Positions 1 to 64,000 of a DNA stretch of 64,000 nt are shown here, piece after piece. Location: the NCBI RefSeq assembly GCF_009496005.1, contig NZ_WIBF01000013.1:62001-126000 (forward strand). The letters are read 5' to 3'. The stretch comes from Tritonibacter litoralis. GTDB taxonomy: Bacteria > Pseudomonadota > Alphaproteobacteria > Rhodobacterales > Rhodobacteraceae. The position numbers and the translations under genes were made by a program. The notes beneath the pieces are model-generated. The model was not told the DNA's origin, ran no database searches, and was given only the letters and a program-made list of their open reading frames with translations. The first letter of the stretch is position 1, and every line of letters begins with the position of its first letter.

Positions 1-1301
1 TGCCGGCCTGTACCCAGTTTGAAACCCGCGGCTCTGTGACCGCGTCCAACCGGTCCATCCAGTGGCGTGACCAAGTGGTTGAACCGCTGTTTGAATCGCT
101 GCCGGATCATGTGATCATCGCCAAGTTTGCCAACAAGTTCGGCTTTGGCGATCGTCTGTTCCGCAATATCGAGATGGAAGACGCGGAAACGCCCAATATC
201 GAAAGCATCACGCGCGAGTTCAACGCGGGCATGTGGACGGTGGGCTATACCGGTCAGTCGCCAGAGCGGATCAAACTGCACATGGCGAACCAGCATACGT
301 TTGACAAAACCACGCTCAAAGCCATCGGTGGCCCTGCTGACGGGGATTACTATGGTATGCCGTGGCCGTGCTGGGGCACGCCCGAGATGAAGCATCCGGG
401 CACGCCGAACCTGTATGACATGTCGATGCCTGTTTCTGAGGGTGGCCTGACCTTCCGTGCCCGTTTTGGTGTTGAACGTGATGGCGACAACCTTCTGGCC
501 GAAGGTGTGTATTCCAAGAATTCGGAAATTCAGGATGGCTATCCGGAATTCACAATGCAGATGCTGATGGATCTGGGTTGGGATGGCGATCTGACCGATG
601 AGGAACGCGCAAGCATTGACGCTGTGGCGGGACCAAAGACCAACTGGAAAACCGACCTGTCCGGCGGCATCCAGCGGGTGGCGATCCAGCACGAATGTGC
701 GCCCTTTGGCAACGCCAAGGCCCGCGCGGTTGTCTGGACCTTCCCGGATCCAGTGCCAATTCACCGCGAGCCGCTTTATACCAACCGTCGTGACCTTGTG
801 GCCGATTACCCGACCTATGAGGACCGTCACGATTATCGTCTGCCAACCCTTTATGCCTCGATCCAGAAAAAGGACGTGGCCAAGGATTATCCGATCATTC
901 TGACCTCGGGTCGTCTGGTGGAATATGAAGGCGGCGGTGAAGAGACCCGGTCCAACCCTTGGTTGGCCGAGCTGCAGCAGGACATGTTCGTCGAGATCCA
1001 TCCGCGTGACGCCAACAATCTGGGCGTTCGTGACGGGGCGCAGGTCTGGGTCGAAGGTCCCGAAGGCGGCAAGGTCAAAGTCATGGCAATGGTGACCAAA
1101 CGGGTGGGTGAGGGCGTCGCCTTCATGCCGTTCCACTTTGGCGGTCACTTCCAGGGCGAAGATCTGCGTCACAAATACCCCGAAGGGGCTGACCCATATG
1201 TACTGGGTGAAAGCTCCAACACCGCGCAGACCTACGGCTATGACTCAGTCACGCAGATGCAGGAGACCAAATGTACTCTCTGCAAAATCAGCGCAGCATA
1301 A
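1..1301 (+). CDS. fdhA: formate dehydrogenase catalytic (alpha) subunit, C-terminal part
   Basis: Molybdopterin enzyme oxidising formate to CO2 and passing electrons to the Fe-S subunit encoded next. The gene is cut by the window edge: the frame is open from base 3, and residues encoded before the first in-frame GTG (base 36) still match the family (a PACTQFET-like stretch leading into SVTASNRSIQWR), so that GTG is not the start. About 432 residues are visible. The last 130 form the molybdopterin-dinucleotide binding barrel (ILTSGRLVEYEGGGEETRSN, then AFMPFHFGG). The tail ends in a TKCTLCKI sequence typical of FDH alpha subunits encoded with a four-cluster beta subunit. The catalytic Sec/Cys lies outside the window. 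It is 12 bp from fdhB, with a shared AAGGAG site in the gap. Confidence 0.93.
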   Translation, partial: PACTQFETRGSVTASNRSIQWRDQVVEPLFESLPDHVIIAKFANKFGFGDRLFRNIEMEDAETPNIESITREFNAGMWTVGYTGQSPERIKLHMANQHTFDKTTLKAIGGPADGDYYGMPWPCWGTPEMKHPGTPNLYDMSMPVSEGGLTFRARFGVERDGDNLLAEGVYSKNSEIQDGYPEFTMQMLMDLGWDGDLTDEERASIDAVAGPKTNWKTDLSGGIQRVAIQHECAPFGNAKARAVVWTFPDPVPIHREPLYTNRRDLVADYPTYEDRHDYRLPTLYASIQKKDVAKDYPIILTSGRLVEYEGGGEETRSNPWLAELQQDMFVEIHPRDANNLGVRDGAQVWVEGPEGGKVKVMAMVTKRVGEGVAFMPFHFGGHFQGEDLRHKYPEGADPYVLGESSNTAQTYGYDSVTQMQETKCTLCKISAA

Positions 1302-1313
1302 GGAGAAACCGTT

Positions 1314-1907
1314 ATGGCAAGAGCTAAGTTCCTGTGTGACGCCGAACGCTGCATTGAATGCAACGCCTGCGTCACCGCATGTAAGAACGAACACGAAGTG
1401 CCTTGGGGCATCAACCGTCGCCGCGTTGTGACCATCAATGATGGTGAACCCGGTGAACGTTCGATCTCGGTTGCTTGTATGCACTGTTCAGACGCGCCCT
1501 GTATGGCCGTCTGCCCGGTGGATTGCTTCTACCAGAACGAAGAAGGTGTTGTTCTTCACTCCAAAGACCTCTGCATCGGCTGTGGTTACTGTTTCTATGC
1601 GTGCCCGTTTGGCGCGCCGCAGTATCCGCAGGCGGGCAACTTTGGCAGCCGTGGCAAGATGGACAAATGTACCTTCTGCGCTGGCGGCCCAGAGGAAAAC
1701 AACTCTTCGGCTGAGTTCCAGAAGTATGGTCGTAACCGGATTGCCGAAGGCAAGCTGCCGATCTGTGCCGAAATGTGCTCGACCAAGGCGCTTTTGGCGG
1801 GCGACGGCGACACCGTTTCCGCGGTCTACCGCGAACGTGTTGTGGCCCGCGGCTTTGGCACCGGCGCTTGGGGGTGGGGTACTGCCTACGACCAAAAAGG
1901 CGGCTGA
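1314..1907 (+). CDS. fdhB: formate dehydrogenase iron-sulfur (beta) subunit
   Basis: Electron-transfer subunit with 4Fe-4S clusters between the molybdenum subunit and cytochrome b. The 197-residue protein has four cysteine groups: CIECNACVTAC from residue 13, CMHCSDAPCMAVC, CIGCGYCFYAC, and CTFC paired with the late CAEMC. This is the FdnH/Fdh3B arrangement. It lacks a long C-terminal membrane helix; the gamma subunit should provide the anchor. ATG follows AAGGAG by 7 bases. It lies between fdhA and the gamma gene, separated from the latter by 95 bp containing a stable hairpin. Confidence 0.94.
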   Translation: MARAKFLCDAERCIECNACVTACKNEHEVPWGINRRRVVTINDGEPGERSISVACMHCSDAPCMAVCPVDCFYQNEEGVVLHSKDLCIGCGYCFYACPFGAPQYPQAGNFGSRGKMDKCTFCAGGPEENNSSAEFQKYGRNRIAEGKLPICAEMCSTKALLAGDGDTVSAVYRERVVARGFGTGAWGWGTAYDQKGG

Positions 1908-1927
1908 TCTCATTCGGACGTGAACAA

Positions 1928-1958
1928 CGGAATGGCCCGGTCTTGCCGGGCCGTTCCG
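1928..1958 (+). terminator. intercistronic hairpin between fdhB and fdhC
   Basis: A 13-base arm (from 1928) pairs with one ending at 1958 around a TCTTG loop; one pair is a wobble. No T tract follows, so it more likely stabilises or processes the transcript, or partly attenuates it before the gamma gene, than terminates fully. Confidence 0.6.
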
Positions 1959-2002
1959 CACCTCGAAAAGTTGTAACTTATTCATATCAAAGGAGTGTGC
2001 CG

Positions 2003-3190
2003 ATGCTGCGCATTGCTTTTGCAATTCTATGGTCGGCGCTGATCTCTGTGGTGACTGTGCCTGCGATCGCGCAAACCGCGCCGGATCGCTCCGCCACGGG
2101 CGGCGCTCAGACGCTGTCGGATATTCTTGCGCGTCAAGAACAGCTGAAAATTGACGACAGCTTCCGCCGCGACAACGTTGGCGACCCGGATCTAGCCAAG
2201 CCCACAACAGAACAGCTGGGCACCTTGGGCGGGGCGTCGGACCCGGATATCTGGCGGGCGCTGCGATATGACACAGCCAATGTGCGGGTGTCTGCGGGCG
2301 GCGATGTTGCGGCGACCCTTGTCCAAGACGGCGGCATGGCGTGGCTTGCATTCCGCGACGGACCGCTGCGCACCTATGGTGGATGGCTGTTGCTGGGCAC
2401 CCTGGGCGCGTTGATTGTGTTCTACCTGCTGCGCGGTCGCATTGGTGTCGACGGCGAAATCACGGGCCGCACTGTAACCCGGTTCAAATCCATCGAACGC
2501 TTTGCCCATTGGATGCTGGCGGGATCCTTCATCCTGTTGGGTATCACCGGTCTGTTTGTGCTGTTTGGTCGGGTTGGGATCCTGCCGTTGCTGGGGCATG
2601 AGTTTAACTCGGTCCTTTTGATTGGCAGTAAATGGGTCCACAATAATGTCTCTTGGGCCTTTATGCTGGCCTTGGGGATGATTTTGGTCATGTGGGCTGG
2701 ACATAACATCCCAAACAAAACCGACCTGACCTGGATCAAGCAGTTTGGCGGCATCATTGGCTCCAAACACCCGCCTGCAAAAAAGTTCAACGCAGGTCAA
2801 AAGGTGATCTTTTGGTCGGTGATCCTGTTTGGCGGCTCAATCGCGGTCTCAGGCGTGTCGCTGCTGTTCCCGTATGAGCTGCCGCTGATGGCCAAGACCT
2901 TCGCGTTCCTCAACACCACCGGCCTGCCGGAGATGGTTGGACTGGGGGTTCTGCCAACGGATCTGGCCGCACAGGAAGAAATGCAACTGACCCAAGCCTG
3001 GCATGCGATCATGGCCTTTGTTCTGATGGCAATTGTCATTGCACATATCTACATCGGCTCTGTCGGCATGGAAGGGGCCTATGACGCAATGGGCAGCGGC
3101 GAAGTGGATGAGGCCTGGGCCCATCAACACCACTCGATCTGGTTGGAAGAAGAAAAAGCCAAATCGGCCGCACAACAGCCCGCAGAATAG
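2003..3190 (+). CDS. fdhC: formate dehydrogenase cytochrome b (gamma) subunit
   Basis: Membrane cytochrome b556-type subunit that anchors formate dehydrogenase and passes electrons to quinone. ATG at 2003 follows AAGGAG by 7 bases; the frame extends upstream to 1775, but that part is shadow. The 395-residue protein has an N-terminal hydrophobic signal-like segment (residues 3-22), a periplasmic stretch to about residue 125, then membrane helices from about 130 with histidines at expected haem sites (FAHWM, WVHNN, WAGHNIPN, QAWHAIMAF, IAHIYIG). The N-terminal extension before the first cytochrome helix is common in alphaproteobacterial FdoI-like subunits. Last gene before a strong terminator. 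Confidence 0.92.
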   Translation: MLRIAFAILWSALISVVTVPAIAQTAPDRSATGGAQTLSDILARQEQLKIDDSFRRDNVGDPDLAKPTTEQLGTLGGASDPDIWRALRYDTANVRVSAGGDVAATLVQDGGMAWLAFRDGPLRTYGGWLLLGTLGALIVFYLLRGRIGVDGEITGRTVTRFKSIERFAHWMLAGSFILLGITGLFVLFGRVGILPLLGHEFNSVLLIGSKWVHNNVSWAFMLALGMILVMWAGHNIPNKTDLTWIKQFGGIIGSKHPPAKKFNAGQKVIFWSVILFGGSIAVSGVSLLFPYELPLMAKTFAFLNTTGLPEMVGLGVLPTDLAAQEEMQLTQAWHAIMAFVLMAIVIAHIYIGSVGMEGAYDAMGSGEVDEAWAHQHHSIWLEEEKAKSAAQQPAE

Positions 3191-3197
3191 CCAAGGA

Positions 3198-3240
3198 AGC
3201 CGGGCAGTTGGACGTGCCTCTTGCCCGGCTTTTTTGTGTT
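3198..3240 (+). terminator. rho-independent terminator of the fdh operon
   Basis: Perfect 9-bp stem (3198-3206 with 3222-3230), 15-base loop, then a T-rich run TTTTTGTGTTTTTCT. Starts 7 bases after the gamma-subunit stop codon. Confidence 0.9.
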
Positions 3241-3320
3241 TTTCTGTACAGGCTGTGTGTTCACCTGATAGATAAAATTCCACAAAGCCATGTAGGCAAG
3301 CCCAATAGGCGGAACTGAAC

Positions 3321-3455
3321 ATGAAAGTAATGTTGGCTGGATTTGCAGCGATTGCGATTATTGCCGTTGCAGCGGACTTTGTTTTGGACGAGATCGGATT
3401 TGCATCGGCTGAACGTCAGTCGGGTGCAAACGTACGATTGGAAGACGGACATTGA
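3321..3455 (+). CDS. 44-residue single-span membrane peptide
   Basis: Reading from ATG 3321 gives MKVMLAGFAAIAIIAVAADF followed by a short acidic, polar tail ending at TGA 3455. One hydrophobic helix covers residues 3-19. Its stop overlaps the TTG start of the response regulator, so the two are probably translationally coupled. No family recognised. The Shine-Dalgarno (GGCGGA) is weak. A role in the two-component system next to it is possible but unsupported. Confidence 0.55.
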   Translation: MKVMLAGFAAIAIIAVAADFVLDEIGFASAERQSGANVRLEDGH

Positions 3456-4804
3456 ATCTGAACCCTGCGCTGCGCGATGACTATGGCGATAGCTTGGCTG
3501 GTGCGTCGATCCTGGTGATCGACGATGAACCGGGCATGCGCAATTTTATGACCAAGATCCTGGAGCCGCGCTGCAAACGCGTGGAGCAGGCAGCCTCGGC
3601 TGATGAGGCGACGGGGTTTCTGGATCAAAGCCATTTTGATCTGGTGATCCTGGACAATATCATGCCTGGCAAAACCGGGCTTGAATGGGTTCAGGAACAG
3701 CACAAGGTTGGATTGTTCGCGGATACGATCCTTGTGACGGCCTATGCGGATCTTGAGACGGCCATCCAGGCGCTGCGCACGGGTGTTGCGGATTTTGTGT
3801 TAAAGCCGTTTCGCGCCAATCAGATCCTGAATTCGGTCGCGCGTGCATTGGATCGCAAGTATCTGCGGCAGGAAAACTATCTGCTCAAGCATGAGCTGTC
3901 GAGTGAGGGCGCAGCAGTTCGCGGGCGACTGTTGGGGAAATCCGCAGCCATAACGAAATCCCGAGACATGCTGCGCCGTTTGGCCCCTTTGCCGACGCCG
4001 GTTCTGTTTACGGGCGCAAGCGGTACGGGCAAGGAAATCGCCGCGCGTACCTTGCATTCGATGTCGGAACGGGCCGAAAAACCGTTTGTGGCCATCAACT
4101 GCGCCACCATCCCATCGGATCGCATTGCGCAGGAGCTCTTTGGTCAGGCGGATGCGCAGGACCGTCGTCAGGGCGGGCTGTTCCTGCATGCGGACGGCGG
4201 CACCTTGTTTCTGGATGAAATCGCCCAGATGCCCGATCAGGTCCAGGCCGCGCTGTTGCGTGTGCTGGAAGACCAGCGGGTGCGGCCCCTGGGGGCAGAA
4301 CGGGATATTCCACTGAACCTGCGGTTCCTGTTTGCCACCAATGCTGACCTGGAAGCGGCTGTACAAGAGGGGCGTTTCCGCGCGGATCTGTATCACCGGA
4401 TCAATGTGGTCAACATCGAGATGCCACCGCTGAAGGATCGGGTCGAGGACATCGTCGAACTGGCTGCGCTGTTCATCGAACAATTCTCCACCACATTGGG
4501 CATGCCCGCATTGGAGCTGAATGAGGAGACATTGCTCAAATTCAGCCGGTATGACTGGCCCGGCAACGTGCGTGAGCTGCGGAACTTGATAGAACGCTCT
4601 ATGATCCTGGGAGAATTCCCGGAAGAGTTTGCAGGCAACGGCGATCTGGCGGGGCAGGCGGCGATTGAATCGCTGGATTTGGTGACCCAACGCCACATTA
4701 TGCATGTGCTGGACGCCTGTGATGGCAATCGGGCCGAGGCGGCGCGGCGTCTGGGCGTGTCGCGAAAAACCATTGATCGGAAATGCGCAACCTGGGGCCT
4801 GTAA
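3452..4804 (+). CDS. NtrC-type response regulator with degenerate GAFTGA loop
   Basis: 450 residues: receiver domain (about 16-130; acidic pair D22/D23, phospho-acceptor D66 in LVILDNIMPG, LKPF lysine), AAA+ domain (Walker A GASGTGKE at 188-195, Walker B LFLDEI with D255/E256, arginine-rich FRADLYHRINV), and a Fis-type helix-turn-helix at the C terminus (NRAEAARRLGVSRKTIDRK). The loop that normally carries GAFTGA after ELFG reads QADAQDRRQGGLFLHADGG, so the sigma-54 contact motif is missing. It may act with the housekeeping sigma factor, as known for Rhodobacter NtrC. The start is TTG overlapping the upstream peptide stop; no later ATG precedes the receiver core. The convergent kinase gene ends 9 bp away and is the likely partner. 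Confidence 0.88.
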   Translation: MNLNPALRDDYGDSLAGASILVIDDEPGMRNFMTKILEPRCKRVEQAASADEATGFLDQSHFDLVILDNIMPGKTGLEWVQEQHKVGLFADTILVTAYADLETAIQALRTGVADFVLKPFRANQILNSVARALDRKYLRQENYLLKHELSSEGAAVRGRLLGKSAAITKSRDMLRRLAPLPTPVLFTGASGTGKEIAARTLHSMSERAEKPFVAINCATIPSDRIAQELFGQADAQDRRQGGLFLHADGGTLFLDEIAQMPDQVQAALLRVLEDQRVRPLGAERDIPLNLRFLFATNADLEAAVQEGRFRADLYHRINVVNIEMPPLKDRVEDIVELAALFIEQFSTTLGMPALELNEETLLKFSRYDWPGNVRELRNLIERSMILGEFPEEFAGNGDLAGQAAIESLDLVTQRHIMHVLDACDGNRAEAARRLGVSRKTIDRKCATWGL

Positions 4805-4813
4805 ACAGGCCCT

Positions 4814-6832
4814 TTATTGTGCGGCCACCTCTGCCGCAGCGGCGGCTGGCAGCCAGATCGAAAAGACCGCACCGCCGGTCTCCCTGTTGTCCGCTTGGAT
4901 GATACCGCCAACTTTTTGGATTAAGGTCTGGCTGATCGACAGGCCCAAGCCTGTGCCGCTGCCCAGTTTGGTGGTGTAGAACGGATCAAACACGGTTCGC
5001 AGCTTGTCGGCCGGAATACCCGGACCCGTGTCCGCGACGGTGAGCATGGCGCCTGAAATACCATTGCGTTGGACCTCTTCCAGCGTCAGCGTCAGCGTGC
5101 CCTGGCCCTCCATCGCTTGGGCTGCGTTTATGATCAGATTGATCACAACCTGCTGCAATTCGCCGGGATCAATCCGGACCTCAGGCGCGCGGCCAAGCGC
5201 TTTGACAACAGTGATCTCCTGGGTCGAGATCTTATGCGCAACCAGTACAAGACAGTCCTCAACCACCGGAAGAATGTCGAGGCTCTCGGCGAAATTGCCA
5301 AATTCCGACGGGCGCGCGAACTGTAGCAGTTTCCCGACAATGGCGCTGATCCGCATGACCTGATTGTCGACCAGATCCAGCTCGGTTTGGATTGGACCGG
5401 CCTGTTCCGCCAGAACCATGCGGATGACGTCCACATTGCCCTGGATCACAGCCACCGGGTTGTTGATCTCATGTGCGACCCCGGCCGTGATTTCCCCGAT
5501 CGAGGCGAGCTTCTCGCTCATCACCAGCTGTTTATAGGTCTCTTCCAGCTTGGCGTTGGCGTCGCTCAGCTGTTCGGTGCGTTTGTCGACCCGTGCGTTC
5601 AACTCATCCGCCCAGCTGCGCAATCGCCGGTCGCGTTCTTGGATCTGATCCAGCAACATATCAAGGTGCTGGGCCACCTGTCCGATTTCATCCCGGTTGG
5701 ACACAAGACCGATGCGGGCGCTCAGATTTCCCTGTTCAACGCGGCGCATGGTTTTGGTCATCCGTTCCAGCGGCGAAAAGATCCCCTTGGCCAACCACAG
5801 AAAGACCGGAGCCGAGAGTGCCATCACCACGATAAAGACGCCCAGAATGCTCCAATAGGCCGCACGTTTTGCAGCCGAATAAGGCGCTTCGAGGAAACCG
5901 ACATAGAGCATGCCAACACGGGTGCCGAAACTGTCGATCAAAGGTTCATAGCCCGAAATATACCAGTCATTGACCACAAAGGCGCGGTCCAACCAGGTTT
6001 GACCATTCCCCAGAACCGCATTGCGTACCTCGGCCGAGACGCGTGTGCCCAGGGCCCGAACGTCTTCAAACAGACGCACATTGGTAGAGATCCGCGTGTC
6101 CTCCAGGAACAGGGTGGCGGTGCCCTGGCGTCCTTGGCTTGTGTTGGGATCCTGATAGACCAGCGCGTTTATGGTATCGATGAAATCGAGGTTTCGGTTC
6201 AACAAGATCCCACCAACCAAGACGCCCTGATGGTTGCCTTGCTGCACAGGCGCGGCGGCATGAATAACCATGCCGCGATCTTCAATCTGGCGCGCACTTG
6301 GGCTGGCAGCCTGGGTCGCCAGCAATGGCAGCCGCGCCCGTTCTGCCAGGTGACGGGACAGCGCATCCAACTCCTGCGGGTCAAAGATATCAATGGCGTG
6401 TTCTGTTAGCCCCACGGCGGCTGCAGAAATCACGGGCCATTTCAAAGTCTCGTCCGACAATTGCTCCTGTGGGAGGAAATAGAGGAAATCGAGTTTCAGA
6501 TTGCTTTGCCGCTGTGCCAGAAACCGGCGCAGCTCTTGCGGAGAGGCTTCCAGTTCCTGATGCAGCGACGCGGATTCTGCAAGGTTTTGCAGATGGTTGC
6601 CGGTCTCAGCTTCCAAGCGTGCCAGGTATTGTTCAGCAATCTTAAGATCGCTCTCGACCTTGGCGATTAGCACATCGTCATAGTCAGCATTCCAGCGCGC
6701 CATGGCAAGAACCAGCAACAGCGGGATCAGTACACTGAGTGGGAGAAGGGCCAGTATCAGCAGTCGTAGGCGAACAGAACGCAAGTGAGAGATCCTGTGA
6801 GCAAAAGAATGCTTCACTGTGCCATAGAACAA
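4814..6832 (-). CDS. membrane sensor histidine kinase
   Basis: 672 residues. Membrane helix near residues 23-45, a periplasmic sensor region of about 290 residues (double-Cache-like, including an AVLGNGQTWLDRAFVVNDWY section), a second helix near 335-360, HAMP (IFSPLERMTKTMRRVEQGN), a coiled coil, HisKA with phospho-acceptor H454 in GVAHEINNP, and HATPase (NLIINAAQAM, DTGPGIP, GTGLGLSIS). This is the DctB/NtrB-like layout that pairs with AAA+ regulators. Tail-to-tail with the regulator, 9 bp apart. Signal unknown; proximity to fdh suggests, but does not show, control of formate oxidation. Confidence 0.9.
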   Translation of the reverse strand: MFYGTVKHSFAHRISHLRSVRLRLLILALLPLSVLIPLLLVLAMARWNADYDDVLIAKVESDLKIAEQYLARLEAETGNHLQNLAESASLHQELEASPQELRRFLAQRQSNLKLDFLYFLPQEQLSDETLKWPVISAAAVGLTEHAIDIFDPQELDALSRHLAERARLPLLATQAASPSARQIEDRGMVIHAAAPVQQGNHQGVLVGGILLNRNLDFIDTINALVYQDPNTSQGRQGTATLFLEDTRISTNVRLFEDVRALGTRVSAEVRNAVLGNGQTWLDRAFVVNDWYISGYEPLIDSFGTRVGMLYVGFLEAPYSAAKRAAYWSILGVFIVVMALSAPVFLWLAKGIFSPLERMTKTMRRVEQGNLSARIGLVSNRDEIGQVAQHLDMLLDQIQERDRRLRSWADELNARVDKRTEQLSDANAKLEETYKQLVMSEKLASIGEITAGVAHEINNPVAVIQGNVDVIRMVLAEQAGPIQTELDLVDNQVMRISAIVGKLLQFARPSEFGNFAESLDILPVVEDCLVLVAHKISTQEITVVKALGRAPEVRIDPGELQQVVINLIINAAQAMEGQGTLTLTLEEVQRNGISGAMLTVADTGPGIPADKLRTVFDPFYTTKLGSGTGLGLSISQTLIQKVGGIIQADNRETGGAVFSIWLPAAAAAEVAAQ

Positions 6833-6862
6833 AGGGGGCGTATAGGCGTGCGGCCTAATGGC

Positions 6863-7357
6863 TTATTCGCCACGCAGCCGTCGGGACAGGGACGGCATAC
6901 GGCTGTTTGGAGACAACCAGATCCCCAGGAACCTTTGACGTACGTCCGGGTGATCAACGGTGCAGGTGCGTTTGCCGTTCAGGGACATTTGTATCCGGTT
7001 CACCGAGGGCGAAACCGCCACATAACGGTCGCCTTTTCTGACGTCGCGAAAACAGCGCTCAAGCTTGGACATGAACTGCGAATAATCTGCGGGCTTGCCT
7101 TCCAGGCGGCGGATCTCGATCCCTGCGGACCCGGCCAGCTTTTGACCGCTGACACCTTTGCGATACCGCAGTTCAAGCGCCATTGGATTCTGCCAGCTGA
7201 ACTGCCGGTTTTGCTGGGTGTAAAGTGTCGCGTCATAAAAGGTCACGCCTAGCCAGCGAAAGGACGCGCTGCCAAGGGGCTGCGCATTTGGCAGACCAAT
7301 ATCGGCCTGCGCCATTGTGGTAAAAGCCAAAAGACAGAAAGCCGCTCGTGTAAACAT
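6863..7357 (-). CDS. secreted chalcone isomerase-like protein
   Basis: 164 residues from the ATG at 7357, preferred over the in-frame ATG at 7375 because GGGAGAG lies 5 bases upstream. A Sec signal (MFTRAAFCLLAFTTMAQA) ends at an AQA site, so the protein is periplasmic. The body (WLGVTFYDATLYT, ALELRYRKGVSG, CFRDVRKGDRYV, FLGIWL) matches the bacterial chalcone-isomerase-like fold family (Chalcone_3), which usually lacks the plant catalytic function. The cellular role is unknown. It lies alone, 30 bp from the kinase start and in the same orientation, so the two may be co-transcribed. Confidence 0.75.
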   Translation of the reverse strand: MFTRAAFCLLAFTTMAQADIGLPNAQPLGSASFRWLGVTFYDATLYTQQNRQFSWQNPMALELRYRKGVSGQKLAGSAGIEIRRLEGKPADYSQFMSKLERCFRDVRKGDRYVAVSPSVNRIQMSLNGKRTCTVDHPDVRQRFLGIWLSPNSRMPSLSRRLRGE

Positions 7358-7674
7358 GGAACTCTCCCAAAACATAGGGCCATAAAACAGTGGGTCTTTG
7401 GGTTTGGTTGTAGGTCCAGCCGGACCCAGATCCAGATCTCCTCGATAAAACGTGAAGCCACCACGGGCAGGTCTTGGATTTTATGGTGAGCTGTGCGCGC
7501 CGGTCGTGATCTTAAGAGTTATTACAGACATTTTTCTTAAAACCTCAGCGTGATGAAGACGGGTGGTTGTTCCGGTTCCCCCTGTTTTTGGGCTTGGCGC
7601 TTGGATGGTTGTTCTGTGCATGCGTTTTAATTCCTGCCGTTTTGATCATGGGATGCAGAAAGCAAGGATCGAAC
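7358..7674. other. intergenic region with divergent promoters
   Basis: About 317 bases between the divergent chalcone-isomerase-like and methyltransferase genes. It must hold both promoters. The methyltransferase frame is open from 7567, but that part has no convincing start. I see no stable hairpin, repeat or RNA gene. Confidence 0.5.
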
Positions 7675-9219
7675 ATGACCGACTGGACCGCTGGCTATAC
7701 GGCTGATCTTGATTACACGCACGATTTCCAACGGGAACTGACGCCATCTTTGTTGGCGTTTTGCGCGACATCGCAGGGTGTGCAGCACCGTTTGGATGGC
7801 GACACCGTAACCTATTGTGAATTGGGCTGCGGCTATGGGATGGCCGCCAATCTGCTGGCAGCCGCAAATCCCCACATTGAATTTTATGCCATGGATTTCA
7901 ACCCGGTCCACATTCTGGGCGCGGACAAATTGGCCAAGGACGCAGCGCTTGAAAACCTGCACTTTTATGAACAATCCTTTGATGAGTTTCATAACGAACC
8001 AAGCCTGCCAGAACAATTCGACGTAATCTCGCTGCACGGTGTTTACACGTGGGTGTCCAAAGACAATCAGCAGCTGATTTTGGATTTCATCACCAAACGT
8101 CTGAAACCCGGTGGGCTGGTCTATGTCAGCTACAACACGCTGCCCGGCTGGGCCGGTGCGGTGCCCCTCAGCCGGATGATCGGCGAACTTATCGAAAATG
8201 GCACCGGTCCAATTCCTGACCGGATCGAGGCCGCGCTGGAGTTCTGCGAAATGCTTCAGGCCAGCGGGGCCAAGTATTTTGTGGACAACCCCGGCCTTGA
8301 AAAACGGCTGACGAAAATGCGCAAAATGCCCAAGAATTACCTGGCGCATGAATATATGAATTCAAGCTGGGCGCCGATGCATTTCACCGACATGGCAGCC
8401 GACATGAGCCAGGCCAAGATGAGCTATCTCGGCTCGGCCAACCCGATGGACCATTTGGATGATTTGAATTTCCAGCCCGATCAGATCGCGATGCTGGACA
8501 AGGAGTATGATCCGGTCCGGCGCGAGAATTTGCGCGATATTCTGGTCAACGAACAATTCCGGACCGACATTTTTGTGCGGGGTCGCCAACCTTTGACGGA
8601 ACGCGGGGCAGTGGGGGCGTGGTTCCACACGCCGTTTGCTTTGACGCGCCCGTTTACCGGTGAACTGCCGTCGATCCGTTGGCGTCTGGGGGAGGTTCCT
8701 TTGGAAATGCATCAGGTTGAACCAATCCTGCGCACCCTGTCGCAGGGGCCGGCAACAGTGAAAGAGCTGCTCGACAAAGGTGTATTTGGAGAGATGACCT
8801 GGGGTCGGATCACCCATCTGCTCACATCCTTGGCCGGGGCCAGCCATATCACGCCCTGCCTGCCGCTTGAGGGGCTTGAGGCACGTGAGGTGACCTGTCG
8901 TCGTATGAATGAAGCCGTCTGCAAACGCGCGGAAGACAGCGAAGTCATCCATTTCCTGGCCTCGCCAGTCACAGGTGGCGGCATTCAGGTGAACCGGTTT
9001 GAACAGCTGTTCCTTCTGGCGATGAGCGAAGGGCGGCAGCAGCCACAGGACTGGGCGGAATTGGTCTGGATGATCCTAGCCCCACAAGGGCAACGGGTGC
9101 TGAAAGACGGGCGTCAGCTGGAAACACCTGAGGAAAATCTGATGGAGCTGACAGCACAGGCCGAAGCATTTGCAACCAAACGTCTGCCATTGCTGAAAAA
9201 GCTTGGCGTGCCGTTCTAA
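7675..9219 (+). CDS. class I SAM methyltransferase with regulatory domain
   Basis: 514 residues from ATG 7675 (AAGGA 6 bases upstream). The 36 residues coded before it are hydrophobic and unlike the family. N-terminal Rossmann methyltransferase: YTADLDYTHDFQRELTP lead, motif I CELGCGYGMAANLLAA, acidic MDFNP, then YNTLPGW. The C-terminal half corresponds to the methyltransferase regulatory domain (Pfam MethyTransf_Reg). Substrate unknown; homologues often lie near secretion or polysaccharide genes, which is not the case here. Ends at a bidirectional terminator shared with gap. Confidence 0.82.
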   Translation: MTDWTAGYTADLDYTHDFQRELTPSLLAFCATSQGVQHRLDGDTVTYCELGCGYGMAANLLAAANPHIEFYAMDFNPVHILGADKLAKDAALENLHFYEQSFDEFHNEPSLPEQFDVISLHGVYTWVSKDNQQLILDFITKRLKPGGLVYVSYNTLPGWAGAVPLSRMIGELIENGTGPIPDRIEAALEFCEMLQASGAKYFVDNPGLEKRLTKMRKMPKNYLAHEYMNSSWAPMHFTDMAADMSQAKMSYLGSANPMDHLDDLNFQPDQIAMLDKEYDPVRRENLRDILVNEQFRTDIFVRGRQPLTERGAVGAWFHTPFALTRPFTGELPSIRWRLGEVPLEMHQVEPILRTLSQGPATVKELLDKGVFGEMTWGRITHLLTSLAGASHITPCLPLEGLEAREVTCRRMNEAVCKRAEDSEVIHFLASPVTGGGIQVNRFEQLFLLAMSEGRQQPQDWAELVWMILAPQGQRVLKDGRQLETPEENLMELTAQAEAFATKRLPLLKKLGVPF

Positions 9220-9240
9220 AGCACTGCAACAGCGCAATAA

Positions 9241-9269
9241 AAAAGGCCGTGCAATTTGCACGGCCTTTT
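9241..9269. terminator. bidirectional terminator between methyltransferase and gap
   Basis: Perfect 13-bp stem (9241-9253 with 9257-9269) around an ATT loop, with A-rich sequence on the left and TTTT at the right end, so it can stop transcription from both convergent genes. Confidence 0.88.
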
Positions 9270-9290
9270 CGGCTTTGGAGGCATAAAAGC

Positions 9291-10295
9291 TTAGGAGATA
9301 AAGGCCCCCATTGCGCGACCTGTGTCCAACATCCGGTTGGAGAAGCCCCATTCGTTGTCATACCAGCTAACCACACGCACCAGACCTTCGGAGGTGACAG
9401 AGGTCTGCGCCGCCGCATAGGTCGACGAGTGAATGTCGTGGTTGAAATCAATCGAAACCAGCGGATCGTTGCTGTAGTTCAGGATCCCTTTCAGCGGGCC
9501 TTCGGCAGCCGTCATAACCGCAGCGTCGATGGCTTCGCGGGTGGCTTCCTTCTCGGGTACAAAGGTCAGGTCCACCAGCGAGACATTCGGGGTCGGCACG
9601 CGGATGGCAGAGCCTTCCAGGCGGCCTTTCAGATGGGGCAGAACCTCAGAGATTGCACGGGCAGCGCCGGTTGAGGTTGGGATCATCGACATCGCAGCGG
9701 CGCGGGCGCGATATAGATCCTTGTGCGTGGTGTCATGTGTCGGCTGATCACCGGTATAGGCGTGGATGGTGGTCATATAGCCGGTTTTGATACCAAAGGC
9801 ATCGTCCAGTACTTTGGCCAGCGGTGCCAGGCAGTTGGTGGTGCAGGACGCGTTTGAGACGATCACATCGTCGGCGGTCAGGTCACCATGGTTCACGCCA
9901 AATACAACGGTGCGATCGCTTTCTTTACCAGGGGCAGAGATCAGAACGCGTTTGGAGCCGTTTTTCAGATGCAGCGCGGCTTTGTCACGGGCTGTGAACA
10001 GGCCGGTGCATTCATAAGCGATGTCCACATCACTCCAGCGCAGCTCTTCGGGGTTGCGAATCGCGGTCAGGCGGATGGTCTGCCCACCTGCGGTCATTGT
10101 GTCACCCGACACAGAGACATCTGCCGCCAGACGGCCATGGACGCTGTCGTATTTCAGCAGATGCGCCAGAGTTTCCGGCGGGGACAGGTCATTGATTGCA
10201 ACAACTTCAATGTCTTGGACGTCGTTTTCCAGAATGGCACGCAGAACATTGCGGCCGATGCGGCCAAAGCCATTGATTGCGATCTTCAGGGTCAT
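9291..10295 (-). CDS. gap: glyceraldehyde-3-phosphate dehydrogenase, type I
   Basis: 334 residues from ATG 10295, with GGAGGAGG just upstream; the open frame to 10370 is not used. NAD fold (INGFGRIGRN at 6-15; aspartate in AINDL indicates NAD preference), catalytic cysteine in SNASCTTNCLAPL, HAYTGDQ, and C-terminal SWYDNEWGFSNRM. Interconverts glyceraldehyde-3-phosphate and 1,3-bisphosphoglycerate in the cytosol. Divergent from a LacI-family regulator with a candidate operator in its leader, which suggests carbon-source control. Roseobacters often have a second gap near phosphoglycerate kinase; which one this is cannot be told. Confidence 0.95.
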   Translation of the reverse strand: MTLKIAINGFGRIGRNVLRAILENDVQDIEVVAINDLSPPETLAHLLKYDSVHGRLAADVSVSGDTMTAGGQTIRLTAIRNPEELRWSDVDIAYECTGLFTARDKAALHLKNGSKRVLISAPGKESDRTVVFGVNHGDLTADDVIVSNASCTTNCLAPLAKVLDDAFGIKTGYMTTIHAYTGDQPTHDTTHKDLYRARAAAMSMIPTSTGAARAISEVLPHLKGRLEGSAIRVPTPNVSLVDLTFVPEKEATREAIDAAVMTAAEGPLKGILNYSNDPLVSIDFNHDIHSSTYAAAQTSVTSEGLVRVVSWYDNEWGFSNRMLDTGRAMGAFIS

Positions 10296-10348
10296 AGGGC
10301 CTCCTCCGGGATTCTTCCGGGCTTGAATGCGCAGTGCGTCATATGATT

Positions 10349-10366
10349 GCGATACCGGTAGCGATA
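10349..10366. promoter_or_regulatory. candidate LacI/GntR-type operator
   Basis: GCGATACCGGTAGCGAT is centred on ACCGGT with near-symmetric flanks, as in operators of the gluconate-type LacI subgroup. It lies 54 bases upstream of gap and 74 bases before the divergent regulator start, so binding could control both. Confidence 0.5.
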
Positions 10367-10439
10367 ACATTGACCGAAATCAAGCCCCGATGCAATTCTT
10401 GGCTTGTCTCAATGACACATCCTTTGGGTAAAAGGGGGC

Positions 10440-11444
10440 ATGTCGAAAAAGCTACTGCTCAAAGATATCGCGAAACTGGCCGGGGTGAGTGAAATGACCG
10501 CCTCGCGCGCCTTACGGGGCGCGCCGGATGTTTCCAAAGCGACCAAGGCCAAAGTCGAGAACATCGCGGCCGAACATGGATATGTGCCCAACCGCATCGC
10601 CGGCTCTCTGTCGTCGCAGTCGGTCAACCTGGTGGCCGTGGTTGTGCCATCGCTCAACAGCTATGTTTTTCCCGAAGTGTTGTCGGGTGTTTCAGCGACG
10701 CTTGCGGCCAGCCCGTTGAAACCGGTTGTGGGGGTCACGGGATACGACCTGACCGAAGAAGAGGAAGTGATCCGCGAACTGCTGAGCTGGCGACCATCGG
10801 GGTTGATTGTTGCCGGGCTGGAGCACAACGAGGCCACCCGGCGCATGCTGGCCCAAGCCGCTTGTCCGGTGGTGGAGGTGATGGACACCGACGGCGATCC
10901 CGTCCGGCACTGCGTGGGGATTTCGCACCATCAAGCGGGATATGAGATCGGGCGCGCGGTGCTGGAACGTGGCTATCGGCGGATTGGGTTTATCGGCACC
11001 AAACTGCCCCGCGACTTTCGCGCGCGCAAGCGCATGTTGGGTCTGTCAGACGCGCTGACTGAGGCGGGGTTGAGCTTTGTGGATCAGGTGACCTATGCCG
11101 GGGATTCCTCCATTGAGACGGGTCGCACGCTGACGGCTGAGATTTTGGCAGATCATCCCGACATTGATTGTCTGTGTTATTCCAGTGACGTGATGTCGGT
11201 GGGCGGGTTGATGCATTGTCTGGCCAGCGGCTTGTCTGTGCCTAGCGACGTGGCTTTGGCCGGGTTTAACAACCTTGAGATCCTGCGCGGTCTGCCGCTG
11301 GATCTGGCCACCACGGACGCGCGGCGCCGGGAAATTGGCGAACGGGCCGCGCAGATCATTCTGGAGGACCGGGAGGCCACAGCGCCGCTTGATCCAATTC
11401 GTGAGACCTTGCAGCCCACAATCAGCATCGGTCAGACGCTGTAA
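10440..11444 (+). CDS. LacI-family transcriptional regulator
   Basis: 334 residues. N-terminal helix-turn-helix and hinge (LLLKDIAKLAGVSEMTASRAL, RIAGSLSSQ) followed by a periplasmic-binding-protein-like effector domain (VAVVVPSLNSYVFPEVLSGV, DVALAGFNNLEI). Closest in pattern to the GntR (gluconate) subgroup. Divergent from gap, and the palindrome between them is its likely operator. Effector unknown; a sugar acid is plausible by family. Confidence 0.9.
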   Translation: MSKKLLLKDIAKLAGVSEMTASRALRGAPDVSKATKAKVENIAAEHGYVPNRIAGSLSSQSVNLVAVVVPSLNSYVFPEVLSGVSATLAASPLKPVVGVTGYDLTEEEEVIRELLSWRPSGLIVAGLEHNEATRRMLAQAACPVVEVMDTDGDPVRHCVGISHHQAGYEIGRAVLERGYRRIGFIGTKLPRDFRARKRMLGLSDALTEAGLSFVDQVTYAGDSSIETGRTLTAEILADHPDIDCLCYSSDVMSVGGLMHCLASGLSVPSDVALAGFNNLEILRGLPLDLATTDARRREIGERAAQIILEDREATAPLDPIRETLQPTISIGQTL

Positions 11445-11450
11445 GAATAC

Positions 11451-11476
11451 CGCCCCTGCAAATGGCTGCAGGGGCG
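11451..11476. terminator. shared hairpin between lacI-type gene and alcohol dehydrogenase gene
   Basis: Perfect 10-bp GC-rich stem (11451-11460 with 11467-11476) in the 39-bp gap between two convergent genes. No clear T tract, so terminator strength is uncertain. Confidence 0.6.
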
Positions 11477-11483
11477 ATCAGAT

Positions 11484-12629
11484 TCACAGTGCCGCGTTAA
11501 AGAGGTGTGTCAGGTTCGCTTCGGTCAGCTCAATTGGGTTGCCACCGCATGACGGGTCGATGATTGCACCTTTGACCAATTCTGGGATCGCCTCTGCCGT
11601 GACGCCAAGGTCCGACAGGTTGCGGGGAATACCCAGGCTGTCGTTCAGCTCTTGGACATAGGCGCGGAACCCGTCAAAGCCGCCTGCAATCCCCAGATAG
11701 GCCGCGGCCTGATCAAAACGTGCAGCAATTTCAGGCGCGTTAAACTCCAGCACGCTGGGCATGCACACCGCGTTGGTGGTGCCGTGATGGGTATTGAACA
11801 CCGCGCCGATTGGGTGGCTCATGGCATGAATAGCGCCGAGCCCTTTTTGAAAGGCTGTCGCGCCCATTGCTGCGGCCGACATCATCTGCGCGCGCGCTTC
11901 AATGTCGCTGCCGTCCTTGTAAGCGCGGGGCAGATACTCTTTCACCAGCCGCATACCCTCCAGCGCGATGCCTTGGGACATCGGGTGATAGAAAGGTGAC
12001 GAATAGGCTTCGACACAATGGGCAAAGGCATCAAGCCCGGTACCCGCGGTGATGAAGGCAGGCATGCCCACGGTCAGTTCGGGATCGCAGATCACCACGG
12101 CAGGCAGAACCTTGGGGTGAAAGATGATCTTTTTCACATGTGTCACCGAGTTGGTGATCACGCTGGCGCGACCCACTTCGGATCCGGTGCCTGCTGTTGT
12201 GGGCACCGCAATGATCGGGGCGATGGCATCGGCGTCGGCACGGGTCCACCAATCGCCGACATCTTCGAAATCCCAGACAGGGCGGGTTTGCCCCGCCATA
12301 AAGGCAACCATTTTTCCCAGATCCAGACCGGAGCCGCCGCCAAAGGCGATGACACCGTCGTGACCACCGGCTTTGTAGGCCGCAACACCGGCATCCAGAT
12401 TGATCTCGTTCGGGTTGGGGTCCACATCCGCAAAAAGACCGCGCCCCAGGCCTGCAGCCTCCATAATGTCCAGCGTAGCCGTGGTGATCGGCAGGTTGGC
12501 CAGACCTTTGTCTGTGACCAGCAGCGGTTTTGTGATCCCGGCGGTGGCGCAGGCTTCGGCCAGCTCTTTGATCCGGCCCGCGCCGAATTTGATGGTGGTC
12601 GGATAGGACCAGTTTCCAACAAGGCTCAT
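11484..12629 (-). CDS. iron-containing (group III) alcohol dehydrogenase
   Basis: 381 residues. NAD-binding GGGSGLDLGK, PTTAGTGSEV, and metal-ligand region with D and three H (GTGLDAFAHCVEAY, AIHAMSHPIGAVFNTHHG). Oxidises a primary alcohol to an aldehyde or the reverse. Its ATG overlaps the stop of the aldehyde dehydrogenase by 4 bp, so the two probably act in series. Last gene of the seven-gene leftward operon; an alcohol intermediate made after gamma-glutamylation is the likely substrate (inference). Confidence 0.92.
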   Translation of the reverse strand: MSLVGNWSYPTTIKFGAGRIKELAEACATAGITKPLLVTDKGLANLPITTATLDIMEAAGLGRGLFADVDPNPNEINLDAGVAAYKAGGHDGVIAFGGGSGLDLGKMVAFMAGQTRPVWDFEDVGDWWTRADADAIAPIIAVPTTAGTGSEVGRASVITNSVTHVKKIIFHPKVLPAVVICDPELTVGMPAFITAGTGLDAFAHCVEAYSSPFYHPMSQGIALEGMRLVKEYLPRAYKDGSDIEARAQMMSAAAMGATAFQKGLGAIHAMSHPIGAVFNTHHGTTNAVCMPSVLEFNAPEIAARFDQAAAYLGIAGGFDGFRAYVQELNDSLGIPRNLSDLGVTAEAIPELVKGAIIDPSCGGNPIELTEANLTHLFNAAL

Positions 12630-14005
12630 GATGTCACCTTTTTCAGATGGTAGGATTTGGGACGGGTGAGGTTCTGATAGCCGATGACCGACAGGCCGCC
12701 ACCACGTCCGGTGTTTTTACATCCCGTCCAGCACAGGCCAGGATCCAGGTAATCCGCGCGGTTCATAAACACGGTGCCGGTTTCCAACTGATCGCCGATC
12801 TGCGCGGCGCGGTCGACGTCTTTGGTCCAGAGCGAGGCCGTGAGGCCAAATTCGCTGTCGTTCATCAAGGCGATGGCCTCTGAGTCCGAGGAGACTTTCA
12901 TAATGCCCACAACAGGACCAAAGCTTTCGTCGCGCATCACCCGCATGTCGTGGGTCACATTGGTCAGGATCTGCGGCGTGAGGTAAGCGGCGCCATCATC
13001 TTCGGCAAACGTCTCAATATGGGCCACGGCCCCCGCGGCGACCGCTTCTTCAATCTGGGCGCGCACTTCCGCGGCAAAGCGAACATTTGCCATCGGGCCA
13101 ATGGTGGTCTCGGCGTCCAGCGGGTTGCCGAGGTTGTAGGAGTTTACTAAAGCCACTGCGTTTTCCACAAAGTCATCATACAGGCTTTCATGCACATAGA
13201 TGCGCTCGATCCCGCAGCAGCACTGGCCAGAGTTGAACATGGCACCATCGATCAACGTTTCAACCGCTGCATCCAGGTCGGCGTCCTCCATGACGTAGCC
13301 TGGATCTTTGCCGCCCAGTTCGGTGCCGACGCCGGTAAACGTTCCGGCGGCGGCACGTTCCATCGCCTGGCCGCCACCGACGGAGCCGGTGAAATTGACG
13401 AAATCAAACGCACGTTCGGCGATCAGGGTGGAGGTGGTGTCATGATCCAGGAAGACGTTCTGGAACACATCCTCGGGCACGCCAGCCGAAGCAAAGGCCT
13501 GCGCCATGCGTTCACCCACCAAAAGGGTTTGCGTGGCGTGTTTCAACAGGACCGTATTGCCCGCAATCAGCGCAGGCGCGACGGTGTTGATCGCGGTCAT
13601 ATAGGGGTAGTTCCAGGGGGCCACGACCAGCACCACACCATGAGGGATGCGTTTGATATAGCGTTTAAACGTGGCGTCTTCACCAACTTCGATGTCGGCC
13701 AGGGCCTCTTGCGCGATTTCTGCCATGTAGGAGGCGCGTTCGTTAAACCCGCCGAACTCGCCACCATAACGCACGGGGCGACCCATCATTTGGGCCAGCT
13801 CTGGGACGATCTCGTCATTCATTGCGCCCACAGCGGCCACGCCCGCCATCACCAGATCAATGCGCTCCTGCAAAGGACGCGCGGCCCAGGCCCGTTGCGC
13901 ATCCCGCGCACGCGATGCTGCGACACGGGCTGCATCCAGCGACAGAGTGTCACGGCTGGCAAAGACCGAGCCGTCGATGGGGGAGATACATTGGAGGGTG
14001 CTCAT
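12626..14005 (-). CDS. aldehyde dehydrogenase (NAD(P)+)
   Basis: 459 residues, the short form of the family. Oxyanion asparagine in VAPWNYPY, NAD site FTGSVGGG, general base in ELGGKDP, catalytic cysteine in FNSGQCCCGIERIYV, and MRDESFGPVVG near the C terminus. Overlaps the ligase gene upstream and the alcohol dehydrogenase gene downstream by 4 bp each (ATGA), so translation is coupled. Likely oxidises the aldehyde from the neighbouring alcohol dehydrogenase, perhaps as a gamma-glutamyl derivative. Confidence 0.93.
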   Translation of the reverse strand: MSTLQCISPIDGSVFASRDTLSLDAARVAASRARDAQRAWAARPLQERIDLVMAGVAAVGAMNDEIVPELAQMMGRPVRYGGEFGGFNERASYMAEIAQEALADIEVGEDATFKRYIKRIPHGVVLVVAPWNYPYMTAINTVAPALIAGNTVLLKHATQTLLVGERMAQAFASAGVPEDVFQNVFLDHDTTSTLIAERAFDFVNFTGSVGGGQAMERAAAGTFTGVGTELGGKDPGYVMEDADLDAAVETLIDGAMFNSGQCCCGIERIYVHESLYDDFVENAVALVNSYNLGNPLDAETTIGPMANVRFAAEVRAQIEEAVAAGAVAHIETFAEDDGAAYLTPQILTNVTHDMRVMRDESFGPVVGIMKVSSDSEAIALMNDSEFGLTASLWTKDVDRAAQIGDQLETGTVFMNRADYLDPGLCWTGCKNTGRGGGLSVIGYQNLTRPKSYHLKKVTS

Positions 14006-15363
14006 GCTTTTTCAAAGCCTCGTGCAATTTCGTAATCGGTGACCACGCGGTTAAACTCTTCGATTTCCCATTCCGCCGCGCGGGCATAATGGGCAACAAC
14101 GTCTTCACCCAGCGCCTCTTTCAGCATGTCAGACGCCAAAAGCGCATCGCGGGCGTCCCGTAAGGTGCCGGGAATATGTAGTGCTTCATCATTGCTATAG
14201 GCATCACCTGTGAACTGCGCAGGCAGCTCCAGTTCTTCTTCGATGCCTTTCAGGCCTGCGGCGAGCATCGCGGCCTGGGCCAGATAGGGGTTCATATCTG
14301 CACCTGGGACCCGGCATTCCACCCGCACGGCTTTGGTTCCGTCCCCACACAGGCGGAACGCGGCAGTCCGGTTATCAACGGACCATACGGTTTGTGTTGG
14401 GGCAAAGGAGCCTTTGGCAAAACGTTTGTAGCTGTTGATATAGGGGGCCATAAAATAGGTATAGTCGGCGGCATATTTCATCAGGCCCGCCATATAGTGG
14501 TCCATCAGACGGGATTTGCCCAATGGTTGCTTTGCATCAAAGAAGGCGTTCTGACCATCCCTCCACAACGATTGGTGGACGTGGGACGCGGACCCCACAC
14601 GGTCTGCATGCCATTTCGGCAGGAAGCTGGCGGCGAACCCCTGCTGGTGTGCGATTTCCTTGATCCCGTGTTTGGCCAGCGTGTGGTGATCTGCAGTGGC
14701 CAGTGCCTCGTCGTATTTAACGTTCAACTCTTCCTGACCGGCCTCAGCCTCTCCTTTGGAACCCTCGACCGGAATGCCCATGGCACGCAAGTGATTGCGG
14801 ATCGGGCGCATCACCGGCTCTTCCTTGGAGGTTTGGAAGATATGGTAGTCTTCGTTGTAGTTGGAGATCGGCTGTAATTTGAAACCGTTTCGGGCGATCT
14901 CGTCATGGGTGCCCTGGAACAGGAAGAACTCAAGCTCGGTCGCCATGATCGGGGTCAGGCCCAGTGCCTCGGCTCTGGCGATTTGCCTTTTCAGCATCTC
15001 GCGGGGGGCGAATGGGATTGGCTGGTGATGATGGTGGTCGAGCACATCGCACAGCACCAATGCGGTTCCATCGAGCCAGGGTACCGGACGAATGGTCGAC
15101 AGATCGGGCTTCATCACATAGTCGCCATAGCCGCGCTCCCAACTGGTGGATGCATACCCATCGGGGGTGGCCATAGCGAGATCGGTGGCCAACAGGTAGT
15201 TGCAGCAATGGGTTTCGTCCTCGGCCATCTCCAGGAAGGCTTCGGCGTGAAACCGTTTGCCCATCAGGCGGCCCTGCATGTCGATGATGCAGGTCAGGAC
15301 GGTGTCGATCTGGCCGCTTTCGATATCGGCGCGGAGGGCATCAAGAGTGAAGGGGCCGGGCAT
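14002..15363 (-). CDS. glutamine synthetase-like gamma-glutamyl-amine ligase
   Basis: 453 residues with the GS catalytic fold: MATELEFFLFQG, ASHVHQSLW, FAPTQTVWSVDNRTAAFRLC, VECRVPGADMNPY. The adenylylation loop of true GlnA is absent, and the sequence groups by pattern with PuuA/GlnA3-type enzymes that ligate glutamate to an amine using ATP. The long His run DVLDHHHHQP is unusual. Encoded with a TRAP transporter, two dehydrogenases and an N-formylglutamate amidohydrolase-like enzyme, which fits a gamma-glutamylation route for an imported amine or amino alcohol. Two hairpins separate it from the binding-protein gene upstream. Confidence 0.88.
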   Translation of the reverse strand: MPGPFTLDALRADIESGQIDTVLTCIIDMQGRLMGKRFHAEAFLEMAEDETHCCNYLLATDLAMATPDGYASTSWERGYGDYVMKPDLSTIRPVPWLDGTALVLCDVLDHHHHQPIPFAPREMLKRQIARAEALGLTPIMATELEFFLFQGTHDEIARNGFKLQPISNYNEDYHIFQTSKEEPVMRPIRNHLRAMGIPVEGSKGEAEAGQEELNVKYDEALATADHHTLAKHGIKEIAHQQGFAASFLPKWHADRVGSASHVHQSLWRDGQNAFFDAKQPLGKSRLMDHYMAGLMKYAADYTYFMAPYINSYKRFAKGSFAPTQTVWSVDNRTAAFRLCGDGTKAVRVECRVPGADMNPYLAQAAMLAAGLKGIEEELELPAQFTGDAYSNDEALHIPGTLRDARDALLASDMLKEALGEDVVAHYARAAEWEIEEFNRVVTDYEIARGFEKA

Positions 15364-15393
15364 GGGCGAGGTCTCTTTTTGTTATCAAGCGGA

Positions 15394-15449
15394 GACCGCC
15401 CCAATGGGGCGGTCACAGTTTGAGCCGCGCATCCCCAACCGGGGATGCG
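15394..15449 (-). terminator. tandem hairpins between TRAP binding-protein and ligase genes
   Basis: Two perfect 9-bp stems: 15428-15436 with 15441-15449 and, downstream on the transcript, 15394-15402 with 15406-15414. No T run follows. Such hairpins after binding-protein genes commonly protect the upstream message and partly attenuate distal genes, giving excess binding protein. Confidence 0.65.
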
Positions 15450-15459
15450 GGCCGTTTGA

Positions 15460-16494
15460 TCAGCCGTAGCGATAAGGGCGACCGGCTTTCTGCATATCGG
15501 CGTTGTATTTCTTGAAGATCTCAACAACCTTGGCCTTTGTTGGGCTTTCAGCGGCGATCTCATCCCAGAATTTAACCGCAGCATCTTCGACCTGCTGCCA
15601 TTCATCGTCCGGAATGGTGGTCAGCTTCATGTCGCTGCCGTTGACGCGCAGGGACGCCTCTCCACCCCAATACCACCACTGGCGATAGTAATGGGACTGG
15701 TCACAGCAAACGCGGAACAAGGTCTGCAGATCTTCGGGCAGCTCGTTCCAGCGACCCTGGTTGGCAAAGAAGGACCCGGCCCACGCGCCCGAGATGTTGT
15801 TGGTCAGGAAGTAGTCGGTCACTTTGGACCAGCCGACGGTGTAATCTTCGGTGATGCCGGACCAGGCGATGCCGTCCAACTCGCCGGTTTGAACCGCAAC
15901 CTCAATATCTTCCCAAGGCAGAGTGACGGGGACAACGCCGAACTGTGCCAGGAAGCGGCCTGCAGTTGGGAAGGTAAAGACGCGCTTGCCTTTCAGGTCC
16001 GCAAGCGAGTTGATCGGATCTTTGGTGGCAAAGTGGCAGGGATCCCAGGCCCCGGCGGAGATATGTTTGACGCCGACTTTGGAGTATTCCTCGTCCCAGA
16101 TCTCATTCAGGCCGTATTGGTTGAACAGGACCGGCACATCGAGAGAATAGCGCGACGCAAAGGGGAAGTAGCCGCCAAAGACAGTTACTTCTGTCGGAGA
16201 GGCCATGGAGTCATCATCCGATTGCACCGCGTCGATGGTGCCGCGTTGCATGGCCCGGAACAATTCGCCGGTCGGCACCAGCTGGTCCGCATAAAACAGT
16301 TCGATCTGCATGCGGTCGCCTGCGATCTTGTTGAACATGTCGATGGCGGGTTTCACCACATGCTCGGCCAGCGCCGCACCAGCATAGGTCTGCATGCGCC
16401 ATTTGATGGTGGATTGGGCCAGGGCAGGGGTCGCCAGCGGGGCGGCCATTGCGCCAACACCGGCGGTTTGCAGAAACTTACGTCTTGAGGTCAT
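15460..16494 (-). CDS. TRAP transporter substrate-binding protein (DctP family)
   Basis: 344 residues. Tat-type signal (SRRKFLQTAGVGAMAAPLA, cleavage after ALA) directs it to the periplasm. DctP fold with VPTGELFRAMQRGTIDAVQ, LKGKRVFTFPTAGRFLAQFG and a substrate-contacting arginine in that region, then DIEVAVQTGELDGI. Belongs by pattern to the subgroup seen with large DctM proteins. Substrate not readable; the operon suggests an amine or organic-acid-like compound. Starts after AAGGAG, 50 bp downstream of dctM. Confidence 0.93.
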   Translation of the reverse strand: MTSRRKFLQTAGVGAMAAPLATPALAQSTIKWRMQTYAGAALAEHVVKPAIDMFNKIAGDRMQIELFYADQLVPTGELFRAMQRGTIDAVQSDDDSMASPTEVTVFGGYFPFASRYSLDVPVLFNQYGLNEIWDEEYSKVGVKHISAGAWDPCHFATKDPINSLADLKGKRVFTFPTAGRFLAQFGVVPVTLPWEDIEVAVQTGELDGIAWSGITEDYTVGWSKVTDYFLTNNISGAWAGSFFANQGRWNELPEDLQTLFRVCCDQSHYYRQWWYWGGEASLRVNGSDMKLTTIPDDEWQQVEDAAVKFWDEIAAESPTKAKVVEIFKKYNADMQKAGRPYRYG

Positions 16495-16544
16495 TTCCTT
16501 ACTCCTTGTTGGTTGTCCGGCCCGTTTTTGGGCTCTTTTTTAGG

Positions 16545-17867
16545 TTATTTTCCGTAGACCAGTTCAGGCAGCCACATCGCGATCTGTGGGAAGACCATGA
16601 TCAGGGCGAGGGCAGCTACCATGACGGCGACAAAGGGGATGATGGAGACATAGATGTCTTTGAGTCCGATCTCTGGCGGCGCCATCGCGCGCATCAGGAA
16701 GAGGTTGTAGCCAAAGGGCGGCGTCATATAGGCGATCTGCGTGGTGATCGTATAAAGGACACCGTACCAGATCAGATCAAATCCCAGCGCGCCCACCAGC
16801 GGCACATAAAGCGGAGCGACGATCACCAGCATGGCGGTGTCATCCAAGAAGGTGCCCATGATGATAAAGCTCAGCTGCATCAGGATCAGGATCATCCACG
16901 GGCTGAGGCCAAGCTGATCGGTGAACAGATCCTCGATCGCTTTAACTGCGCCGAGACCGTCAAAGATTGCGCCAAATCCAAGCGCGGCCAGGATGATCCA
17001 CATGAACATGCAGGAGATGCCCAAGGTGGAGCGGACCGATGTTTCAAAGACCTCTTTGGTCATCCGACCTTTGAGGACAGCGGCAAGAAAGGCGGCGATC
17101 GCGCCAATGGCCGAGCTTTCCACCAGCGAGGTCCAGCCGTTCACAAACGGCACCATCATGGCGGCGAAAATACCCAGCGGCAGCAGCCCCGCCTGCAGAA
17201 GCCGCAGTTTCTCGGCCATCGGCACATTGCGTTCTTCGGGTGGCAAGGTGGGACCAAGCTCCGGTTGCAGCCGACAGCGCACATAGATGTAGATGATGAA
17301 CAGGGTCGCCATCAGAAGGCCGGGGATAACACCTGCCAACCACAGCTGCCCAACGGGTTGACGCGCGATCATGGCATAAAGGACCAGAACCACAGAGGGT
17401 GGCACCAGGATCCCCAACGAAGACCCAGCCTGAATGACGCCGGTCACCATGATCTTGTCATAGCCCCGACGCAGCAATTCCGGCAGGGCAATTGTGGCTC
17501 CGATTGCCATGCCAGCCACGCTGAGACCGTTCATCGCGGAGATCAGGACCATCAGACCAATGGTGCCAATGGCCAGCCCACCTTGGACCGGTCCCATCCA
17601 TACGTGGAACATCTTGTAGAGATCATCTGCGATTTTGGATTCCGACAGCACATAGCCCATAAAGATGAACATCGGCAGGGTCAGAAGCGGATACCATTTC
17701 ATGAGTTTCATGGCGGCCGAAAACGGGATTTCAGAGCCTCCAGTGCCCCACAACAAAAGCCCAGCCAAAGCGCCAACAAACCCAATGGCACCAAAGACTC
17801 GTTGCCCGGTCATCAGCATCAGCATCATGCCGGCAAACATCACTATTGCGATCAATTCATGCGACAT
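16545..17867 (-). CDS. TRAP transporter large permease (DctM)
   Basis: 440 residues, about 12 membrane segments, with DctM landmarks (LPMFIFMGYVLSES, GVIQAGSSLGILVPPSVVLVLYA, FLDDTAMLVIVAPLYVP). Catalyses Na+-driven uptake together with the small permease. Its ATG overlaps the stop of dctQ in TGATG, so the two are coupled. The plus strand opposite carries a long open frame, which is a shadow of this gene. Confidence 0.94.
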   Translation of the reverse strand: MSHELIAIVMFAGMMLMLMTGQRVFGAIGFVGALAGLLLWGTGGSEIPFSAAMKLMKWYPLLTLPMFIFMGYVLSESKIADDLYKMFHVWMGPVQGGLAIGTIGLMVLISAMNGLSVAGMAIGATIALPELLRRGYDKIMVTGVIQAGSSLGILVPPSVVLVLYAMIARQPVGQLWLAGVIPGLLMATLFIIYIYVRCRLQPELGPTLPPEERNVPMAEKLRLLQAGLLPLGIFAAMMVPFVNGWTSLVESSAIGAIAAFLAAVLKGRMTKEVFETSVRSTLGISCMFMWIILAALGFGAIFDGLGAVKAIEDLFTDQLGLSPWMILILMQLSFIIMGTFLDDTAMLVIVAPLYVPLVGALGFDLIWYGVLYTITTQIAYMTPPFGYNLFLMRAMAPPEIGLKDIYVSIIPFVAVMVAALALIMVFPQIAMWLPELVYGK

Positions 17868-18463
17868 CAGATCTCTTCTCCGCGAAGTCGGGCAATGTCG
17901 CGGCAGAGTTCAGCAAGACATTGAAGCAGCATTAGAAAAACACCAAAGCAAAGGACTGTTTTGACCGGCCAAAGAAACGGGCGCCAAGCGGTGGAGGAGC
18001 GTTCAAGATAACCGATTTTCTCCTGTGCCCCGCTGATCCCCTCGCTAAGGAATGTGGTGAACAGGTCCCAGAAAAACGCAAACGGTTCGAGCCCGAAATA
18101 CCCCAGTGAATACGCCGTCGAGCTGACCGCCCCGTAAAACAGCATCCACAGGTAGAAGATCAGGAACAAAACGGTAAGAGCATCGAACAGGGCCTTGGTG
18201 CGCGCGGACCAGTCGCCATAAAACAAATCCATGCGGACATTTGACCCCATCTGGATCGAATATGGCCCGCCAAGGATGTAATAGGCGACCATGACAAACT
18301 GCGCCGTCTCCAGCGTCCACAGCGACGGGGTGAAAAAGGTTTTGGAAACGGAAGACCACAATAAAACGCCGATCAAACCAAAAATCAGATACATCGCAAA
18401 CCGCCCGATCCATCGGTTCAGCGTGTCGATCGCGCGGACATAGGCAAGGATCCATCTAGGCAT
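17867..18463 (-). CDS. TRAP transporter small permease (DctQ)
   Basis: 198 residues, four membrane helices (about 15-38, 50-70, 90-112, 160-185) and the family signature near QMGSNVRMDLFYGDWSARTK. Pairs with DctM in the inner membrane. Overlaps the amidohydrolase gene upstream by 8 bp. Confidence 0.9.
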   Translation of the reverse strand: MPRWILAYVRAIDTLNRWIGRFAMYLIFGLIGVLLWSSVSKTFFTPSLWTLETAQFVMVAYYILGGPYSIQMGSNVRMDLFYGDWSARTKALFDALTVLFLIFYLWMLFYGAVSSTAYSLGYFGLEPFAFFWDLFTTFLSEGISGAQEKIGYLERSSTAWRPFLWPVKTVLCFGVFLMLLQCLAELCRDIARLRGEEI

Positions 18464-19232
18464 CGGGCCGCTCCTGCCGTTTCAGGTTGGTGAGCGCTGG
18501 GCGCAGCTGTCCCAAAAGTTCTTCGGCGATTATTTTGATGTCCTCAGGGCCTGCCAGCAGATCATTGCGGACTTCGATCATGACATTTGCCAATGCATTT
18601 TCAACGCCGTGGCAGATCAAAGAATGGGTGACGCCATCGTCGGGCCCATAGGGCGAATTGCGCTCCACTTTGTAGGTGTCAGTAGCATGTGACAGCATCG
18701 TATCGGCCAAGCGGCTGTCCTGATCATGTAAAATGCCGATCTCGACACTGCGTTTCTGGCCAAAGTAGATCGGCGTAAAGCTGTGGATTGTAACCAAGGC
18801 CGTCCAGATACCGTTTGTCTTGCGGGCCTGGATCACTTGCTGGACGGCGTTTTGGAACGGTTCGTAAACCGAAGAGATCCTTTCAGAGCGCTGTGCTTCC
18901 GTCAAATTGCAGTTGCCGGGAACCTCAATCAGTTCGGATTTCACCGGCATTGCAGAGGCGGCGCTGGGCGGGCGATTGCAGTCATAGACTAGGCGGGACA
19001 CTGTGCTGGCGATCAATGGCGCATCCAAGACCTGTGACAACAATACAGACAGCGCGCGCGCGCCTGGATCCCAAACCGCATGACTGTTTCTATCTGCTGC
19101 GTTTAGTCCCAAGCTATTGTATTTATTGGGAATGAACTTGCTGGCATGTTCGCACAACAAGACCACATCCCCAGCGCCAGTGGGGTTAATGACTTCTACA
19201 GTATGGTCTGGTGATTGAGAATCGGCAGACAC
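18456..19232 (-). CDS. N-formylglutamate amidohydrolase-family enzyme
   Basis: 258 residues from GTG 19232 (AGGGAG 6 bases upstream); a longer frame begins at GTG 19265 without a clear ribosome site. Zinc-hydrolase fold: VVLLCEHASKFIPNKYNSLG, DPGARAL, YDCNRPPSA, TIHSFTPIYFGQKR. In histidine breakdown the family frees glutamate from N-formylglutamate. No hut genes are nearby, so here it may cleave another N-acyl or gamma-glutamyl amide made in the operon's pathway. First gene of the operon, divergent from the RpiR regulator. Confidence 0.85.
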   Translation of the reverse strand: MSADSQSPDHTVEVINPTGAGDVVLLCEHASKFIPNKYNSLGLNAADRNSHAVWDPGARALSVLLSQVLDAPLIASTVSRLVYDCNRPPSAASAMPVKSELIEVPGNCNLTEAQRSERISSVYEPFQNAVQQVIQARKTNGIWTALVTIHSFTPIYFGQKRSVEIGILHDQDSRLADTMLSHATDTYKVERNSPYGPDDGVTHSLICHGVENALANVMIEVRNDLLAGPEDIKIIAEELLGQLRPALTNLKRQERPDA

Positions 19233-19379
19233 AAAAAACTCCCTGTTTTGGAAAAATGTTTCCACGGAGAGATTTTTCTGTCAATATCTTTTCAGAAATC
19301 TGAGCGAGATGCAGGTCGTGCTGAAGAAATCTGTTCAAGGTTTGTGCACGGGTCGGCATTTAACACGGGAGACTTCAGA

Positions 19380-20249
19380 TTGGCCAAGCCCACAGCCTCA
19401 GTCCGCGAATTGATCCGGGCACAATATGCAGATCTGACGCAGACCGAACGAAAGTTTGCGCAGGCGCTTTTGGACAATTATCCAGTGGCTGGATTGGCCT
19501 CGATCACAATTGTTGCGCAAAACGCAGGTGTATCGACGCCGACCGTGGCACGTATGGTGCAAAAGCTTGGCTTTAAAGGTTACCCTCAGTTCCATCAGGC
19601 TCTGCGCGAGGAGCTGGAGGCCAAAGTGTCTGGTCCCACCCAACGTCGTGAGAACTGGGCTTCTGACGCGCCCGAAGGACATATGCTCAACAGATTTGCG
19701 GGAGCTGTGACACAGAATTTGTCTCAGACCTTTTCCAATTTGGACGCGGATGCGTTTGATGCTGCAGTGCGCCAATTGGCCGATACCAATGGCCGCCTTT
19801 ATGTTGTTGGAGGGCGGATCACTCGGGCGCTTGCGGATTATGCGTTTACGCATTTTCAGGCCGTGCGCCAACGGGTTACGCATATGACGTCTTCGTCAGC
19901 AACCTGGCCGCACTATGTGTTGGACATGGTCCAGGGCGACACATTGCTGATGTTTGACGTGCGCCGGTACGAGACGAATTTGCAGCGTTTGGCAGAACTT
20001 GCACGGGAACGTGGCGTCCATGTGATCTTGATTACCGATCAATGGAGCAGCCCAATTGCGGCTGCGGCAGATCAAACGTTTAATTGTTGGGTCGAAATTC
20101 CCTCTGCTTGGGATTCAAATATTTCGACCATGATGTTGCTGGAGGCAATGATTGCCGCGACCCAGGAAGAAAGCTGGGATGAGACCAAGGCCCGGTATGA
20201 CCGACTGGATGACCTGTTTGATCTGACACGCCTATTCCGCAAGTTTTAG
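19380..20249 (+). CDS. RpiR/MurR-family transcriptional regulator
   Basis: N-terminal HTH_6 (LTQTERKFAQALLDNYPVAG, ITIVAQNAGVSTPTVARMVQ) and C-terminal SIS domain (GRLYVVGGRITRALADYAF, LLMFDVRRYETNLQRLAELA). The proposed start is TTG 19380 with CGGGAGA upstream, giving 289 residues that begin as related proteins do; the frame is open back to 19215. Divergent from the seven-gene amine/TRAP operon and its likely local regulator. Ligand unknown. Confidence 0.85.
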   Translation: MAKPTASVRELIRAQYADLTQTERKFAQALLDNYPVAGLASITIVAQNAGVSTPTVARMVQKLGFKGYPQFHQALREELEAKVSGPTQRRENWASDAPEGHMLNRFAGAVTQNLSQTFSNLDADAFDAAVRQLADTNGRLYVVGGRITRALADYAFTHFQAVRQRVTHMTSSSATWPHYVLDMVQGDTLLMFDVRRYETNLQRLAELARERGVHVILITDQWSSPIAAAADQTFNCWVEIPSAWDSNISTMMLLEAMIAATQEESWDETKARYDRLDDLFDLTRLFRKF

Positions 20250-20256
20250 GATGGCG

Positions 20257-20292
20257 CCCGCACCGGTGTTTTGGGTGCGGGAGAACTTTTTT
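20257..20292 (+). terminator. terminator after the RpiR gene
   Basis: 8-bp stem (20257-20264 with 20274-20281) followed by GAACTTTTTT, 8 bases after the stop codon and overlapping the end of the convergent chemoreceptor gene. Confidence 0.75.
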
Positions 20293-22402
20293 AGGCGGCA
20301 CGCGCAGAAGAGCTGCGGCTGTCGCCCTTGTGGAGTTTAAAGTCGCAGATCAAATTGGCGAGGCGACTGGACCGGGTGGCAATATCGCCAGATGCGTTTT
20401 GCGTGTCCTTGGCCATTGAGGTGTTTTGCCCGGCCAGATTGTTGATCACCTTCATAGAGGACGCCAGGTCCTGCAACTGGTGGATCTGATCCTGAGAGGC
20501 CTCGGAAATTCGGGTTAGCACGTCGTCCACGCGGGTAATCTCAGTTGAAATCTCGTCCAGTGCGGCACCGGTTCGGTCCACAAGTGTCACGCCTGAATTC
20601 ACATGTGTGCCGCTTTCATCGACCAGCTGTTTGATCTCCATCGCGGCGGTGCTCGCCCGCTGGGCCAGGGCGCGGACTTCGGAGGCCACAACGGCAAATC
20701 CGCGTCCCGCCTCTCCCGCGCGGGCGGCTTCCACCCCGGCGTTCAGGGCCAGCAGATTGGTTTGGAAGGAAATATCTTCAATCATCGAGATGATCTGACC
20801 AATCTGTTCCGACGAGTTCTGAATACGGCTCATGGCTTCCACGGCTTCGCGCATGACATTGGCGGATGTGCTGGCGCGTTCGCGGGCAGCGCCGGCCAGT
20901 TGCGCGGCGGACAGGATGTCGTTGCCAAATGTTTCCACTTCAGTGGACAGCGCGTCCACGCGGTCCGTGGTGGTGCGGATTGTGTCAACTTGTTCATCGG
21001 TTCGCGACGCCAGATCCAGGGCCGAGGCCCGCATGGCGGCCGACGCATGGTCCAGATCCGAAACCGTCTCGGCTATGGAGGCAAGAACGGTCCGCAGCCG
21101 TTCAGATGCTGTGTTAAAGTCGCAGCGGATGTCGTCATATTCGCTGTCCAACGGGTCTTCGAAATGGCTGGTCAGATCAGCTTTGGCCAGCGCAGCCAAC
21201 CCTTCGGTGACCAATTCGACAACGCGTCCGTGTTTTGCGTTCAAGGCAGCCTCATCTGAGGCTTTTAACTCTTCTGCGGACCGGCGCATCGCCAAAGTCT
21301 CTTGTTTGAAATGATAAATCGCTTTGGCCATTTTGCTCAGCTCATCGCGTCGGTTGATGCCAGGCACGAAGATGTCAAATTTGCCTTTGGCGAATTCATC
21401 CACAACATTGGTGAGCGTTTTGATGCGTGAGATCATCCGTTCAAAGACAAAAATCGCGAATAGGCCCACAAGCGCAGTGGAGACAATTCCGATCATCTGA
21501 AACTGTTGAAGCGTTTGGTTCGCGTCCTGATAAATGGCGGTTGCCAATTCGGTCACTTGTCCATCAATATCAACTTCGATCGCCCGCAAATGGTCAATCC
21601 AAGCGGTTGAAATCTGGAACCACTGGGGCGCGGTCAGGCCATTGTAGCTACCGCTTTCCAAACCTTCGGCAATGGTTTTGCGTGCCTCTTTAACCGCAGT
21701 ATAGGCATCGGAGGAGTACAGGTCATTTTGCATGTGAAGCTCATGCATGATGATTTCGGCCTCTTCCAGCAGCCCTTGCTGCGCACCAATAAGCTGCAGA
21801 TATCGGTTGTGAAGGGACAATGTGAACTGCGATCCAAGTCCCGCTGATCCCACGGCGCGCTCTAGCCCCGCCTTTTCCTTGGCTGCAGCTATGGCTGTGC
21901 GTGTTGTGATCAATGTTTGGATCAATCCTTCGGTTTTCCCCTCTTCGATGTGGTGGGAAACTGCCAACAGGTCGTGAATCAGGCCGGTGTAAAATGTCAC
22001 TGCTGTGTTTAGCGGGATCTCAGCGTTCAAGACTTGGATACGTATGTCGCCCAGCTTGGACAGCTCTGACATCATATGGTCGTAGCTTTCGGCGTGATCA
22101 CCGCGCAGATCGGCGGTGTTTTGCCGAACTGGCCCAACGAAATCGTCGGTTTCTGTGTGTTGCGCGCGCACTTCGCGAGAGAAGTTTTTACCTTTGGAGG
22201 CCAGGAATCCGGCCGAGTACCCCCGCTCCCGTTGGAGCTGATGCACAAGGTCTGCGATGAGCGACTCTTCGACGACCTTTTTCCTGGTTAACTGTGCGCC
22301 GTCTCGGGTGTTTCGGACGTCCTGAAGGTGAACGATGGCGAAGAAGGCGGCCAGCGCCAACAGGGGTAGTATGATCGTTAACATTACAACGCGAAGCTTC
22401 AT
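20291..22402 (-). CDS. methyl-accepting chemotaxis protein with NIT sensor domain
   Basis: 703 residues from ATG 22402 (GAGG upstream); the frame continues to 22516 without support. First membrane helix about residues 7-27, then a periplasmic domain with the nitrate/nitrite-sensing (NIT) signature [18 protein letters not shown], a second helix near 310, HAMP, and a signalling hairpin with the conserved tip ([34 protein letters not shown]). Should sense an extracellular ligand and control the CheA kinase. A single transducer gene; no che genes are nearby. Confidence 0.92.
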
Positions 22403-22743
22403 GGGAACCTCAGACACATTACCAATGCGGAAGTGATTAACATTCCCAATTGAATGGATAGTTAATTTTATAACCCTAGATTGAGCAACCCGAATGAGTG
22501 TGTTCAAGTGGTTCATGCAACTGGCTGATAAAAATGGAGGTTATCGGCTGGTGAATGTCCGTAGCACCCAGCGGGTGTGTTGTTTTTTATGATAGCAATA
22601 CGCAGATCGCGCTCTGGGCTGGGGCCAGAGACACGTTATGGTCCACAAAAATGAACGCACTGTCACGCGAATGTGCCATCAAGAATTTAGGAAAATCAAA
22701 ATCGCTGGCCCGTCTTGCAGGATTTAATGATTTTGGGAAATTC
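22403..22743. other. intergenic region upstream of chemoreceptor
   Basis: About 340 bases between the chemoreceptor start and the tRNA-Thr 3' end. It presumably carries the chemoreceptor promoter. I see no gene, repeat or clear hairpin. Confidence 0.5.
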
Positions 22744-22818
<75 letters not shown>

Positions 22819-22902
22819 GCCGGTGAGGGGGCTTCTATGCATATTCGATGGGGGATGCAAGAGCATCTAGACGGTTTTTTCTCACTAAGTTACAGAAGTT
22901 TT

Positions 22903-23058
22903 ATGGCTGATCCGAAAACACCAAAAAAACAAGGTTCCGATGCAAATCGCGAGGACCGATTGAAGGCGGCGCTCAAGGCGAATATGGCGCGTCGCAAAGC
23001 GCAGGCGAAGGCACGATCCACAAAACCAGTGGACGCAGCAGGCAAAACCGAAGGGTAG
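22903..23058 (+). CDS. 51-residue basic conserved-type protein upstream of murA
   Basis: [20 protein letters not shown] followed by an Arg/Lys/Ala-rich helix-forming tail. No membrane segment and no known motif; resembles small basic proteins often annotated just upstream of murA in Rhodobacterales. Only 7 bp separate it from murA, so they are likely co-transcribed. Function unknown. Confidence 0.65.
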
Positions 23059-23065
23059 AGATACG

Positions 23066-24337
23066 ATGGATTCGATTCTGGTAACGGGCAATGGCCCTTT
23101 GAATGGACAGATTGAGATCGCAGGCGCAAAGAACGCCTGTCTGACCCTGATGCCCGCGACGCTGTTGACCGAAGAGCCGCTGACGCTGACCAATGCGCCG
23201 CGGCTGAGCGACATTAAAACAATGACATCACTGCTGCAGTCATTGGGCGCCGAAGTCGCCGCGATGCAGGATGGTCAGGTGCTTGCGATGTCCAGCCATG
23301 ACATTCATAACCATACAGCTGAATATGACATTGTCCGCAAGATGCGTGCCTCCATTCTGGTTTTGGGCCCTATGCTGGCGCGCGATGGTCACGCGGTTGT
23401 GTCCTTGCCCGGCGGCTGCGCCATCGGAGCCCGCCCGGTGGATTTGCACCTCAAAGCGCTGGAGGCGTTGGGCGCTGAGTTGGAGTTGAAAGACGGTTAT
23501 GTCCACGCCAAGGCACCAGGCGGTCGCTTGATCGGCGGGACAATTGATTTTCCGTTTGTGTCGGTCGGGGCGACCGAAAACGCGGTTCTGGCGGCAACTT
23601 TGGCCAAGGGGACAACGGTTATTACCAATGCAGCGCGCGAGCCAGAGATTGTGGATTTGGTCCAGTGTTTGCGTAAAATGGGTGCTCAGATTGAAGGCGA
23701 GGGCAGCTCGACCCTAACGATCGAGGGGGTGGACCGGTTGAACGGGGCAACGCATCCCGTGGTCGCTGACCGGATTGAATTGGGCACTTATATGTTGGCC
23801 CCGGCGATCTGTGGTGGCGAAGTTGAACTGCTGGGCGGTAGCCTGGATCTGATCGGTGCATTTGTCGAAAAACTGTCGGCCACCGGTGTTGAGGTGTCGG
23901 CCACCGAGAATGGCGTCAAAGTGTCCCGTAAAAATGGTCGGGTTCAGGCGGTGGATGTGACAACCGAGCCGTTCCCAGGGTTCCCCACTGATTTGCAGGC
24001 GCAGATGATGGCGCTGTTGTGCACGGCAGAGGGCACCAGTGTTCTGGAAGAGAAGATCTTTGAAAATCGATTTATGCATGCGCCTGAACTGATGCGCATG
24101 GGGGCGCAGATTGATGTATCCGGCGGCACCGCCACGGTGACCGGGGTTGAGCGACTGAAAGGTGCACCTGTGATGGCCACGGATCTGCGGGCTTCGGTGT
24201 CCCTGATTTTGGCGGGGCTGGCCGCCGAAGGTGAGACACGCGTGAGCCGGGTTTATCACTTGGACCGCGGTTACGAAAAAGTGGTGCGCAAACTGTCGGG
24301 TGTCGGGGCCAAGATCGAACGGATCAAGGAGGCGTAA
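23066..24337 (+). CDS. murA: UDP-N-acetylglucosamine 1-carboxyvinyltransferase
   Basis: 423 residues, normal length. First committed step of peptidoglycan synthesis in the cytosol: adds enolpyruvate from PEP to UDP-GlcNAc. Landmarks: GAKNACL near the N terminus (Lys/Asn of the active site), the catalytic-loop cysteine C118 in [14 protein letters not shown] (the residue alkylated by fosfomycin in sensitive enzymes), and [12 protein letters not shown]. The stop overlaps the next ATG (TAATG), so it is coupled to the DUF2948-like gene. Confidence 0.97.
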
Positions 24338-24813
24338 TGACTGACGCCACGTTTGAAGACGGGCGCGAGGTTCCGGTTAACCTTGGCGCATTGGATGGTG
24401 AGGACCTGCAGGTTCTCTCTGCACTGGTGCAGGACGCTGTGTTCCCGGTGACAGAGATGCGTTGGCTGGCCAAAGAGCGTCGCTTTGCGGTCTTGGTGAA
24501 CCGTTTCCGCTGGGAAGATCAGCCCGCCGCCGAGGCGCGCGGTCGTTCGGTTGAACGCGTCCAGTCCCTGTTGGTGGTTGATCATGTTCTGGGGGTCGCC
24601 TCGCAAGGGGTGGATCGTCGGGACACGGGCCTTGTTTGTTCTCTGATGTCCGTGACCTTTGACGGCAGTGACGACGAAGGCGGGTTTGTACACCTGACGC
24701 TTGCGGGTGACGGTGGCCTGCGTCTGCGGGTCGAGGCGCTGGAAGTCAGCCTCAAAGACGTCACGCGCCCCTATGGTGCACCCTCCGGTCACACGCCAAC
24801 CCACCCAGAGTAA
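24337..24813 (+). CDS. DUF2948-like conserved protein
   Basis: 158 residues, soluble, with EDLQVLSALVQDAVFPVTEM, MRWLAKERRFAVLVNRFRWE and ALEVSLKDVTRPYGAPSGH. This matches the alphaproteobacterial DUF2948 family that usually sits between murA and hisD. Overlaps murA by 1 bp. No biochemical function is known. Confidence 0.8.
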   Translation: MTDATFEDGREVPVNLGALDGEDLQVLSALVQDAVFPVTEMRWLAKERRFAVLVNRFRWEDQPAAEARGRSVERVQSLLVVDHVLGVASQGVDRRDTGLVCSLMSVTFDGSDDEGGFVHLTLAGDGGLRLRVEALEVSLKDVTRPYGAPSGHTPTHPE

Positions 24814-24906
24814 TCCAGCGGCACTCAGTGGTTCATTGGGAAAAACCACTGGACCGCTTGAGGATCAGCGCCTGCGCCGCTATGCCGGTGACAAAGGAGA
24901 GCCGTC

Positions 24907-26208
24907 ATGCCCGTATTTCTGAACACCCGTGATGCGGATTTTGAAAACCGCTTTGTTGCCCTGTTGGGGGCCAAGCGCGAAGATAGCCCGGATGTGGACG
25001 CTGTTGTTGCGGATATCATCGCGGATGTTCGGGCGCGTGGCGATGCAGCGGTGCTGGAGCTGACGGCCAAATTCGACCGCTTGGCGTTAGAGGCGTCCGG
25101 GCTTCGGTTCTCGGATGCAGAAATTGACACGGCGATCGCGACCGTTGGCGCAGAAGATCGCGCAGCGCTCGAGCTGGCGGCTGAGCGAATCCGCGCATAT
25201 CATGCGCGACAGATGCCGCAGGATGATCAGTGGACCGATGCGTCCGGGGCGACATTGGGCTGGCGTTGGTCGGCGGTTTCGGCCGCAGGTCTGTACGTGC
25301 CGGGTGGTTTGGCGACATATCCCTCCTCGGTTCTGATGAACGCAATCCCGGCAAAAGTCGCCGGTGTTGACCGTCTGGCGATCACGGTTCCAACCCCAGA
25401 CGGGGAGGTGAACCCGCTGGTTCTGTTAGCCGCACGCTTGTCAGGTGTGGACGAGGTCTACCGTGTTGGCGGCGCGCAGGCGATTGCTGCGCTGGCCTAT
25501 GGCACCGAAACGATTGCACCCGTGGACAAAATCACCGGCCCCGGCAACGCCTTTGTTGCGGCGGCCAAGCGGCGCGTGTTCGGCAAAGTGGGCATCGACA
25601 TGATCGCAGGCCCGTCTGAAATCCTGGTGATCGCGGACAAGGACAACAATCCCGATTGGATCGCGCTGGATCTGTTGAGCCAAGCTGAGCACGACGAAAG
25701 CGCGCAGTCCCTATTGATCACGGATGATGCGGCCTTTGGGCAAGCTGTGGCCGCGGCGGTGGACAAACGACTGGAAACATTGGAGCGGCGCGAAATCGCA
25801 GGCGCCAGCTGGCGTGATTTTGGTGCGGTGATTACAGTGCAGGACTTGGACGAAGCGGCAGCTCTTTCCAACCGGATTGCGCCGGAGCACCTTGAGCTGT
25901 GTGTTGCTGATCCCGTGGGTTTGAGCCAGCAGACCATTCATGCCGGTGCGATCTTTCTGGGGCAATTCACGCCTGAAGCCATCGGGGATTATGTTGGTGG
26001 GCCGAACCACGTGTTGCCAACGGCGCGGTCGGCGCGGTTCTCTTCCGGGCTGTCGGTCATGGATTTCCTAAAGCGCACCACATTGAGCCAGATGACCCCC
26101 GAAGCACTGGCTGCCATTGGCCCGGCTGCGGAAGCTTTGGCAAAAAGTGAAAGCCTGGAAGCGCACGGTTTGTCAGTGCGGGCCCGTCTGGACTCATTGA
26201 ATCGTTAA
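24907..26208 (+). CDS. hisD: histidinol dehydrogenase
   Basis: 433 residues; NAD-dependent oxidation of histidinol to histidine, a Zn enzyme. Family stretches: GLYVPGGLATYPSSVLMNAI, GGAQAIAALAYGTETI, DMIAGPSEILVIAD, SQAEHDESAQSLL, and catalytic RIAPEHLEL. ATG after AAAGGAG. Located 93 bp from the DUF2948-like gene in the usual alphaproteobacterial order. Confidence 0.97.
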   Translation: MPVFLNTRDADFENRFVALLGAKREDSPDVDAVVADIIADVRARGDAAVLELTAKFDRLALEASGLRFSDAEIDTAIATVGAEDRAALELAAERIRAYHARQMPQDDQWTDASGATLGWRWSAVSAAGLYVPGGLATYPSSVLMNAIPAKVAGVDRLAITVPTPDGEVNPLVLLAARLSGVDEVYRVGGAQAIAALAYGTETIAPVDKITGPGNAFVAAAKRRVFGKVGIDMIAGPSEILVIADKDNNPDWIALDLLSQAEHDESAQSLLITDDAAFGQAVAAAVDKRLETLERREIAGASWRDFGAVITVQDLDEAAALSNRIAPEHLELCVADPVGLSQQTIHAGAIFLGQFTPEAIGDYVGGPNHVLPTARSARFSSGLSVMDFLKRTTLSQMTPEALAAIGPAAEALAKSESLEAHGLSVRARLDSLNR

Positions 26209-26332
26209 CAATGGCGTGCCGAGGCTTTTGTGATAAGTTACGACCTTGGGTGGATTGTGCTGCACTGCAGCATAAGTTAATCTTGTCACTGCATTACTCT
26301 TATAAGGTCCATCAAGTGCTGAGGTCACCAAC

Positions 26333-26812
26333 ATGAGCTACATCAGTCAAATTGAACTGGACGACGGGAATCTGCCTGCGCCGACGCCAGAAATCGCGCA
26401 AGAGCGCAAAGTGGCAATTTTCGACCTGATCGAGGAAAACAGCTTTGTTATCCCGCCCCGTGATGGGCAGGATGTGCCGCATGGTCCCTATCATCTGGGG
26501 CTGGCGATCCGGGACAAACGCCTGGTTTTTGATTTGAACACCGAATCCGGCGACAAGGCGGCTGAGTTCCACCTGTCGCTGTCGCCTTTTCGGCAAGTCG
26601 TCAAAGATTACTATCAGATCTGCGAAAGTTATTTCAATGCAGTCAAAAATCTGCCGCCAAGTCAGATAGAGACCATCGACATGGCGCGCCGGGGCATTCA
26701 CAATGAGGGAAGCCGCGTGTTGCAGGAACGTCTTGATGGAAAGGCCGAAGTCGACACGGATACGGCGCGTCGTTTGTTCACGCTGATCTGCGTTTTGCAT
26801 TTTGGAGCCTAA
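26333..26812 (+). CDS. UPF0262 family protein
   Basis: 159 residues, soluble; begins MSYISQIELDDGNLPAPTPE and contains VAIFDLIEENSFVIP and IDMARRGIHNEGS as in the UPF0262 family found downstream of hisD in Alphaproteobacteria. Followed after 3 bp by the phosphatase gene. Function unknown. Confidence 0.85.
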   Translation: MSYISQIELDDGNLPAPTPEIAQERKVAIFDLIEENSFVIPPRDGQDVPHGPYHLGLAIRDKRLVFDLNTESGDKAAEFHLSLSPFRQVVKDYYQICESYFNAVKNLPPSQIETIDMARRGIHNEGSRVLQERLDGKAEVDTDTARRLFTLICVLHFGA

Positions 26813-26815
26813 ACT

Positions 26816-27274
26816 TTGGAGAAACTGCCGCATTCGGTCCTGTTCTGTTGCGATCACAACGCGGTGCGATCTCCAATGGCCGAAGGGATCATGAAGAAAT
26901 TCTATGGCGCTGGCACGTATGTGCAGTCTGTCGGCGTCAAGAATGACATGGAGATCGACGGGTTCTCGATCGCGGTCTGCCAGGAAATTGACGTGGAGTT
27001 GGGGCGGCACCGCTCACGCTCCTTCGACGAGATGGAGCAATGGGGCGATGACCTGTCGTCCTTTGATCTGGTTGTGGCCCTGTCTCCGGCCAGCCAGCGC
27101 CGGGCGCTTGAACTGACCCGGTTTTTCCACCTGGATGTCGAATATTGGCCAATTATGGACCCTACTGGACTAGGCGAGACACGCGACGCCAAGTTAGAGA
27201 TGTATCGTCAGTCGCGTGATCAGATCATTCAGCGGTTGACCGCACGTTGGGGCCAGCCAAAGGAAGCAGAATGA
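26816..27274 (+). CDS. low-molecular-weight protein tyrosine phosphatase-like protein
   Basis: 152 residues. The N-terminal P-loop CX5R motif is present (C12-DHNAV-R18-S) and the general-acid region WPIMDPTG carries D115, so the enzyme looks active; arsenate reductase is the alternative fold member. Starts at TTG, 8 bases after GGAG and right behind UPF0262. Its stop overlaps the next ATG (ATGA). Confidence 0.85.
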   Translation: MEKLPHSVLFCCDHNAVRSPMAEGIMKKFYGAGTYVQSVGVKNDMEIDGFSIAVCQEIDVELGRHRSRSFDEMEQWGDDLSSFDLVVALSPASQRRALELTRFFHLDVEYWPIMDPTGLGETRDAKLEMYRQSRDQIIQRLTARWGQPKEAE

Positions 27275-27669
27275 GCGACGTCATTTCCCGTTATTTCGAG
27301 GCGTTTCACGCCGGTGATATTGATGGAATGCTGGCCTGTTTGACCGATGACATCGCCCATCATGTGAACGAGGGTAAGATCCGGGTCGGGCAGGAGAAAT
27401 TCGCCGAATTCTGCGCCCATATGGCGCGCTGCTACAAAGAACAGCTGACGGATATGGTGGTCTTTGTGAACGACGACCAGACCCGCGCAGCGGCGGAATT
27501 TATCGTCAAAGGCACCTATCTGGAAACCGATGAAGGCCTGCCCGAGGCCAAAGGCCAGACCTATCGGCTGCCTGCGGGTTCGTTCTTTGATCTGCGGGAT
27601 GGGAAAATTGCGCGCGTGACCACCTATTACAACCTGTCGGATTGGATCGCGCAGGTTTCAGCCGCATGA
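27271..27669 (+). CDS. SnoaL/NTF2-like (ketosteroid isomerase-like) protein
   Basis: 132 residues from ATG 27271. Cone-shaped NTF2 fold pattern: YFEAFHAGDIDGMLACLTDD, IAHHVNEG, FAEFCAHMARCYKEQ, GSFFDLRDGKIARVTTYYN. A small-molecule isomerase or binding role is possible. Overlaps the genes on both sides by 4 bp, in a run of five coupled genes. Confidence 0.8.
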   Translation: MSDVISRYFEAFHAGDIDGMLACLTDDIAHHVNEGKIRVGQEKFAEFCAHMARCYKEQLTDMVVFVNDDQTRAAAEFIVKGTYLETDEGLPEAKGQTYRLPAGSFFDLRDGKIARVTTYYNLSDWIAQVSAA

Positions 27670-28247
27670 GTGTTGAGATTGCGGCGCTGTCCGGAGATGC
27701 GCTGGTGGCCGCTCTGCCGGACCTGGCGCGTTTGCGGATCGCCGTATTTCGGGATTTCCCCTATCTCTATGACGGTTCTTTGGAGTACGAACAGTCGTAT
27801 CTGAAGTCCTATCACGACAATTCAAAGGCCGTTCTGGTGGCGGCCATCGACGCAGGCACAATTGTGGGCGCTGCAACCGGAATGCCGCTGGCGGATCACG
27901 GGGATGCAGGACAGTTGCACGGGTTGGCGCAGCCCATTGAACACGTGTTTTACTGCGCCGAAAGCGTTCTGCTACCCGAATATCGCGGTCAGGGGATCGG
28001 CCATGCGTTTTTTGACAAACGCGAAGCTTTTGCCCGGCAGCTGGGTTTTAAAACCAGTGCCTTTTGTGGTGTGATCCGGGCTGCGGATCATCCAATGCGC
28101 CCCGCAGACTACCGACCGCTGGACAGCTTTTGGCACAAGCGTGGCTATGCCCCTTTGCCAGGTGTTCTGGCGCGGTTCACCTGGACAGACGTCGGGGACG
28201 CCGCGCAGACGACAAAAGACCTGCAATTCTGGTCACGCGCCCTTTGA
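27666..28247 (+). CDS. GNAT-family N-acetyltransferase
   Basis: 193 residues from ATG 27666, coupled to the preceding gene. Acetyl-CoA binding pattern in VLLPEYRGQGIGHAFFDKRE; N-terminal substrate part LRIAVFRDFPYLYDGSLEYE. Substrate unknown. Followed closely by a nitrilase-family gene. Confidence 0.8.
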   Translation: MSVEIAALSGDALVAALPDLARLRIAVFRDFPYLYDGSLEYEQSYLKSYHDNSKAVLVAAIDAGTIVGAATGMPLADHGDAGQLHGLAQPIEHVFYCAESVLLPEYRGQGIGHAFFDKREAFARQLGFKTSAFCGVIRAADHPMRPADYRPLDSFWHKRGYAPLPGVLARFTWTDVGDAAQTTKDLQFWSRAL

Positions 28248-28269
28248 TGCCCAATTATGGGAGACGCTT

Positions 28270-29148
28270 ATGAAAATCGCCACCGCCGCTTATCCGCTCG
28301 ATTGGCTGGACAGCTGGTCCCAGTATGAGGACAAAATCGCCACCTGGGTCCGCGATGGGGCCGCGCAGGGCGCGGATTTATTGGTGTTCCCGGAATATGG
28401 CGCGATGGAGCTGTCGACCCTTGCAGGGCGTGCGGTTGCAAGTGATCTGGAGGGGTCGATTTACGCCACCTCTGACCGGATGGAGGATGCCAACACGCTC
28501 CACGCCAAACTGGCGGCAGAGTACAATGTCCACATCCTGGGGGCGTCGGCGCCGGTTGCGGCGGGTTTTGCACGTCCAGTGAACCGCGCCATGTTCTTTG
28601 CCCCCAATGGTCAGTCTGATCACCAGGACAAGCAAATCATGACCCGGTTTGAGCGCGAGGATTGGGATATCCTACCCGGTGACGGATTGCGTCTGTTTGA
28701 CACTGCCATAGGGAAGATCGGGGTTTTGATCTGTTATGACAGCGAATTCCCGCTGTTGGGGCGTGCCTTGTCCGAGGCGGATGTGATTCTTGTGCCCTCG
28801 TGCACGGAAGGGATTGCGGGATACAGCCGCGTGCGGATCGGTGCGATGGCCCGCGCCCTGGAAGGGCAATGTGTTACCGCCATGGCGTCATTGGTTGGGA
28901 CGGTCGACTGGTCCGAGGCGGTAGACGTAAACACTGGCATGGGCGGTATATTTGGTCCCCCAGATCATGGGTTTCCCGGCACCGGTGTACTGGCTGAGGG
29001 GCGGATGAATCACGCTGGCTGGACTTTTGCCGAGGTCGACCTGGATGCGATTGCCAATGTGCGCGCGGATGGCGGAGTTCTGAACCGCCTGCATTGGCAA
29101 GAACAGGCGGCACGCGTGAAAATGACCGCAAAATCCAGCTTGTCGTGA
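28270..29148 (+). CDS. carbon-nitrogen hydrolase (nitrilase superfamily)
   Basis: 292 residues from ATG 28270; the frame is open from 28141 inside the acetyltransferase gene. The E-K-C catalytic triad is visible: E42 in VFPEYGAMEL, K121 in QDKQIMTRFE, C155 in VLICYDSEFP. Hydrolyses an amide or nitrile bond; substrate not predictable. Resembles amidohydrolases often fused or linked to GNAT enzymes, and here the acetyltransferase is the direct neighbour. Confidence 0.88.
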   Translation: MKIATAAYPLDWLDSWSQYEDKIATWVRDGAAQGADLLVFPEYGAMELSTLAGRAVASDLEGSIYATSDRMEDANTLHAKLAAEYNVHILGASAPVAAGFARPVNRAMFFAPNGQSDHQDKQIMTRFEREDWDILPGDGLRLFDTAIGKIGVLICYDSEFPLLGRALSEADVILVPSCTEGIAGYSRVRIGAMARALEGQCVTAMASLVGTVDWSEAVDVNTGMGGIFGPPDHGFPGTGVLAEGRMNHAGWTFAEVDLDAIANVRADGGVLNRLHWQEQAARVKMTAKSSLS

Positions 29149-29234
29149 TTGCGCCCTTGAAAAAAGGGTGAAAAGCCCTCATTTAAGCGCACGTCCCGTG
29201 TTTTGTGTGGGACCTAACTAATAATGGAGAGACC

Positions 29235-29453
29235 ATGGCCAAGGAAGATACGCTCGAATTTCCCGGTGTCGTGAAGGAACTCCTGCCCAATGCGACGTTT
29301 CGGGTCGAGCTGGAAAACGGCCATGAGATCATCGCACATACGGCAGGCAAGATGCGCAAAAACCGCATCCGTGTTCTGGCTGGCGACAAGGTACAGGTGG
29401 AAATGACCCCCTATGACCTGACAAAGGGTCGGATCAACTATCGCTTTAAGTAA
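29235..29453 (+). CDS. infA: translation initiation factor IF-1
   Basis: 72 residues, standard length: [60 protein letters not shown]-fold factor acting on the 30S A site. ATG 29235 after GGAGAG. Terminated by a strong hairpin. Confidence 0.98.
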
Positions 29454-29475
29454 GCAGGATCCGTAAAAGACGTTC

Positions 29476-29506
29476 AAAGCCCGGCCTGTGCCGGGCTTTT
29501 GTTTTT
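29476..29506 (+). terminator. terminator after infA
   Basis: 9-bp stem (29476-29484 with 29491-29499) followed by TTGTTTTT. Maf begins 47 bases later, so infA ends a unit or is attenuated here. Confidence 0.85.
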
Positions 29507-29552
29507 GCACACACCCGCGTATCACCGGTGTGACGAGACTTTAGAGGTTAAA

Positions 29553-30137
29553 ATGGCGTTCATTCTTGGATCGGGCAGCCCGCGGAGATTGGAGTTGATA
29601 CGGCAATTGGGCATTGAACCCGATGCCGTGCGCCCGCCGGATGTGGATGAAACCCCGCTGAAAGGGGAGCAACCGCGCCCTTATTGCGCCCGCGTGACCC
29701 GCGCCAAGGTCGAAGCCGTGGAGGCACGCGCCGAGGATGTGGTGTTATGCGCCGACACCACCGTTGCCCTGGGGCGCCGGATTATGGGCAAACCCGAAGA
29801 CGCCGGTCAGGCTGCGGAGTTTCTGATGGCCTTGTCCGGGCGGCGTCACCGAGTGATTACCGCTGTGGCCGTACGCAAAGGGGATCAGATCCTGACCACC
29901 GAAGTGGTGAGCCAGGTCAAAATGAAGCGCCTGTCGGATGAAGAGCTGAACGCCTATCTCCTCAGCAATGATTGGCAGGGCAAGGCGGGTGGCTATGCCA
30001 TCCAAGGGCCCGCAGGTGCTTTCATCCCATGGATCAGCGGATCCTTTACCGGCATTGTCGGTCTGCCATTGGCGGAAACAGCAAATCTACTGCGCGCCGT
30101 TGGCCTGCGCATTTTACAACAGGAGGCCGCCGAATGA
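29553..30137 (+). CDS. maf: Maf family nucleotide pyrophosphatase
   Basis: 194 residues from ATG 29553 (AGAGG upstream). Family motifs: [65 protein letters not shown]. Hydrolyses non-canonical or dTTP/UTP-type nucleotides. Overlaps the RNase gene by 4 bp; infA-maf-rng-yacG is a common order in Alphaproteobacteria. Confidence 0.95.
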
Positions 30138-31156
30138 AGGGGCGTACCGTAGTTCTGGACCACCTCAACGACCGCGAGGCGGCGGCATTGATCGTCGACG
30201 GGGTGCTTGAAGATTTCTTGATCGAAGGCGATGCTCCAACGCCGGGTACCATTTATCGCGCCCGTGCAGACCGTCCTGTAAAAGGGCAGGGGGGCATGTT
30301 CCTGACCACGCCTGATGGCCCGGCTTTTCTGCGGCAGGTCAAGGGGTTGGCGCCAGGGCAAATGATGCTGGTGCAGGTCACAGGCTATGCCGAAGAGGGC
30401 AAAGCCATTCCTGTAACCCAAAAGCTATTGTTCAAAAGCCGCTATGCCATCGTGACACCGGATGCGCCGGGGTTGAATATCTCTCGCTCCATCCGCAACG
30501 AAGATGAACGCGACCGCCTGCTGGAAGTCGCCCATGAATCCACCGGCGATCTCCCCTATGGTCTGATCCTGCGCTCCGCCTGCGCGGGGGCTGATGTGGA
30601 GGACATTGCCGAAGATATCGTTGCCATGTGCAATCTGGCCGAACAGGTGCTGAACGATGACGGCGACACCCCGGAAGTTCTGAGCGAGGGCGATGGCCCG
30701 CATCTTTTGGCCTGGCGCGATTGGGTTGAGCCCGCATCCATCGAAAGCACCAAAGGTGGGTTTGAACGCCACGGGGTGCTGGATGCGCTGGATGTGGCGC
30801 AAGACATTCGCGAGCCGCTGTCAGGTGGCGCATTCCTTTATGTGGAGCCCACACGCGCTTTTGTGGCCGTTGATGTGAACACCGGCAGCGACACCTCACT
30901 GGCCGCCGGGATCAAAGCCAATATGGCCTGTGCCAAACAGCTGCCTCGGGTTTTGCGTGTGCGCGGTCTTGGCGGTCAAATCATCCTAGATCTTGCGCCC
31001 ATGCCCAAAAAGGACCGCCGCGCCTTTGAAAGCGCGCTGCGCGCCAGCCTGAAAGCTGACAGCGAAGAGACTACAATGCTGGGATGGACCAACCTTGGCC
31101 ATTTTGAATTGCAGCGCAAACGTGGGCGGATTTCGTTGACTGAGGCCCTGGCATGA
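30134..31156 (+). CDS. rng: ribonuclease E/G family protein
   Basis: 340 residues from ATG 30134, shorter than E. coli RNase G. A short S1-like N-terminal part ([20 protein letters not shown]) is followed by the RNase E/G catalytic core with [16 protein letters not shown] and the metal site [12 protein letters not shown]. The second metal-site segment reads [12 protein letters not shown], different from the usual IIIDFIDM, so activity deserves a test. Coupled to maf and yacG by 4-bp overlaps. Confidence 0.85.
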
Positions 31157-31347
31157 GCTGCCCGATCTGCGCTGAACCCACAGTCCCGGCCTTTCGCCCG
31201 TTTTGCTCGAAACGCTGCGCCGATATTGATCTCGGAAAATGGATGAACGGGGCCTATGCGGTCCCCAGCCAAGACCCAGAGGACCTGTTGAACCTCGACG
31301 AAGCCCTAGAAAACGCAGAAAAAACATCGCCTACAAAACAAAGTTGA
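31153..31347 (+). CDS. yacG: YacG-type zinc-ribbon protein (DNA gyrase inhibitor family)
   Basis: 64 residues with four zinc ligands C3-x2-C6 and C18-x3-C22, then [13 protein letters not shown] and an acidic tail. Homologues bind gyrase and block its ATPase. Final gene of the coupled run before tRNA-Phe. Confidence 0.92.
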
Positions 31348-31425
31348 AAAACTTGCAAAATCCCTCTGGACACTCCCGGCGGGACGGCATAGAACGCCTC
31401 CACCCAAGGCGAGACGCCTTCCCGT

Positions 31426-31500
31426 GCCCGGGTAGCTCAGGGGTAGAGCAGTGGATTGAAAATCCTCGTGTCGGTGGTTCGATTCCGCCCCCGGGCACCA
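31426..31500 (+). tRNA. tRNA-Phe(GAA)
   Basis: GCCCGGG acceptor, D arm TAGCTCAGGGGTAGAGCA, anticodon loop TTGAAAA (anticodon GAA), T arm GGTGGTTCGATTCCGCCCC, acceptor CCGGGC-A-CCA encoded. A tyrosine recombinase gene begins 98 bp downstream, so its 3' end is the likely attachment site (attL) of the island. Confidence 0.97.
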
Positions 31501-31598
31501 TAATATATTGATTTCAATTATTATTTTTCTCCGTTGGTAGATTTCATCAGCGGTTCTAAAAGTTACACACAGTTATACACTCAATTTAAGTTCCTGAT

Positions 31599-32780
31599 TT
31601 GCCGAAAGATTCAAAAAACAAAATCCTCAAAATCAAACCCCTCCGCAAAGGCCTGTCGATCTATAAAACGGCCCGTAGTCCCTATTGGTATGTGCGGCTG
31701 AGAGACCCCATTGCTCGCGCCTATGTGGTGCGTTCAACCAAAGAGACCAGCCGGATTGAGGCGATTGATGCAGCGGGCGAGTTTGCCGACAGTTATCATA
31801 GCCAAGCCAACAGCGATCATGCCCGGAAGAAGTCCACCAGCTTTGAGCACTATGCCAAGAAGCTGATGGACCTTCAGAAGGGAGCGTCGAAGTGGTCCGA
31901 TGGGGACAATATGCTGCTGATGCGGGCCAATGATGGGCTGATTGTCTATTTTGGCAAATATGATGTGACCAAGATCAACACTGGTATGGTTCGCGATTAC
32001 CTGATCCATTTGGATGGCAATCGTCCCAAACGGTTGGCGGAATCGACCAAAGCGAAACATACGATCATCATGCGCAAGGTGCTGGCGCTGGCGGTGGAAG
32101 ATGGCGTGTTAAATGTGCTGCCGGTCATGCCGAAGCAAAAGACCGTTGATACGCCCCGGCATACGTTTACCGACAAAGAGTACAAGTTGTTTAAAGAGGT
32201 TGCGCAGAGATGTGCAAATCGCGGCGACAAGGTGCGCGGTGTCAGAGTGAAGCGGGAACATGTGATGATGTTCATGTTTTGCGTGCACTCCTTCCTGAGG
32301 CCGACAGAAGGAGAGCTGTTTGGCCTGAAGCACGGGGATATTCAGGTCAAAGGCGATCCGACGCATCTGGAGTTGAATGTGCGGGGCGGCAAAACCGGTG
32401 CCCGCGTCAGCGTGACGATGCCAATTGCGGTGCCTTTTTACACTGACCTCAAAGACCCGTTTAAGGGCATCCGCTATCCCGCTGATGAATACGTGTGGAT
32501 GCCTGAATACCCAAACCGTCGCACAGCGATCAATACGGCCCGGCGTATCTTCAACCACATCCTGAAGGAAGCAGGGCTTGCGGACGGGGATCGCAAACTG
32601 TCTCCTTATTCGCTACGCCACTATGCTATCCAGGCCCGGCTGCGGGAGTCCAAAGGTAAGGTGAACCTTCATACGTTGGCCAAAAATGCAGGCACTTCGG
32701 TGGATCAGCTAGAGCGGTTTTATCTGAAGAAGATGGCCCCCTCAAAAGAGCTGATTGAGAACCTTCAGATCGTCGGCTGA
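31599..32780 (+). CDS. tyrosine recombinase / integrase
   Basis: 393 residues. N-terminal Arm/SAM-like DNA-binding part, catalytic domain with R234 (SFLRPTEGEL), R340-H341 (SPYSLRHYAIQ) and nucleophile Y375 (LERFYLKKM). The family HxxR histidine is replaced by Tyr, a common variant. It starts at TTG 31599 without a good ribosome site; no in-frame ATG precedes the conserved part. Adjacent to tRNA-Phe, so it probably integrates the island there. Confidence 0.9.
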   Translation: MPKDSKNKILKIKPLRKGLSIYKTARSPYWYVRLRDPIARAYVVRSTKETSRIEAIDAAGEFADSYHSQANSDHARKKSTSFEHYAKKLMDLQKGASKWSDGDNMLLMRANDGLIVYFGKYDVTKINTGMVRDYLIHLDGNRPKRLAESTKAKHTIIMRKVLALAVEDGVLNVLPVMPKQKTVDTPRHTFTDKEYKLFKEVAQRCANRGDKVRGVRVKREHVMMFMFCVHSFLRPTEGELFGLKHGDIQVKGDPTHLELNVRGGKTGARVSVTMPIAVPFYTDLKDPFKGIRYPADEYVWMPEYPNRRTAINTARRIFNHILKEAGLADGDRKLSPYSLRHYAIQARLRESKGKVNLHTLAKNAGTSVDQLERFYLKKMAPSKELIENLQIVG

Positions 32781-32845
32781 CGGAGCGGGTTGTCTGCAAA
32801 GCGCGTCTTGGGGGAGGGCGCAAGGGACATCACAGGAGAAGCGAT

Positions 32846-33214
32846 ATGTCCCTTAGTAAAGAATTTGATCTGTCCGCCATTGCCAAACCCAAGTCCTTGT
32901 CGGCCAGCCATCTGCGCCGTCAGAAGTTCATAGCTGCGATTGAGAAGCAATTGGCAGCAGCCCGCGTAGGCGATGCGCTGCCAAAGGCGTCCAGTTGGGC
33001 ATGGCAGTCTGAAGCCGGAGAATGGTTCCTCTCCCCCCGGTATGGGCGAGCGGCGCTTGAGCTTGCGGATGGTATGGCAACAATCAAATGCGGTGACGCC
33101 AAGGGCGTTGTCCAATCCCTCCAGAAGCTCAAATCCTTGGCTCAAGATGGTCAGTTGGATGAGGTTTTGGAGGCGGCTGCTTTGGCGATCCGTAGTCGTT
33201 TTGCCAAGGCTTAA
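32846..33214 (+). CDS. small DUF6641-like protein
   Basis: 122 residues behind CAGGAGAAG. Basic N terminus (SASHLRRQKFIAAIEKQL), then WAWQSEAGEWFLSPRYGRAALELADG and an alpha-helical tail ending in AIRSRFAKA. The pattern resembles the DUF6641 family of uncharacterised proteins in phages and integrated elements. Possibly a nucleic-acid-related accessory protein of the polymerase element; this is inference. Confidence 0.6.
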   Translation: MSLSKEFDLSAIAKPKSLSASHLRRQKFIAAIEKQLAAARVGDALPKASSWAWQSEAGEWFLSPRYGRAALELADGMATIKCGDAKGVVQSLQKLKSLAQDGQLDEVLEAAALAIRSRFAKA

Positions 33215-33283
33215 AACAGGGGCCAGCGCTGTCATGGCGATGGCCACACTTGAACACATATACTCATTTGAAAGGTAATTATT

Positions 33284-33700
33284 ATGAATGACTTAGAAGT
33301 AATCCGTTTCCAACCATCGCGTGTCCATGGGTCTCGATCTGACAATCGGTTGGCTTTCCAATGGCTGGCGCGCAATGCTGGCAATCTCAAGGATAAGAAG
33401 GTGATGTTTGAAGGTACTGGGCGGAAACGAGGCCGCTCCATCCATTTTGCTCTCCTTCGGGGGATGACAGAGGCAGAGGTCCAAGCGCTCTATCAGCAAA
33501 AGAAAGCAAACAGCCCCAAAAACAGACTCTTCTTTTGGTCTTACCTGCCAACAGATCCTGATTTGCCCTTTCCAAGACTGATTGATGACTGTCCGGATAC
33601 GTTTGATCGGAACTACCTCGATTGCGTGCTTGGGGGTGTTGGAGAGGTCAAACTTTGGGAAGATATTTTGTTCCCAGCAAGTTTAGAGCTGGAGACTTAG
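33284..33700 (+). CDS. hypothetical protein, 138 residues
   Basis: Good start (AAAGG before ATG 33284). Soluble, with VIRFQPSRVHGSRSDNRLAF, GTGRKRGRSIHFALLRGMTE and NRLFFWSYLPTDPDLPFPRL; no known domain recognised. Follows the DUF6641-like gene by 69 bp in the same direction, so probably part of the same element module. Confidence 0.6.
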   Translation: MNDLEVIRFQPSRVHGSRSDNRLAFQWLARNAGNLKDKKVMFEGTGRKRGRSIHFALLRGMTEAEVQALYQQKKANSPKNRLFFWSYLPTDPDLPFPRLIDDCPDTFDRNYLDCVLGGVGEVKLWEDILFPASLELET

Positions 33701-33862
33701 GGCCCTCTAGGTCATCTCCGGAATTTAAACTCAGCCCGCCGGAACCCAACCGGGGCTTTAAATCTCTAGCTTTTGTGCGAAGCACAGTTCACGAAGTGAA
33801 CCCATTGGGTGTCTATAGGAAGATTATAATCAATCTTTATAACAGCTTATATTTGCTTGAGG

Positions 33863-33907
33863 CTCAATCACTTTGTGATTGAGTACCCCCTTCGGGGGTA
33901 TGTTTCT
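33863..33907 (+). terminator. double hairpin terminator-like structure
   Basis: 9-bp stem with TTT loop (33863-33883) directly followed by a 7-bp stem with TTC loop (33884-33900) and TGTTTCT. Lies 160 bases after the 138-residue protein gene. Confidence 0.5.
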
Positions 33908-34476
33908 GGCGGATAATCTTTTAGTGTTTTTTGGAATTTGGACATACTTCTCCTATCCGTTGAGGAGAAGCATGTGAGATCTGGTGATCTTACAAACCAT
34001 CTACACACGATTACCTGAAGGGTGCGGCTGGCGGTTATCCGGTCTCAGCCTACGTGCTGCTTACACGGCGGACCGATATGCGTGCGTCCTGTAGATGGCA
34101 ATTTGACACGCTCGGCGACGGCACTTCCCCGTCTCGTGATGACAATTGTTTGCTCTTGCTCTCTTTGGGGGCTTTCATCTTTCCCCCGCTTTCGCTGTCT
34201 CCTAACCCTACTATTCTATGACGTTATGTCTGCTGGCCGTTGTAACTTTGGCTCTGCACCGTCCGGTGGAAATTCCCTTCTGATTGCATAACGCTTCGGG
34301 CTGATTATGATTTTGGTTTGTATCGCGTTCCTGATACAAGAGAGTTGCGAGCTGTATTTGTATGTTTGTATATGTATAGTATATTGTTTTATATGGTTTA
34401 TTTATAGGTCGGTGCTTGGGGAGCTCTGGCGATGTCACATGTTTTATTTGAACTTTTTTGGCCCATTTAAGGATCA

Positions 34477-34530
34477 TAAAAATAGTAAAAGTTCTATTTG
34501 GGTGTAGAGCACAAACTTTTACTATTTTTA
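34477..34530. repeat. perfect 17-bp AT-rich inverted repeat upstream of polymerase gene
   Basis: Left arm 34477-34493 is the exact reverse complement of 34514-34530; the loop is 20 bases. It ends 74 bases before the polymerase ATG. It could be a protein-binding operator, a cruciform origin or an RNA hairpin in the leader. Confidence 0.85.
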
Positions 34531-34604
34531 ACACTCGGCATCCGCTTCAACAGGAACCCTGAAGCTGCGCTCAGCCCATTTTTTGAAGTCTTTTAGGACC
34601 ACCG

Positions 34605-37361
34605 ATGCCTTCATCCTCTCTCTTCTCCGCTACGCAATTTGGCAAGCCGAACGGTCGCAGATACAAAAAAGGACGGTATTTGGTCTTTGGCTTTGACACG
34701 GAGTATCAGCGCAGGCCACGGACCAATGCGGCAGGACAGGTCGAGATAGAAAATGAAGTGCTTTCCTATCAATTTAGCTGTCGTGTCGTCACTCCAGATA
34801 ATGCTGGGGAGGAACCGCATTGGTCTGGGATTATCTTGCCGGATGGGCCTTTGGTCAGCGACCGTCTGTCCCTTGAGGCCTTTGTCACACATGCTTTGGC
34901 GGAAGGGCTCAAAGCCTATCCAGATGTCAAAATGCCCGTTGATATCTATCTGGTGGCGCATTTTACCCGTGCGGATGTGCCTGCGTTTAGTGACTTCAAG
35001 GATGACGAGCGCCGGGGTGCGCTGAATCTCGACAACATTCGCAGCCTGTTTATGAATGTCAGCTCGGATATTGAGGTCTCTTTGCCCTGCGACGACGGCA
35101 AAGGACATGTGCGGATTGCAGTTAAGATCCGGGATACACTTGCATTGGCTCCTGCAGGTGCCAGAAGTCTTGCTCAGCTTGGTGATATACTTGGGTTTGA
35201 GAAGTTGTCTCTGTCAGATGACCCTGACAAAGATCTGCACTACGAAACGCATATGGCCGATTTTATGGCCGCTGATTGGGAGCGGTTCCGGGACTATGCG
35301 ATCCGGGATGCTGAGATCTGCGATCAATACACCACCCGATTGATCCGTCTCTACTTTGATCAGACTGGCACCTTCAAATTGCCTGTGACGCTGACCTCCA
35401 TTGGTGTCGACCTGATTCAAAACCACTGGAAAAAGCTTGGTCTTGACCCTGCATATGTGGTGGGCAAGGAGACTGTTGAGGAGCGGCGCTGGGATAAGAA
35501 ACGAGAGCGCTATGTGACGGAGACGAAAACAGTGTCTTTGTCGAAGCTTCACTGGAGTGAGGACTTCTTTACAGAATGTTATCACGGTGGGCGCAATGAG
35601 CAATTCTGGTTTGGTCCAGCACCCGAAGGTGTTTGGTATGACTATGATCTTTCCAGTGCTTACCCGTCGGCCATGTCGTTGATTGGGGAGGTGCATTGGG
35701 ACAGCATTCGCCCCATCACGCCCACTAAAGAACTAAAGAAAGGGACGTTTTTATCCGGAGATCTGGCCTTTGCCAATGTGAACTTTGAGTTCCCTGATGA
35801 TGTCCGCTTTCCCGTTTTGCCAGTGCGTACGGAAACGGGCTTGCTGTTTCCCCGCAAAGGCAACAGCACCACCCACATCAGCGAGATCAATTTGGCGCTC
35901 CAGTTGGGGTGTAAAATTGAACTGGTGGAGGGGCGATACATCGACAGTGATTATGTCTTCAGCCGCATCAGGGAACATGGGTATCCTATTCGTCCGTTCC
36001 TTGATTTTACCAAGCACTGCATCATTGAGCGTCAGAAACACCCCAAGAAGAATTTGAACAATCTCTTTTGGAAGGAGCTGGTCAATTCCACTTATGGAAA
36101 GACGGCGCAGGGGCTCAGGGAGCGCCGTGTGTACGATCTGAGATCTGCGCAGACCCAGCGTTTGGAGCCCAGTAAGATTACCAATCCTGTCTATGCGGCT
36201 TATATTACCGCTCTCTGCCGCGCGACGCTGGGCGAAATCATGAACGCGCTGCCGCGGAGTGTTGAGATCTTCAGCGTCACCACAGATGGCTTTCTTACAA
36301 CTGCAACGGATGCGCAGATGAGGAAGACGACCATTATAAACTTGGGTTGGGACTATCGATCTGCGCGCGGCATACTTGTTGGGGATACGCAGATCTATGA
36401 GACCAAGCACGTCATACGCCAACCGATTGGCTGGCGGACACGCGGGCAGGCGACTCTGAAACCTTCTCAGGTCTCGGACTTTGAAGGTGTCAATCTTGAG
36501 CCTCGGGAGGATGAACGGGTTGTCTTGGCCAAGGGGGGGATCAAACTTGATCGAACGTGGTCCAAGTCACAGCAAAATGATGAGATTGTGGAGCTGTTAT
36601 TAAACCGGAAGCCAACAGATACAATGGCGGTTGTGTTGGGGGCAGGCATTCGGGAGATGCACGAAAAGGGGATGGATTTTGTCGACAAGACAATGACCAA
36701 GCGTCTGTCGATGGAGTTTGACTGGAAACGCAGGCCGCATGCTGCTGGTGATGTTCCAGTGCAATTTGGCACCCAATCCGAAGTCAGTCATCTGGCGTTT
36801 TCCACCATACCTTGGGACAGTGTTGAGCAGTACAATACCGTTCGGGAGCTTTGGCGTTCCTATACCAAGGACGCCCCGCGCTGCCTCAAATCCTTTGAAG
36901 ACTATCAAAAATGGGCCACCTACTTTGAAAGCAAGCTGGCGGCACAAGGTCCGGCTGAGGCGTATTTGGCCAAGGAGGATGGCATCCTAAAGCGCATTCG
37001 CAGGGATCTGGTGATCGCTCAGAGGCTTCGCAAAGCTGGCACCCATGAGCTTAAACCAAGCGCTGTTGATCAGGATGTGCTTCCTGACGGCTTCAAACTG
37101 AAGGCAGAGACGTTCGCAAATATCCTCAACGACCGCTTTGGCATTCCCTGCGCCAAGACCGATGTGGACAATGCCCGGAAGAAGAAAGCCTTTGTAACCA
37201 AGCAAGTCCCCAACTGTGACCAGTCCGTTAAGATCTTGGAGGCGATCAAGAGGGACCTATTTCCTAAACTGGATATTGAACAATTCCTCACACCAAAGGC
37301 CACGTTTGATCTGAAGATCGTCGAAAGGGATATGGCAAAGCCTTTGCAAGAGGATCTGTGA
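34605..37361 (+). CDS. family-B DNA polymerase, piPolB-like
   Basis: 918 residues. Proofreading domain: Exo I FGFDTEYQ (D31/E33), Exo II VAHFTRADVPAF (D124), Exo III YAIRDAEICDQY (Y231/D235). Polymerase domain: motif A YDYDLSSAYPSAM (D346/D348), motif B K490-xxx-NSTYG (494-498), motif C FSVTTDGF with one acidic residue (D561) where YxDTD is usual, then R611-T-R-G614. Primer-independent polymerases of pipolins carry KTRG at the corresponding place, so this is a likely piPolB relative with Arg for Lys; a protein-primed phage-type PolB is the alternative. The C-terminal 200 residues are basic and unassigned. Within an integrase-bearing island at tRNA-Phe; a 17-bp inverted repeat lies just upstream. 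Confidence 0.82.
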   Translation: MPSSSLFSATQFGKPNGRRYKKGRYLVFGFDTEYQRRPRTNAAGQVEIENEVLSYQFSCRVVTPDNAGEEPHWSGIILPDGPLVSDRLSLEAFVTHALAEGLKAYPDVKMPVDIYLVAHFTRADVPAFSDFKDDERRGALNLDNIRSLFMNVSSDIEVSLPCDDGKGHVRIAVKIRDTLALAPAGARSLAQLGDILGFEKLSLSDDPDKDLHYETHMADFMAADWERFRDYAIRDAEICDQYTTRLIRLYFDQTGTFKLPVTLTSIGVDLIQNHWKKLGLDPAYVVGKETVEERRWDKKRERYVTETKTVSLSKLHWSEDFFTECYHGGRNEQFWFGPAPEGVWYDYDLSSAYPSAMSLIGEVHWDSIRPITPTKELKKGTFLSGDLAFANVNFEFPDDVRFPVLPVRTETGLLFPRKGNSTTHISEINLALQLGCKIELVEGRYIDSDYVFSRIREHGYPIRPFLDFTKHCIIERQKHPKKNLNNLFWKELVNSTYGKTAQGLRERRVYDLRSAQTQRLEPSKITNPVYAAYITALCRATLGEIMNALPRSVEIFSVTTDGFLTTATDAQMRKTTIINLGWDYRSARGILVGDTQIYETKHVIRQPIGWRTRGQATLKPSQVSDFEGVNLEPREDERVVLAKGGIKLDRTWSKSQQNDEIVELLLNRKPTDTMAVVLGAGIREMHEKGMDFVDKTMTKRLSMEFDWKRRPHAAGDVPVQFGTQSEVSHLAFSTIPWDSVEQYNTVRELWRSYTKDAPRCLKSFEDYQKWATYFESKLAAQGPAEAYLAKEDGILKRIRRDLVIAQRLRKAGTHELKPSAVDQDVLPDGFKLKAETFANILNDRFGIPCAKTDVDNARKKKAFVTKQVPNCDQSVKILEAIKRDLFPKLDIEQFLTPKATFDLKIVERDMAKPLQEDL

Positions 37362-37545
37362 GAGGGCAGTAGATGACATTGGATCTTGCGCTGTGCAGGG
37401 CTGGAACGCGGACTTTGCGGACCTTCTTGGAATGGCGGCTTCCAAAAAACCGTGGTTTCAGTTGGTGATCAGAACCCTGTTCAAAACCATTTGCCGGATA
37501 GCCTGGCAGCGATCATTCATTCGCTGTATGCGGGTGCTCATCCCG

Positions 37546-38286
37546 CTATGTCGAGAGCGTTATCATCACCGGACGGTGGTCTGATCCCCAGAGCTCCGAT
37601 ACAGCCCCGCCAGTGGTGAGGGTCACGTCCCTAACATAGATTTGGTCCATCCTCAGTTGGAAACGGGGAAAGGTGATGCCATCGATTGCCGGCGTAAATC
37701 CACGTTCGGCGAACCAGGCATCGTTGGCGCTGCGCTCGCGCCACCCCCAATCCCGCCACGTATAGCCGAGCGGTGCGGCTAGTATCGGCGCGAGCCATGG
37801 TTCGGAGAAGCTATTGAAATCGCCTGCAACCACCATTGGTCCCTCAAGGGAAATCTGTTCGGCGGCAGCCTCAAGCTCTCGACGCCGTCGCATTGGTCCG
37901 CAACCAGCGCTCAGGTGCAAACAGAGCACTCGGAATCCGAGCGCCGGAAGACTGGCTGCAAGCGTGTCCAGAAACTCGACCCAGCCCATGCGCCGCGCAA
38001 GCCAGGACGCCGGGGCCTTGTTGATCTCTCCGTGGCGGACAACGCTGATGTCGGATAATGGGACTTGGGCAGCGATAGCTACATGGCAGAGCACGCCATC
38101 CTGAAGGTAGTCCCGGGCTTGGACAACGTGGCGGTAGCGACGTGCGACTGCTTCGAGGTGCCCCTCCGTCGCCTCGCACATGACAACCACATCGGGGCTC
38201 AGCGCATCCAGACAGCTCGTGATGCGGCCACTGTCGGAGTTCTCGCAGTAGGTATTCCAGAACAGCAGCCGCACCGTTTCGCTCAA
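37546..38286 (-). CDS. endonuclease/exonuclease/phosphatase (EEP) family protein
   Basis: 246 residues, no signal peptide. All EEP motifs are present: LLFWNTYCEN (metal-site Asn), VVMCEATE (catalytic Glu), LHLSAG, VVAGDFNSFSEP, GSDHRPVMI (Asp-His). Could cut DNA or act as a phosphodiesterase. ATG overlaps the stop of the upstream membrane protein gene (ATGA), so the two are made together; convergent with the polymerase gene. Confidence 0.85.
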   Translation of the reverse strand: MSETVRLLFWNTYCENSDSGRITSCLDALSPDVVVMCEATEGHLEAVARRYRHVVQARDYLQDGVLCHVAIAAQVPLSDISVVRHGEINKAPASWLARRMGWVEFLDTLAASLPALGFRVLCLHLSAGCGPMRRRRELEAAAEQISLEGPMVVAGDFNSFSEPWLAPILAAPLGYTWRDWGWRERSANDAWFAERGFTPAIDGITFPRFQLRMDQIYVRDVTLTTGGAVSELWGSDHRPVMITLST

Positions 38287-39686
38287 CTGCCGCCTCGTTT
38301 ACGGTCGTTTCGTTTTCGGCGCCGCTTGACTGCCCTTACGACCGTTTCCCAGACTGCGGACAGGATCGCTGCCAGAGCTTTCACGGCAAAATACAGTAGG
38401 ACCAGCGAAACGAAGTTCACAAACCATAGTGACAGGAACACCACCACACCGACGGAGATCAGCAGATCGAGGGACATCCAGCCGATAGGCCAGATATCCA
38501 TCTCATCGAGCTTGTCGCTTTCCTCGTCGCTGAGGCTGGGATTGTTTCGGTAGATCAAGCGCCCATCGATAGCCGCGCGCCGCAACCACAGCCATAGGCA
38601 GCTGAAAGTGATCGCCCCAATCATGAACAGTACGATAGGGGCCGCGTAAGTCTGAAGACTTAAGGTGTAATCGCTCAGATCGACAACATCGTTCATAGAT
38701 CTCAGAAATGTTGTGAAATCCTCGATACTGAGCTTGGTGAAGTCCTTCTGGAAGATCGCAATCGCACCGCCAAAGACCATATCGATGATAGTCTCATCTT
38801 CGGTCGAGCGCAGAAAGACATTTTGCAAGTGCATCGCGACAGCCATGGTCCCGGTGAAAATTGCCGCGAGGATCAGGTGATGGAAGAAGCTCTCGAAACG
38901 CTCGAAACCGCAGCGGCTGTCGTCGCTTCCCAGATCAGGAACCAGGATTAGGTCAAGCTCATGTCGCATGGTCTCAGAGAAGAAGGCGGAGAAAGAACAC
39001 AGAAAAATGAATGCACCGAATACAATGCCCATGCCGACGATTGCGATCAGAAAGTAGGCCGCGAAGCCGAAGATCGCGTTTGCGGTCGTACTGATGAGCG
39101 CGCCATCGAACGTTGCCGCAACGGACCAGTCGAACTCGTGCAGGGGATGGATGAACCCGACCGGATCTTGCAAATCGACGAAGCGTTTCTGGTGTTCGCT
39201 TGGCTCCATCCACAGCCACTCCAATACGACCGGCCAGAAATCGAACAACCCGATATAAAGTCCCGAGGAGACGGCGACGCCGAGGCCGATCAGCGCCCAA
39301 GGGCGTGCCATGTCTCGCCATTTCGCGATTACCAAGTCCGGATCTGCTGGCGAGAAGTCTTTTCGGCGCAGCATCCCCGAACTGACCAGTTCCCGCAGTA
39401 GCCGTTCGATTTCCCGGATGGCCAGCAGCAAATTGACCAGCGCAAGAGGTAGCAGAAGCAAACCTGTAATGGCCCAGTTTGGTGCCCAGACATAGCCAAC
39501 CTGTTTGCTATAGGTTGCCGCGACCGGAAAACCCGCCAACTTCTCGCCTGAAACATAACCGTTAAACTCCACATCGTGAATCTGCAGAGCAAATGATGCT
39601 GCAATTAGAAACAAGCCAGCAAGTAGGTTTAGTACCATTATTATCGTAGCATTCTTGCCAGCATAAATCCAGAATCTTAAAGCCAT
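38283..39686 (-). CDS. multi-pass membrane protein paired with EEP nuclease
   Basis: 467 residues, about eight membrane segments: N-terminal helices at 16-36 and 70-90, central helices near 130-155, 205-235 and 265-290, C-terminal ones near 350-375 and 405-450, with a charged tail KRRRKRNDRKR. A conserved-looking soluble section FGGAIAIFQKDFTKLSIEDF lies between helices. No family recognised. Coupled by overlap to the EEP gene, which suggests a membrane sensor or anchor plus nuclease. Confidence 0.75.
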   Translation of the reverse strand: MALRFWIYAGKNATIIMVLNLLAGLFLIAASFALQIHDVEFNGYVSGEKLAGFPVAATYSKQVGYVWAPNWAITGLLLLPLALVNLLLAIREIERLLRELVSSGMLRRKDFSPADPDLVIAKWRDMARPWALIGLGVAVSSGLYIGLFDFWPVVLEWLWMEPSEHQKRFVDLQDPVGFIHPLHEFDWSVAATFDGALISTTANAIFGFAAYFLIAIVGMGIVFGAFIFLCSFSAFFSETMRHELDLILVPDLGSDDSRCGFERFESFFHHLILAAIFTGTMAVAMHLQNVFLRSTEDETIIDMVFGGAIAIFQKDFTKLSIEDFTTFLRSMNDVVDLSDYTLSLQTYAAPIVLFMIGAITFSCLWLWLRRAAIDGRLIYRNNPSLSDEESDKLDEMDIWPIGWMSLDLLISVGVVVFLSLWFVNFVSLVLLYFAVKALAAILSAVWETVVRAVKRRRKRNDRKRGGS

Positions 39687-40240
39687 TTAGAAACTTACCT
39701 CTCCGAGGTTAATATATCAAACTATTAATTGAATTATTTCCCATGAATTAACATCCCTTGCTAGAGACCGAGTGTATTCCGAACCTCTGTAATTTACAAC
39801 GTATCGTTGCGATGCTTTAGGTCGTTTATAGCACAGAGAGCGATTCCGGCTCAGTGTTGCAAACGACTCCTGACACTCCCGAGAGGTCGTTGTCTACTAA
39901 GGCGTCCGATGCCTCCGCCACCCCTTGAGCCAGATCAGTTTCACCAACTAGATCACAGCGAAACCTTCATCGGGGTCTGGGCATGGGTGTGGGAGGGCTG
40001 TGACACCAGGTTAACGCTTACACTCATTCAGAACTTTCGCGCATAGGCGGTCGTCAAAAACTGTCGTTTCTGACCACGTGTTCTTGGGCCTTGATATTGC
40101 GGATTCTGCCGTGATCACAAACCGTTGCCAAAACTCCTCTCAGTTTTGGTAGGTTTTTGACACTCTCTGAGTTGGCGATGCAGTCATTCGCCGCGTCACC
40201 TCACTTTGGGAGGTTTGGGCTCTCTACGGGCATTCGCTGC
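39687..40240. other. intergenic region, no gene recognised
   Basis: About 550 bases upstream of the membrane protein gene and downstream of the serine recombinase. AT-rich near 39.7 kb (probable promoter of the membrane/nuclease pair). From 40219 the sequence is shared with 57236 onward. Short open frames here have no ribosome site or family support. Confidence 0.5.
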
Positions 40241-40514
40241 TTAATCTGAAAGTGTCCGCTTTGCTCCCTTCAAGCTGGCTGCATAGTTTTTGACCGTTTG
40301 TGGATGCCATTTGCCACCTTTGCGGGTTTTCACACCTCTCGCGTTCAGCAGCTTAGCTGTTCCTGAAAAGCTGCCAGCCTCAGCCAAAGCCGTCTCAAAC
40401 TCTTGGCTGATCGTTCCATAAAACTCCTGCTTTTCCTGCTGTCTGACCTTTGCAAGCCGCTGTGCGTTCCGCCCAAGGATCGTTCCACGCGCCTTGGCGG
40501 CTTGCAGAGCAGCT
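40219..40514. repeat. direct repeat copy 1 (serine recombinase 3' end)
   Basis: About 296 bases nearly identical to 57236-57532, with scattered single-base changes, in the same orientation. Covers the 3' part of the recombinase gene and about 22 bases behind its stop codon. Confidence 0.88.
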
Positions 40515-40897
40515 TTGGTTCTCTCAGAAATCTGTCTGCGTTCCTCTTCAGCGAAACACGCCAGCAGATGCAAAAAGAATGTTGAGACATTTGGATGTTC
40601 GCAGACGACCAGCTCAATCCCCTGATCAATGATGCCAGAGATGAACGAGACCTTCCGAGAAAACCTGTCGAGTTTTGGGATCAGCAGTTTGGATCGGGTC
40701 TTCTTGACGAGATTGATCGCTTTCCACAGTTCAACTCGGTCATTGCGCTTTCCTGATTGTACTTCGGTGAACTCCGCAATCACGTTGTCGTTTGGCTGAA
40801 GGAATTGCTCGACCATCGTGCGTTGCGCTTCCAGCCCGAGACCTGAGCGTCCTTGGCGTTCCGTTGAAACTCGAAAATAGACGACATATTCGACCAA
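40241..40897 (-). CDS. serine recombinase (resolvase/invertase family)
   Basis: 218 residues starting at TTG 40897 with a strong GGAGGG site. Catalytic serine S11 in YFRVSTERQG, SGKRNDR, IPKLDRFSR, LACFAEEERRQISERTKAAL, and a C-terminal helix-turn-helix (SFSGTAKLLNARGVKTRKGGKW). It could resolve, invert or integrate DNA. A decayed second copy lies 17 kb away in the same orientation. Confidence 0.92.
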   Translation of the reverse strand: MVEYVVYFRVSTERQGRSGLGLEAQRTMVEQFLQPNDNVIAEFTEVQSGKRNDRVELWKAINLVKKTRSKLLIPKLDRFSRKVSFISGIIDQGIELVVCEHPNVSTFFLHLLACFAEEERRQISERTKAALQAAKARGTILGRNAQRLAKVRQQEKQEFYGTISQEFETALAEAGSFSGTAKLLNARGVKTRKGGKWHPQTVKNYAASLKGAKRTLSD

Positions 40898-41530
40898 AAA
40901 ATCCCTCCGTAACCGACAAACGTTGGTTTGTCGTAGAAGGCTTCCGAAAGTTGGGAAAATGGATCAACGAAAGGCTTGAGTGATTGAGGGAAGGAATTTC
41001 AGAATGGAGGGGGAGAGGCGCTGTTGCCGCGTATCTACTTTGAACTCTTGTCTTATTAGATGTCTGTTATGCTCAGCTAGCGCCCGTGGCAACGTTGCAG
41101 CATCAGAGCGTTCGATGGAATACCCTTGCGGTATAAACGCGGAAATAGCCGTCCTTTTCTTCAAGTGTGGCTTCATGCTAGCTCTTGACAGTAAGTGAGA
41201 TTGTCAAGAGCTATTTATAAGCCTCAAGTCTAAAATCTGCTTTAAGTAAAGTGGCATTATGCTATTTAACTTGCTGTGAAGCACCCAGTGTGTTCAAATT
41301 AAACACTAGAACCATTGCGCTTGATTGGGTGCATTTGTAGTTCGTATGAGCCACCGTTTGATATATTAGAAAATTTTTCGCAATGCAAAGTGTGATTGGA
41401 AAGACCGAAGTGGGTGTTACAATTTCGTGTTAGTTTTCGGAGTCGTAGACACGCTCCCGTTTCCGATATGTTTACGTTTGCGGGCGGTGGTTGGTGTGAT
41501 TCTTGCAACTTTCAAAGACGGTACGATGCG
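40898..41530. other. AT-rich upstream region of the P-loop ATPase gene
   Basis: About 630 bases with no supported gene. Contains an inverted repeat at 41179-41213 and AT-rich sequence (41210-41400) suited to a promoter. The ATPase frame is open from 41396. Confidence 0.5.
41179..41213. repeat. 12-bp inverted repeat (operator or hairpin)
   Basis: TAGCTCTTGACA at 41179-41190 is the exact reverse complement of 41202-41213 with 11 bases between. TTTATAA follows. It lies about 320 bases before the ATPase start. Confidence 0.7.
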
Positions 41531-43201
41531 ATGTCAAAGCGAACCCCCGCGAAGAAGAAACGCATGGCGCAAGGTGATAAGCTTTCGTTGAAGAACATGT
41601 ATCTAGGCGAAGTAGACACTACCATAGAACTCGATATCAGCGGGAGAGAGGCCCGAAGCGATTTTTACAACTCTTACTACGTCCGTAGCGATGCAGAGGT
41701 TGCTTCGTTCTTAGACGGTCGGAAATGCTTTGTTTACGGTCAAAAAGGTGCGGGAAAAACGGCGTTCCTTCGTTATATAGGTGAGCGCCTTAGACGCGAT
41801 ACCCAAATGGGTAGGGATTTTGATCTCTATCTTTTTTCTAAGGACTTCCCAAAAGCCATCTACGAGGATTTAACGGAGTTCACTGCAAAAAAGCGAAAAA
41901 TTGACCCAGATGATTTCCAGCACCGCCTAAACCCATTTCGCGATATCGACTATGAGGACCTTTGGACATTTATCCTCCTCCAAAAACTTAGTGAACAGGT
42001 CAAGGAAAACGGAGGCCTGAAAGTTGTTCACGATGTTCACTTCAAGCGTTTTTTGCAGCTCTTGGACCTTGTTGAGTCTGGATCGGTTTTTGACCGATTT
42101 GCTCGCCTTTTGCCAAAAGTACGTAAAGGTTCATTGTCTTTAGCCGAGAGTCCATCTGTGGTAGTTGATCTTGAGTTCGATGGATCGTCCAGCGATGTGG
42201 CCAAGTTTTCTGACTATGTTTCGGAACTTCGGGATGAATACAGTAAGCTTACCTTCTCTGCAGGTTCTTACCATTTGATGTTTGACGAAATCGATCCTAG
42301 AGTTGGCTCTGGTAAAGCATTTGACCTTGATTGCATTCTCATCCGAGACCTTATTCTTACCATCTACAATCTTAATCGCAGCCATTCGTCTTCGGTAAGG
42401 CGCGTTTTCTTCAGCGCAGCCATTCGCTCAGAAATACTCCGTGAAGTCAATCGGTTGGGTAAGGAGGTGCATAAATACCTGGAAACTCTAGGTATACACA
42501 TGAATTGGGGGGAGTTAGGTCGACGAGACGTAGACCATCCTCTGATAAAAATGGTTTGCAAGAAGATTATCCATTCTGAGAAAAAACTAGGCATTTATGG
42601 ACACCAAGACGACGAGAACTACCGAGAAATATGGAAGAAATACTTTCAGAAAACTCAAGGAGAAGTTCTGTCACCCAACGAAATTTTGCGCCTAACTTGG
42701 ATGAAACCTAGAGATGTTGTTCGCTACCTTAATGCCTGCCGCGACTTGGATGGGGATGCTAAGGTGTTTGACAAAAGTTTGCTGGACAGATCCCTCGGAC
42801 CTTACAGCTTTGGCAGTTGGCGCGATATTCAGGCACAGTTGTCCGGTTCGGTTGGTGCAGAGGTCGTATCAGCCCTTGAATCCGTTTTCTCTCGCTTTCA
42901 TCGGAAATTCAACATAGACGAACTGCAGCATCGCATAGACAGTATCGCCGCTATGAGTGAGAAAGGTCAGGCGCTCAAGGAGTTATTTAAGCCATTGGAT
43001 GTTCTGGAACTGCTCTATTTTCATGGTATTGTGGGTGTGCCCTCTGGTGGATCGAGAGCAGATTTTTATTTCGAAGGCCATACCTCTCCCGACTTTTTTG
43101 AAGGTATTCAGCTGCACGATGGTTTGGCCGCAAAATTTAAGCTTAAAAAGATTCGTAAGTCTGGGGAACATACTAGGGATCTGTTTGAATCCGGTGAATG
43201 A
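41531..43201 (+). CDS. P-loop ATPase, Sll1717-like
   Basis: 556 residues from ATG 41531; an earlier in-frame ATG at 41468 is possible because the ribosome site is weak. Walker A GQKGAGKT (70-77), Walker B-like HLMFDEID, then SAAIRSEILREVNR as a sensor-like region and a long helical C-terminal half. The pattern resembles the Sll1717-type stand-alone STAND/KAP-like ATPases found in islands, often linked with defence. Low GC compared with the core genes. No nuclease or effector domain was recognised in it. Confidence 0.72.
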   Translation: MSKRTPAKKKRMAQGDKLSLKNMYLGEVDTTIELDISGREARSDFYNSYYVRSDAEVASFLDGRKCFVYGQKGAGKTAFLRYIGERLRRDTQMGRDFDLYLFSKDFPKAIYEDLTEFTAKKRKIDPDDFQHRLNPFRDIDYEDLWTFILLQKLSEQVKENGGLKVVHDVHFKRFLQLLDLVESGSVFDRFARLLPKVRKGSLSLAESPSVVVDLEFDGSSSDVAKFSDYVSELRDEYSKLTFSAGSYHLMFDEIDPRVGSGKAFDLDCILIRDLILTIYNLNRSHSSSVRRVFFSAAIRSEILREVNRLGKEVHKYLETLGIHMNWGELGRRDVDHPLIKMVCKKIIHSEKKLGIYGHQDDENYREIWKKYFQKTQGEVLSPNEILRLTWMKPRDVVRYLNACRDLDGDAKVFDKSLLDRSLGPYSFGSWRDIQAQLSGSVGAEVVSALESVFSRFHRKFNIDELQHRIDSIAAMSEKGQALKELFKPLDVLELLYFHGIVGVPSGGSRADFYFEGHTSPDFFEGIQLHDGLAAKFKLKKIRKSGEHTRDLFESGE

Positions 43202-43267
43202 AAATAACGAAATTTTATCCTGCTGCAATGTTAGGAAACTATTTTGTTATGAAAAAAGTAGAGTGAT

Positions 43268-43355
43268 GCTTCAGTGCTTCAGTGCTTCAGTGCTTCAGTG
43301 CTTCAGTGCTTCAGTGCTTCAGTGCTTCAGTGCTTCAGTGCTTCAGTGTTTCAGT
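43268..43355. repeat. octamer tandem repeat, 11 units of GCTTCAGT
   Basis: Ten perfect copies of the 8-bp unit followed by one with a single change (GTTTCAGT). Lies 66 bases behind the ATPase stop. Unit length and perfection are typical of slipped-strand (phase-variable) repeats; here it is between genes. Confidence 0.95.
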
Positions 43356-43489
43356 GTGTTCAAGGCGATTGCAGTAGTTGTTTCCTTGGGTCGTTTTTTA
43401 ACGGAATTGCTGCCAAAGGCAATTCATTCAATTAGGGCCGAGTACGCCCCCCATATTCCACCAGAAGGCATCTATGCCTTGGTCAAAAA

Positions 43490-43526
43490 ACGAGCGTTGG
43501 TGCTGGGTCCAACGCTCGTCTTTTTT
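43490..43526. terminator. bidirectional terminator
   Basis: 11-bp stem (43490-43500 with 43509-43519), followed by CTTTTTT on the plus strand and preceded by AAAAAA, so it also works leftward. Confidence 0.85.
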
Positions 43527-43620
43527 GGGATTTCTATTGTTTTCCGATCAACGGAGATCGAACCGAAGCTTGGCGACTGGCAAAGGTTGCCAGTCGTCCA
43601 AGTCGTTCAAAGTGAACGTT

Positions 43621-44244
43621 TTATTCTATGGTGGGCACGACTTTAATGTCCGTCAGGCTGAACAGGAATGTTCGGTCTTCGAGGTCTGGCGATGAGCCAA
43701 ACACTGCGGACCATGTGGTGCGGATACATTGGTTCTCAAGCATATTGCCGTATTTGAACTTTCCAGAAAACATCACGGGGTCGTTGCGTTTCATGGTCAA
43801 GATGGCAGGCCATGCATTTGGGGCAACCTCGGCTCGGACGCTGTTTCCAAAGCCGACGAAGAGTTCCACATAGATTTTGTCTCCTGCATCGGTGGCGTCT
43901 GCATCTTCAAATAACCCAACCCAATTGTGGTGCGGCGCTAAACCATGAAACACTTGGTCCCCGCACAGGGTTCCGTTGGCGTTGATGAAGGCTGTTGCTG
44001 CCGCTGCATCGTTGGCGGCGGCATCTGCTTCGGCGATAGCGCTGCCGATAATGTCCAAAAACACATGTTGGTCCGCCGGAGCATAGGCAGCCACGTATTT
44101 TTCGAATTTCTCACCTTGAACATCCGAGGTGAAAAGCCAGTAGAGGATGTAGCCGATACCCAACAAAATGATTGGTTTTTTCAACCTCCGAATAGGGCCT
44201 TTGCGTTTCTTACCTTGGTTTGCGGTCTCTGTTGTTTGTGTCAT
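43621..44244 (-). CDS. hypothetical single-span membrane protein
   Basis: 207 residues from ATG 44244; a TTG at 44265 is in frame. Basic N terminus (GKKRKGPIRRLKKP), one helix at about 25-40 (IILLGIGYILYWLF), then a soluble extracytoplasmic part with GTLCGDQVFHGLAPHHNWVG and ENQCIRTTW. No family recognised. Ends in front of the bidirectional terminator. Confidence 0.6.
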   Translation of the reverse strand: MTQTTETANQGKKRKGPIRRLKKPIILLGIGYILYWLFTSDVQGEKFEKYVAAYAPADQHVFLDIIGSAIAEADAAANDAAAATAFINANGTLCGDQVFHGLAPHHNWVGLFEDADATDAGDKIYVELFVGFGNSVRAEVAPNAWPAILTMKRNDPVMFSGKFKYGNMLENQCIRTTWSAVFGSSPDLEDRTFLFSLTDIKVVPTIE

Positions 44245-44318
44245 ATCTGTTTCTCTGTGCTTCAAATGATGTTGGCGATTGAAAACGATTTGATGTCACC
44301 CAGCGGTGCGTCGGGTGT

Positions 44319-45890
44319 TCAACGTTCACTGGCGACTTGATTGCGGGTGTCTGTGAGGGCAGCTTGGCAAGCTGGATGCGTGACAACGGGACTTGTATCC
44401 CGGCCATTCGCCGGAAGAGCTTCCATATGTAATGCAGATTTATTCAGCTCTTGCTGTGCGCCTTGCCAATCTATTGATTGCTCAAAAGCGTCTGTGGCTG
44501 CGCTCAAGATATCGGTGAGTGCGGTTCTGTTTTGGGGGCTTTCGAGAAACCAAGAGCCTTGCGCGTGCCAGTCTTGATTGTCGGCCTGCGACCAAAGCGA
44601 GAGATAGGTCATTGCGAAGGGTTGTGAGAGGGCTGCATATCCCCCGGTTTTGTTGAAAGCTGTCAGATTGCTGTTTTCAAGCCTATGTTGTTCCACATTG
44701 AACGTGTTGGCTGCGACATGGAATGTTACACGGCACCTGCTTTGCTGGGTCAAATCTACCGGCTTGCCGAGGTTCATGACCTCGTGAATGCCCCCACATT
44801 CTGAGATTGGCTTTTGGGACCTAACTGCTGTTCCTTGAGGTTCTCGACAGGCTGTTTGTTCCGTCAGGTGGAATGACACCGCCGTGAAATCAAGGGCGTT
44901 TGAGATACCGTTCAGCCTGTCGATCTCTTTGGGTGACAGCGGATACACGGCAACTGTGTGCTTGCCATAGACTGCGATATTTTTATCGGGTTGCTGCGTC
45001 TCTGTGTTGAAATAGGCAAGGTCACGAAATCGCTGCCGCTCACCCCTGTATTGCAATTCTGAACCAAAAGGTTCGGCCCAAGCTTCCTGATCTTTGCAAA
45101 GGGCTTCTAAGGTGACGGTGCCGACTGGCTGCCACTGATTGTTGACATGCCTTAGTTTGAGTTGGCTCGCTGGGATGCCGATTTGCGACCAAAGACTTGG
45201 CATATTGCCCTTGGTGTTGAAAGCATCGCTACCAAGGGGATCTGTTGAAATGAATTGGTTTATCAATTTGGCGTTTCTCAGGCAGGTCCTGTAAATCGCC
45301 TGCTCGAGTGTTTGATCAGCGCTGTCGTATTGGTCGGGTTCAGGGACAGCAGCCACATTGTCTTCCCCACATCCATCACATTCTTCGCCTTCACCCCAGA
45401 TAAAGGCGCTGGCTGATCCATCGATGAAGCGACCAAGGAAGATTTGCACCTCTGAAGAGGAGGACAGATCTATCTGATGTCCCATATTGTGTTCCATCAG
45501 CCCCAGAGCTTGCCTGAGCGCATGGGCCGTATTGCGGCCCCACAGGCCATCTAACGTGCTGCCGTAGAAGTTATAGGCTGCCAGCTCGCGTTGGACCTGA
45601 ATCCGATCGGCTGTGCTGAGCTGTTTGAACCCTGTTTCCAATATCGTCAGGGACCGGCTTGATACCTCCGCTTGCGTGGCTGCGAAGGTGGGTGCAGGGC
45701 CTGTAAGGGCGATGGAAGATAAGGCTATGGCTGTCTCTGCCTTCGGTAGTGACTTGTACAGGACGAGCGAGCTTTCAGGGGGCAGCGACCTAGAATGGCG
45801 ATCATTGGAAGAAACTTCTGCTAGTGCGATGACGTCCGCGCTGCAAAATCTACAATCAGACAACTCTGTCTTGAATGAGCATGGGCGCAC
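44319..45890 (-). CDS. hypothetical secreted protein with peptidoglycan-binding-like segment
   Basis: Up to 523 residues. A helix-rich motif QVQRELAAYNFYGSTLDGLW, GRNTAHALRQAL resembles a peptidoglycan-binding repeat. A hydrophobic stretch ending PTFAATQA (about residues 52-72 of the longest frame) looks like a signal peptide, but no ATG/GTG/TTG sits just before it; the only upstream starts are GTG 45890 and a TTG shortly after. The 5' end also overlaps an ankyrin gene on the other strand. The true start is therefore unclear, and a frameshift near the 5' end is possible. Confidence 0.5.
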   Translation of the reverse strand: MRPCSFKTELSDCRFCSADVIALAEVSSNDRHSRSLPPESSLVLYKSLPKAETAIALSSIALTGPAPTFAATQAEVSSRSLTILETGFKQLSTADRIQVQRELAAYNFYGSTLDGLWGRNTAHALRQALGLMEHNMGHQIDLSSSSEVQIFLGRFIDGSASAFIWGEGEECDGCGEDNVAAVPEPDQYDSADQTLEQAIYRTCLRNAKLINQFISTDPLGSDAFNTKGNMPSLWSQIGIPASQLKLRHVNNQWQPVGTVTLEALCKDQEAWAEPFGSELQYRGERQRFRDLAYFNTETQQPDKNIAVYGKHTVAVYPLSPKEIDRLNGISNALDFTAVSFHLTEQTACREPQGTAVRSQKPISECGGIHEVMNLGKPVDLTQQSRCRVTFHVAANTFNVEQHRLENSNLTAFNKTGGYAALSQPFAMTYLSLWSQADNQDWHAQGSWFLESPQNRTALTDILSAATDAFEQSIDWQGAQQELNKSALHMEALPANGRDTSPVVTHPACQAALTDTRNQVASER

Positions 45891-46449
45891 TCCTTTGCAC
45901 GAAGCATCCGCTCAAGGGTTCTATTTTCTTGTTGAACTCTTGCTCGATCACGAAAGAGCCAATCAATGGCTCAACAGTGAAGACAACGACGGTCTAACAG
46001 CATACGAGCACGCCCAATTGGCGCTATCTGAGACAATGCTTGCGTGTCACCCGGAAGCGGAAAATCCTTTTGTTCTTGTACCCTTCATTGTTAAGTTGCC
46101 CTATTACGAGCAGCGAAGGCCTTACCTGCGCATTCATGAGCTCCTTCTGAATGCCGGAGCAGATACTTCATTAGAGTCGGCAAGGGGACTCTGGCTTAGT
46201 CGATGCTCCCAATCAGACCAAGATGTGCGAAGAAAAGTCGAGGAGGCAGCGGACCTGTACTCGACGTTGACAGAAGTGTCGCTGGCAGTCTCACGGGAAA
46301 AGCAGCTGAAAGAAATGGAGGAAAAGGTTGAGCTATTGCGCGAGCTAACTCAGCTAATGCCTACCACGACCAGGCCGACTGCCGACGAACTTGAGCAACA
46401 GATCAAGCAACTGTATCGCGAAGAAGGGTTCGAACCCCCACTTCGTTAA
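45712..46449 (+). CDS. ankyrin-repeat protein
   Basis: About 245 residues if it begins at ATG 45712 (TAAGGG upstream); ATG 45727 or 45829 are alternatives. Ankyrin signature NEHGRTPLHEASAQGFYFLV-ELLLDH, a second weaker repeat (DNDGLTAYEHAQLAL), LHELLLNAGADTSLE-type ending, then a helical coiled tail (EKQLKEMEEKVELLRELTQL). Likely a protein-binding adaptor, possibly immunity or effector related in this island. Its 5' part overlaps the opposing secreted-protein frame. Confidence 0.6.
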   Translation: MEDKAMAVSAFGSDLYRTSELSGGSDLEWRSLEETSASAMTSALQNLQSDNSVLNEHGRTPLHEASAQGFYFLVELLLDHERANQWLNSEDNDGLTAYEHAQLALSETMLACHPEAENPFVLVPFIVKLPYYEQRRPYLRIHELLLNAGADTSLESARGLWLSRCSQSDQDVRRKVEEAADLYSTLTEVSLAVSREKQLKEMEEKVELLRELTQLMPTTTRPTADELEQQIKQLYREEGFEPPLR

Positions 46450-46841
46450 GAGCATTGCGGAAGCCAGCTCCGAATTTCGTTGTCGCTGTGAAGCTGCCAT
46501 TCGCGCAAGCGCAGCAAAAGCTCCCTTCGCGGACTTAACCTCACATTGGGTCGGCGCTTTTTGCTAGATGTTGCGCTTGCAGCACTCTGGCATGACGTCA
46601 ATGGCTGGTCAGGGCTGACTGGCGTCATCTGGCAGCATGGATCAGATGCGGGTTCGCTGCAACCTTGGAGCCGCACCGCCGCAAGTCCGGTGTGAGCCCA
46701 TTCTGACCGATGCTGCAACTTGCGCGAACGTCTGCTATCGATCATGTCTGAGCGAGATCTTGGTTAAACGCCTCAGTGTTCAAATAGGCATAGGAGTGGT
46801 AGATCAACAACTTTGGCTACCGCTCGGGCCAGCCATCAAGT
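46450..46841. other. intergenic region with degenerate repeat material
   Basis: About 390 bases. No supported gene. The section around 46640-46745 (GCTGCAACCT..., GACCGATGCTGCAACTTGCG) resembles the dispersed repeat material at 47.9-48.7 and 49.8-50.1 kb. Confidence 0.4.
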
Positions 46842-47795
46842 CTAACGTCGAAAGATCCCGTCGTAAGGTTCGTGGTACCAGTCAATTTTCCTGTCTGGGA
46901 AGTCACGTTGGACGCGAGCGGCAATAACTTTCATTTCATCATATAGATTAATTGCAGGTGGCAAGAACGCATCACCGACAATCTTCTCGACTAGTGCGGA
47001 CCCGGGGATCGGCGCACCTACTGCGACTGAAGCCGCCTTGGATGAATATGAGGCAATCTCTTTAGCCGATCTTAGCGATAGTACCCTACGTACTCTTGAA
47101 TTGATTTGTTCCAACAAGTGCGTCTTGTCAGCAATCGCTCCTAACTTGCCGTGTTCCTTGCTAAGCGCGTCAAACTCTATGCTACGCATCAACTCCACTA
47201 AGAGCTCTGTTCTTCTCGGGCTATGTTGCGCAATCGCCCCTAGGCTCGGTAGGGCAACACCTTCATAAGAATTTAAGCAGTTGAGTAACGCAGCTATTTT
47301 TGCCCGTGACTCAGGGTTGCGAAGTTCATTCATCGTAGACTTTAGTTGGCTGACGAACGCGTTGATGTCGAAATGAAAATGCGCCTTTGAATAAAAGGCT
47401 CCAAGGAAAAGGCTAAGGCAGTTGTGCGCATCAACGGCAGGACTAAAGAAATTCCTTGTTGCATTGCCACGAAGAAACCAACCATTACCGCGGTGATCAA
47501 TTTCTAGTTCGTCGAGTATTTCCTCAAAAAAAGCGTTTGCGACGTTCCTTCCGCGGCTAGGTGCAGAAGAAACTTCAATATATTTCTTCATTAACTCAGG
47601 AAGCGACAGGAGAGTGTTTTCTGGAAAAGACTCCTCACAAACAACGATTTTCTGCGCCCCAGAAGCAACAAGATGTTCAAGTAAATAGAGCCAAGTTGGT
47701 GGAAGTTCTACCTCATTTTTTTCTCCGCCCAAACCAACAAGAAATTCATTGGACGATAAAATCAATTGGGGCAAAACTAGCTTTCCGTTCGACAT
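46842..47795 (-). CDS. hypothetical protein, 317 residues
   Basis: Soluble. MSNGKLVLPQLILSSNEFLV, LLEHLVASGAQKIVVCEESF, RGNATRNFFSPAVDAHNCLS and IDWYHEPYDGIFRR near the C terminus. The middle is rich in helices; the N-terminal half resembles no family I can name. Lower GC than the core genome. Single gene with repeat debris on both sides. Confidence 0.6.
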   Translation of the reverse strand: MSNGKLVLPQLILSSNEFLVGLGGEKNEVELPPTWLYLLEHLVASGAQKIVVCEESFPENTLLSLPELMKKYIEVSSAPSRGRNVANAFFEEILDELEIDHRGNGWFLRGNATRNFFSPAVDAHNCLSLFLGAFYSKAHFHFDINAFVSQLKSTMNELRNPESRAKIAALLNCLNSYEGVALPSLGAIAQHSPRRTELLVELMRSIEFDALSKEHGKLGAIADKTHLLEQINSRVRRVLSLRSAKEIASYSSKAASVAVGAPIPGSALVEKIVGDAFLPPAINLYDEMKVIAARVQRDFPDRKIDWYHEPYDGIFRR

Positions 47796-48102
47796 TGTGC
47801 TGTCCCATCTTTGTCCTCGTTACTGAAAGACTAGGTTTGCTGTCGTGGTGCAGCAACAGTTATAAACGCCTGCAATCAAATGCGGACACCGGTGCAGCCG
47901 CAGCGAAAGTCGGCAAAGTCCCGCTGTGCGCCACCAGTTGATCGTAATCTTTATGTCCGCATAGGGTGGGGCGTCCAACAATGGAGACGTTCGTCAGTTG
48001 GGCGGCGAATGGGTGCTGAGAGCCCATAAAGAAAGATGCTGCGTACTGCTCGAAGGACCGCTACAAGTGGGTAAGAACCGTTGCTGACTAGGTCTCGCAA
48101 AA
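47796..48102. other. intergenic region containing repeat copy A
   Basis: 307 bases between the 317-residue protein gene start and the small membrane protein gene. Mostly the left copy of a direct repeat (47892-48043). Confidence 0.6.
47892..48043. repeat. imperfect direct repeat, copy A
   Basis: About 150 bases, matching 48541-48683 in the same orientation with short indels. Shared blocks include GCAGCCGCAGCGAAAG, TATGTCCGCATAGGG and GGGTGCTGAGAGCCCA. Confidence 0.8.
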
Positions 48103-48510
48103 TTGAGTATCAATCGCCTTTTGTCATTTTGGGCTAGAACAGCACCCGAAACACCTATGCAACGAGTGGGCGCGCTTTCGATGGCGCTGACCGAAGTTTT
48201 TTGCACGATAGTAATCATATTGGTGATTTTAGATGCCGCTGCAGGCACTTGGACCTTCGCGGGGGTGTTAGGAAGTGCAGTTGGTTTTGGTGTTATTCTA
48301 TCGGTGCTTCCAATTGGAATTGTCCATGGGTTGGCCTCATTCTTTCCAAGAATACTGAGGCCTTGGAGGCGAGAACCGAACGGACGTCTAGATCAGGTTA
48401 AGCTCCACTTCTCCGACAAATTGAGGGATTTATATCTTGTTCTTGGTTGGTTCGTTTCAATTGGCGCTGTCTTTCTGCTTCTATACCTAGTTGCGTTGCG
48501 CGCGCATTGA
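48103..48510 (+). CDS. small membrane protein
   Basis: 135 residues from TTG 48103, or about 117 from the ATG at 48157. Three hydrophobic helices: around 32-50, 55-75 and 112-130, with a basic loop RPWRREPNGRLDQVK. No family recognised. Bracketed by the two copies of a direct repeat, so it may have moved as a small cassette. Confidence 0.5.
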   Translation: MSINRLLSFWARTAPETPMQRVGALSMALTEVFCTIVIILVILDAAAGTWTFAGVLGSAVGFGVILSVLPIGIVHGLASFFPRILRPWRREPNGRLDQVKLHFSDKLRDLYLVLGWFVSIGAVFLLLYLVALRAH

Positions 48511-48540
48511 TCGCTAGGCATGGTCCAAGAGCAGCCATCG

Positions 48541-48683
48541 GCGCAGCCGCAGCGAAAGCTCACTAAGTCCGCTGTGCGTCACCAATTGATCTTAATCTGT
48601 ATGTCCGCATAGGGTTGGGTGTCCATCAAAGGAGGGCTCGGCAGTTGGGCGGGTGCTGAGAGCCCAGAGTCACCGATGCTGCG
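48541..48683. repeat. imperfect direct repeat, copy B
   Basis: Right-hand copy of 47892-48043, lying 31 bases behind the small membrane protein gene. Confidence 0.8.
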
Positions 48684-48790
48684 CGACACGTGAATGACTG
48701 GTTTAACGGCGGAAAAACCGGTAAACGTCATGACTATAATAGATTGAAGAAAGATTTGATAATACCCGCATGACGGTCTAGGTTCTTGGA

Positions 48791-49735
48791 ATGAATTCCA
48801 GCCCAAATCAAATAATGTCGTTTTGGCAACGGTTTTTCCATGGCGGTTTCTCGCTCGTCATCTTCCTGCTCTCAATTATTTATTTTGTATACAAGGGAGT
48901 GTTAGGGGGGCTTACGTCGTCCTATCACCCGCATTCTGATGTCGCCCATTATCTCCCCTATTTTTTGGGGTCGGGTCTTGCCATGGTTGTTGCTTTCGGG
49001 TTTGTGGCAACGCGTCATTTGGTCAAAGCCAGACAAATCAGTCCACTGCGGTTTGTTGCCGAGTTGGGGATCTGTTTTCTGATCTGGCCCGCGCTTTTTG
49101 AAGCTGCCAAATTGGTTGTTCCCGCTCCGGACCTGATCGTTTTGAACTTCAATAACGAAGGCTATGCCATTCCCCGGCACTATGCACCGCAGGTTGCCTA
49201 CAGAAGCGATGTTGACCCGCCGGAAGAGCTGGGGCTTTCACTGACCATATGCTTTCAAACCGGTAGGGCCTTTTATTCCGGGCGTTGCAAACATGTAAAA
49301 GGAACGCCGCGGCAAGTCGCTTTGCGACTTTCCCATCGTCCGATAACCAGCAATTGGTACGTAAGACGTACCCTCGAAAGAATGAGCAATATCACATTCG
49401 AAGGCGAAACAATCGGCCCGATCCGGGAAAAGTACTGGATGAAGATCGATCCGAGGCAAGGGTTGCATGGTTACAAACTCCATCAGCGAGAATTCTACAC
49501 AGACGAGAATGCGAGGTTGCAAGTCTGGCGTGAATGCCGTTGGAACTGGTGCACTGTCATTGCCAATCGAGAACAAGGACATGTTCGTTTAGATACTGAA
49601 AATGTGCCGTTTGACCTGCAGGCCATACGGAAAAGACAGCGCGAAGTCGAAGCCCTTCTCGAAGGTTGGCGCTGCGCCTCTATCAATTGCCAAGAGGTCG
49701 ACCCAGACCGGATTGTTCGACCACGGCAACATTAA
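48791..49735 (+). CDS. hypothetical membrane protein with extracytoplasmic domain
   Basis: 314 residues. Three membrane helices in the first 115 residues (FSLVIFLLSIIYFVYKG, FLGSGLAMVVAFGFVATRH, FVAELGICFLIWPALFEAA), followed by a soluble C-terminal domain with paired cysteines (LTICFQTGRAFYSGRCKHV; WRECRWNWCTVI). ATG follows TTGGA. Possibly a cell-envelope or immunity protein; no family recognised. Confidence 0.6.
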   Translation: MNSSPNQIMSFWQRFFHGGFSLVIFLLSIIYFVYKGVLGGLTSSYHPHSDVAHYLPYFLGSGLAMVVAFGFVATRHLVKARQISPLRFVAELGICFLIWPALFEAAKLVVPAPDLIVLNFNNEGYAIPRHYAPQVAYRSDVDPPEELGLSLTICFQTGRAFYSGRCKHVKGTPRQVALRLSHRPITSNWYVRRTLERMSNITFEGETIGPIREKYWMKIDPRQGLHGYKLHQREFYTDENARLQVWRECRWNWCTVIANREQGHVRLDTENVPFDLQAIRKRQREVEALLEGWRCASINCQEVDPDRIVRPRQH

Positions 49736-50018
49736 ACCGCCGGTTCCCGAAGTGGCCATTTTGAACTTTGAAACGCACTAAACACACTGATCCGGTGTCA
49801 CAGGTGGCGACGGTTAAAAAGAAGACCTTAGCGCAGTTGCAGCGAATTAGCGCTTTGTCCGCACCCCTTCCGTTCGATGATGGTTGGTGGCTGCACGCGC
49901 GGCGAAGGTCTGCTGTTTGCATTGCGCGTGCAGCATTGGACCGCCGCCCAGGTGGCAGATCGAAAGACTTTGCAAAGTTCACTAACTGCGCTTCGCTGAC
50001 ATCGGTGCGGCTGCGGCA

Positions 50019-50465
50019 TCAGAAATATCCAAACCGCCGCACCGAGTGTCCGCTTCCGGGAAAACGCCCCTGACATTTTGCGTCTGCAGCGGAGTGCGTG
50101 CTGCGCTTGGTGCGAATACCGTTGAATGGCTCGCCAGACATTTGACCCAGGGCCTTGGGCCATTGTCCAGCATCCTGCTTGCAAAGGTCTGAGAGCACGC
50201 GGAACAGATCTTTGGCACGCTGAGCTGAAATCGGCTCTTTCCCGGACTTTGCTGTTTTTTGGGGGGCTTCCTCGATCAGCGAGCTGCTGGCTTCAAACGG
50301 GACAGCCCAAGGGACAGCAGTAGTCTCGCCATGACGGTTTTTGCCAACCTCAAAGCCCCGAATCTGAAAAGCCAAAGGGGCAGCTTTGCTATCGTCACGC
50401 TGTTTGTGGACATTGATGAACACAGTGCCGTCCGGCTGCGATGCATCTGCTTTGTGCAGTGTCAT
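50019..50465 (-). pseudogene. remnant of RepA-like AAA helicase, C-terminal end
   Basis: The open frame begins at ATG 50465 right behind the PAAR gene. Its N-terminal 40 residues (TVFINVHKQRDDSKAAPLAF, QIRGFEVGKNRHGETTAV) read like the C-terminal end of phage/plasmid RepA-type AAA ATPases (KQRDGE-type segment), and the following AQRAKDLFRVLSDLCKQ like their terminal helices. The ATP-binding part is absent. Beyond about residue 115 it runs into dispersed repeat sequence. Treated as a decayed fragment. Confidence 0.4.
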
Positions 50466-50474
50466 GCCGGTACA

Positions 50475-50765
50475 CTAATCACCGATAAACACGTCTCCAG
50501 ACCCGCTTGCGATGGAACCACCACAGTCGATGGCGTCGCCGACGCGGCCAGCGGGTTTGCCGTTGATGAACACGCTCCCGGATCCGGCTGAAAGTGCGCG
50601 TCCATGGGGTGGGTGTTTCGGTTTGGAATGCGGCGCGAAAGGGTCCCCTTTGCGCAGAACGGGTTTGCCATTGGCGTAGACATCTCCGCTTCCAGCCGTG
50701 GCCGGTGTGGGCGGGAAGCCATCGTGTCCAGATCCTGTATCGCCTTTGCGGCCTGCTGCGGGCAT
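50475..50765 (-). CDS. PAAR-domain protein (type VI secretion spike tip)
   Basis: 96 residues, glycine-rich, with PAAR repeats: GRKGDTGSGHDGFPPTPATA, SGDVYANGKPVLRKGDPFAPH, SGSVFINGKPAGRVGDAIDCG, SGDVFIGD. Sits on the VgrG trimer tip and sharpens the spike. No effector fusion. AGAGGA precedes ATG. Last cargo-type gene of the leftward T6SS cluster. Confidence 0.9.
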   Translation of the reverse strand: MPAAGRKGDTGSGHDGFPPTPATAGSGDVYANGKPVLRKGDPFAPHSKPKHPPHGRALSAGSGSVFINGKPAGRVGDAIDCGGSIASGSGDVFIGD

Positions 50766-50838
50766 ATGTGATCCTCTGAAATCGTTTTGATTTTACGCTC
50801 AGCGCCGCAAATGCAACACCGAGCGCCTGTCCTGATGT

Positions 50839-51681
50839 TTAGACCGGATTATAGTACCGGGGCCACAGCGTGTCGGGGTCTTTTTCCCACCAATAGTTCA
50901 AGAAGTGGCGTCCTTCTTTGCCCCAAGCCCAGGCCAGATCTTCGGGTTTGATACGGATCCCATTTGGGTCCAGAAGGTTGGCGGGCTGACCGCGGCAACG
51001 TTCATCCAGGATATAGGCTGCAAGCCGTTCTGCATGTACGCGCGCCTCGCCCCAGACGTCATCGCGACCGATCTGTAAGCCAAGCGCAAATGTCCGCGAG
51101 AGAATATTTGTTTTCACCGGAAGGTAACAGAAACAATTCTTTGCGATATTCGCCTCTATGTCCCATTGATGGTAGCTCTCGGAAGATCCACCTGAATTCA
51201 CAACCTGACGCACCACCAGCATTTTTTTGTAGATGGCTTCGAGAAGCCTATCGCGAACGATCCACACCGGAACCTTGAGGCTTTCAGACCTGTCTTTACG
51301 CTCGTTAACCATCTTGTCCATGATCGTGCTGAGGTAGGAAACCCAAAAGAAAAAGCCCTCATTCCCATCCAAAGTGTCAGAGGTGGTGTGCAACGCATCC
51401 GCCATCAGTCCAAATGCACGTGCGATATCGGGATCAAGCAAATCCGCTTTTTCCTGGGTTTCTTTCAACTTTGGTAAAAACCGATCTTCCCAAAGCGCAT
51501 CGCGTAGGGTGCGGCCCGCGTTCAGCGCCTCAAACATGAATTTCATCATCAAATAGGTGCCCTGAAAGGTCACATCCCCCTGACCTTCGTTGGCCAGTTC
51601 GATATAGGCGATACAGGTCTCAAGCGCCTCGCGCTCTGTCAGGATGGGGGCGGGGCTTATGCCATCAGGCATCATCGGCAA
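50839..51681 (-). CDS. hypothetical protein, possible T6SS immunity
   Basis: 280 residues, soluble, helix-rich: REALETCIAYIELANEGQGD, VTFQGTYLMMKFMFEALNAG, DALHTTSDTLDGNEGFFFWV, ALGLQIGRDDVWGEARVHAE. No family recognised. The FxGTYL element also occurs in the small gene at 52007-52288, so the two may be related. Overlaps the 51665-51916 gene. Position downstream of PoNi suggests an immunity or accessory role. Confidence 0.6.
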   Translation of the reverse strand: MPMMPDGISPAPILTEREALETCIAYIELANEGQGDVTFQGTYLMMKFMFEALNAGRTLRDALWEDRFLPKLKETQEKADLLDPDIARAFGLMADALHTTSDTLDGNEGFFFWVSYLSTIMDKMVNERKDRSESLKVPVWIVRDRLLEAIYKKMLVVRQVVNSGGSSESYHQWDIEANIAKNCFCYLPVKTNILSRTFALGLQIGRDDVWGEARVHAERLAAYILDERCRGQPANLLDPNGIRIKPEDLAWAWGKEGRHFLNYWWEKDPDTLWPRYYNPV

Positions 51682-51916
51682 TCAGCAAAGTATTGTCCTC
51701 AGTGAAATCAACGCTGTACCCCATCAGCCAGAGCTTTGTGGCAGGTTCATCATTCAGCGAGTAGCGTAAAAAGGGGGCCAGAAGGTAACGGGTGACCTCA
51801 GGAATGGTGGTCATCATGTAGACCGCTTCGTACAGGCCTAAAAGCCATCCAGGCCTTTCAAAAATAATGCCTGTTTCATCATCGCCGATCGTTGTCGTCG
51901 CTCTCAGGCATGGCAA
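51665..51916 (-). CDS. small hypothetical protein
   Basis: About 83 residues if it starts at TTG 51916; the frame is open to GTG 51988. Contains ERPGWLLGLYEAVYMMTTIP and LRYSLNDEPATKLWLMGYSV. Its end overlaps the start of the 280-residue gene. Uncertain start, no family; possibly a remnant or small immunity protein. Confidence 0.45.
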   Translation of the reverse strand: MPCLRATTTIGDDETGIIFERPGWLLGLYEAVYMMTTIPEVTRYLLAPFLRYSLNDEPATKLWLMGYSVDFTEDNTLLIADDA

Positions 51917-52006
51917 GCATCTCGGATGCAATGCTCGCTTTGTAGTGAGATCTGGTAATTTCCAGAATTGGTTTTTTCGGACCAACACTGCCTCATCATC
52001 ACCAAG

Positions 52007-52288
52007 CTAACTTAATCTGTCGGCCACGCAATCGCGATACAGCTCTGCCAGCGCGATAATTTCCGCGTCAACCTTTTGGGGCTTAGCAACAAGATATGTT
52101 CCATTAAACGCAGCTTGTTCACGCAGCCAAAAAATCCGATCAATGAACTCAGTCCCGCCGGGTAAATGAGCGAAGGCCGCGTTTAACTGCTGCCGCGTTT
52201 CCAGCACTAACATCAGACTTTCGAAATGATGATCATCAAACAGCCCGGGGTCGTCGACGTATTTCAACCAATCATTCAATAATGTCAT
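52007..52288 (-). CDS. small hypothetical protein, 93 residues
   Basis: MTLLNDWLKYVDDPGLFDDH, LETRQQLNAAFAHLPGGTEF, FWLREQAAFNGTYLVAKPQK. Soluble and helical. Located 61 bp after PoNi in the same direction. Shares the FNGTYL-type element with the 280-residue protein. Function unknown. Confidence 0.55.
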   Translation of the reverse strand: MTLLNDWLKYVDDPGLFDDHHFESLMLVLETRQQLNAAFAHLPGGTEFIDRIFWLREQAAFNGTYLVAKPQKVDAEIIALAELYRDCVADRLS

Positions 52289-52349
52289 TACCCATTTTCT
52301 ACACTTGAATTTGCGTCAGGTAATCCAGCGATACATTCAGACCTCCCGC

Positions 52350-53102
52350 TTATCTCCGCACCCAGTCGGCCCAGTCTTTGGGGTAGGTTTTCGAGTTCGC
52401 GAGTGGCGTGTCGTCGATGCCGAACATCGCGACGATGGCGGCGGCTTCGAAATTCCAATAGCCGACGTAGGTGTTGTTGGTGTTGTTGTGATTGGAGTAA
52501 AACGGATTGGTCGAACTGCGCATTTCTTTGAGCCAGCCTTTGTCAAACTGCATCAAGGCGACTTGCCGGTCGAAATCTGTGGCCTCTGGCGCGCAGGCGG
52601 CCAGCGCGTCTTCATAGGCCTCCGGCCAGACAAGCGTGTCCACGGGATCACGGCCGTCGCCTCGGCCGAGGTGTGCAATGAAAACCTCCCACAAAGCGTC
52701 GCGTTCAGGCCAGAAATCGAGCGCATCGATGAGCGGCTTTGCCTCTTCCGGCGTGAGTTTGCAGAGCACGGCCAAAGCTAAATACCGAGTGCGAAAATCC
52801 CAGCCGCCACTTTCTTCATCAAATGCTCTTCGAGGGGCAAGCCCACAAGCCCTTACATATATAGGGTAATATTCGACTAATAAGGATCGTGCATAACTGC
52901 AGCACTTTGATATTTCCAAGCCAGAGCTGTAAGCTGCCGAAGCCAGGTTGAAACCGAAAGTCTCCATAAAAGACCTGTCTGCAACCTGTTCATCATAGGT
53001 ATTGCCAGCTCCTTTCAAATCTTCTGCAATTTCGTGGAGGAAATCCGCCCTGTCGCTCAAGTAAAAAGTCCAATAGTCAGGGTTCTTCAATTTATCTCTC
53101 AT
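52350..53102 (-). CDS. PoNi-type immunity protein
   Basis: 250 residues from ATG 53102, overlapping the effector stop (ATGA). N-terminal MRDKLKNPDYWTFYLSDRAD and C-terminal NTYVGYWNFEAAAIVAMFGI-DDTPL with TYPKDWADW match the DUF1910/DUF1911 pair now known as the PoNe immunity domain. It should bind and neutralise the DNase encoded just upstream and protect siblings. Confidence 0.88.
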   Translation of the reverse strand: MRDKLKNPDYWTFYLSDRADFLHEIAEDLKGAGNTYDEQVADRSFMETFGFNLASAAYSSGLEISKCCSYARSLLVEYYPIYVRACGLAPRRAFDEESGGWDFRTRYLALAVLCKLTPEEAKPLIDALDFWPERDALWEVFIAHLGRGDGRDPVDTLVWPEAYEDALAACAPEATDFDRQVALMQFDKGWLKEMRSSTNPFYSNHNNTNNTYVGYWNFEAAAIVAMFGIDDTPLANSKTYPKDWADWVRR

Positions 53103-54619
53103 TGGTCTCCTGCTCTCCATTTCCTATTTTTTAGGCTTTCCCACTCAACGTCACCATTTTTGTCGACTCGAAGAATTCCAGGCTCGTGGCTTTTTTCAAT
53201 TGATCGCGCCAATCTCGGGTCAAATTCTGTAGAAATGCGTTTCCGTATCCAACTCGGCGACATCTGCTTGGTCCCGTCCTTCAACGTCCCCAAGCCCGCT
53301 TTGCCATATTTTGCATCGGTCACGAAGTAACCAGGGGGAGGATTAGGGTTCTTGTAGACTGAATCCAACCCCTGATGGCCGGGTGTGTTCATATCGGAAT
53401 TCGGCCCGTTGACCTTGATCCAAGGCGGGTCCTTTTTCGCCGCCCAGTCATCCGCCATCATCTCTCCAAACCTGCCTTTAGTGTTGTTCGAGGTTTCAGA
53501 AATCCTTGTCCAAGTGTCGTCTTTGTCTTGGACCATTGCCTCCCCATCGGGGGCACGCCGCACGCCTTTGGGGTCATTGGAGGCGCGGTAGCTTCCATCG
53601 TCGCGTACGTCATGACGTTCCTCCGCCTGCTCGGCACGCCGTTTTTCTTCTAGGACGTCCTGGGCGGGCTTGTCTGGAATGTCCCGGTTTCGGTCCGGTT
53701 CATAGCCGCCAAGATGATTTTCCTGCGGCGTTCCGTATTTGGCTTCGAGCGCGTCGATAGAGTGAGTTTTCGACCCTAGTTTGTGACCAGAACCATCTAA
53801 TATTTCAATCAAGATGCTTCGTGAACTGGATGCAAACTTAACGCCAAAACGCAAAAACCGTAAAAAGGCGAGCCCCGCATAGATTTCAGCGGCCAGAAAT
53901 ACACCATCGACGGCAACCGTCGAGACGGCATAAAGCAATCCGCAATCATAATATTTCTGCTTCAGATCACTCCAGATGGATTGGAAATAATCTGCAATCT
54001 TGCCTTCCGCAATTGCCATGTGAAAGGCCGTTTCCCGCCCAATTTCTTCTAGTTCAGCATCAATATCGGCCTGTCTGCGCAGCAAAGTGCGGTCCATCTC
54101 ATCACTGGAGAGCAGGAAATCCAGCCAACCCGGGCGCAACGACATAAGTTGATCGGCTCGATTCTGTAACTCGTTGGCTCTCATGTAATGTGCGATGCCG
54201 CTACCTGTGAAAAAGGCCTCAATCTGAGCAACGATTTCTTTACGAAAAGCTTCGTCACTCGCCAGAAGATAGATTGTCTCAAAAAGCGCATAGTATTCAT
54301 AGACTTTGTTGATCGTATATTGGCTGATCGAGCAATTCCCTTGCGCATGGGAGGCAAAGGGATCGTCTAGGGCAAGAAAATCCGCTTCCTCGGCTTGGAC
54401 GCGTCGCGCTGCCGTTGCCAGATTTGGGAAGCGTTCACTGATCCAGGGATCACTCGCGGCCCGAGCGGGGCCAGAACTTGCCTGCCCGTAGTTCGCGGTC
54501 ATTAAAGATGGGATCGGAAGTTTTTGCGCCGCACGTCCAAGAATTTCTTGATACGCCGCGAGGGCATCTTCGTATTCCTGCTTTTCACGCAAAAACTTTT
54601 CTTCTTCAGGGGTGCTCAT
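53099..54619 (-). CDS. T6SS effector with C-terminal PoNe DNase domain
   Basis: 506 residues. N-terminal 240: helical, with a hydrophobic stretch around 235-265 (LLYAVSTVAVDGVFLAAEIY). A linker near 290-370 is rich in D/R/E. The C-terminal 130 hold the polymorphic nuclease PoNe: GRFGEMMADDWAAKK, GLDSVYKN with D419, and TDAKYGKA with D435/K437, a PD-(D/E)xK-like site. Lies between vgrG and PoNi, so it is likely VgrG-delivered. No MIX or PAAR domain was seen; the N-terminal part is unlike the delivery domains I know. Confidence 0.85.
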   Translation of the reverse strand: MSTPEEEKFLREKQEYEDALAAYQEILGRAAQKLPIPSLMTANYGQASSGPARAASDPWISERFPNLATAARRVQAEEADFLALDDPFASHAQGNCSISQYTINKVYEYYALFETIYLLASDEAFRKEIVAQIEAFFTGSGIAHYMRANELQNRADQLMSLRPGWLDFLLSSDEMDRTLLRRQADIDAELEEIGRETAFHMAIAEGKIADYFQSIWSDLKQKYYDCGLLYAVSTVAVDGVFLAAEIYAGLAFLRFLRFGVKFASSSRSILIEILDGSGHKLGSKTHSIDALEAKYGTPQENHLGGYEPDRNRDIPDKPAQDVLEEKRRAEQAEERHDVRDDGSYRASNDPKGVRRAPDGEAMVQDKDDTWTRISETSNNTKGRFGEMMADDWAAKKDPPWIKVNGPNSDMNTPGHQGLDSVYKNPNPPPGYFVTDAKYGKAGLGTLKDGTKQMSPSWIRKRISTEFDPRLARSIEKSHEPGILRVDKNGDVEWESLKNRKWRAGDQ

Positions 54620-54628
54620 AAATGGTCC

Positions 54629-55015
54629 CTAAAAAAGCGATTGATCAAGGCTGGTTTCGTCCTGGTCTGAAAAGAAAGACCGAAGTACTTCAGGCGCCAT
54701 TGCCGACCTTGACAAAGGTTGTGTCTCCGAATGGCCCGCCAAGGCAGGCACCGACAACCCTGTAACCGCCAAAGCTTTCAGGGCCTCGTTCGTGATCTGT
54801 GTGAGAGATGGGTCGTCGATACGCGGCGACACGCTGTGGTTCGAAATCTCAGCAATGCGGGAAATTCGTTTCGTGGGCGACAGGAATATTTGCCGCAAAG
54901 AATTGGCTGGTTCGATCCCTGCCTGAGCAAAGAACGCTTGCCTCAAACTGTCCCTTTGGGAGCGGCTTTGATCGGCCGCGTTATCCCACGAACCAGATGC
55001 TATTTTCAATGCCAT
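54629..55015 (-). CDS. small protein between vgrG and effector, candidate adaptor
   Basis: 128 residues. ATG 55015 follows GAGGTGA; it ends 9 bp before the effector start. Polar and Ser/Ala-rich (WDNAADQSRSQRDSLRQAFF, SLRQIFLSPTKRISRIAE) with no membrane helix. Not recognisable as DUF4123, EagR or DUF2169. Its place suggests an effector-loading role, but this is inference. Confidence 0.6.
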   Translation of the reverse strand: MALKIASGSWDNAADQSRSQRDSLRQAFFAQAGIEPANSLRQIFLSPTKRISRIAEISNHSVSPRIDDPSLTQITNEALKALAVTGLSVPALAGHSETQPLSRSAMAPEVLRSFFSDQDETSLDQSLF

Positions 55016-55023
55016 AAATCACC

Positions 55024-57108
55024 TCAGTTCAAGTCGATTCTGCCGCCGGTCACTTTGACTGCAGAGGAGCCGTTGACCGTGATGTTCACCCCATCAAGAG
55101 AGATGTTTCCGTCGTGATCGAGCGTGATTTTCGACTTTCCAACAACAATCTCGTACTTCTCACCGACATGGGTGACCTTGTTATTGCCGACTTCTTCCCA
55201 GCTGCCGATTGCAACGCTTTCATTCTTTACACCACCTACCGTGACCTGAAGCCCTCCGCCAACCGTCAGGGCCTTAGCCGCGCCAACCATTTCCGTGGAA
55301 GACAGCATCACGGTTTCGGCTTTGTTTTTGGCAACGCCAATGATCAGGTTGCCTTCGCCCATATTCAGCGCGTCTGGCAGACCGAGTTTGCTGGTCATAT
55401 CACCAATGGCGCTGGTGAATTTTTTGAAGGCAGAGGTCACCGCAGCCTGCAGTTTGTTGGGGCCAACCATCAGGGTCATATTGCCGCCGATGACCTCGTG
55501 GTGGTTATTTCCAACTTCGATGGACTTGTTGTGGCCGACAGATTCCGACTGATTGCGGTCAATCCGTTTGGCTCGGTTGTTCTCGACGTGTATCTCCTGA
55601 TCCTTTTCGGCGTGGAGATAGATCTTTTCTGCACCCGTGGCATCTTCAAAGGTCAGCTCGTTAAATCCCTCGCTCTTATGGCTGTCCGAGCGGAAGGTGG
55701 ATTTGGTTTTATGTTCCGGCAGGTCATACGGCGGGGTGTTGTGGCCGTTGTAGACACAGCCCGTGACGATCGGTTTGTCGGGGTCGCCGCGGAGGTGCTC
55801 TACGATGACTTCCATGCCGATGCGGGGGATGACCATGCCGCCCCAGCCCTTGCTGGCCCAGTTCTGGCTCACCCGCACGCGCATGGAATGCGCGCCGTCG
55901 AGGTCCCAGTGGTAGCGCACCAGAATGCGGCCGTGTTCGTCGCAGTCGATCTCGCCTTCGCCCACAACCACCGCCGTCTCGGGCCCCTGCACCCGCGGGG
56001 CGGCGGTGCGCCGTTCCGGTCGGTAAGGCGCGCTGTCGGGCATCAAGACATAAGCGCCCTCATAGGGGGTCTCATCGCCGCCTGCGTCGCCTGATCCATA
56101 GCCCTGCGCGCGGAATTGGTGCTCGGCCCGCAGGCAGACAAAGCACTGCCCCGTGGCGCCCGACACCGGATCACCCGCAAGGGTCACCCGCCAGCCCGCG
56201 CCCAGCGAGACGACATCGCCGACCGCCTCGTGACGTGGGGCCTGGCCGCGTTCTTCGTCCAGGCGGCGGGTCACAACATGGCGGCCCTCGTCCTCGGTTA
56301 GATAATCGCCGGGCCAGTCGTAGCTTTCCACATCGCCCTGCGGATGCACGGCCTCACCCAGCTGGTCGACCTCCTGGGTGGCATGGGGGATCTTAAAATT
56401 ATACTCGGTCAGCCGCACCGCGCCGGTGGTGATCCGGGCCGCGGTTGACCATTTGTGGAAATGTTCTTCCTCGTGGCGGTGAAACCCCTCGACTCCGTAA
56501 AAGGCGCGCGCGCCACCGGGCACTTCGGGCAGCTGAACGGCCGCATCGCTCAGCACCAGCGTGTGCGAGCCAAGCGCGTGTTTCCACGACCGGCTGATGC
56601 CATGGCGCTCCAGCTGGCGGCGGATGAAATCCGCGTCGCTTTCGCCATATTGGACGGTGTATTCGAGGATGGGATAATCGCCAGAGGTCAGGATCTCCAG
56701 ATGCGGATTGCCCATGGCGCCATAGGTTCCCAGCACCTCTTCAACGATTTCGATCACCGTTTTATTATGAAAGATCCGCATATTACGCCGCAGTGAGGCA
56801 ACATGCAGCCAAGGCCGCAGCACCAAATCATAGCGAAACCCGTTCTCAAACGCGCCCCGGCTTCTGGCCTCGCAGACAATCCCGTCAAAGGCACGACGGC
56901 CCTGGGCGTGGTCGATTTCCACGGTGGCATGGGTGCCCAAAAGCGCGTTCAGATCGATGTGGTCCTGCAGGGAAAGCGCCTCAACGCGCCACTCAAACGG
57001 CCCCGAGATCTCCTCACGGCCATCCATGCGCAACAGCAGCAATTGGTCCCCGCCAAGCGCGGTCATCAGCCGACCCTGACGGTCCTGCTGCGAAAAATGC
57101 CTATTCAA
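55024..57108 (-). CDS. vgrG: type VI secretion spike protein VgrG
   Basis: 694 residues from TTG 57108 (MNRHFSQQDRQGRLMTALGG is the usual family beginning); the frame is open to 57165. gp27-like base (FEWRVEALSLQDHIDLNALL), gp5-like OB fold (YHWDLDGAHSMRVRVSQNWA, GMVIPRIGMEVIVEHLRGDP), and a beta-helix needle of repeats rich in V/G/N-K (VGNNHHEVIGGNMTLMVGP). First gene of a leftward run with the small protein, PoNe and PoNi. No T6SS sheath or membrane genes in the window, so it is an orphan cluster. Confidence 0.95.
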   Translation of the reverse strand: MNRHFSQQDRQGRLMTALGGDQLLLLRMDGREEISGPFEWRVEALSLQDHIDLNALLGTHATVEIDHAQGRRAFDGIVCEARSRGAFENGFRYDLVLRPWLHVASLRRNMRIFHNKTVIEIVEEVLGTYGAMGNPHLEILTSGDYPILEYTVQYGESDADFIRRQLERHGISRSWKHALGSHTLVLSDAAVQLPEVPGGARAFYGVEGFHRHEEEHFHKWSTAARITTGAVRLTEYNFKIPHATQEVDQLGEAVHPQGDVESYDWPGDYLTEDEGRHVVTRRLDEERGQAPRHEAVGDVVSLGAGWRVTLAGDPVSGATGQCFVCLRAEHQFRAQGYGSGDAGGDETPYEGAYVLMPDSAPYRPERRTAAPRVQGPETAVVVGEGEIDCDEHGRILVRYHWDLDGAHSMRVRVSQNWASKGWGGMVIPRIGMEVIVEHLRGDPDKPIVTGCVYNGHNTPPYDLPEHKTKSTFRSDSHKSEGFNELTFEDATGAEKIYLHAEKDQEIHVENNRAKRIDRNQSESVGHNKSIEVGNNHHEVIGGNMTLMVGPNKLQAAVTSAFKKFTSAIGDMTSKLGLPDALNMGEGNLIIGVAKNKAETVMLSSTEMVGAAKALTVGGGLQVTVGGVKNESVAIGSWEEVGNNKVTHVGEKYEIVVGKSKITLDHDGNISLDGVNITVNGSSAVKVTGGRIDLN

Positions 57109-57235
57109 AATATGAGTCCAACAAACAGTTAATGCCGTAGGGGGTAGCAAGCCGAACGACTGCACGCAAGACGTGTATTAAACGGTGTTGCAGCAAAGCA
57201 GCCCTAAGAACACAACGCAGCATTAGTCAAAATGA

Positions 57236-57532
57236 GCTCTCTACAGTCATTCGCTGCTTAATCTGCAAGTGCCCGCTTTGCTCCCTTCAAGCTGTCTGCA
57301 TAGTTTTTGACCGTTTGTGGATGCCATTTGCCACCTTTGCGGGTTTTCATACCTCTCACGTTCAGCAGCTTAGCCGTTCCTGAAAAACTACCAGCCTCAG
57401 CCAAAGCCGCCTCCAACTCTTGGCAGATCGTTCCATAAAACTCCTGCTTTTCCTGCTGTCTGACCTTTGCAAGCCGCTGTGCGTTCCGCCCAAGGATCGT
57501 TCCACGCGCCTTGGCGGCTTGCAGGGCGGCTT
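57236..57532 (-). pseudogene. serine recombinase, 3' fragment (direct repeat copy 2)
   Basis: Nearly identical to 40219-40514, coding for the C-terminal part of the recombinase (helix-turn-helix region). The upstream catalytic half is missing; an IS-like end follows directly at 57533. With copy 1 it flanks the ATPase and T6SS genes. Confidence 0.88.
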
Positions 57533-57645
57533 AGCTTTGTTGCACAAATCTGGGTTTGACCGGGCTTCCCCTTTGAAATGCGTTTTGTTTCGATCATCAC
57601 TGGGCGCACCCAAGCCTTCCAAAAAAGGCAAAACACTCATTCTTA
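57533..57645. mobile_element. insertion-sequence end remnant (IS5/IS903-like)
   Basis: AGCTTTGTTGCACAAATC at the junction resembles the terminal repeat GGCTTTGTTG...AAATC of IS903-type elements. No transposase frame remains in the roughly 110 bases before the TonB receptor stop. It likely cut the recombinase copy. Confidence 0.45.
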
Positions 57646-59790
57646 TCAGAACGTCTTGGTCAACAAGACACCCACTGTTCGCGGTTCTCCGCCTCGCACA
57701 AAGCTTCGCTGTTCAACCGAAGATCCGCTGGCATTTGTAGAGGTCAGAGGCAGGCGAGCTGTGGCATAATCACGGTCAAGAAGGTTTCGCGCGTAGATCC
57801 CTGCGGTCCACCCTCCGGGCGCATCATATGTCAATTGAGCATTGATCAGAAATCGACTGTCTGTGGCCTCGTCAGCGGTGTTTTCAACATTCCCAAATGC
57901 GCTGTCGGTATAAGATGCATCTACCCCGAGGGTTAGGCCATTGTCCCAACGGTAGCTACCACCGATACTTGCCGTGAGCTCTGGTGCAAACACAAAGCTA
58001 TTTCCTGAAAAATCCTGCCCGTTGCTGACAAAATCTTTGTATTCGGTTCTTACATAAGCTGCTGACGCAAACAGGCTGAAATTTTCACTGACATCATTTT
58101 CGATCTGAAGCTCCGCACCAAACAATTCGGATTCCCCGACATTTTCGATGTTTTGGTCAAAGTTCACACCAGAGGCTCCATCAACCAAAACCTGTTGATC
58201 CGTCCATTCGGTATAAAATGCATTGGCGGCCACGCGCAGCGTGTCTCCTCGGAAGCTTCCGCGATAGGCAAGCTCAATCGTGTCAGTAAACTCGGGATCA
58301 TATTCGTTGACCTCGCCGGTCACAAAATTGACCTGCGACCCGCCGGCTCGGTAGCCACGTTGCAAAGTAAGGCCAATCGTTTGCCCGTCAGCGAAATCAT
58401 GGGCGACACCAAGTTTGGGTAGAAACGCATCAAAACTTGTGCTGGAATTGTTATCAAAATCTGGCAACTGCGGCGTTGAAGGCGCGGTCACACGGCTGGA
58501 TCCAAAATCGACGGATTCATAGTCATAGCGTGCGCCCACTGTGAAGCGCAGCCCGGGGAGCCAGCGGTCAGCCTGAATCTCTGCCTCGCCATAAAGGGCG
58601 ATGTTTTCCTCGTCATACACGTCACGCGTTATGCTATCAAAGGACAGCGCGCCGGGTGGCAAAGGCGCACCGCCACTTACGGCCGCGTCAAGCCTGCGAT
58701 AGTCGTTCACCGTGTCATCCACGCTTGTGTAGAAGAGACCCACTGCACCGGTTATTCCGCGCCCCGTATCAAAGCGCAGCCGCAGGTCTTGGGAAAAGGT
58801 CTCCGCATCATTGGTTCTGTCAAACAACTCCGCATCGGCGGCGGAGAAATCACGATCTTCTATTCGACGGTAGTCCAGCGCGTAAAAACTGGTGGTCGAC
58901 TCCAGAGTGAGGTTTGAATTGAATTCATAGGTGGTTTTAAGGCTTGCAATGTTGTGGCGGGCTGACTCGCGGGCTCCTGCGTTGGACAAGGTAACGCGGC
59001 GCTCCGGAAACAGTCTCTCTTCAATAAAATCCTCCCCTGCCGAACTGTCCGAATGGCTGAGGGAGAAAACAAAATTCAAACGATCCGTTGCATCCCACCG
59101 AAGCTTCGCACGGTAGGTGGTTGATTTGTGGCGATCATAATCCGTGGCCCCCGTTGTATCATTTGTGATATCACCATCGTTTTCAAAACTTTCGGCAGAA
59201 AACCGAAAGGCGACACGATCATCAATGATCGGTTGGTTCAATGTGAAGGCATAACGGCGGGTGTTGCGCGATCCAATTTCAACATGCGCCTTGGTCAACT
59301 GTTCATAGTCTGGGTCGTTGGATCGGATTATGACAGCACCGGCCAGAGAATTGCGCCCTTGTTGAGTGGATTGCGGGCCACGCAGGACTTCGACCTGTTC
59401 CACATCCCACGCGGAATAGGGGCCAAATATTGTTGCCTGCTGGTTGGGTAGGGCGACACCATCAACCTGCGTACTGATTAATAGCCCGCGCCCAACAATC
59501 CCACCCCGATCAATTCCCCGGATTGCAAAACCGCGATCCCCAGCCGTGGATGAAACCCCTGGTGTGCGCTCGACCACGTCATACACATCAACGTCGCCAC
59601 GTCGCTCCAGATCTTTACCTTGCTCCACCGCGACCGATGTCACCGTATCAAACAGCTCGCGATCTTGCAGTTCTCCATGGATCACAATTGGGTCCAGGAG
59701 CAAAGCACCGCTTCCGTCCTGCGACAGCGCAGTCGATGCATAAAGGGCAACCAATGGAGCAAGGTAAAAATGTCTATATTGAGCAGGCAT
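57646..59790 (-). CDS. TonB-dependent outer-membrane receptor
   Basis: 714 residues from ATG 59790; the frame extends to TTG 59856 without support. Signal peptide MPAQYRHFYLAPLVALYAST-ALS, plug domain (LDPIVIHGE, DVVERTPGVSS, GFAIRGIDRGG, VDGVALPNQQ, VEVLRGPQSTQQGRNSLAGA), beta barrel, and a terminal aromatic residue (GVLLTKTF), so the gene is complete. Imports an iron chelate or similar nutrient. The stop lies right next to IS debris. No exbB/exbD/tonB nearby. Confidence 0.93.
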   Translation of the reverse strand: MPAQYRHFYLAPLVALYASTALSQDGSGALLLDPIVIHGELQDRELFDTVTSVAVEQGKDLERRGDVDVYDVVERTPGVSSTAGDRGFAIRGIDRGGIVGRGLLISTQVDGVALPNQQATIFGPYSAWDVEQVEVLRGPQSTQQGRNSLAGAVIIRSNDPDYEQLTKAHVEIGSRNTRRYAFTLNQPIIDDRVAFRFSAESFENDGDITNDTTGATDYDRHKSTTYRAKLRWDATDRLNFVFSLSHSDSSAGEDFIEERLFPERRVTLSNAGARESARHNIASLKTTYEFNSNLTLESTTSFYALDYRRIEDRDFSAADAELFDRTNDAETFSQDLRLRFDTGRGITGAVGLFYTSVDDTVNDYRRLDAAVSGGAPLPPGALSFDSITRDVYDEENIALYGEAEIQADRWLPGLRFTVGARYDYESVDFGSSRVTAPSTPQLPDFDNNSSTSFDAFLPKLGVAHDFADGQTIGLTLQRGYRAGGSQVNFVTGEVNEYDPEFTDTIELAYRGSFRGDTLRVAANAFYTEWTDQQVLVDGASGVNFDQNIENVGESELFGAELQIENDVSENFSLFASAAYVRTEYKDFVSNGQDFSGNSFVFAPELTASIGGSYRWDNGLTLGVDASYTDSAFGNVENTADEATDSRFLINAQLTYDAPGGWTAGIYARNLLDRDYATARLPLTSTNASGSSVEQRSFVRGGEPRTVGVLLTKTF

Positions 59791-60349
59791 CTCGAAGGTC
59801 CAGTTCAGCAAAGAAGTATACTGTCTGGCGAAAGGGATGCCCTTTGGCTGGATCAAAGTGGCCTATGACACTTCCATTTTCTCCGCAATGGCAACACACG
59901 TCATCGTGAATTTTGGGGAGTTTAGTTGACTGAATCAACTTTCATGATCGCGTAAACCCTATCCGGCGCTTCTGAACCAGAATGGTGTCAGTCAAGCAAG
60001 CCCGGGCAGCCGACCATAGGGTGCGTCTTGTACTCGTTCCCAAGACGTTGTTCAAAATCTATGGGTACTTGTCCGTCGTTAGGAATTTTTAGACAGTTCG
60101 CTGCCTGACCGAAGAGAGGGGCTGGCGATCAGGTCATAGGATTTGTGGAAACGAGACACGGAAGCCTCTGACACAAAATACTTTTCCGTGTCAGTGAACG
60201 GAACGGCCACCGCGCGCAGCCACAAACCGCTTTTCTTCAAGGCTATCCTGATCCTAGCTCAAGTCCGAAGCGCAGAATGGGAAAACCCCGGTGCGAGATG
60301 TGCTCTCGCTCCGAGGGATGTTTGTAGGTAATGGCGTTTTTAGAAGGTC
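59791..60349. other. intergenic region upstream of TonB receptor
   Basis: About 560 bases. Holds the receptor promoter and the downstream end of the RTX gene. An inverted repeat lies at 59924-59940. No supported gene; a 62-codon open frame at 60143 is not convincing. Confidence 0.5.
59924..59940. promoter_or_regulatory. inverted repeat, possible operator of TonB receptor
   Basis: AGTTGA-CTGAA-TCAACT, perfect 6-bp arms, about 135 bases before the receptor start. It does not clearly match Fur, Irr or RirA boxes. Confidence 0.35.
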
Positions 60350-63300
60350 TTAGACCAACAGCAGGGCGTTTTCAGCCTGCAGCTCGTCCAGCGTGAACAG
60401 TGCGGTCTCTGCAGAGAAGCGAATGATTTCCACAAAGTTTCCGTCGCCTTCGGCGCTGACGTTCAGGATTTGCTGACCAAAGGTCTCATCAAACTCGAGT
60501 TCAAGGAAGTCGCCCAACGTGCTGTTGCTGTTAAAGCCATTCAGCAGCGCGCTGACATCCAGAACGTCCCCATCTTCCAGGGTGAAGTCCTGCACAAAGT
60601 CTTCGCGACCCAGGTCATCAAACACAAATGTATCTGCGCCTTGGCCACCAATCAGGTAATCCCGTCCTGCACCGCCAACCAAGATGTCGTCACCGCCGCG
60701 TGTCGCGATGAAGTCGTTGCCTCCGTTGCCATAGTATCGATCATCTTCGTTATTTGATCCACCCAATGAGTCAGCGAACTCGGTGCCAGAAAGAACCTCG
60801 AACCCGGTGGAATAGTTGGACTGTTGGAGCACGAATTCGAACGAGTCTGAATCCAACGTATCTTGGTCTACGACGACGATCTCACCGTCGATTTCAACCT
60901 CGTATCCTTTTGTATAGTTGCGGAACACGGTTAAGCCGAGACCTTCAAACAGACCTTCGTTCAAAAGTCCGGTGTAATGCGGGTCATATGTGCCGTTCCC
61001 AATAGGCCCAACATTACGACCTTGGCCATTGTGTCCGACCAATTGCAGAACATCATTGTCGCCAAGACCACCGTTAAACAGTTGCCCGACTGGTGCCGTT
61101 TCTGCCACCACATTGGCATCTTGATGCACTTCCAGGGATACGGTTCCCCCCACAATAAAGTCGCCGTCTGTAACCTCAATCTGAAGGTCATATTCGGTCA
61201 CAGGCACACCAACGTCATCAGTTAGCGCTCCAGCCGTTCTGATCTCACCCGTTGTGGCGTCGATTTCGAAACGATTGCCACTGTCGCCGCCAACAATGCT
61301 GTATTCGAGCGCATCCCCATCGAGATCTTCGGCTTCAACCTGATAAATGACGTCGCCCAGTGCGAAATCAGTATCGAGTACGGTGATGATGTCACTTTCT
61401 ATTGTTGGCGCGTCAACCTGATTGTGCACCGTAATGGAAGCCGTCGCAGTACTGCGGTCCGTGCCATCTGAGACCACATAGGTGAAGCTGTCTTCGCCCA
61501 CAAAATTGGGGTCGGGGATGTAGGTAACCGTTCCATCAGCCGCCAGTCGCACGCTACCATGTTGCGGCTGGCTGACGTCGGCCACAACCAAAGTATCACC
61601 GTCCGCGTCGATGTCATTGAGCAACAAGGCCGTGATGTCGGTGTTCTCGTCCTCGTTGACGTCGATCAGATCGTCAACCGCAACAGGGCCGGTATTTTCG
61701 GCGTCATAGGATTTGACCAGTTCTTCGATGGTGAAATCTTCGCCATTTTGGAATTCTACCTGTTCAACGCCCAGAACCCTGTCTGTGCCATTTGCGTGTC
61801 GGAATATCACCGCATCACCGTCACGGTAGATGTCGTAATCTTCCCGCGCACCGGCCAACAGGATTGTATCAAAACCCTCGCCACCATGCACAGCGTCATC
61901 GCCGAAACCTGCGACAATGTAATCATCGCCCGCGCCGCCACCAAGCTGGTCTTCTTGGTTGGTGCCGATCAACAGATCATCTGCATCGCTTCCGGTTTCA
62001 AAGATCCCCTGTTGGAAATGTTCACCGCCGCGATCTTCCCACCATGCCGGGACCAACTCGTTTTGCTCATACAAGAACTCGGCACGCGGGCTGGTGTCAA
62101 AAATGTCCGACAGAAAGCTAAAGAAGCCGTACCGCGAGGGCTCGCTGATGCTGCCAAAGTTGGTGAATGCACCATCTCCGACATCACGCCAGATGTCCCA
62201 GACGGCCTGGTAAAGTTCGCGCATATAATCTGTGCGGTAAAACTCCACATAGAAATCAACCAATGATTCCGCGACTTCCGCTGGCAGGTCCGTATTGTCA
62301 AAGTGAAGAAGGTGTGCGCCGCCTTCATAGTCAGTGACCCCAATACCGTACCGATCCGCGATGTCGCGTTGTGCGTGAAGCAGATTTGACAGAGCAGGAA
62401 TAGAGGACGGATAGGTCGGATCCATCAGGTTGTTGAACAGGAATTCATGCGCGTCCACTTCTGGGTCCGCAATTGCCTCCAGCAACGCATCGCGCAGCCC
62501 GTCATTAGTGAGGGTTTGCCCGCCAAAGTAAGTCGTTACGGCAATTGAATCAAAGACTTCGGCTGGTGGGATGAATGTGTCCGGCTCATAAAACTCCCAA
62601 GCTTCAGCTGCCAGTAAGTTTTCTGTTACGCTGAGGACTGCGGTTTGCGTGCCAAGGGTTTTGTGCAAAAGTGGGCGGTCTGCTTCGTCGACCTGATTAA
62701 AGGTCTCTTCAAAGATCAGTGCCGCTTCGGTGGCTTTTTTCGCTACGAAGGCATATCGCGCTGCGTTGTCCCCCGGGTCAATCCCCCAGGTTTCGACGGC
62801 TTCGTCACGCAGGTCATAGGTATCCCGGTAGCCATAGTTCCACAGCTCGTTCCCATATTCGACGGTGACTTTCAGGTTCGGGTCAAGGTTGTCACGAATA
62901 TATGTGGCGTAGTACTCGACCACCTCAGCATTTGCCTTGGTTGGGATCGTAAACCACAGATCCGTGCCCGCTTCGTTTGCCAGCTGAACCAGGGCTTCCA
63001 TCGGAACGCCGTATTCTGTCGCCCAGGAGCTGTCTTCAAGCTTTGGAATGTCGTCCAGAGTTTCGATAGGAGACTCGATTGTGCGCTGCCAGTTCATGGT
63101 GCGGAATTCGCGGAAGTCCTGCAGGCGCGAAATCGCTTCTGGATTAAACACTGCGCCCGCGTCGTAAAGGTCCACGTATTCTTCTTTGACCAAGGAAATG
63201 TCGCGCACGTAATCGCCGGTGCCGTTGGGGTCGGTGTCAAAGATACGAATTTCCACCGTGCCAGAGTTGTGGGTGAACACGATCTCATTGTCACTTTGGC

Positions 63301-64000
63301 TGACGATTTCTGCGTCCAGGTGCAGACCTACGTCGCCTTCACCTTCCCAGCGCAAAACATAGGTTCCTTCGCGCCCCACGGTGCCTGAGAAGATAAAACC
63401 ACCATGTGATGCATCTTCCGGCAATGCGGTCAGGTAATCATTCTCGTCCAACAGGCCCATCTCTTCCAGTTGTCCGCGATTGTAATAACCAAACTCATTG
63501 GGGCGGCTGGCATAGTGTGGCCGCGCAAATTTCATCAGGTTCAAGAACGGCAGATGAGAGGTGTAGTCTGCAGCACCTGTCAAGCCGATCGAACCCGAGC
63601 CATCGGTCACGCCAAAAGCGCGGTCGGTTTGCGCGATCAGATCGCTTCGGGTTTCATCCACGTCTTCCACATTGATGGACACTTGCGTGGTGGTGGTGGC
63701 TTCTGCGTCGAAAACCGAAACCTCCAACTCGTGCAGGGATGTGGTTTCGAAATCCAAGGACGCGCCTTCTGCCAGCGAGATCGCTCCGGCTGCGTCAATT
63801 TCGAACAGACCGGCGTCGTTGCCACCACTGATTTCATACTGAAGCGCATCGCCATCTACGTCTTCGGCGGTGACTTGTGCCAGAACTTGATCAGAGCCAG
63901 CTGTCTCCAGCACGCTGGTGACCGCGGTGCCAGTAACGACCGGCGCGTCGTTGACTTGCAAGACTGTGACGGAAACGTTTGCAGTTGATGTTTGTCCCGC
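60350..64000 (-). CDS. large RTX protein with cadherin-like and glycosidase-like domains, partial
   Basis: C-terminal 1216 residues; the frame stays open to the window edge. In order: cadherin-like repeat (ALQYEISGGNDAGLFEIDAA), a domain of about 550 residues with VEYGNELWNYGY and TDYEGGAHLLHF resembling a clan GH-A glycosidase (NE acid/base and a later Glu), a first RTX stretch (GGGAGDDYIVAGFGDDAVHG), a VCBS/cadherin pair (DVNEDENTDITALLLNDIDA; GEDSFTYVVSDGTD), and a second RTX stretch (GNGGNDFIATRGGDDILVGG, GGQGADTFVF) with a C-terminal type I secretion signal. Calcium-binding and secreted, perhaps for polysaccharide binding or breakdown. Confidence 0.88.
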   Translation of the reverse strand, partial: AGQTSTANVSVTVLQVNDAPVVTGTAVTSVLETAGSDQVLAQVTAEDVDGDALQYEISGGNDAGLFEIDAAGAISLAEGASLDFETTSLHELEVSVFDAEATTTTQVSINVEDVDETRSDLIAQTDRAFGVTDGSGSIGLTGAADYTSHLPFLNLMKFARPHYASRPNEFGYYNRGQLEEMGLLDENDYLTALPEDASHGGFIFSGTVGREGTYVLRWEGEGDVGLHLDAEIVSQSDNEIVFTHNSGTVEIRIFDTDPNGTGDYVRDISLVKEEYVDLYDAGAVFNPEAISRLQDFREFRTMNWQRTIESPIETLDDIPKLEDSSWATEYGVPMEALVQLANEAGTDLWFTIPTKANAEVVEYYATYIRDNLDPNLKVTVEYGNELWNYGYRDTYDLRDEAVETWGIDPGDNAARYAFVAKKATEAALIFEETFNQVDEADRPLLHKTLGTQTAVLSVTENLLAAEAWEFYEPDTFIPPAEVFDSIAVTTYFGGQTLTNDGLRDALLEAIADPEVDAHEFLFNNLMDPTYPSSIPALSNLLHAQRDIADRYGIGVTDYEGGAHLLHFDNTDLPAEVAESLVDFYVEFYRTDYMRELYQAVWDIWRDVGDGAFTNFGSISEPSRYGFFSFLSDIFDTSPRAEFLYEQNELVPAWWEDRGGEHFQQGIFETGSDADDLLIGTNQEDQLGGGAGDDYIVAGFGDDAVHGGEGFDTILLAGAREDYDIYRDGDAVIFRHANGTDRVLGVEQVEFQNGEDFTIEELVKSYDAENTGPVAVDDLIDVNEDENTDITALLLNDIDADGDTLVVADVSQPQHGSVRLAADGTVTYIPDPNFVGEDSFTYVVSDGTDRSTATASITVHNQVDAPTIESDIITVLDTDFALGDVIYQVEAEDLDGDALEYSIVGGDSGNRFEIDATTGEIRTAGALTDDVGVPVTEYDLQIEVTDGDFIVGGTVSLEVHQDANVVAETAPVGQLFNGGLGDNDVLQLVGHNGQGRNVGPIGNGTYDPHYTGLLNEGLFEGLGLTVFRNYTKGYEVEIDGEIVVVDQDTLDSDSFEFVLQQSNYSTGFEVLSGTEFADSLGGSNNEDDRYYGNGGNDFIATRGGDDILVGGAGRDYLIGGQGADTFVFDDLGREDFVQDFTLEDGDVLDVSALLNGFNSNSTLGDFLELEFDETFGQQILNVSAEGDGNFVEIIRFSAETALFTLDELQAENALLLV

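Follow-up and report, generated by a model that had tools for sequence, protein, structure and literature searches.

Pipolins are a known kind of mobile genetic element, recognised by a piPolB gene and, in the integrated form, by a tyrosine recombinase gene. Their polymerases, the piPolBs, belong to a group able to begin DNA synthesis unprimed; the first-pass annotation took a KTRG tetrad after motif C as their mark, the studied enzymes having lysine there. In the literature that we surveyed, the only priming-capable replicative polymerases named from this family come from pipolins, while a search for papers on a KTRG tetrad after motif C found none. A passage of PMC9710591 gives the ExplorePipolin criterion for a piPolB, an HMM match of at most E 1e-50, and a passage of PMC7544198 describes piPolBs as lacking the first Asp of motif C.

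Here we add a member to this known kind of element. In a 64,000-nucleotide stretch of Tritonibacter litoralis DNA (the window), we describe what is, with a probability of roughly 0.86, a roseobacter-lineage pipolin integrated at the 3' end of tRNA-Phe. By its sequence, the element carries both a piPolB gene and a tyrosine recombinase gene.

Gene content and extent of the element

The first-pass annotation had reported a tRNA-Phe, a tyrosine recombinase 98 bp behind it and two small genes, all of which we found in place (Table 1). It had also placed the element at 31426-37361, which holds the core but falls short of the whole: from the genes it shares with relatives, the element continues beyond 37361, at least to the serine recombinase end at 40897, and probably reaches 45890. 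The 523-aa gene that ends there is the final segment homologous to named pipolins.

Table 1. Features of the tRNA-Phe element and its downstream flank, in window coordinates.
Feature	Position	Strand	Remark
tRNA-Phe (gaa)	31426-31500	+	ARAGORN; left attachment site
Paired motif TTAYRCAC-NN-TTAYRCAC	31563..31580	+	63 and 73 nt 3' of tRNA-Phe
Tyrosine recombinase (integrase), 393 aa	31599-32780	+	TTG start; 98 bp after tRNA-Phe
122-aa conserved pipolin gene	32846-33214	+	phrog_31551; DUF6641-like
138-aa protein	33284-33700	+	Homologue in 1/70 loci (L041, 48%)
piPolB-type DNA polymerase, 918 aa	34605-37361	+	No internal stop
Polymerase motif A	35640-35666	+	
Polymerase motif B	36072-36113	+	
Polymerase motif C	36279-36290	+	
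Polymerase RTRG	36435-36446	+	
Endonuclease/exonuclease/phosphatase-family protein	37546-38286	-	Cargo; Pfam Exo_endo_phos E 1e-11
Putative membrane protein, 467 aa	38283-39686	-	Cargo; weak RcgA match, 22.8 bits (cut-off 325)
Serine recombinase (resolvase/invertase family)	40241-40897	-	Conserved backbone gene; Pfam Resolvase E 6.7e-26
P-loop ATPase, Sll1717 family	41396-43201	+	Cargo; NCBIfam NF047389 E 2.1e-58; phrog_13260 E 8.7e-26
214-aa protein of unknown function	43621-44265	-	Common to L039, L040 at 41-44%
523-aa protein	44319-45890	-	Weak peptidoglycan-binding match; common to L039, L040, L051 at 42-51%
VgrG	55024-57165		Read as a secretion-system protein
Serine recombinase gene fragment (3' part)	57233-57552	-	93% copy of 40216-40534

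Four of these genes, the integrase, the DUF6641-like small gene, the piPolB and the serine recombinase, form a recurrent set in relatives. The integrase is complete, with the catalytic positions R, K, R-H and Y all present. It matches Pfam Phage_int_SAM_5 above that family's cut-off (E 3.6e-5), Phage_integrase below the curated cut-off (E 1.9e-5; 24.9 bits against 27.1) and PHROG 216 integrase at E 2e-8. Homologues at 62-76% identity occur in 10 of 70 loci, and at 23-38% in 8 further loci. Serine recombinase homologues are similarly distributed, at 75-83% in 10 of the 70 loci, 50-53% in 6 and 26% in the Staphylococcus epidermidis plasmid pSE-12228-03.

The 122-aa protein encoded after the integrase belongs to a family in which DUF6641 is matched by 13 of 17 members but not by the window copy; a literature search on DUF6641 found no papers. 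Because a fold search with this protein gave no match at E 0.001, a role as a directionality factor is guesswork, prompted by the gene's position behind the integrase. The 138-aa protein is probably cargo, and neither the endonuclease/exonuclease/phosphatase-family protein nor the 467-aa putative membrane protein has a match in the 70 loci. Farther downstream lie VgrG and PoNi genes, in a region of little conserved synteny in the genus. The serine recombinase fragment at 57233-57552 is a sign of downstream rearrangement.

The polymerase and its tetrad

Multiple alignments bore out the motifs reported for the 918-residue polymerase. Its exonuclease motifs (ExoI F30-D-T-E33, the ExoII region H119..D124 and ExoIII Y231..D235) and polymerase motifs (motif A D346-Y-D-L..Y-P354, motif B K490..G503 and motif C T559-T-D-G562) are intact, and R611-T-R-G614 follows motif C. 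The first Asp of motif C is missing, leaving TTDG, as in 66 of 87 aligned rows; the same residue is missing from thaumarchaeal rows (ATDS), and its absence is therefore not exclusive to piPolBs. Residues 323-511 match Pfam DNA_pol_B_2 (E 1e-7). Coding sequence comparisons indicate that the gene is under purifying selection, which together with the AlphaFold2 model described below marks the locus as more than chance. Six pairs of relatives gave dN/dS values of 0.045-0.113, and the window/L036 pair, close to saturation at its synonymous sites (pS 0.74), gave 0.082.

Phylogeny places the polymerase among known piPolBs, in line with the earlier proposal of a pipolin-like element. References comprised two E. 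coli polymerases (L116, L117) and Staphylococcus and Fusobacterium plasmid enzymes. As outgroups we used phi29, PRD1, Rhodococcus phage P19 and thaumarchaeal rows, with E. coli Pol II as the one RNA-primed enzyme. A blastn search of E. coli with a polymerase gene from Psychromonas led nowhere, and L111 was used instead. In a quick tree of 70 rows, from which 17 of 73 loci had been left out as short, broken or truncated, the window falls inside a 59-row piPolB group (SH-aLRT 99), a split drawn from a tree whose long branches the program itself flagged. The group also holds the E. coli, Staphylococcus, Fusobacterium and actinobacterial polymerases; phi29, PRD1, casposon-type, P19, thaumarchaeal and Pol II rows lie outside it. 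Within the same tree, the window also sits in a 45-row group holding the E. coli enzymes (SH-aLRT 99). A careful tree of 54 rows, with 16 of the 70 left out (non-piPolB outgroups, one duplicate and long branches), agrees on the window's placement. Both trees set the window polymerase with known piPolBs, apart from the protein-primed and RNA-primed enzymes used; clustering with protein-primed polymerases, which the first-pass annotation had named as grounds for rejecting a pipolin, did not occur with these rows.

Across the 59 rows, the tetrad is RTRG in 36, KTRG in 7, TTRG in 5, and KTRM (the same protein twice), RTRL and KTRV in 2 each, with RTRA, RARG, KTRL, ATRG and RTRM found once each. 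Arg thus occupies the first position in 41 rows against 12 for Lys, and in this alignment lysine does not define the piPolB group. The substitution of Arg for the motif lysine, reported from the window alone, stands as a residue at position 611 but not as a peculiarity of this protein, since a large clade shares it. The tetrad is not diagnostic, because KTRG is also present in the P19 polymerase and KQRG or KKRG in thaumarchaeal rows, both outside the group, and we rejected it as a sole piPolB identifier. Because Arg rows outnumber Lys rows, a lysine-based model of self-priming would miss most of the sampled group. A single origin of Arg does not follow from the careful tree, because its support there is weak (66/41) and Arg also occurs in L091, L094 and L099, rows left out of that tree. 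It is conceivable, though doubtful, that the RTRG clade forms a biochemically distinct piPolB branch that starts DNA otherwise than the E. coli type, for example by preferring a different start site or nucleotide or by enlisting a partner like the DUF6641-like protein, and that some members may have lost unaided priming altogether.

Attachment site and right end

The last 47 bases of tRNA-Phe (31454-31500) are identical to the right att of L039 and L040. Both att ends are present at tRNA-Phe in L039, L040, L050 and L048, whose elements span 12-19 kb, and at other tRNAs in L043 (Asn), L066 (Lys) and L068 (Arg). The RNase G-YacG-tRNA-Phe site is common to 7 relatives, and relatives with the same chromosomal site suggest a Roseobacter-type host. 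Left ends of relatives carry the paired TTAYRCAC motif at a constant distance, as does the window. It has an identical location in 8 relatives, is degenerate at the corresponding position in L038 and L048, and is absent elsewhere in the 1.8 Mb searched. These are probably arm-type integrase sites, to judge by position and conservation; the motif also resembles DnaA boxes.

Of the att-like direct repeats expected at the tRNA, the window shows the left site; a right att was found neither in the window nor in the contig's remaining 17.9 kb, nor elsewhere in this assembly, and the exact sequence GTTATACAC has a single copy after 31400 on the contig (C5). The genome holds one other tRNA-Phe fragment, on contig C53, 174 kb from the contig start. 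We rejected it as the right end: it adjoins TniB, TniQ and rve-type genes (a Tn7-like set), has no arm motif and lies on a different contig. Since the right end was not found, the window's copy may be trapped or may span an assembly gap; the end may be missing from the assembly because this consists of 54 contigs. An empty site could not be defined from relatives at the same tRNA, because the sequence that follows tRNA-Phe varies among genomes of the genus; in these, the 50 kb beyond the tRNA gave only scattered matches.

Alternative readings and known systems

The element could be an immobile remnant in which polymerase and integrase stay intact, the right end is lost and the segment has become part of a composite island. 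We hold this as a tentative possibility: the contig's lack of a right end and of a second GTTATACAC, the serine recombinase fragment, the downstream VgrG/PoNi genes and the little conserved synteny in the genus all speak for it, whereas the intact backbone genes, and an assembly in 54 contigs that may omit the right end, speak against. A protein-primed replicon or tectivirus-type prophage using a terminal protein is far less probable and strikes us as very unlikely. The AlphaFold2 model of the polymerase (pLDDT 89.9, pTM 0.85) is nearest in fold to protein-primed enzymes (phi29, E 1.4e-14; His1 virus and tectiviruses), and its PHROG matches are phage polymerases, in libraries neither of which is known to contain a piPolB; solved structures gave no relevant match by sequence. 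The P19 polymerase, besides its KTRG, is the sole tblastn match among phages (28%, covering 36% of the query). Against protein priming stand the tree position, a length of 918 aa (553-585 for PRD1, phi29 and P19) and the 0 and 1 related loci in viral collections. No terminal-protein or capsid family, the other ground for rejection named earlier, was recognised in the proteins scanned (20 window proteins by Pfam, 16 by PHROGs), a scan that a profile-divergent terminal protein would escape. We rejected a viral element on the single phage match and the same viral-collection counts.

It is also improbable that the polymerase is retained mainly for DNA damage tolerance or host defence. A passage of PMC9710591 describes the biological role as unclear and brings up damage tolerance, and cargo, for instance restriction genes (L116, L117), occurs in many pipolins, but the recurrent link with integrase, att and serine recombinase and the occurrence on small plasmids better fit element replication, and PADLOC gave only a weak ATPase match among 10 proteins (E 0.007, on the P-loop ATPase). 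For the pipolin that we favour, gene content suggests a working in which the integrase would recombine tRNA-derived att sites (a 47-bp core, assisted by arm-type sites inside the ends), inserting the element and excising it as a circle. The piPolB would replicate it by its own DNA start and strand displacement, as reported for pipolin polymerases, and the serine recombinase would resolve multimers of the circle. Against the pipolin reading count the missing motif lysine and the right att not found on the contig, along with the fold and PHROG results above and the long branches behind the 59-row split.

Among known systems, casposon and phage protein-primed polymerases share the overall fold and PolB motifs of the window polymerase but, unlike it, fall outside the 59-row group. 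S. epidermidis pSE-12228-03 (L027) has a piPolB-group polymerase (26%, covering 79% of the query) and an adjoining serine recombinase, yet it is a free circular plasmid with a relaxase, no listed integrase and KTRG. The E. coli pipolins (L116, L117; PMC7385651) resemble the window element in their same-clade polymerase, tyrosine recombinase, tRNA-adjacent position, variable cargo, which includes restriction genes, and the order integrase, small gene(s), PolB. They differ in having KTRG, 866 aa and tRNA-Leu; their integrases are too distant for tblastn with the window integrase, and no serine recombinase match was found in them. Closest are ten roseobacter-lineage pipolins (L036-L041, L044, L048, L050, L051), which share with the window the integrase (62-76%), an RTRG polymerase, the 122-aa gene (10/10), the serine recombinase (9/10, not L044) and the paired arm motif (8/10); unlike it, four retain both att ends, and most cargo differs. 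This set provides natural variants and, in named marine strains such as Roseobacter sp. MED193 (L040), elements with both ends; its att and arm sites form a defined system for tests of excision and replication.

Placement of the polymerase

The tRNA-Phe, integrase, two small genes and family-B polymerase (PolB) lie where the first-pass annotation, which proposed a pipolin-like element, had placed them. The polymerase carries the complete exonuclease and polymerase motifs, as well as R611-T-R-G614 downstream of motif C, as had been read from the sequence.

Features of the element and of the DNA downstream
Feature	Coordinates	Remark
tRNA-Phe	31426-31500	
Integrase	31599-32780	starts 98 bp past tRNA-Phe
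Small ORF, 122 aa	32846-33214	
Small ORF, 138 aa	33284-33700	
PolB, 918 aa	34605-37361	no internal stop
Serine recombinase	40241-40897	
Tandem array	43267-43350	8-base unit TGCTTCAG, about eleven copies
214-aa protein	43621-44265	
523-aa protein	44319-45890	
VgrG, 506-aa protein, PoNi-type immunity protein	52350-57165	506-aa protein without Pfam match
Serine recombinase gene fragment	57233-57552	93% copy

The phylogeny suggested as a check by that annotation groups the window polymerase with E. coli enzymes, apart from phi29, PRD1, P19 and Pol II. In a quick 70-row IQ-TREE, whose long branches the program itself flagged, it falls within a 59-row group (SH-aLRT 99) that leaves these four outside along with L095 and thaumarchaeal rows, the latter fitting the casposon protein-primed polymerases described in PMC6563490. 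Inside that group it sits in a 45-row group (99) containing the E. coli enzymes, and its nearest rows are the Roseobacter-lineage L036 and L040. A careful tree of 54 of the same rows joins it to seven Roseobacteraceae (support 100/99), and a 44-row half of the tree (99/92) contains both it and the E. coli enzymes.

An AlphaFold2 model of the polymerase (pLDDT 89.9, pTM 0.85) has phi29 DNA polymerase as its closest PDB fold (E 1.4e-14, TM-score by target 0.65, 13% identity), and its closest BFVD matches are protein-primed viral polymerases. This predicted likeness fits the known kinship of primer-independent polymerases (piPolBs) with protein-primed ones and does not separate the two.

By tblastn, no plasmid or phage match exceeded 60% identity; the best plasmid matches were pSE-12228-03 of Staphylococcus epidermidis (26%, 79% of query) and Fusobacterium plasmids, and the sole phage match was Rhodococcus phage P19 (28% over 36%). 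Scanning genome contigs with a six-row alignment, a search keyed on two short motifs and so biased to sequences retaining them, picked out 152 stretches; 74 of them encode relatives, at 72 loci (L036-L107). Two viral scans yielded relatives in none of 8 and one of 62 matched stretches, respectively. The E. coli enzymes were found with the relative L111 as query, which has matches in 299 of 5426 complete E. coli genomes; in 285 of these the match covers 80% or more of the query. Three close relatives (45-64% identity) are filed as Flavobacteriaceae (L042), SUP05 (L052) and Nocardioides (L062), reflecting either misbinned contigs or wide transfer.

With the window's own genome included, the polymerase had matches in 2 genomes among 195 relatives, in 2 among 385 of the class (searched with a single query) and in 4 among 398 of the phylum (searched with a profile; one a C-terminal part only). 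The other match among the 195, G062, is just a C-terminal stretch (45%) that contains a stop. The C-terminal part alone is retained in L002, L035 (G062) and L113 (in genome G714).

The tetrad after motif C

Arginine in place of the motif lysine, singled out in the first-pass annotation, is present but not peculiar to this enzyme. Across 87 aligned rows the tetrad reads RTRG in 45, KTRG in 11, KQRG in 6, TTRG in 5, KKRG in 3, RTRL and KTRV in 2 each and a gap in 3, with ten readings seen once each. Within the 59-row group, 41 rows begin the tetrad with arginine, 12 with lysine, 5 with threonine and 1 with alanine; given these counts, arginine is the normal state in the window's clade. On the 54-row tree it appears as one change, on a branch with support of only 66/41, and it also occurs in three rows dropped from that tree. 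KTRG had been taken as the mark of piPolBs, but because it occurs as well in phage P19 and the archaeal row L100, the tetrad by itself cannot tell piPolBs from protein-primed enzymes. Our search for literature on KTRG and DNA polymerase found none; the founding pipolin paper lay outside it, and the arginine may have been noticed earlier. Motif C reads TTDG in 66 of the 87 rows, and PMC7544198 describes piPolBs as active despite missing its first Asp.

Gene content and ends of the element

Of 70 loci compared with window proteins by tblastn, 18 have an integrase match, at 62-76% in ten of them and 23-38% in the other eight. The serine recombinase matched in 17 loci: ten at 75-83%, six at 50-53% and one at 26%. 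The 122-aa gene likewise matched in 17. The 523-aa, 214-aa and 138-aa proteins matched in three, two and one, respectively, and no locus matched the ATPase, Exo_endo_phos or membrane protein. In seven loci (L037, L039, L040, L041, L044, L050, L051), RNase G and YacG precede tRNA-Phe, as they do at the window's own site.

Four relatives show both ends: L040 (12.0 kb), L050 (14.1 kb), L048 (16.2 kb; polymerase in opposite orientation) and L039 (19.3 kb). Judged by eye, an apparent further integrase lies directly past the right att in L039 and L050, which points to possible stacking of elements at tRNA-Phe. At other tRNA genes, relatives L043, L066 and L068 have 45-46 bp repeats; several further tRNAs showed no usable repeat.

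In 1,796,038 bases searched, TTAYRCAC-NN-TTAYRCAC is confined to the left ends of the window and eight relatives, 63-64 nt past the tRNA; two other matches stem from copies of window DNA. Degenerate pairs occupy the same place in L038 and L048. Four of five right ends examined carry one copy 56-57 nt ahead of the att core, the exception being L050. This spacing would suit arm sites for the integrase; the motif could also be read as DnaA boxes.

The window's own right end is either lost or inside an assembly gap. The 24-bp att core matches only the tRNA itself in the window and nothing in the rest of the contig, and a 21-base pattern with up to 3 mismatches finds two places in the whole genome, the tRNA and C53:173986 on another contig. 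We rejected the latter as right end: it has no arm motif, and its neighbours are TniB/TniQ/rve-type genes on one side and a type I restriction-modification system on the other. This stretch of C53 (L015, 7862-20000) holds a 49-bp tRNA-Phe fragment, and the adjoining set with TniB, TniQ and rve-type genes is Tn7-like by gene content, its first gene having no Pfam match. Downstream in the window is a composite island, as the serine recombinase fragment and VgrG with its PoNi-type immunity gene indicate; the VgrG, 506-aa and PoNi set is probably a type VI secretion effector and immunity module of the same island.

Relation to known pipolins

The window element very likely belongs with the pipolins, and kinship suggests that its polymerase is self-priming. 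Related genes also reside on plasmids. On Pseudosulfitobacter plasmid NZ_CP087043.1 (L029, 10493-19061), an integrase and a piPolB-like gene interrupted by an IS66 insertion are followed by MobC and relaxase; 30 plasmid records of this organism match the polymerase, the arrangement being taken from this one. The 7.2-kb Helicobacter plasmid pNHP21005_5 (L120) encodes an HTH gene, a small gene and a PolB-domain protein, ordered as in E. coli pipolins. What merits following is the arginine shared across the clade, together with the conserved ends. The kind itself is already known, because PMC7385651 and PMC9710591 describe piPolB-marked elements that are frequently found with tyrosine recombinases at tRNA genes, and PMC9710591 includes Alphaproteobacteria among their hosts.
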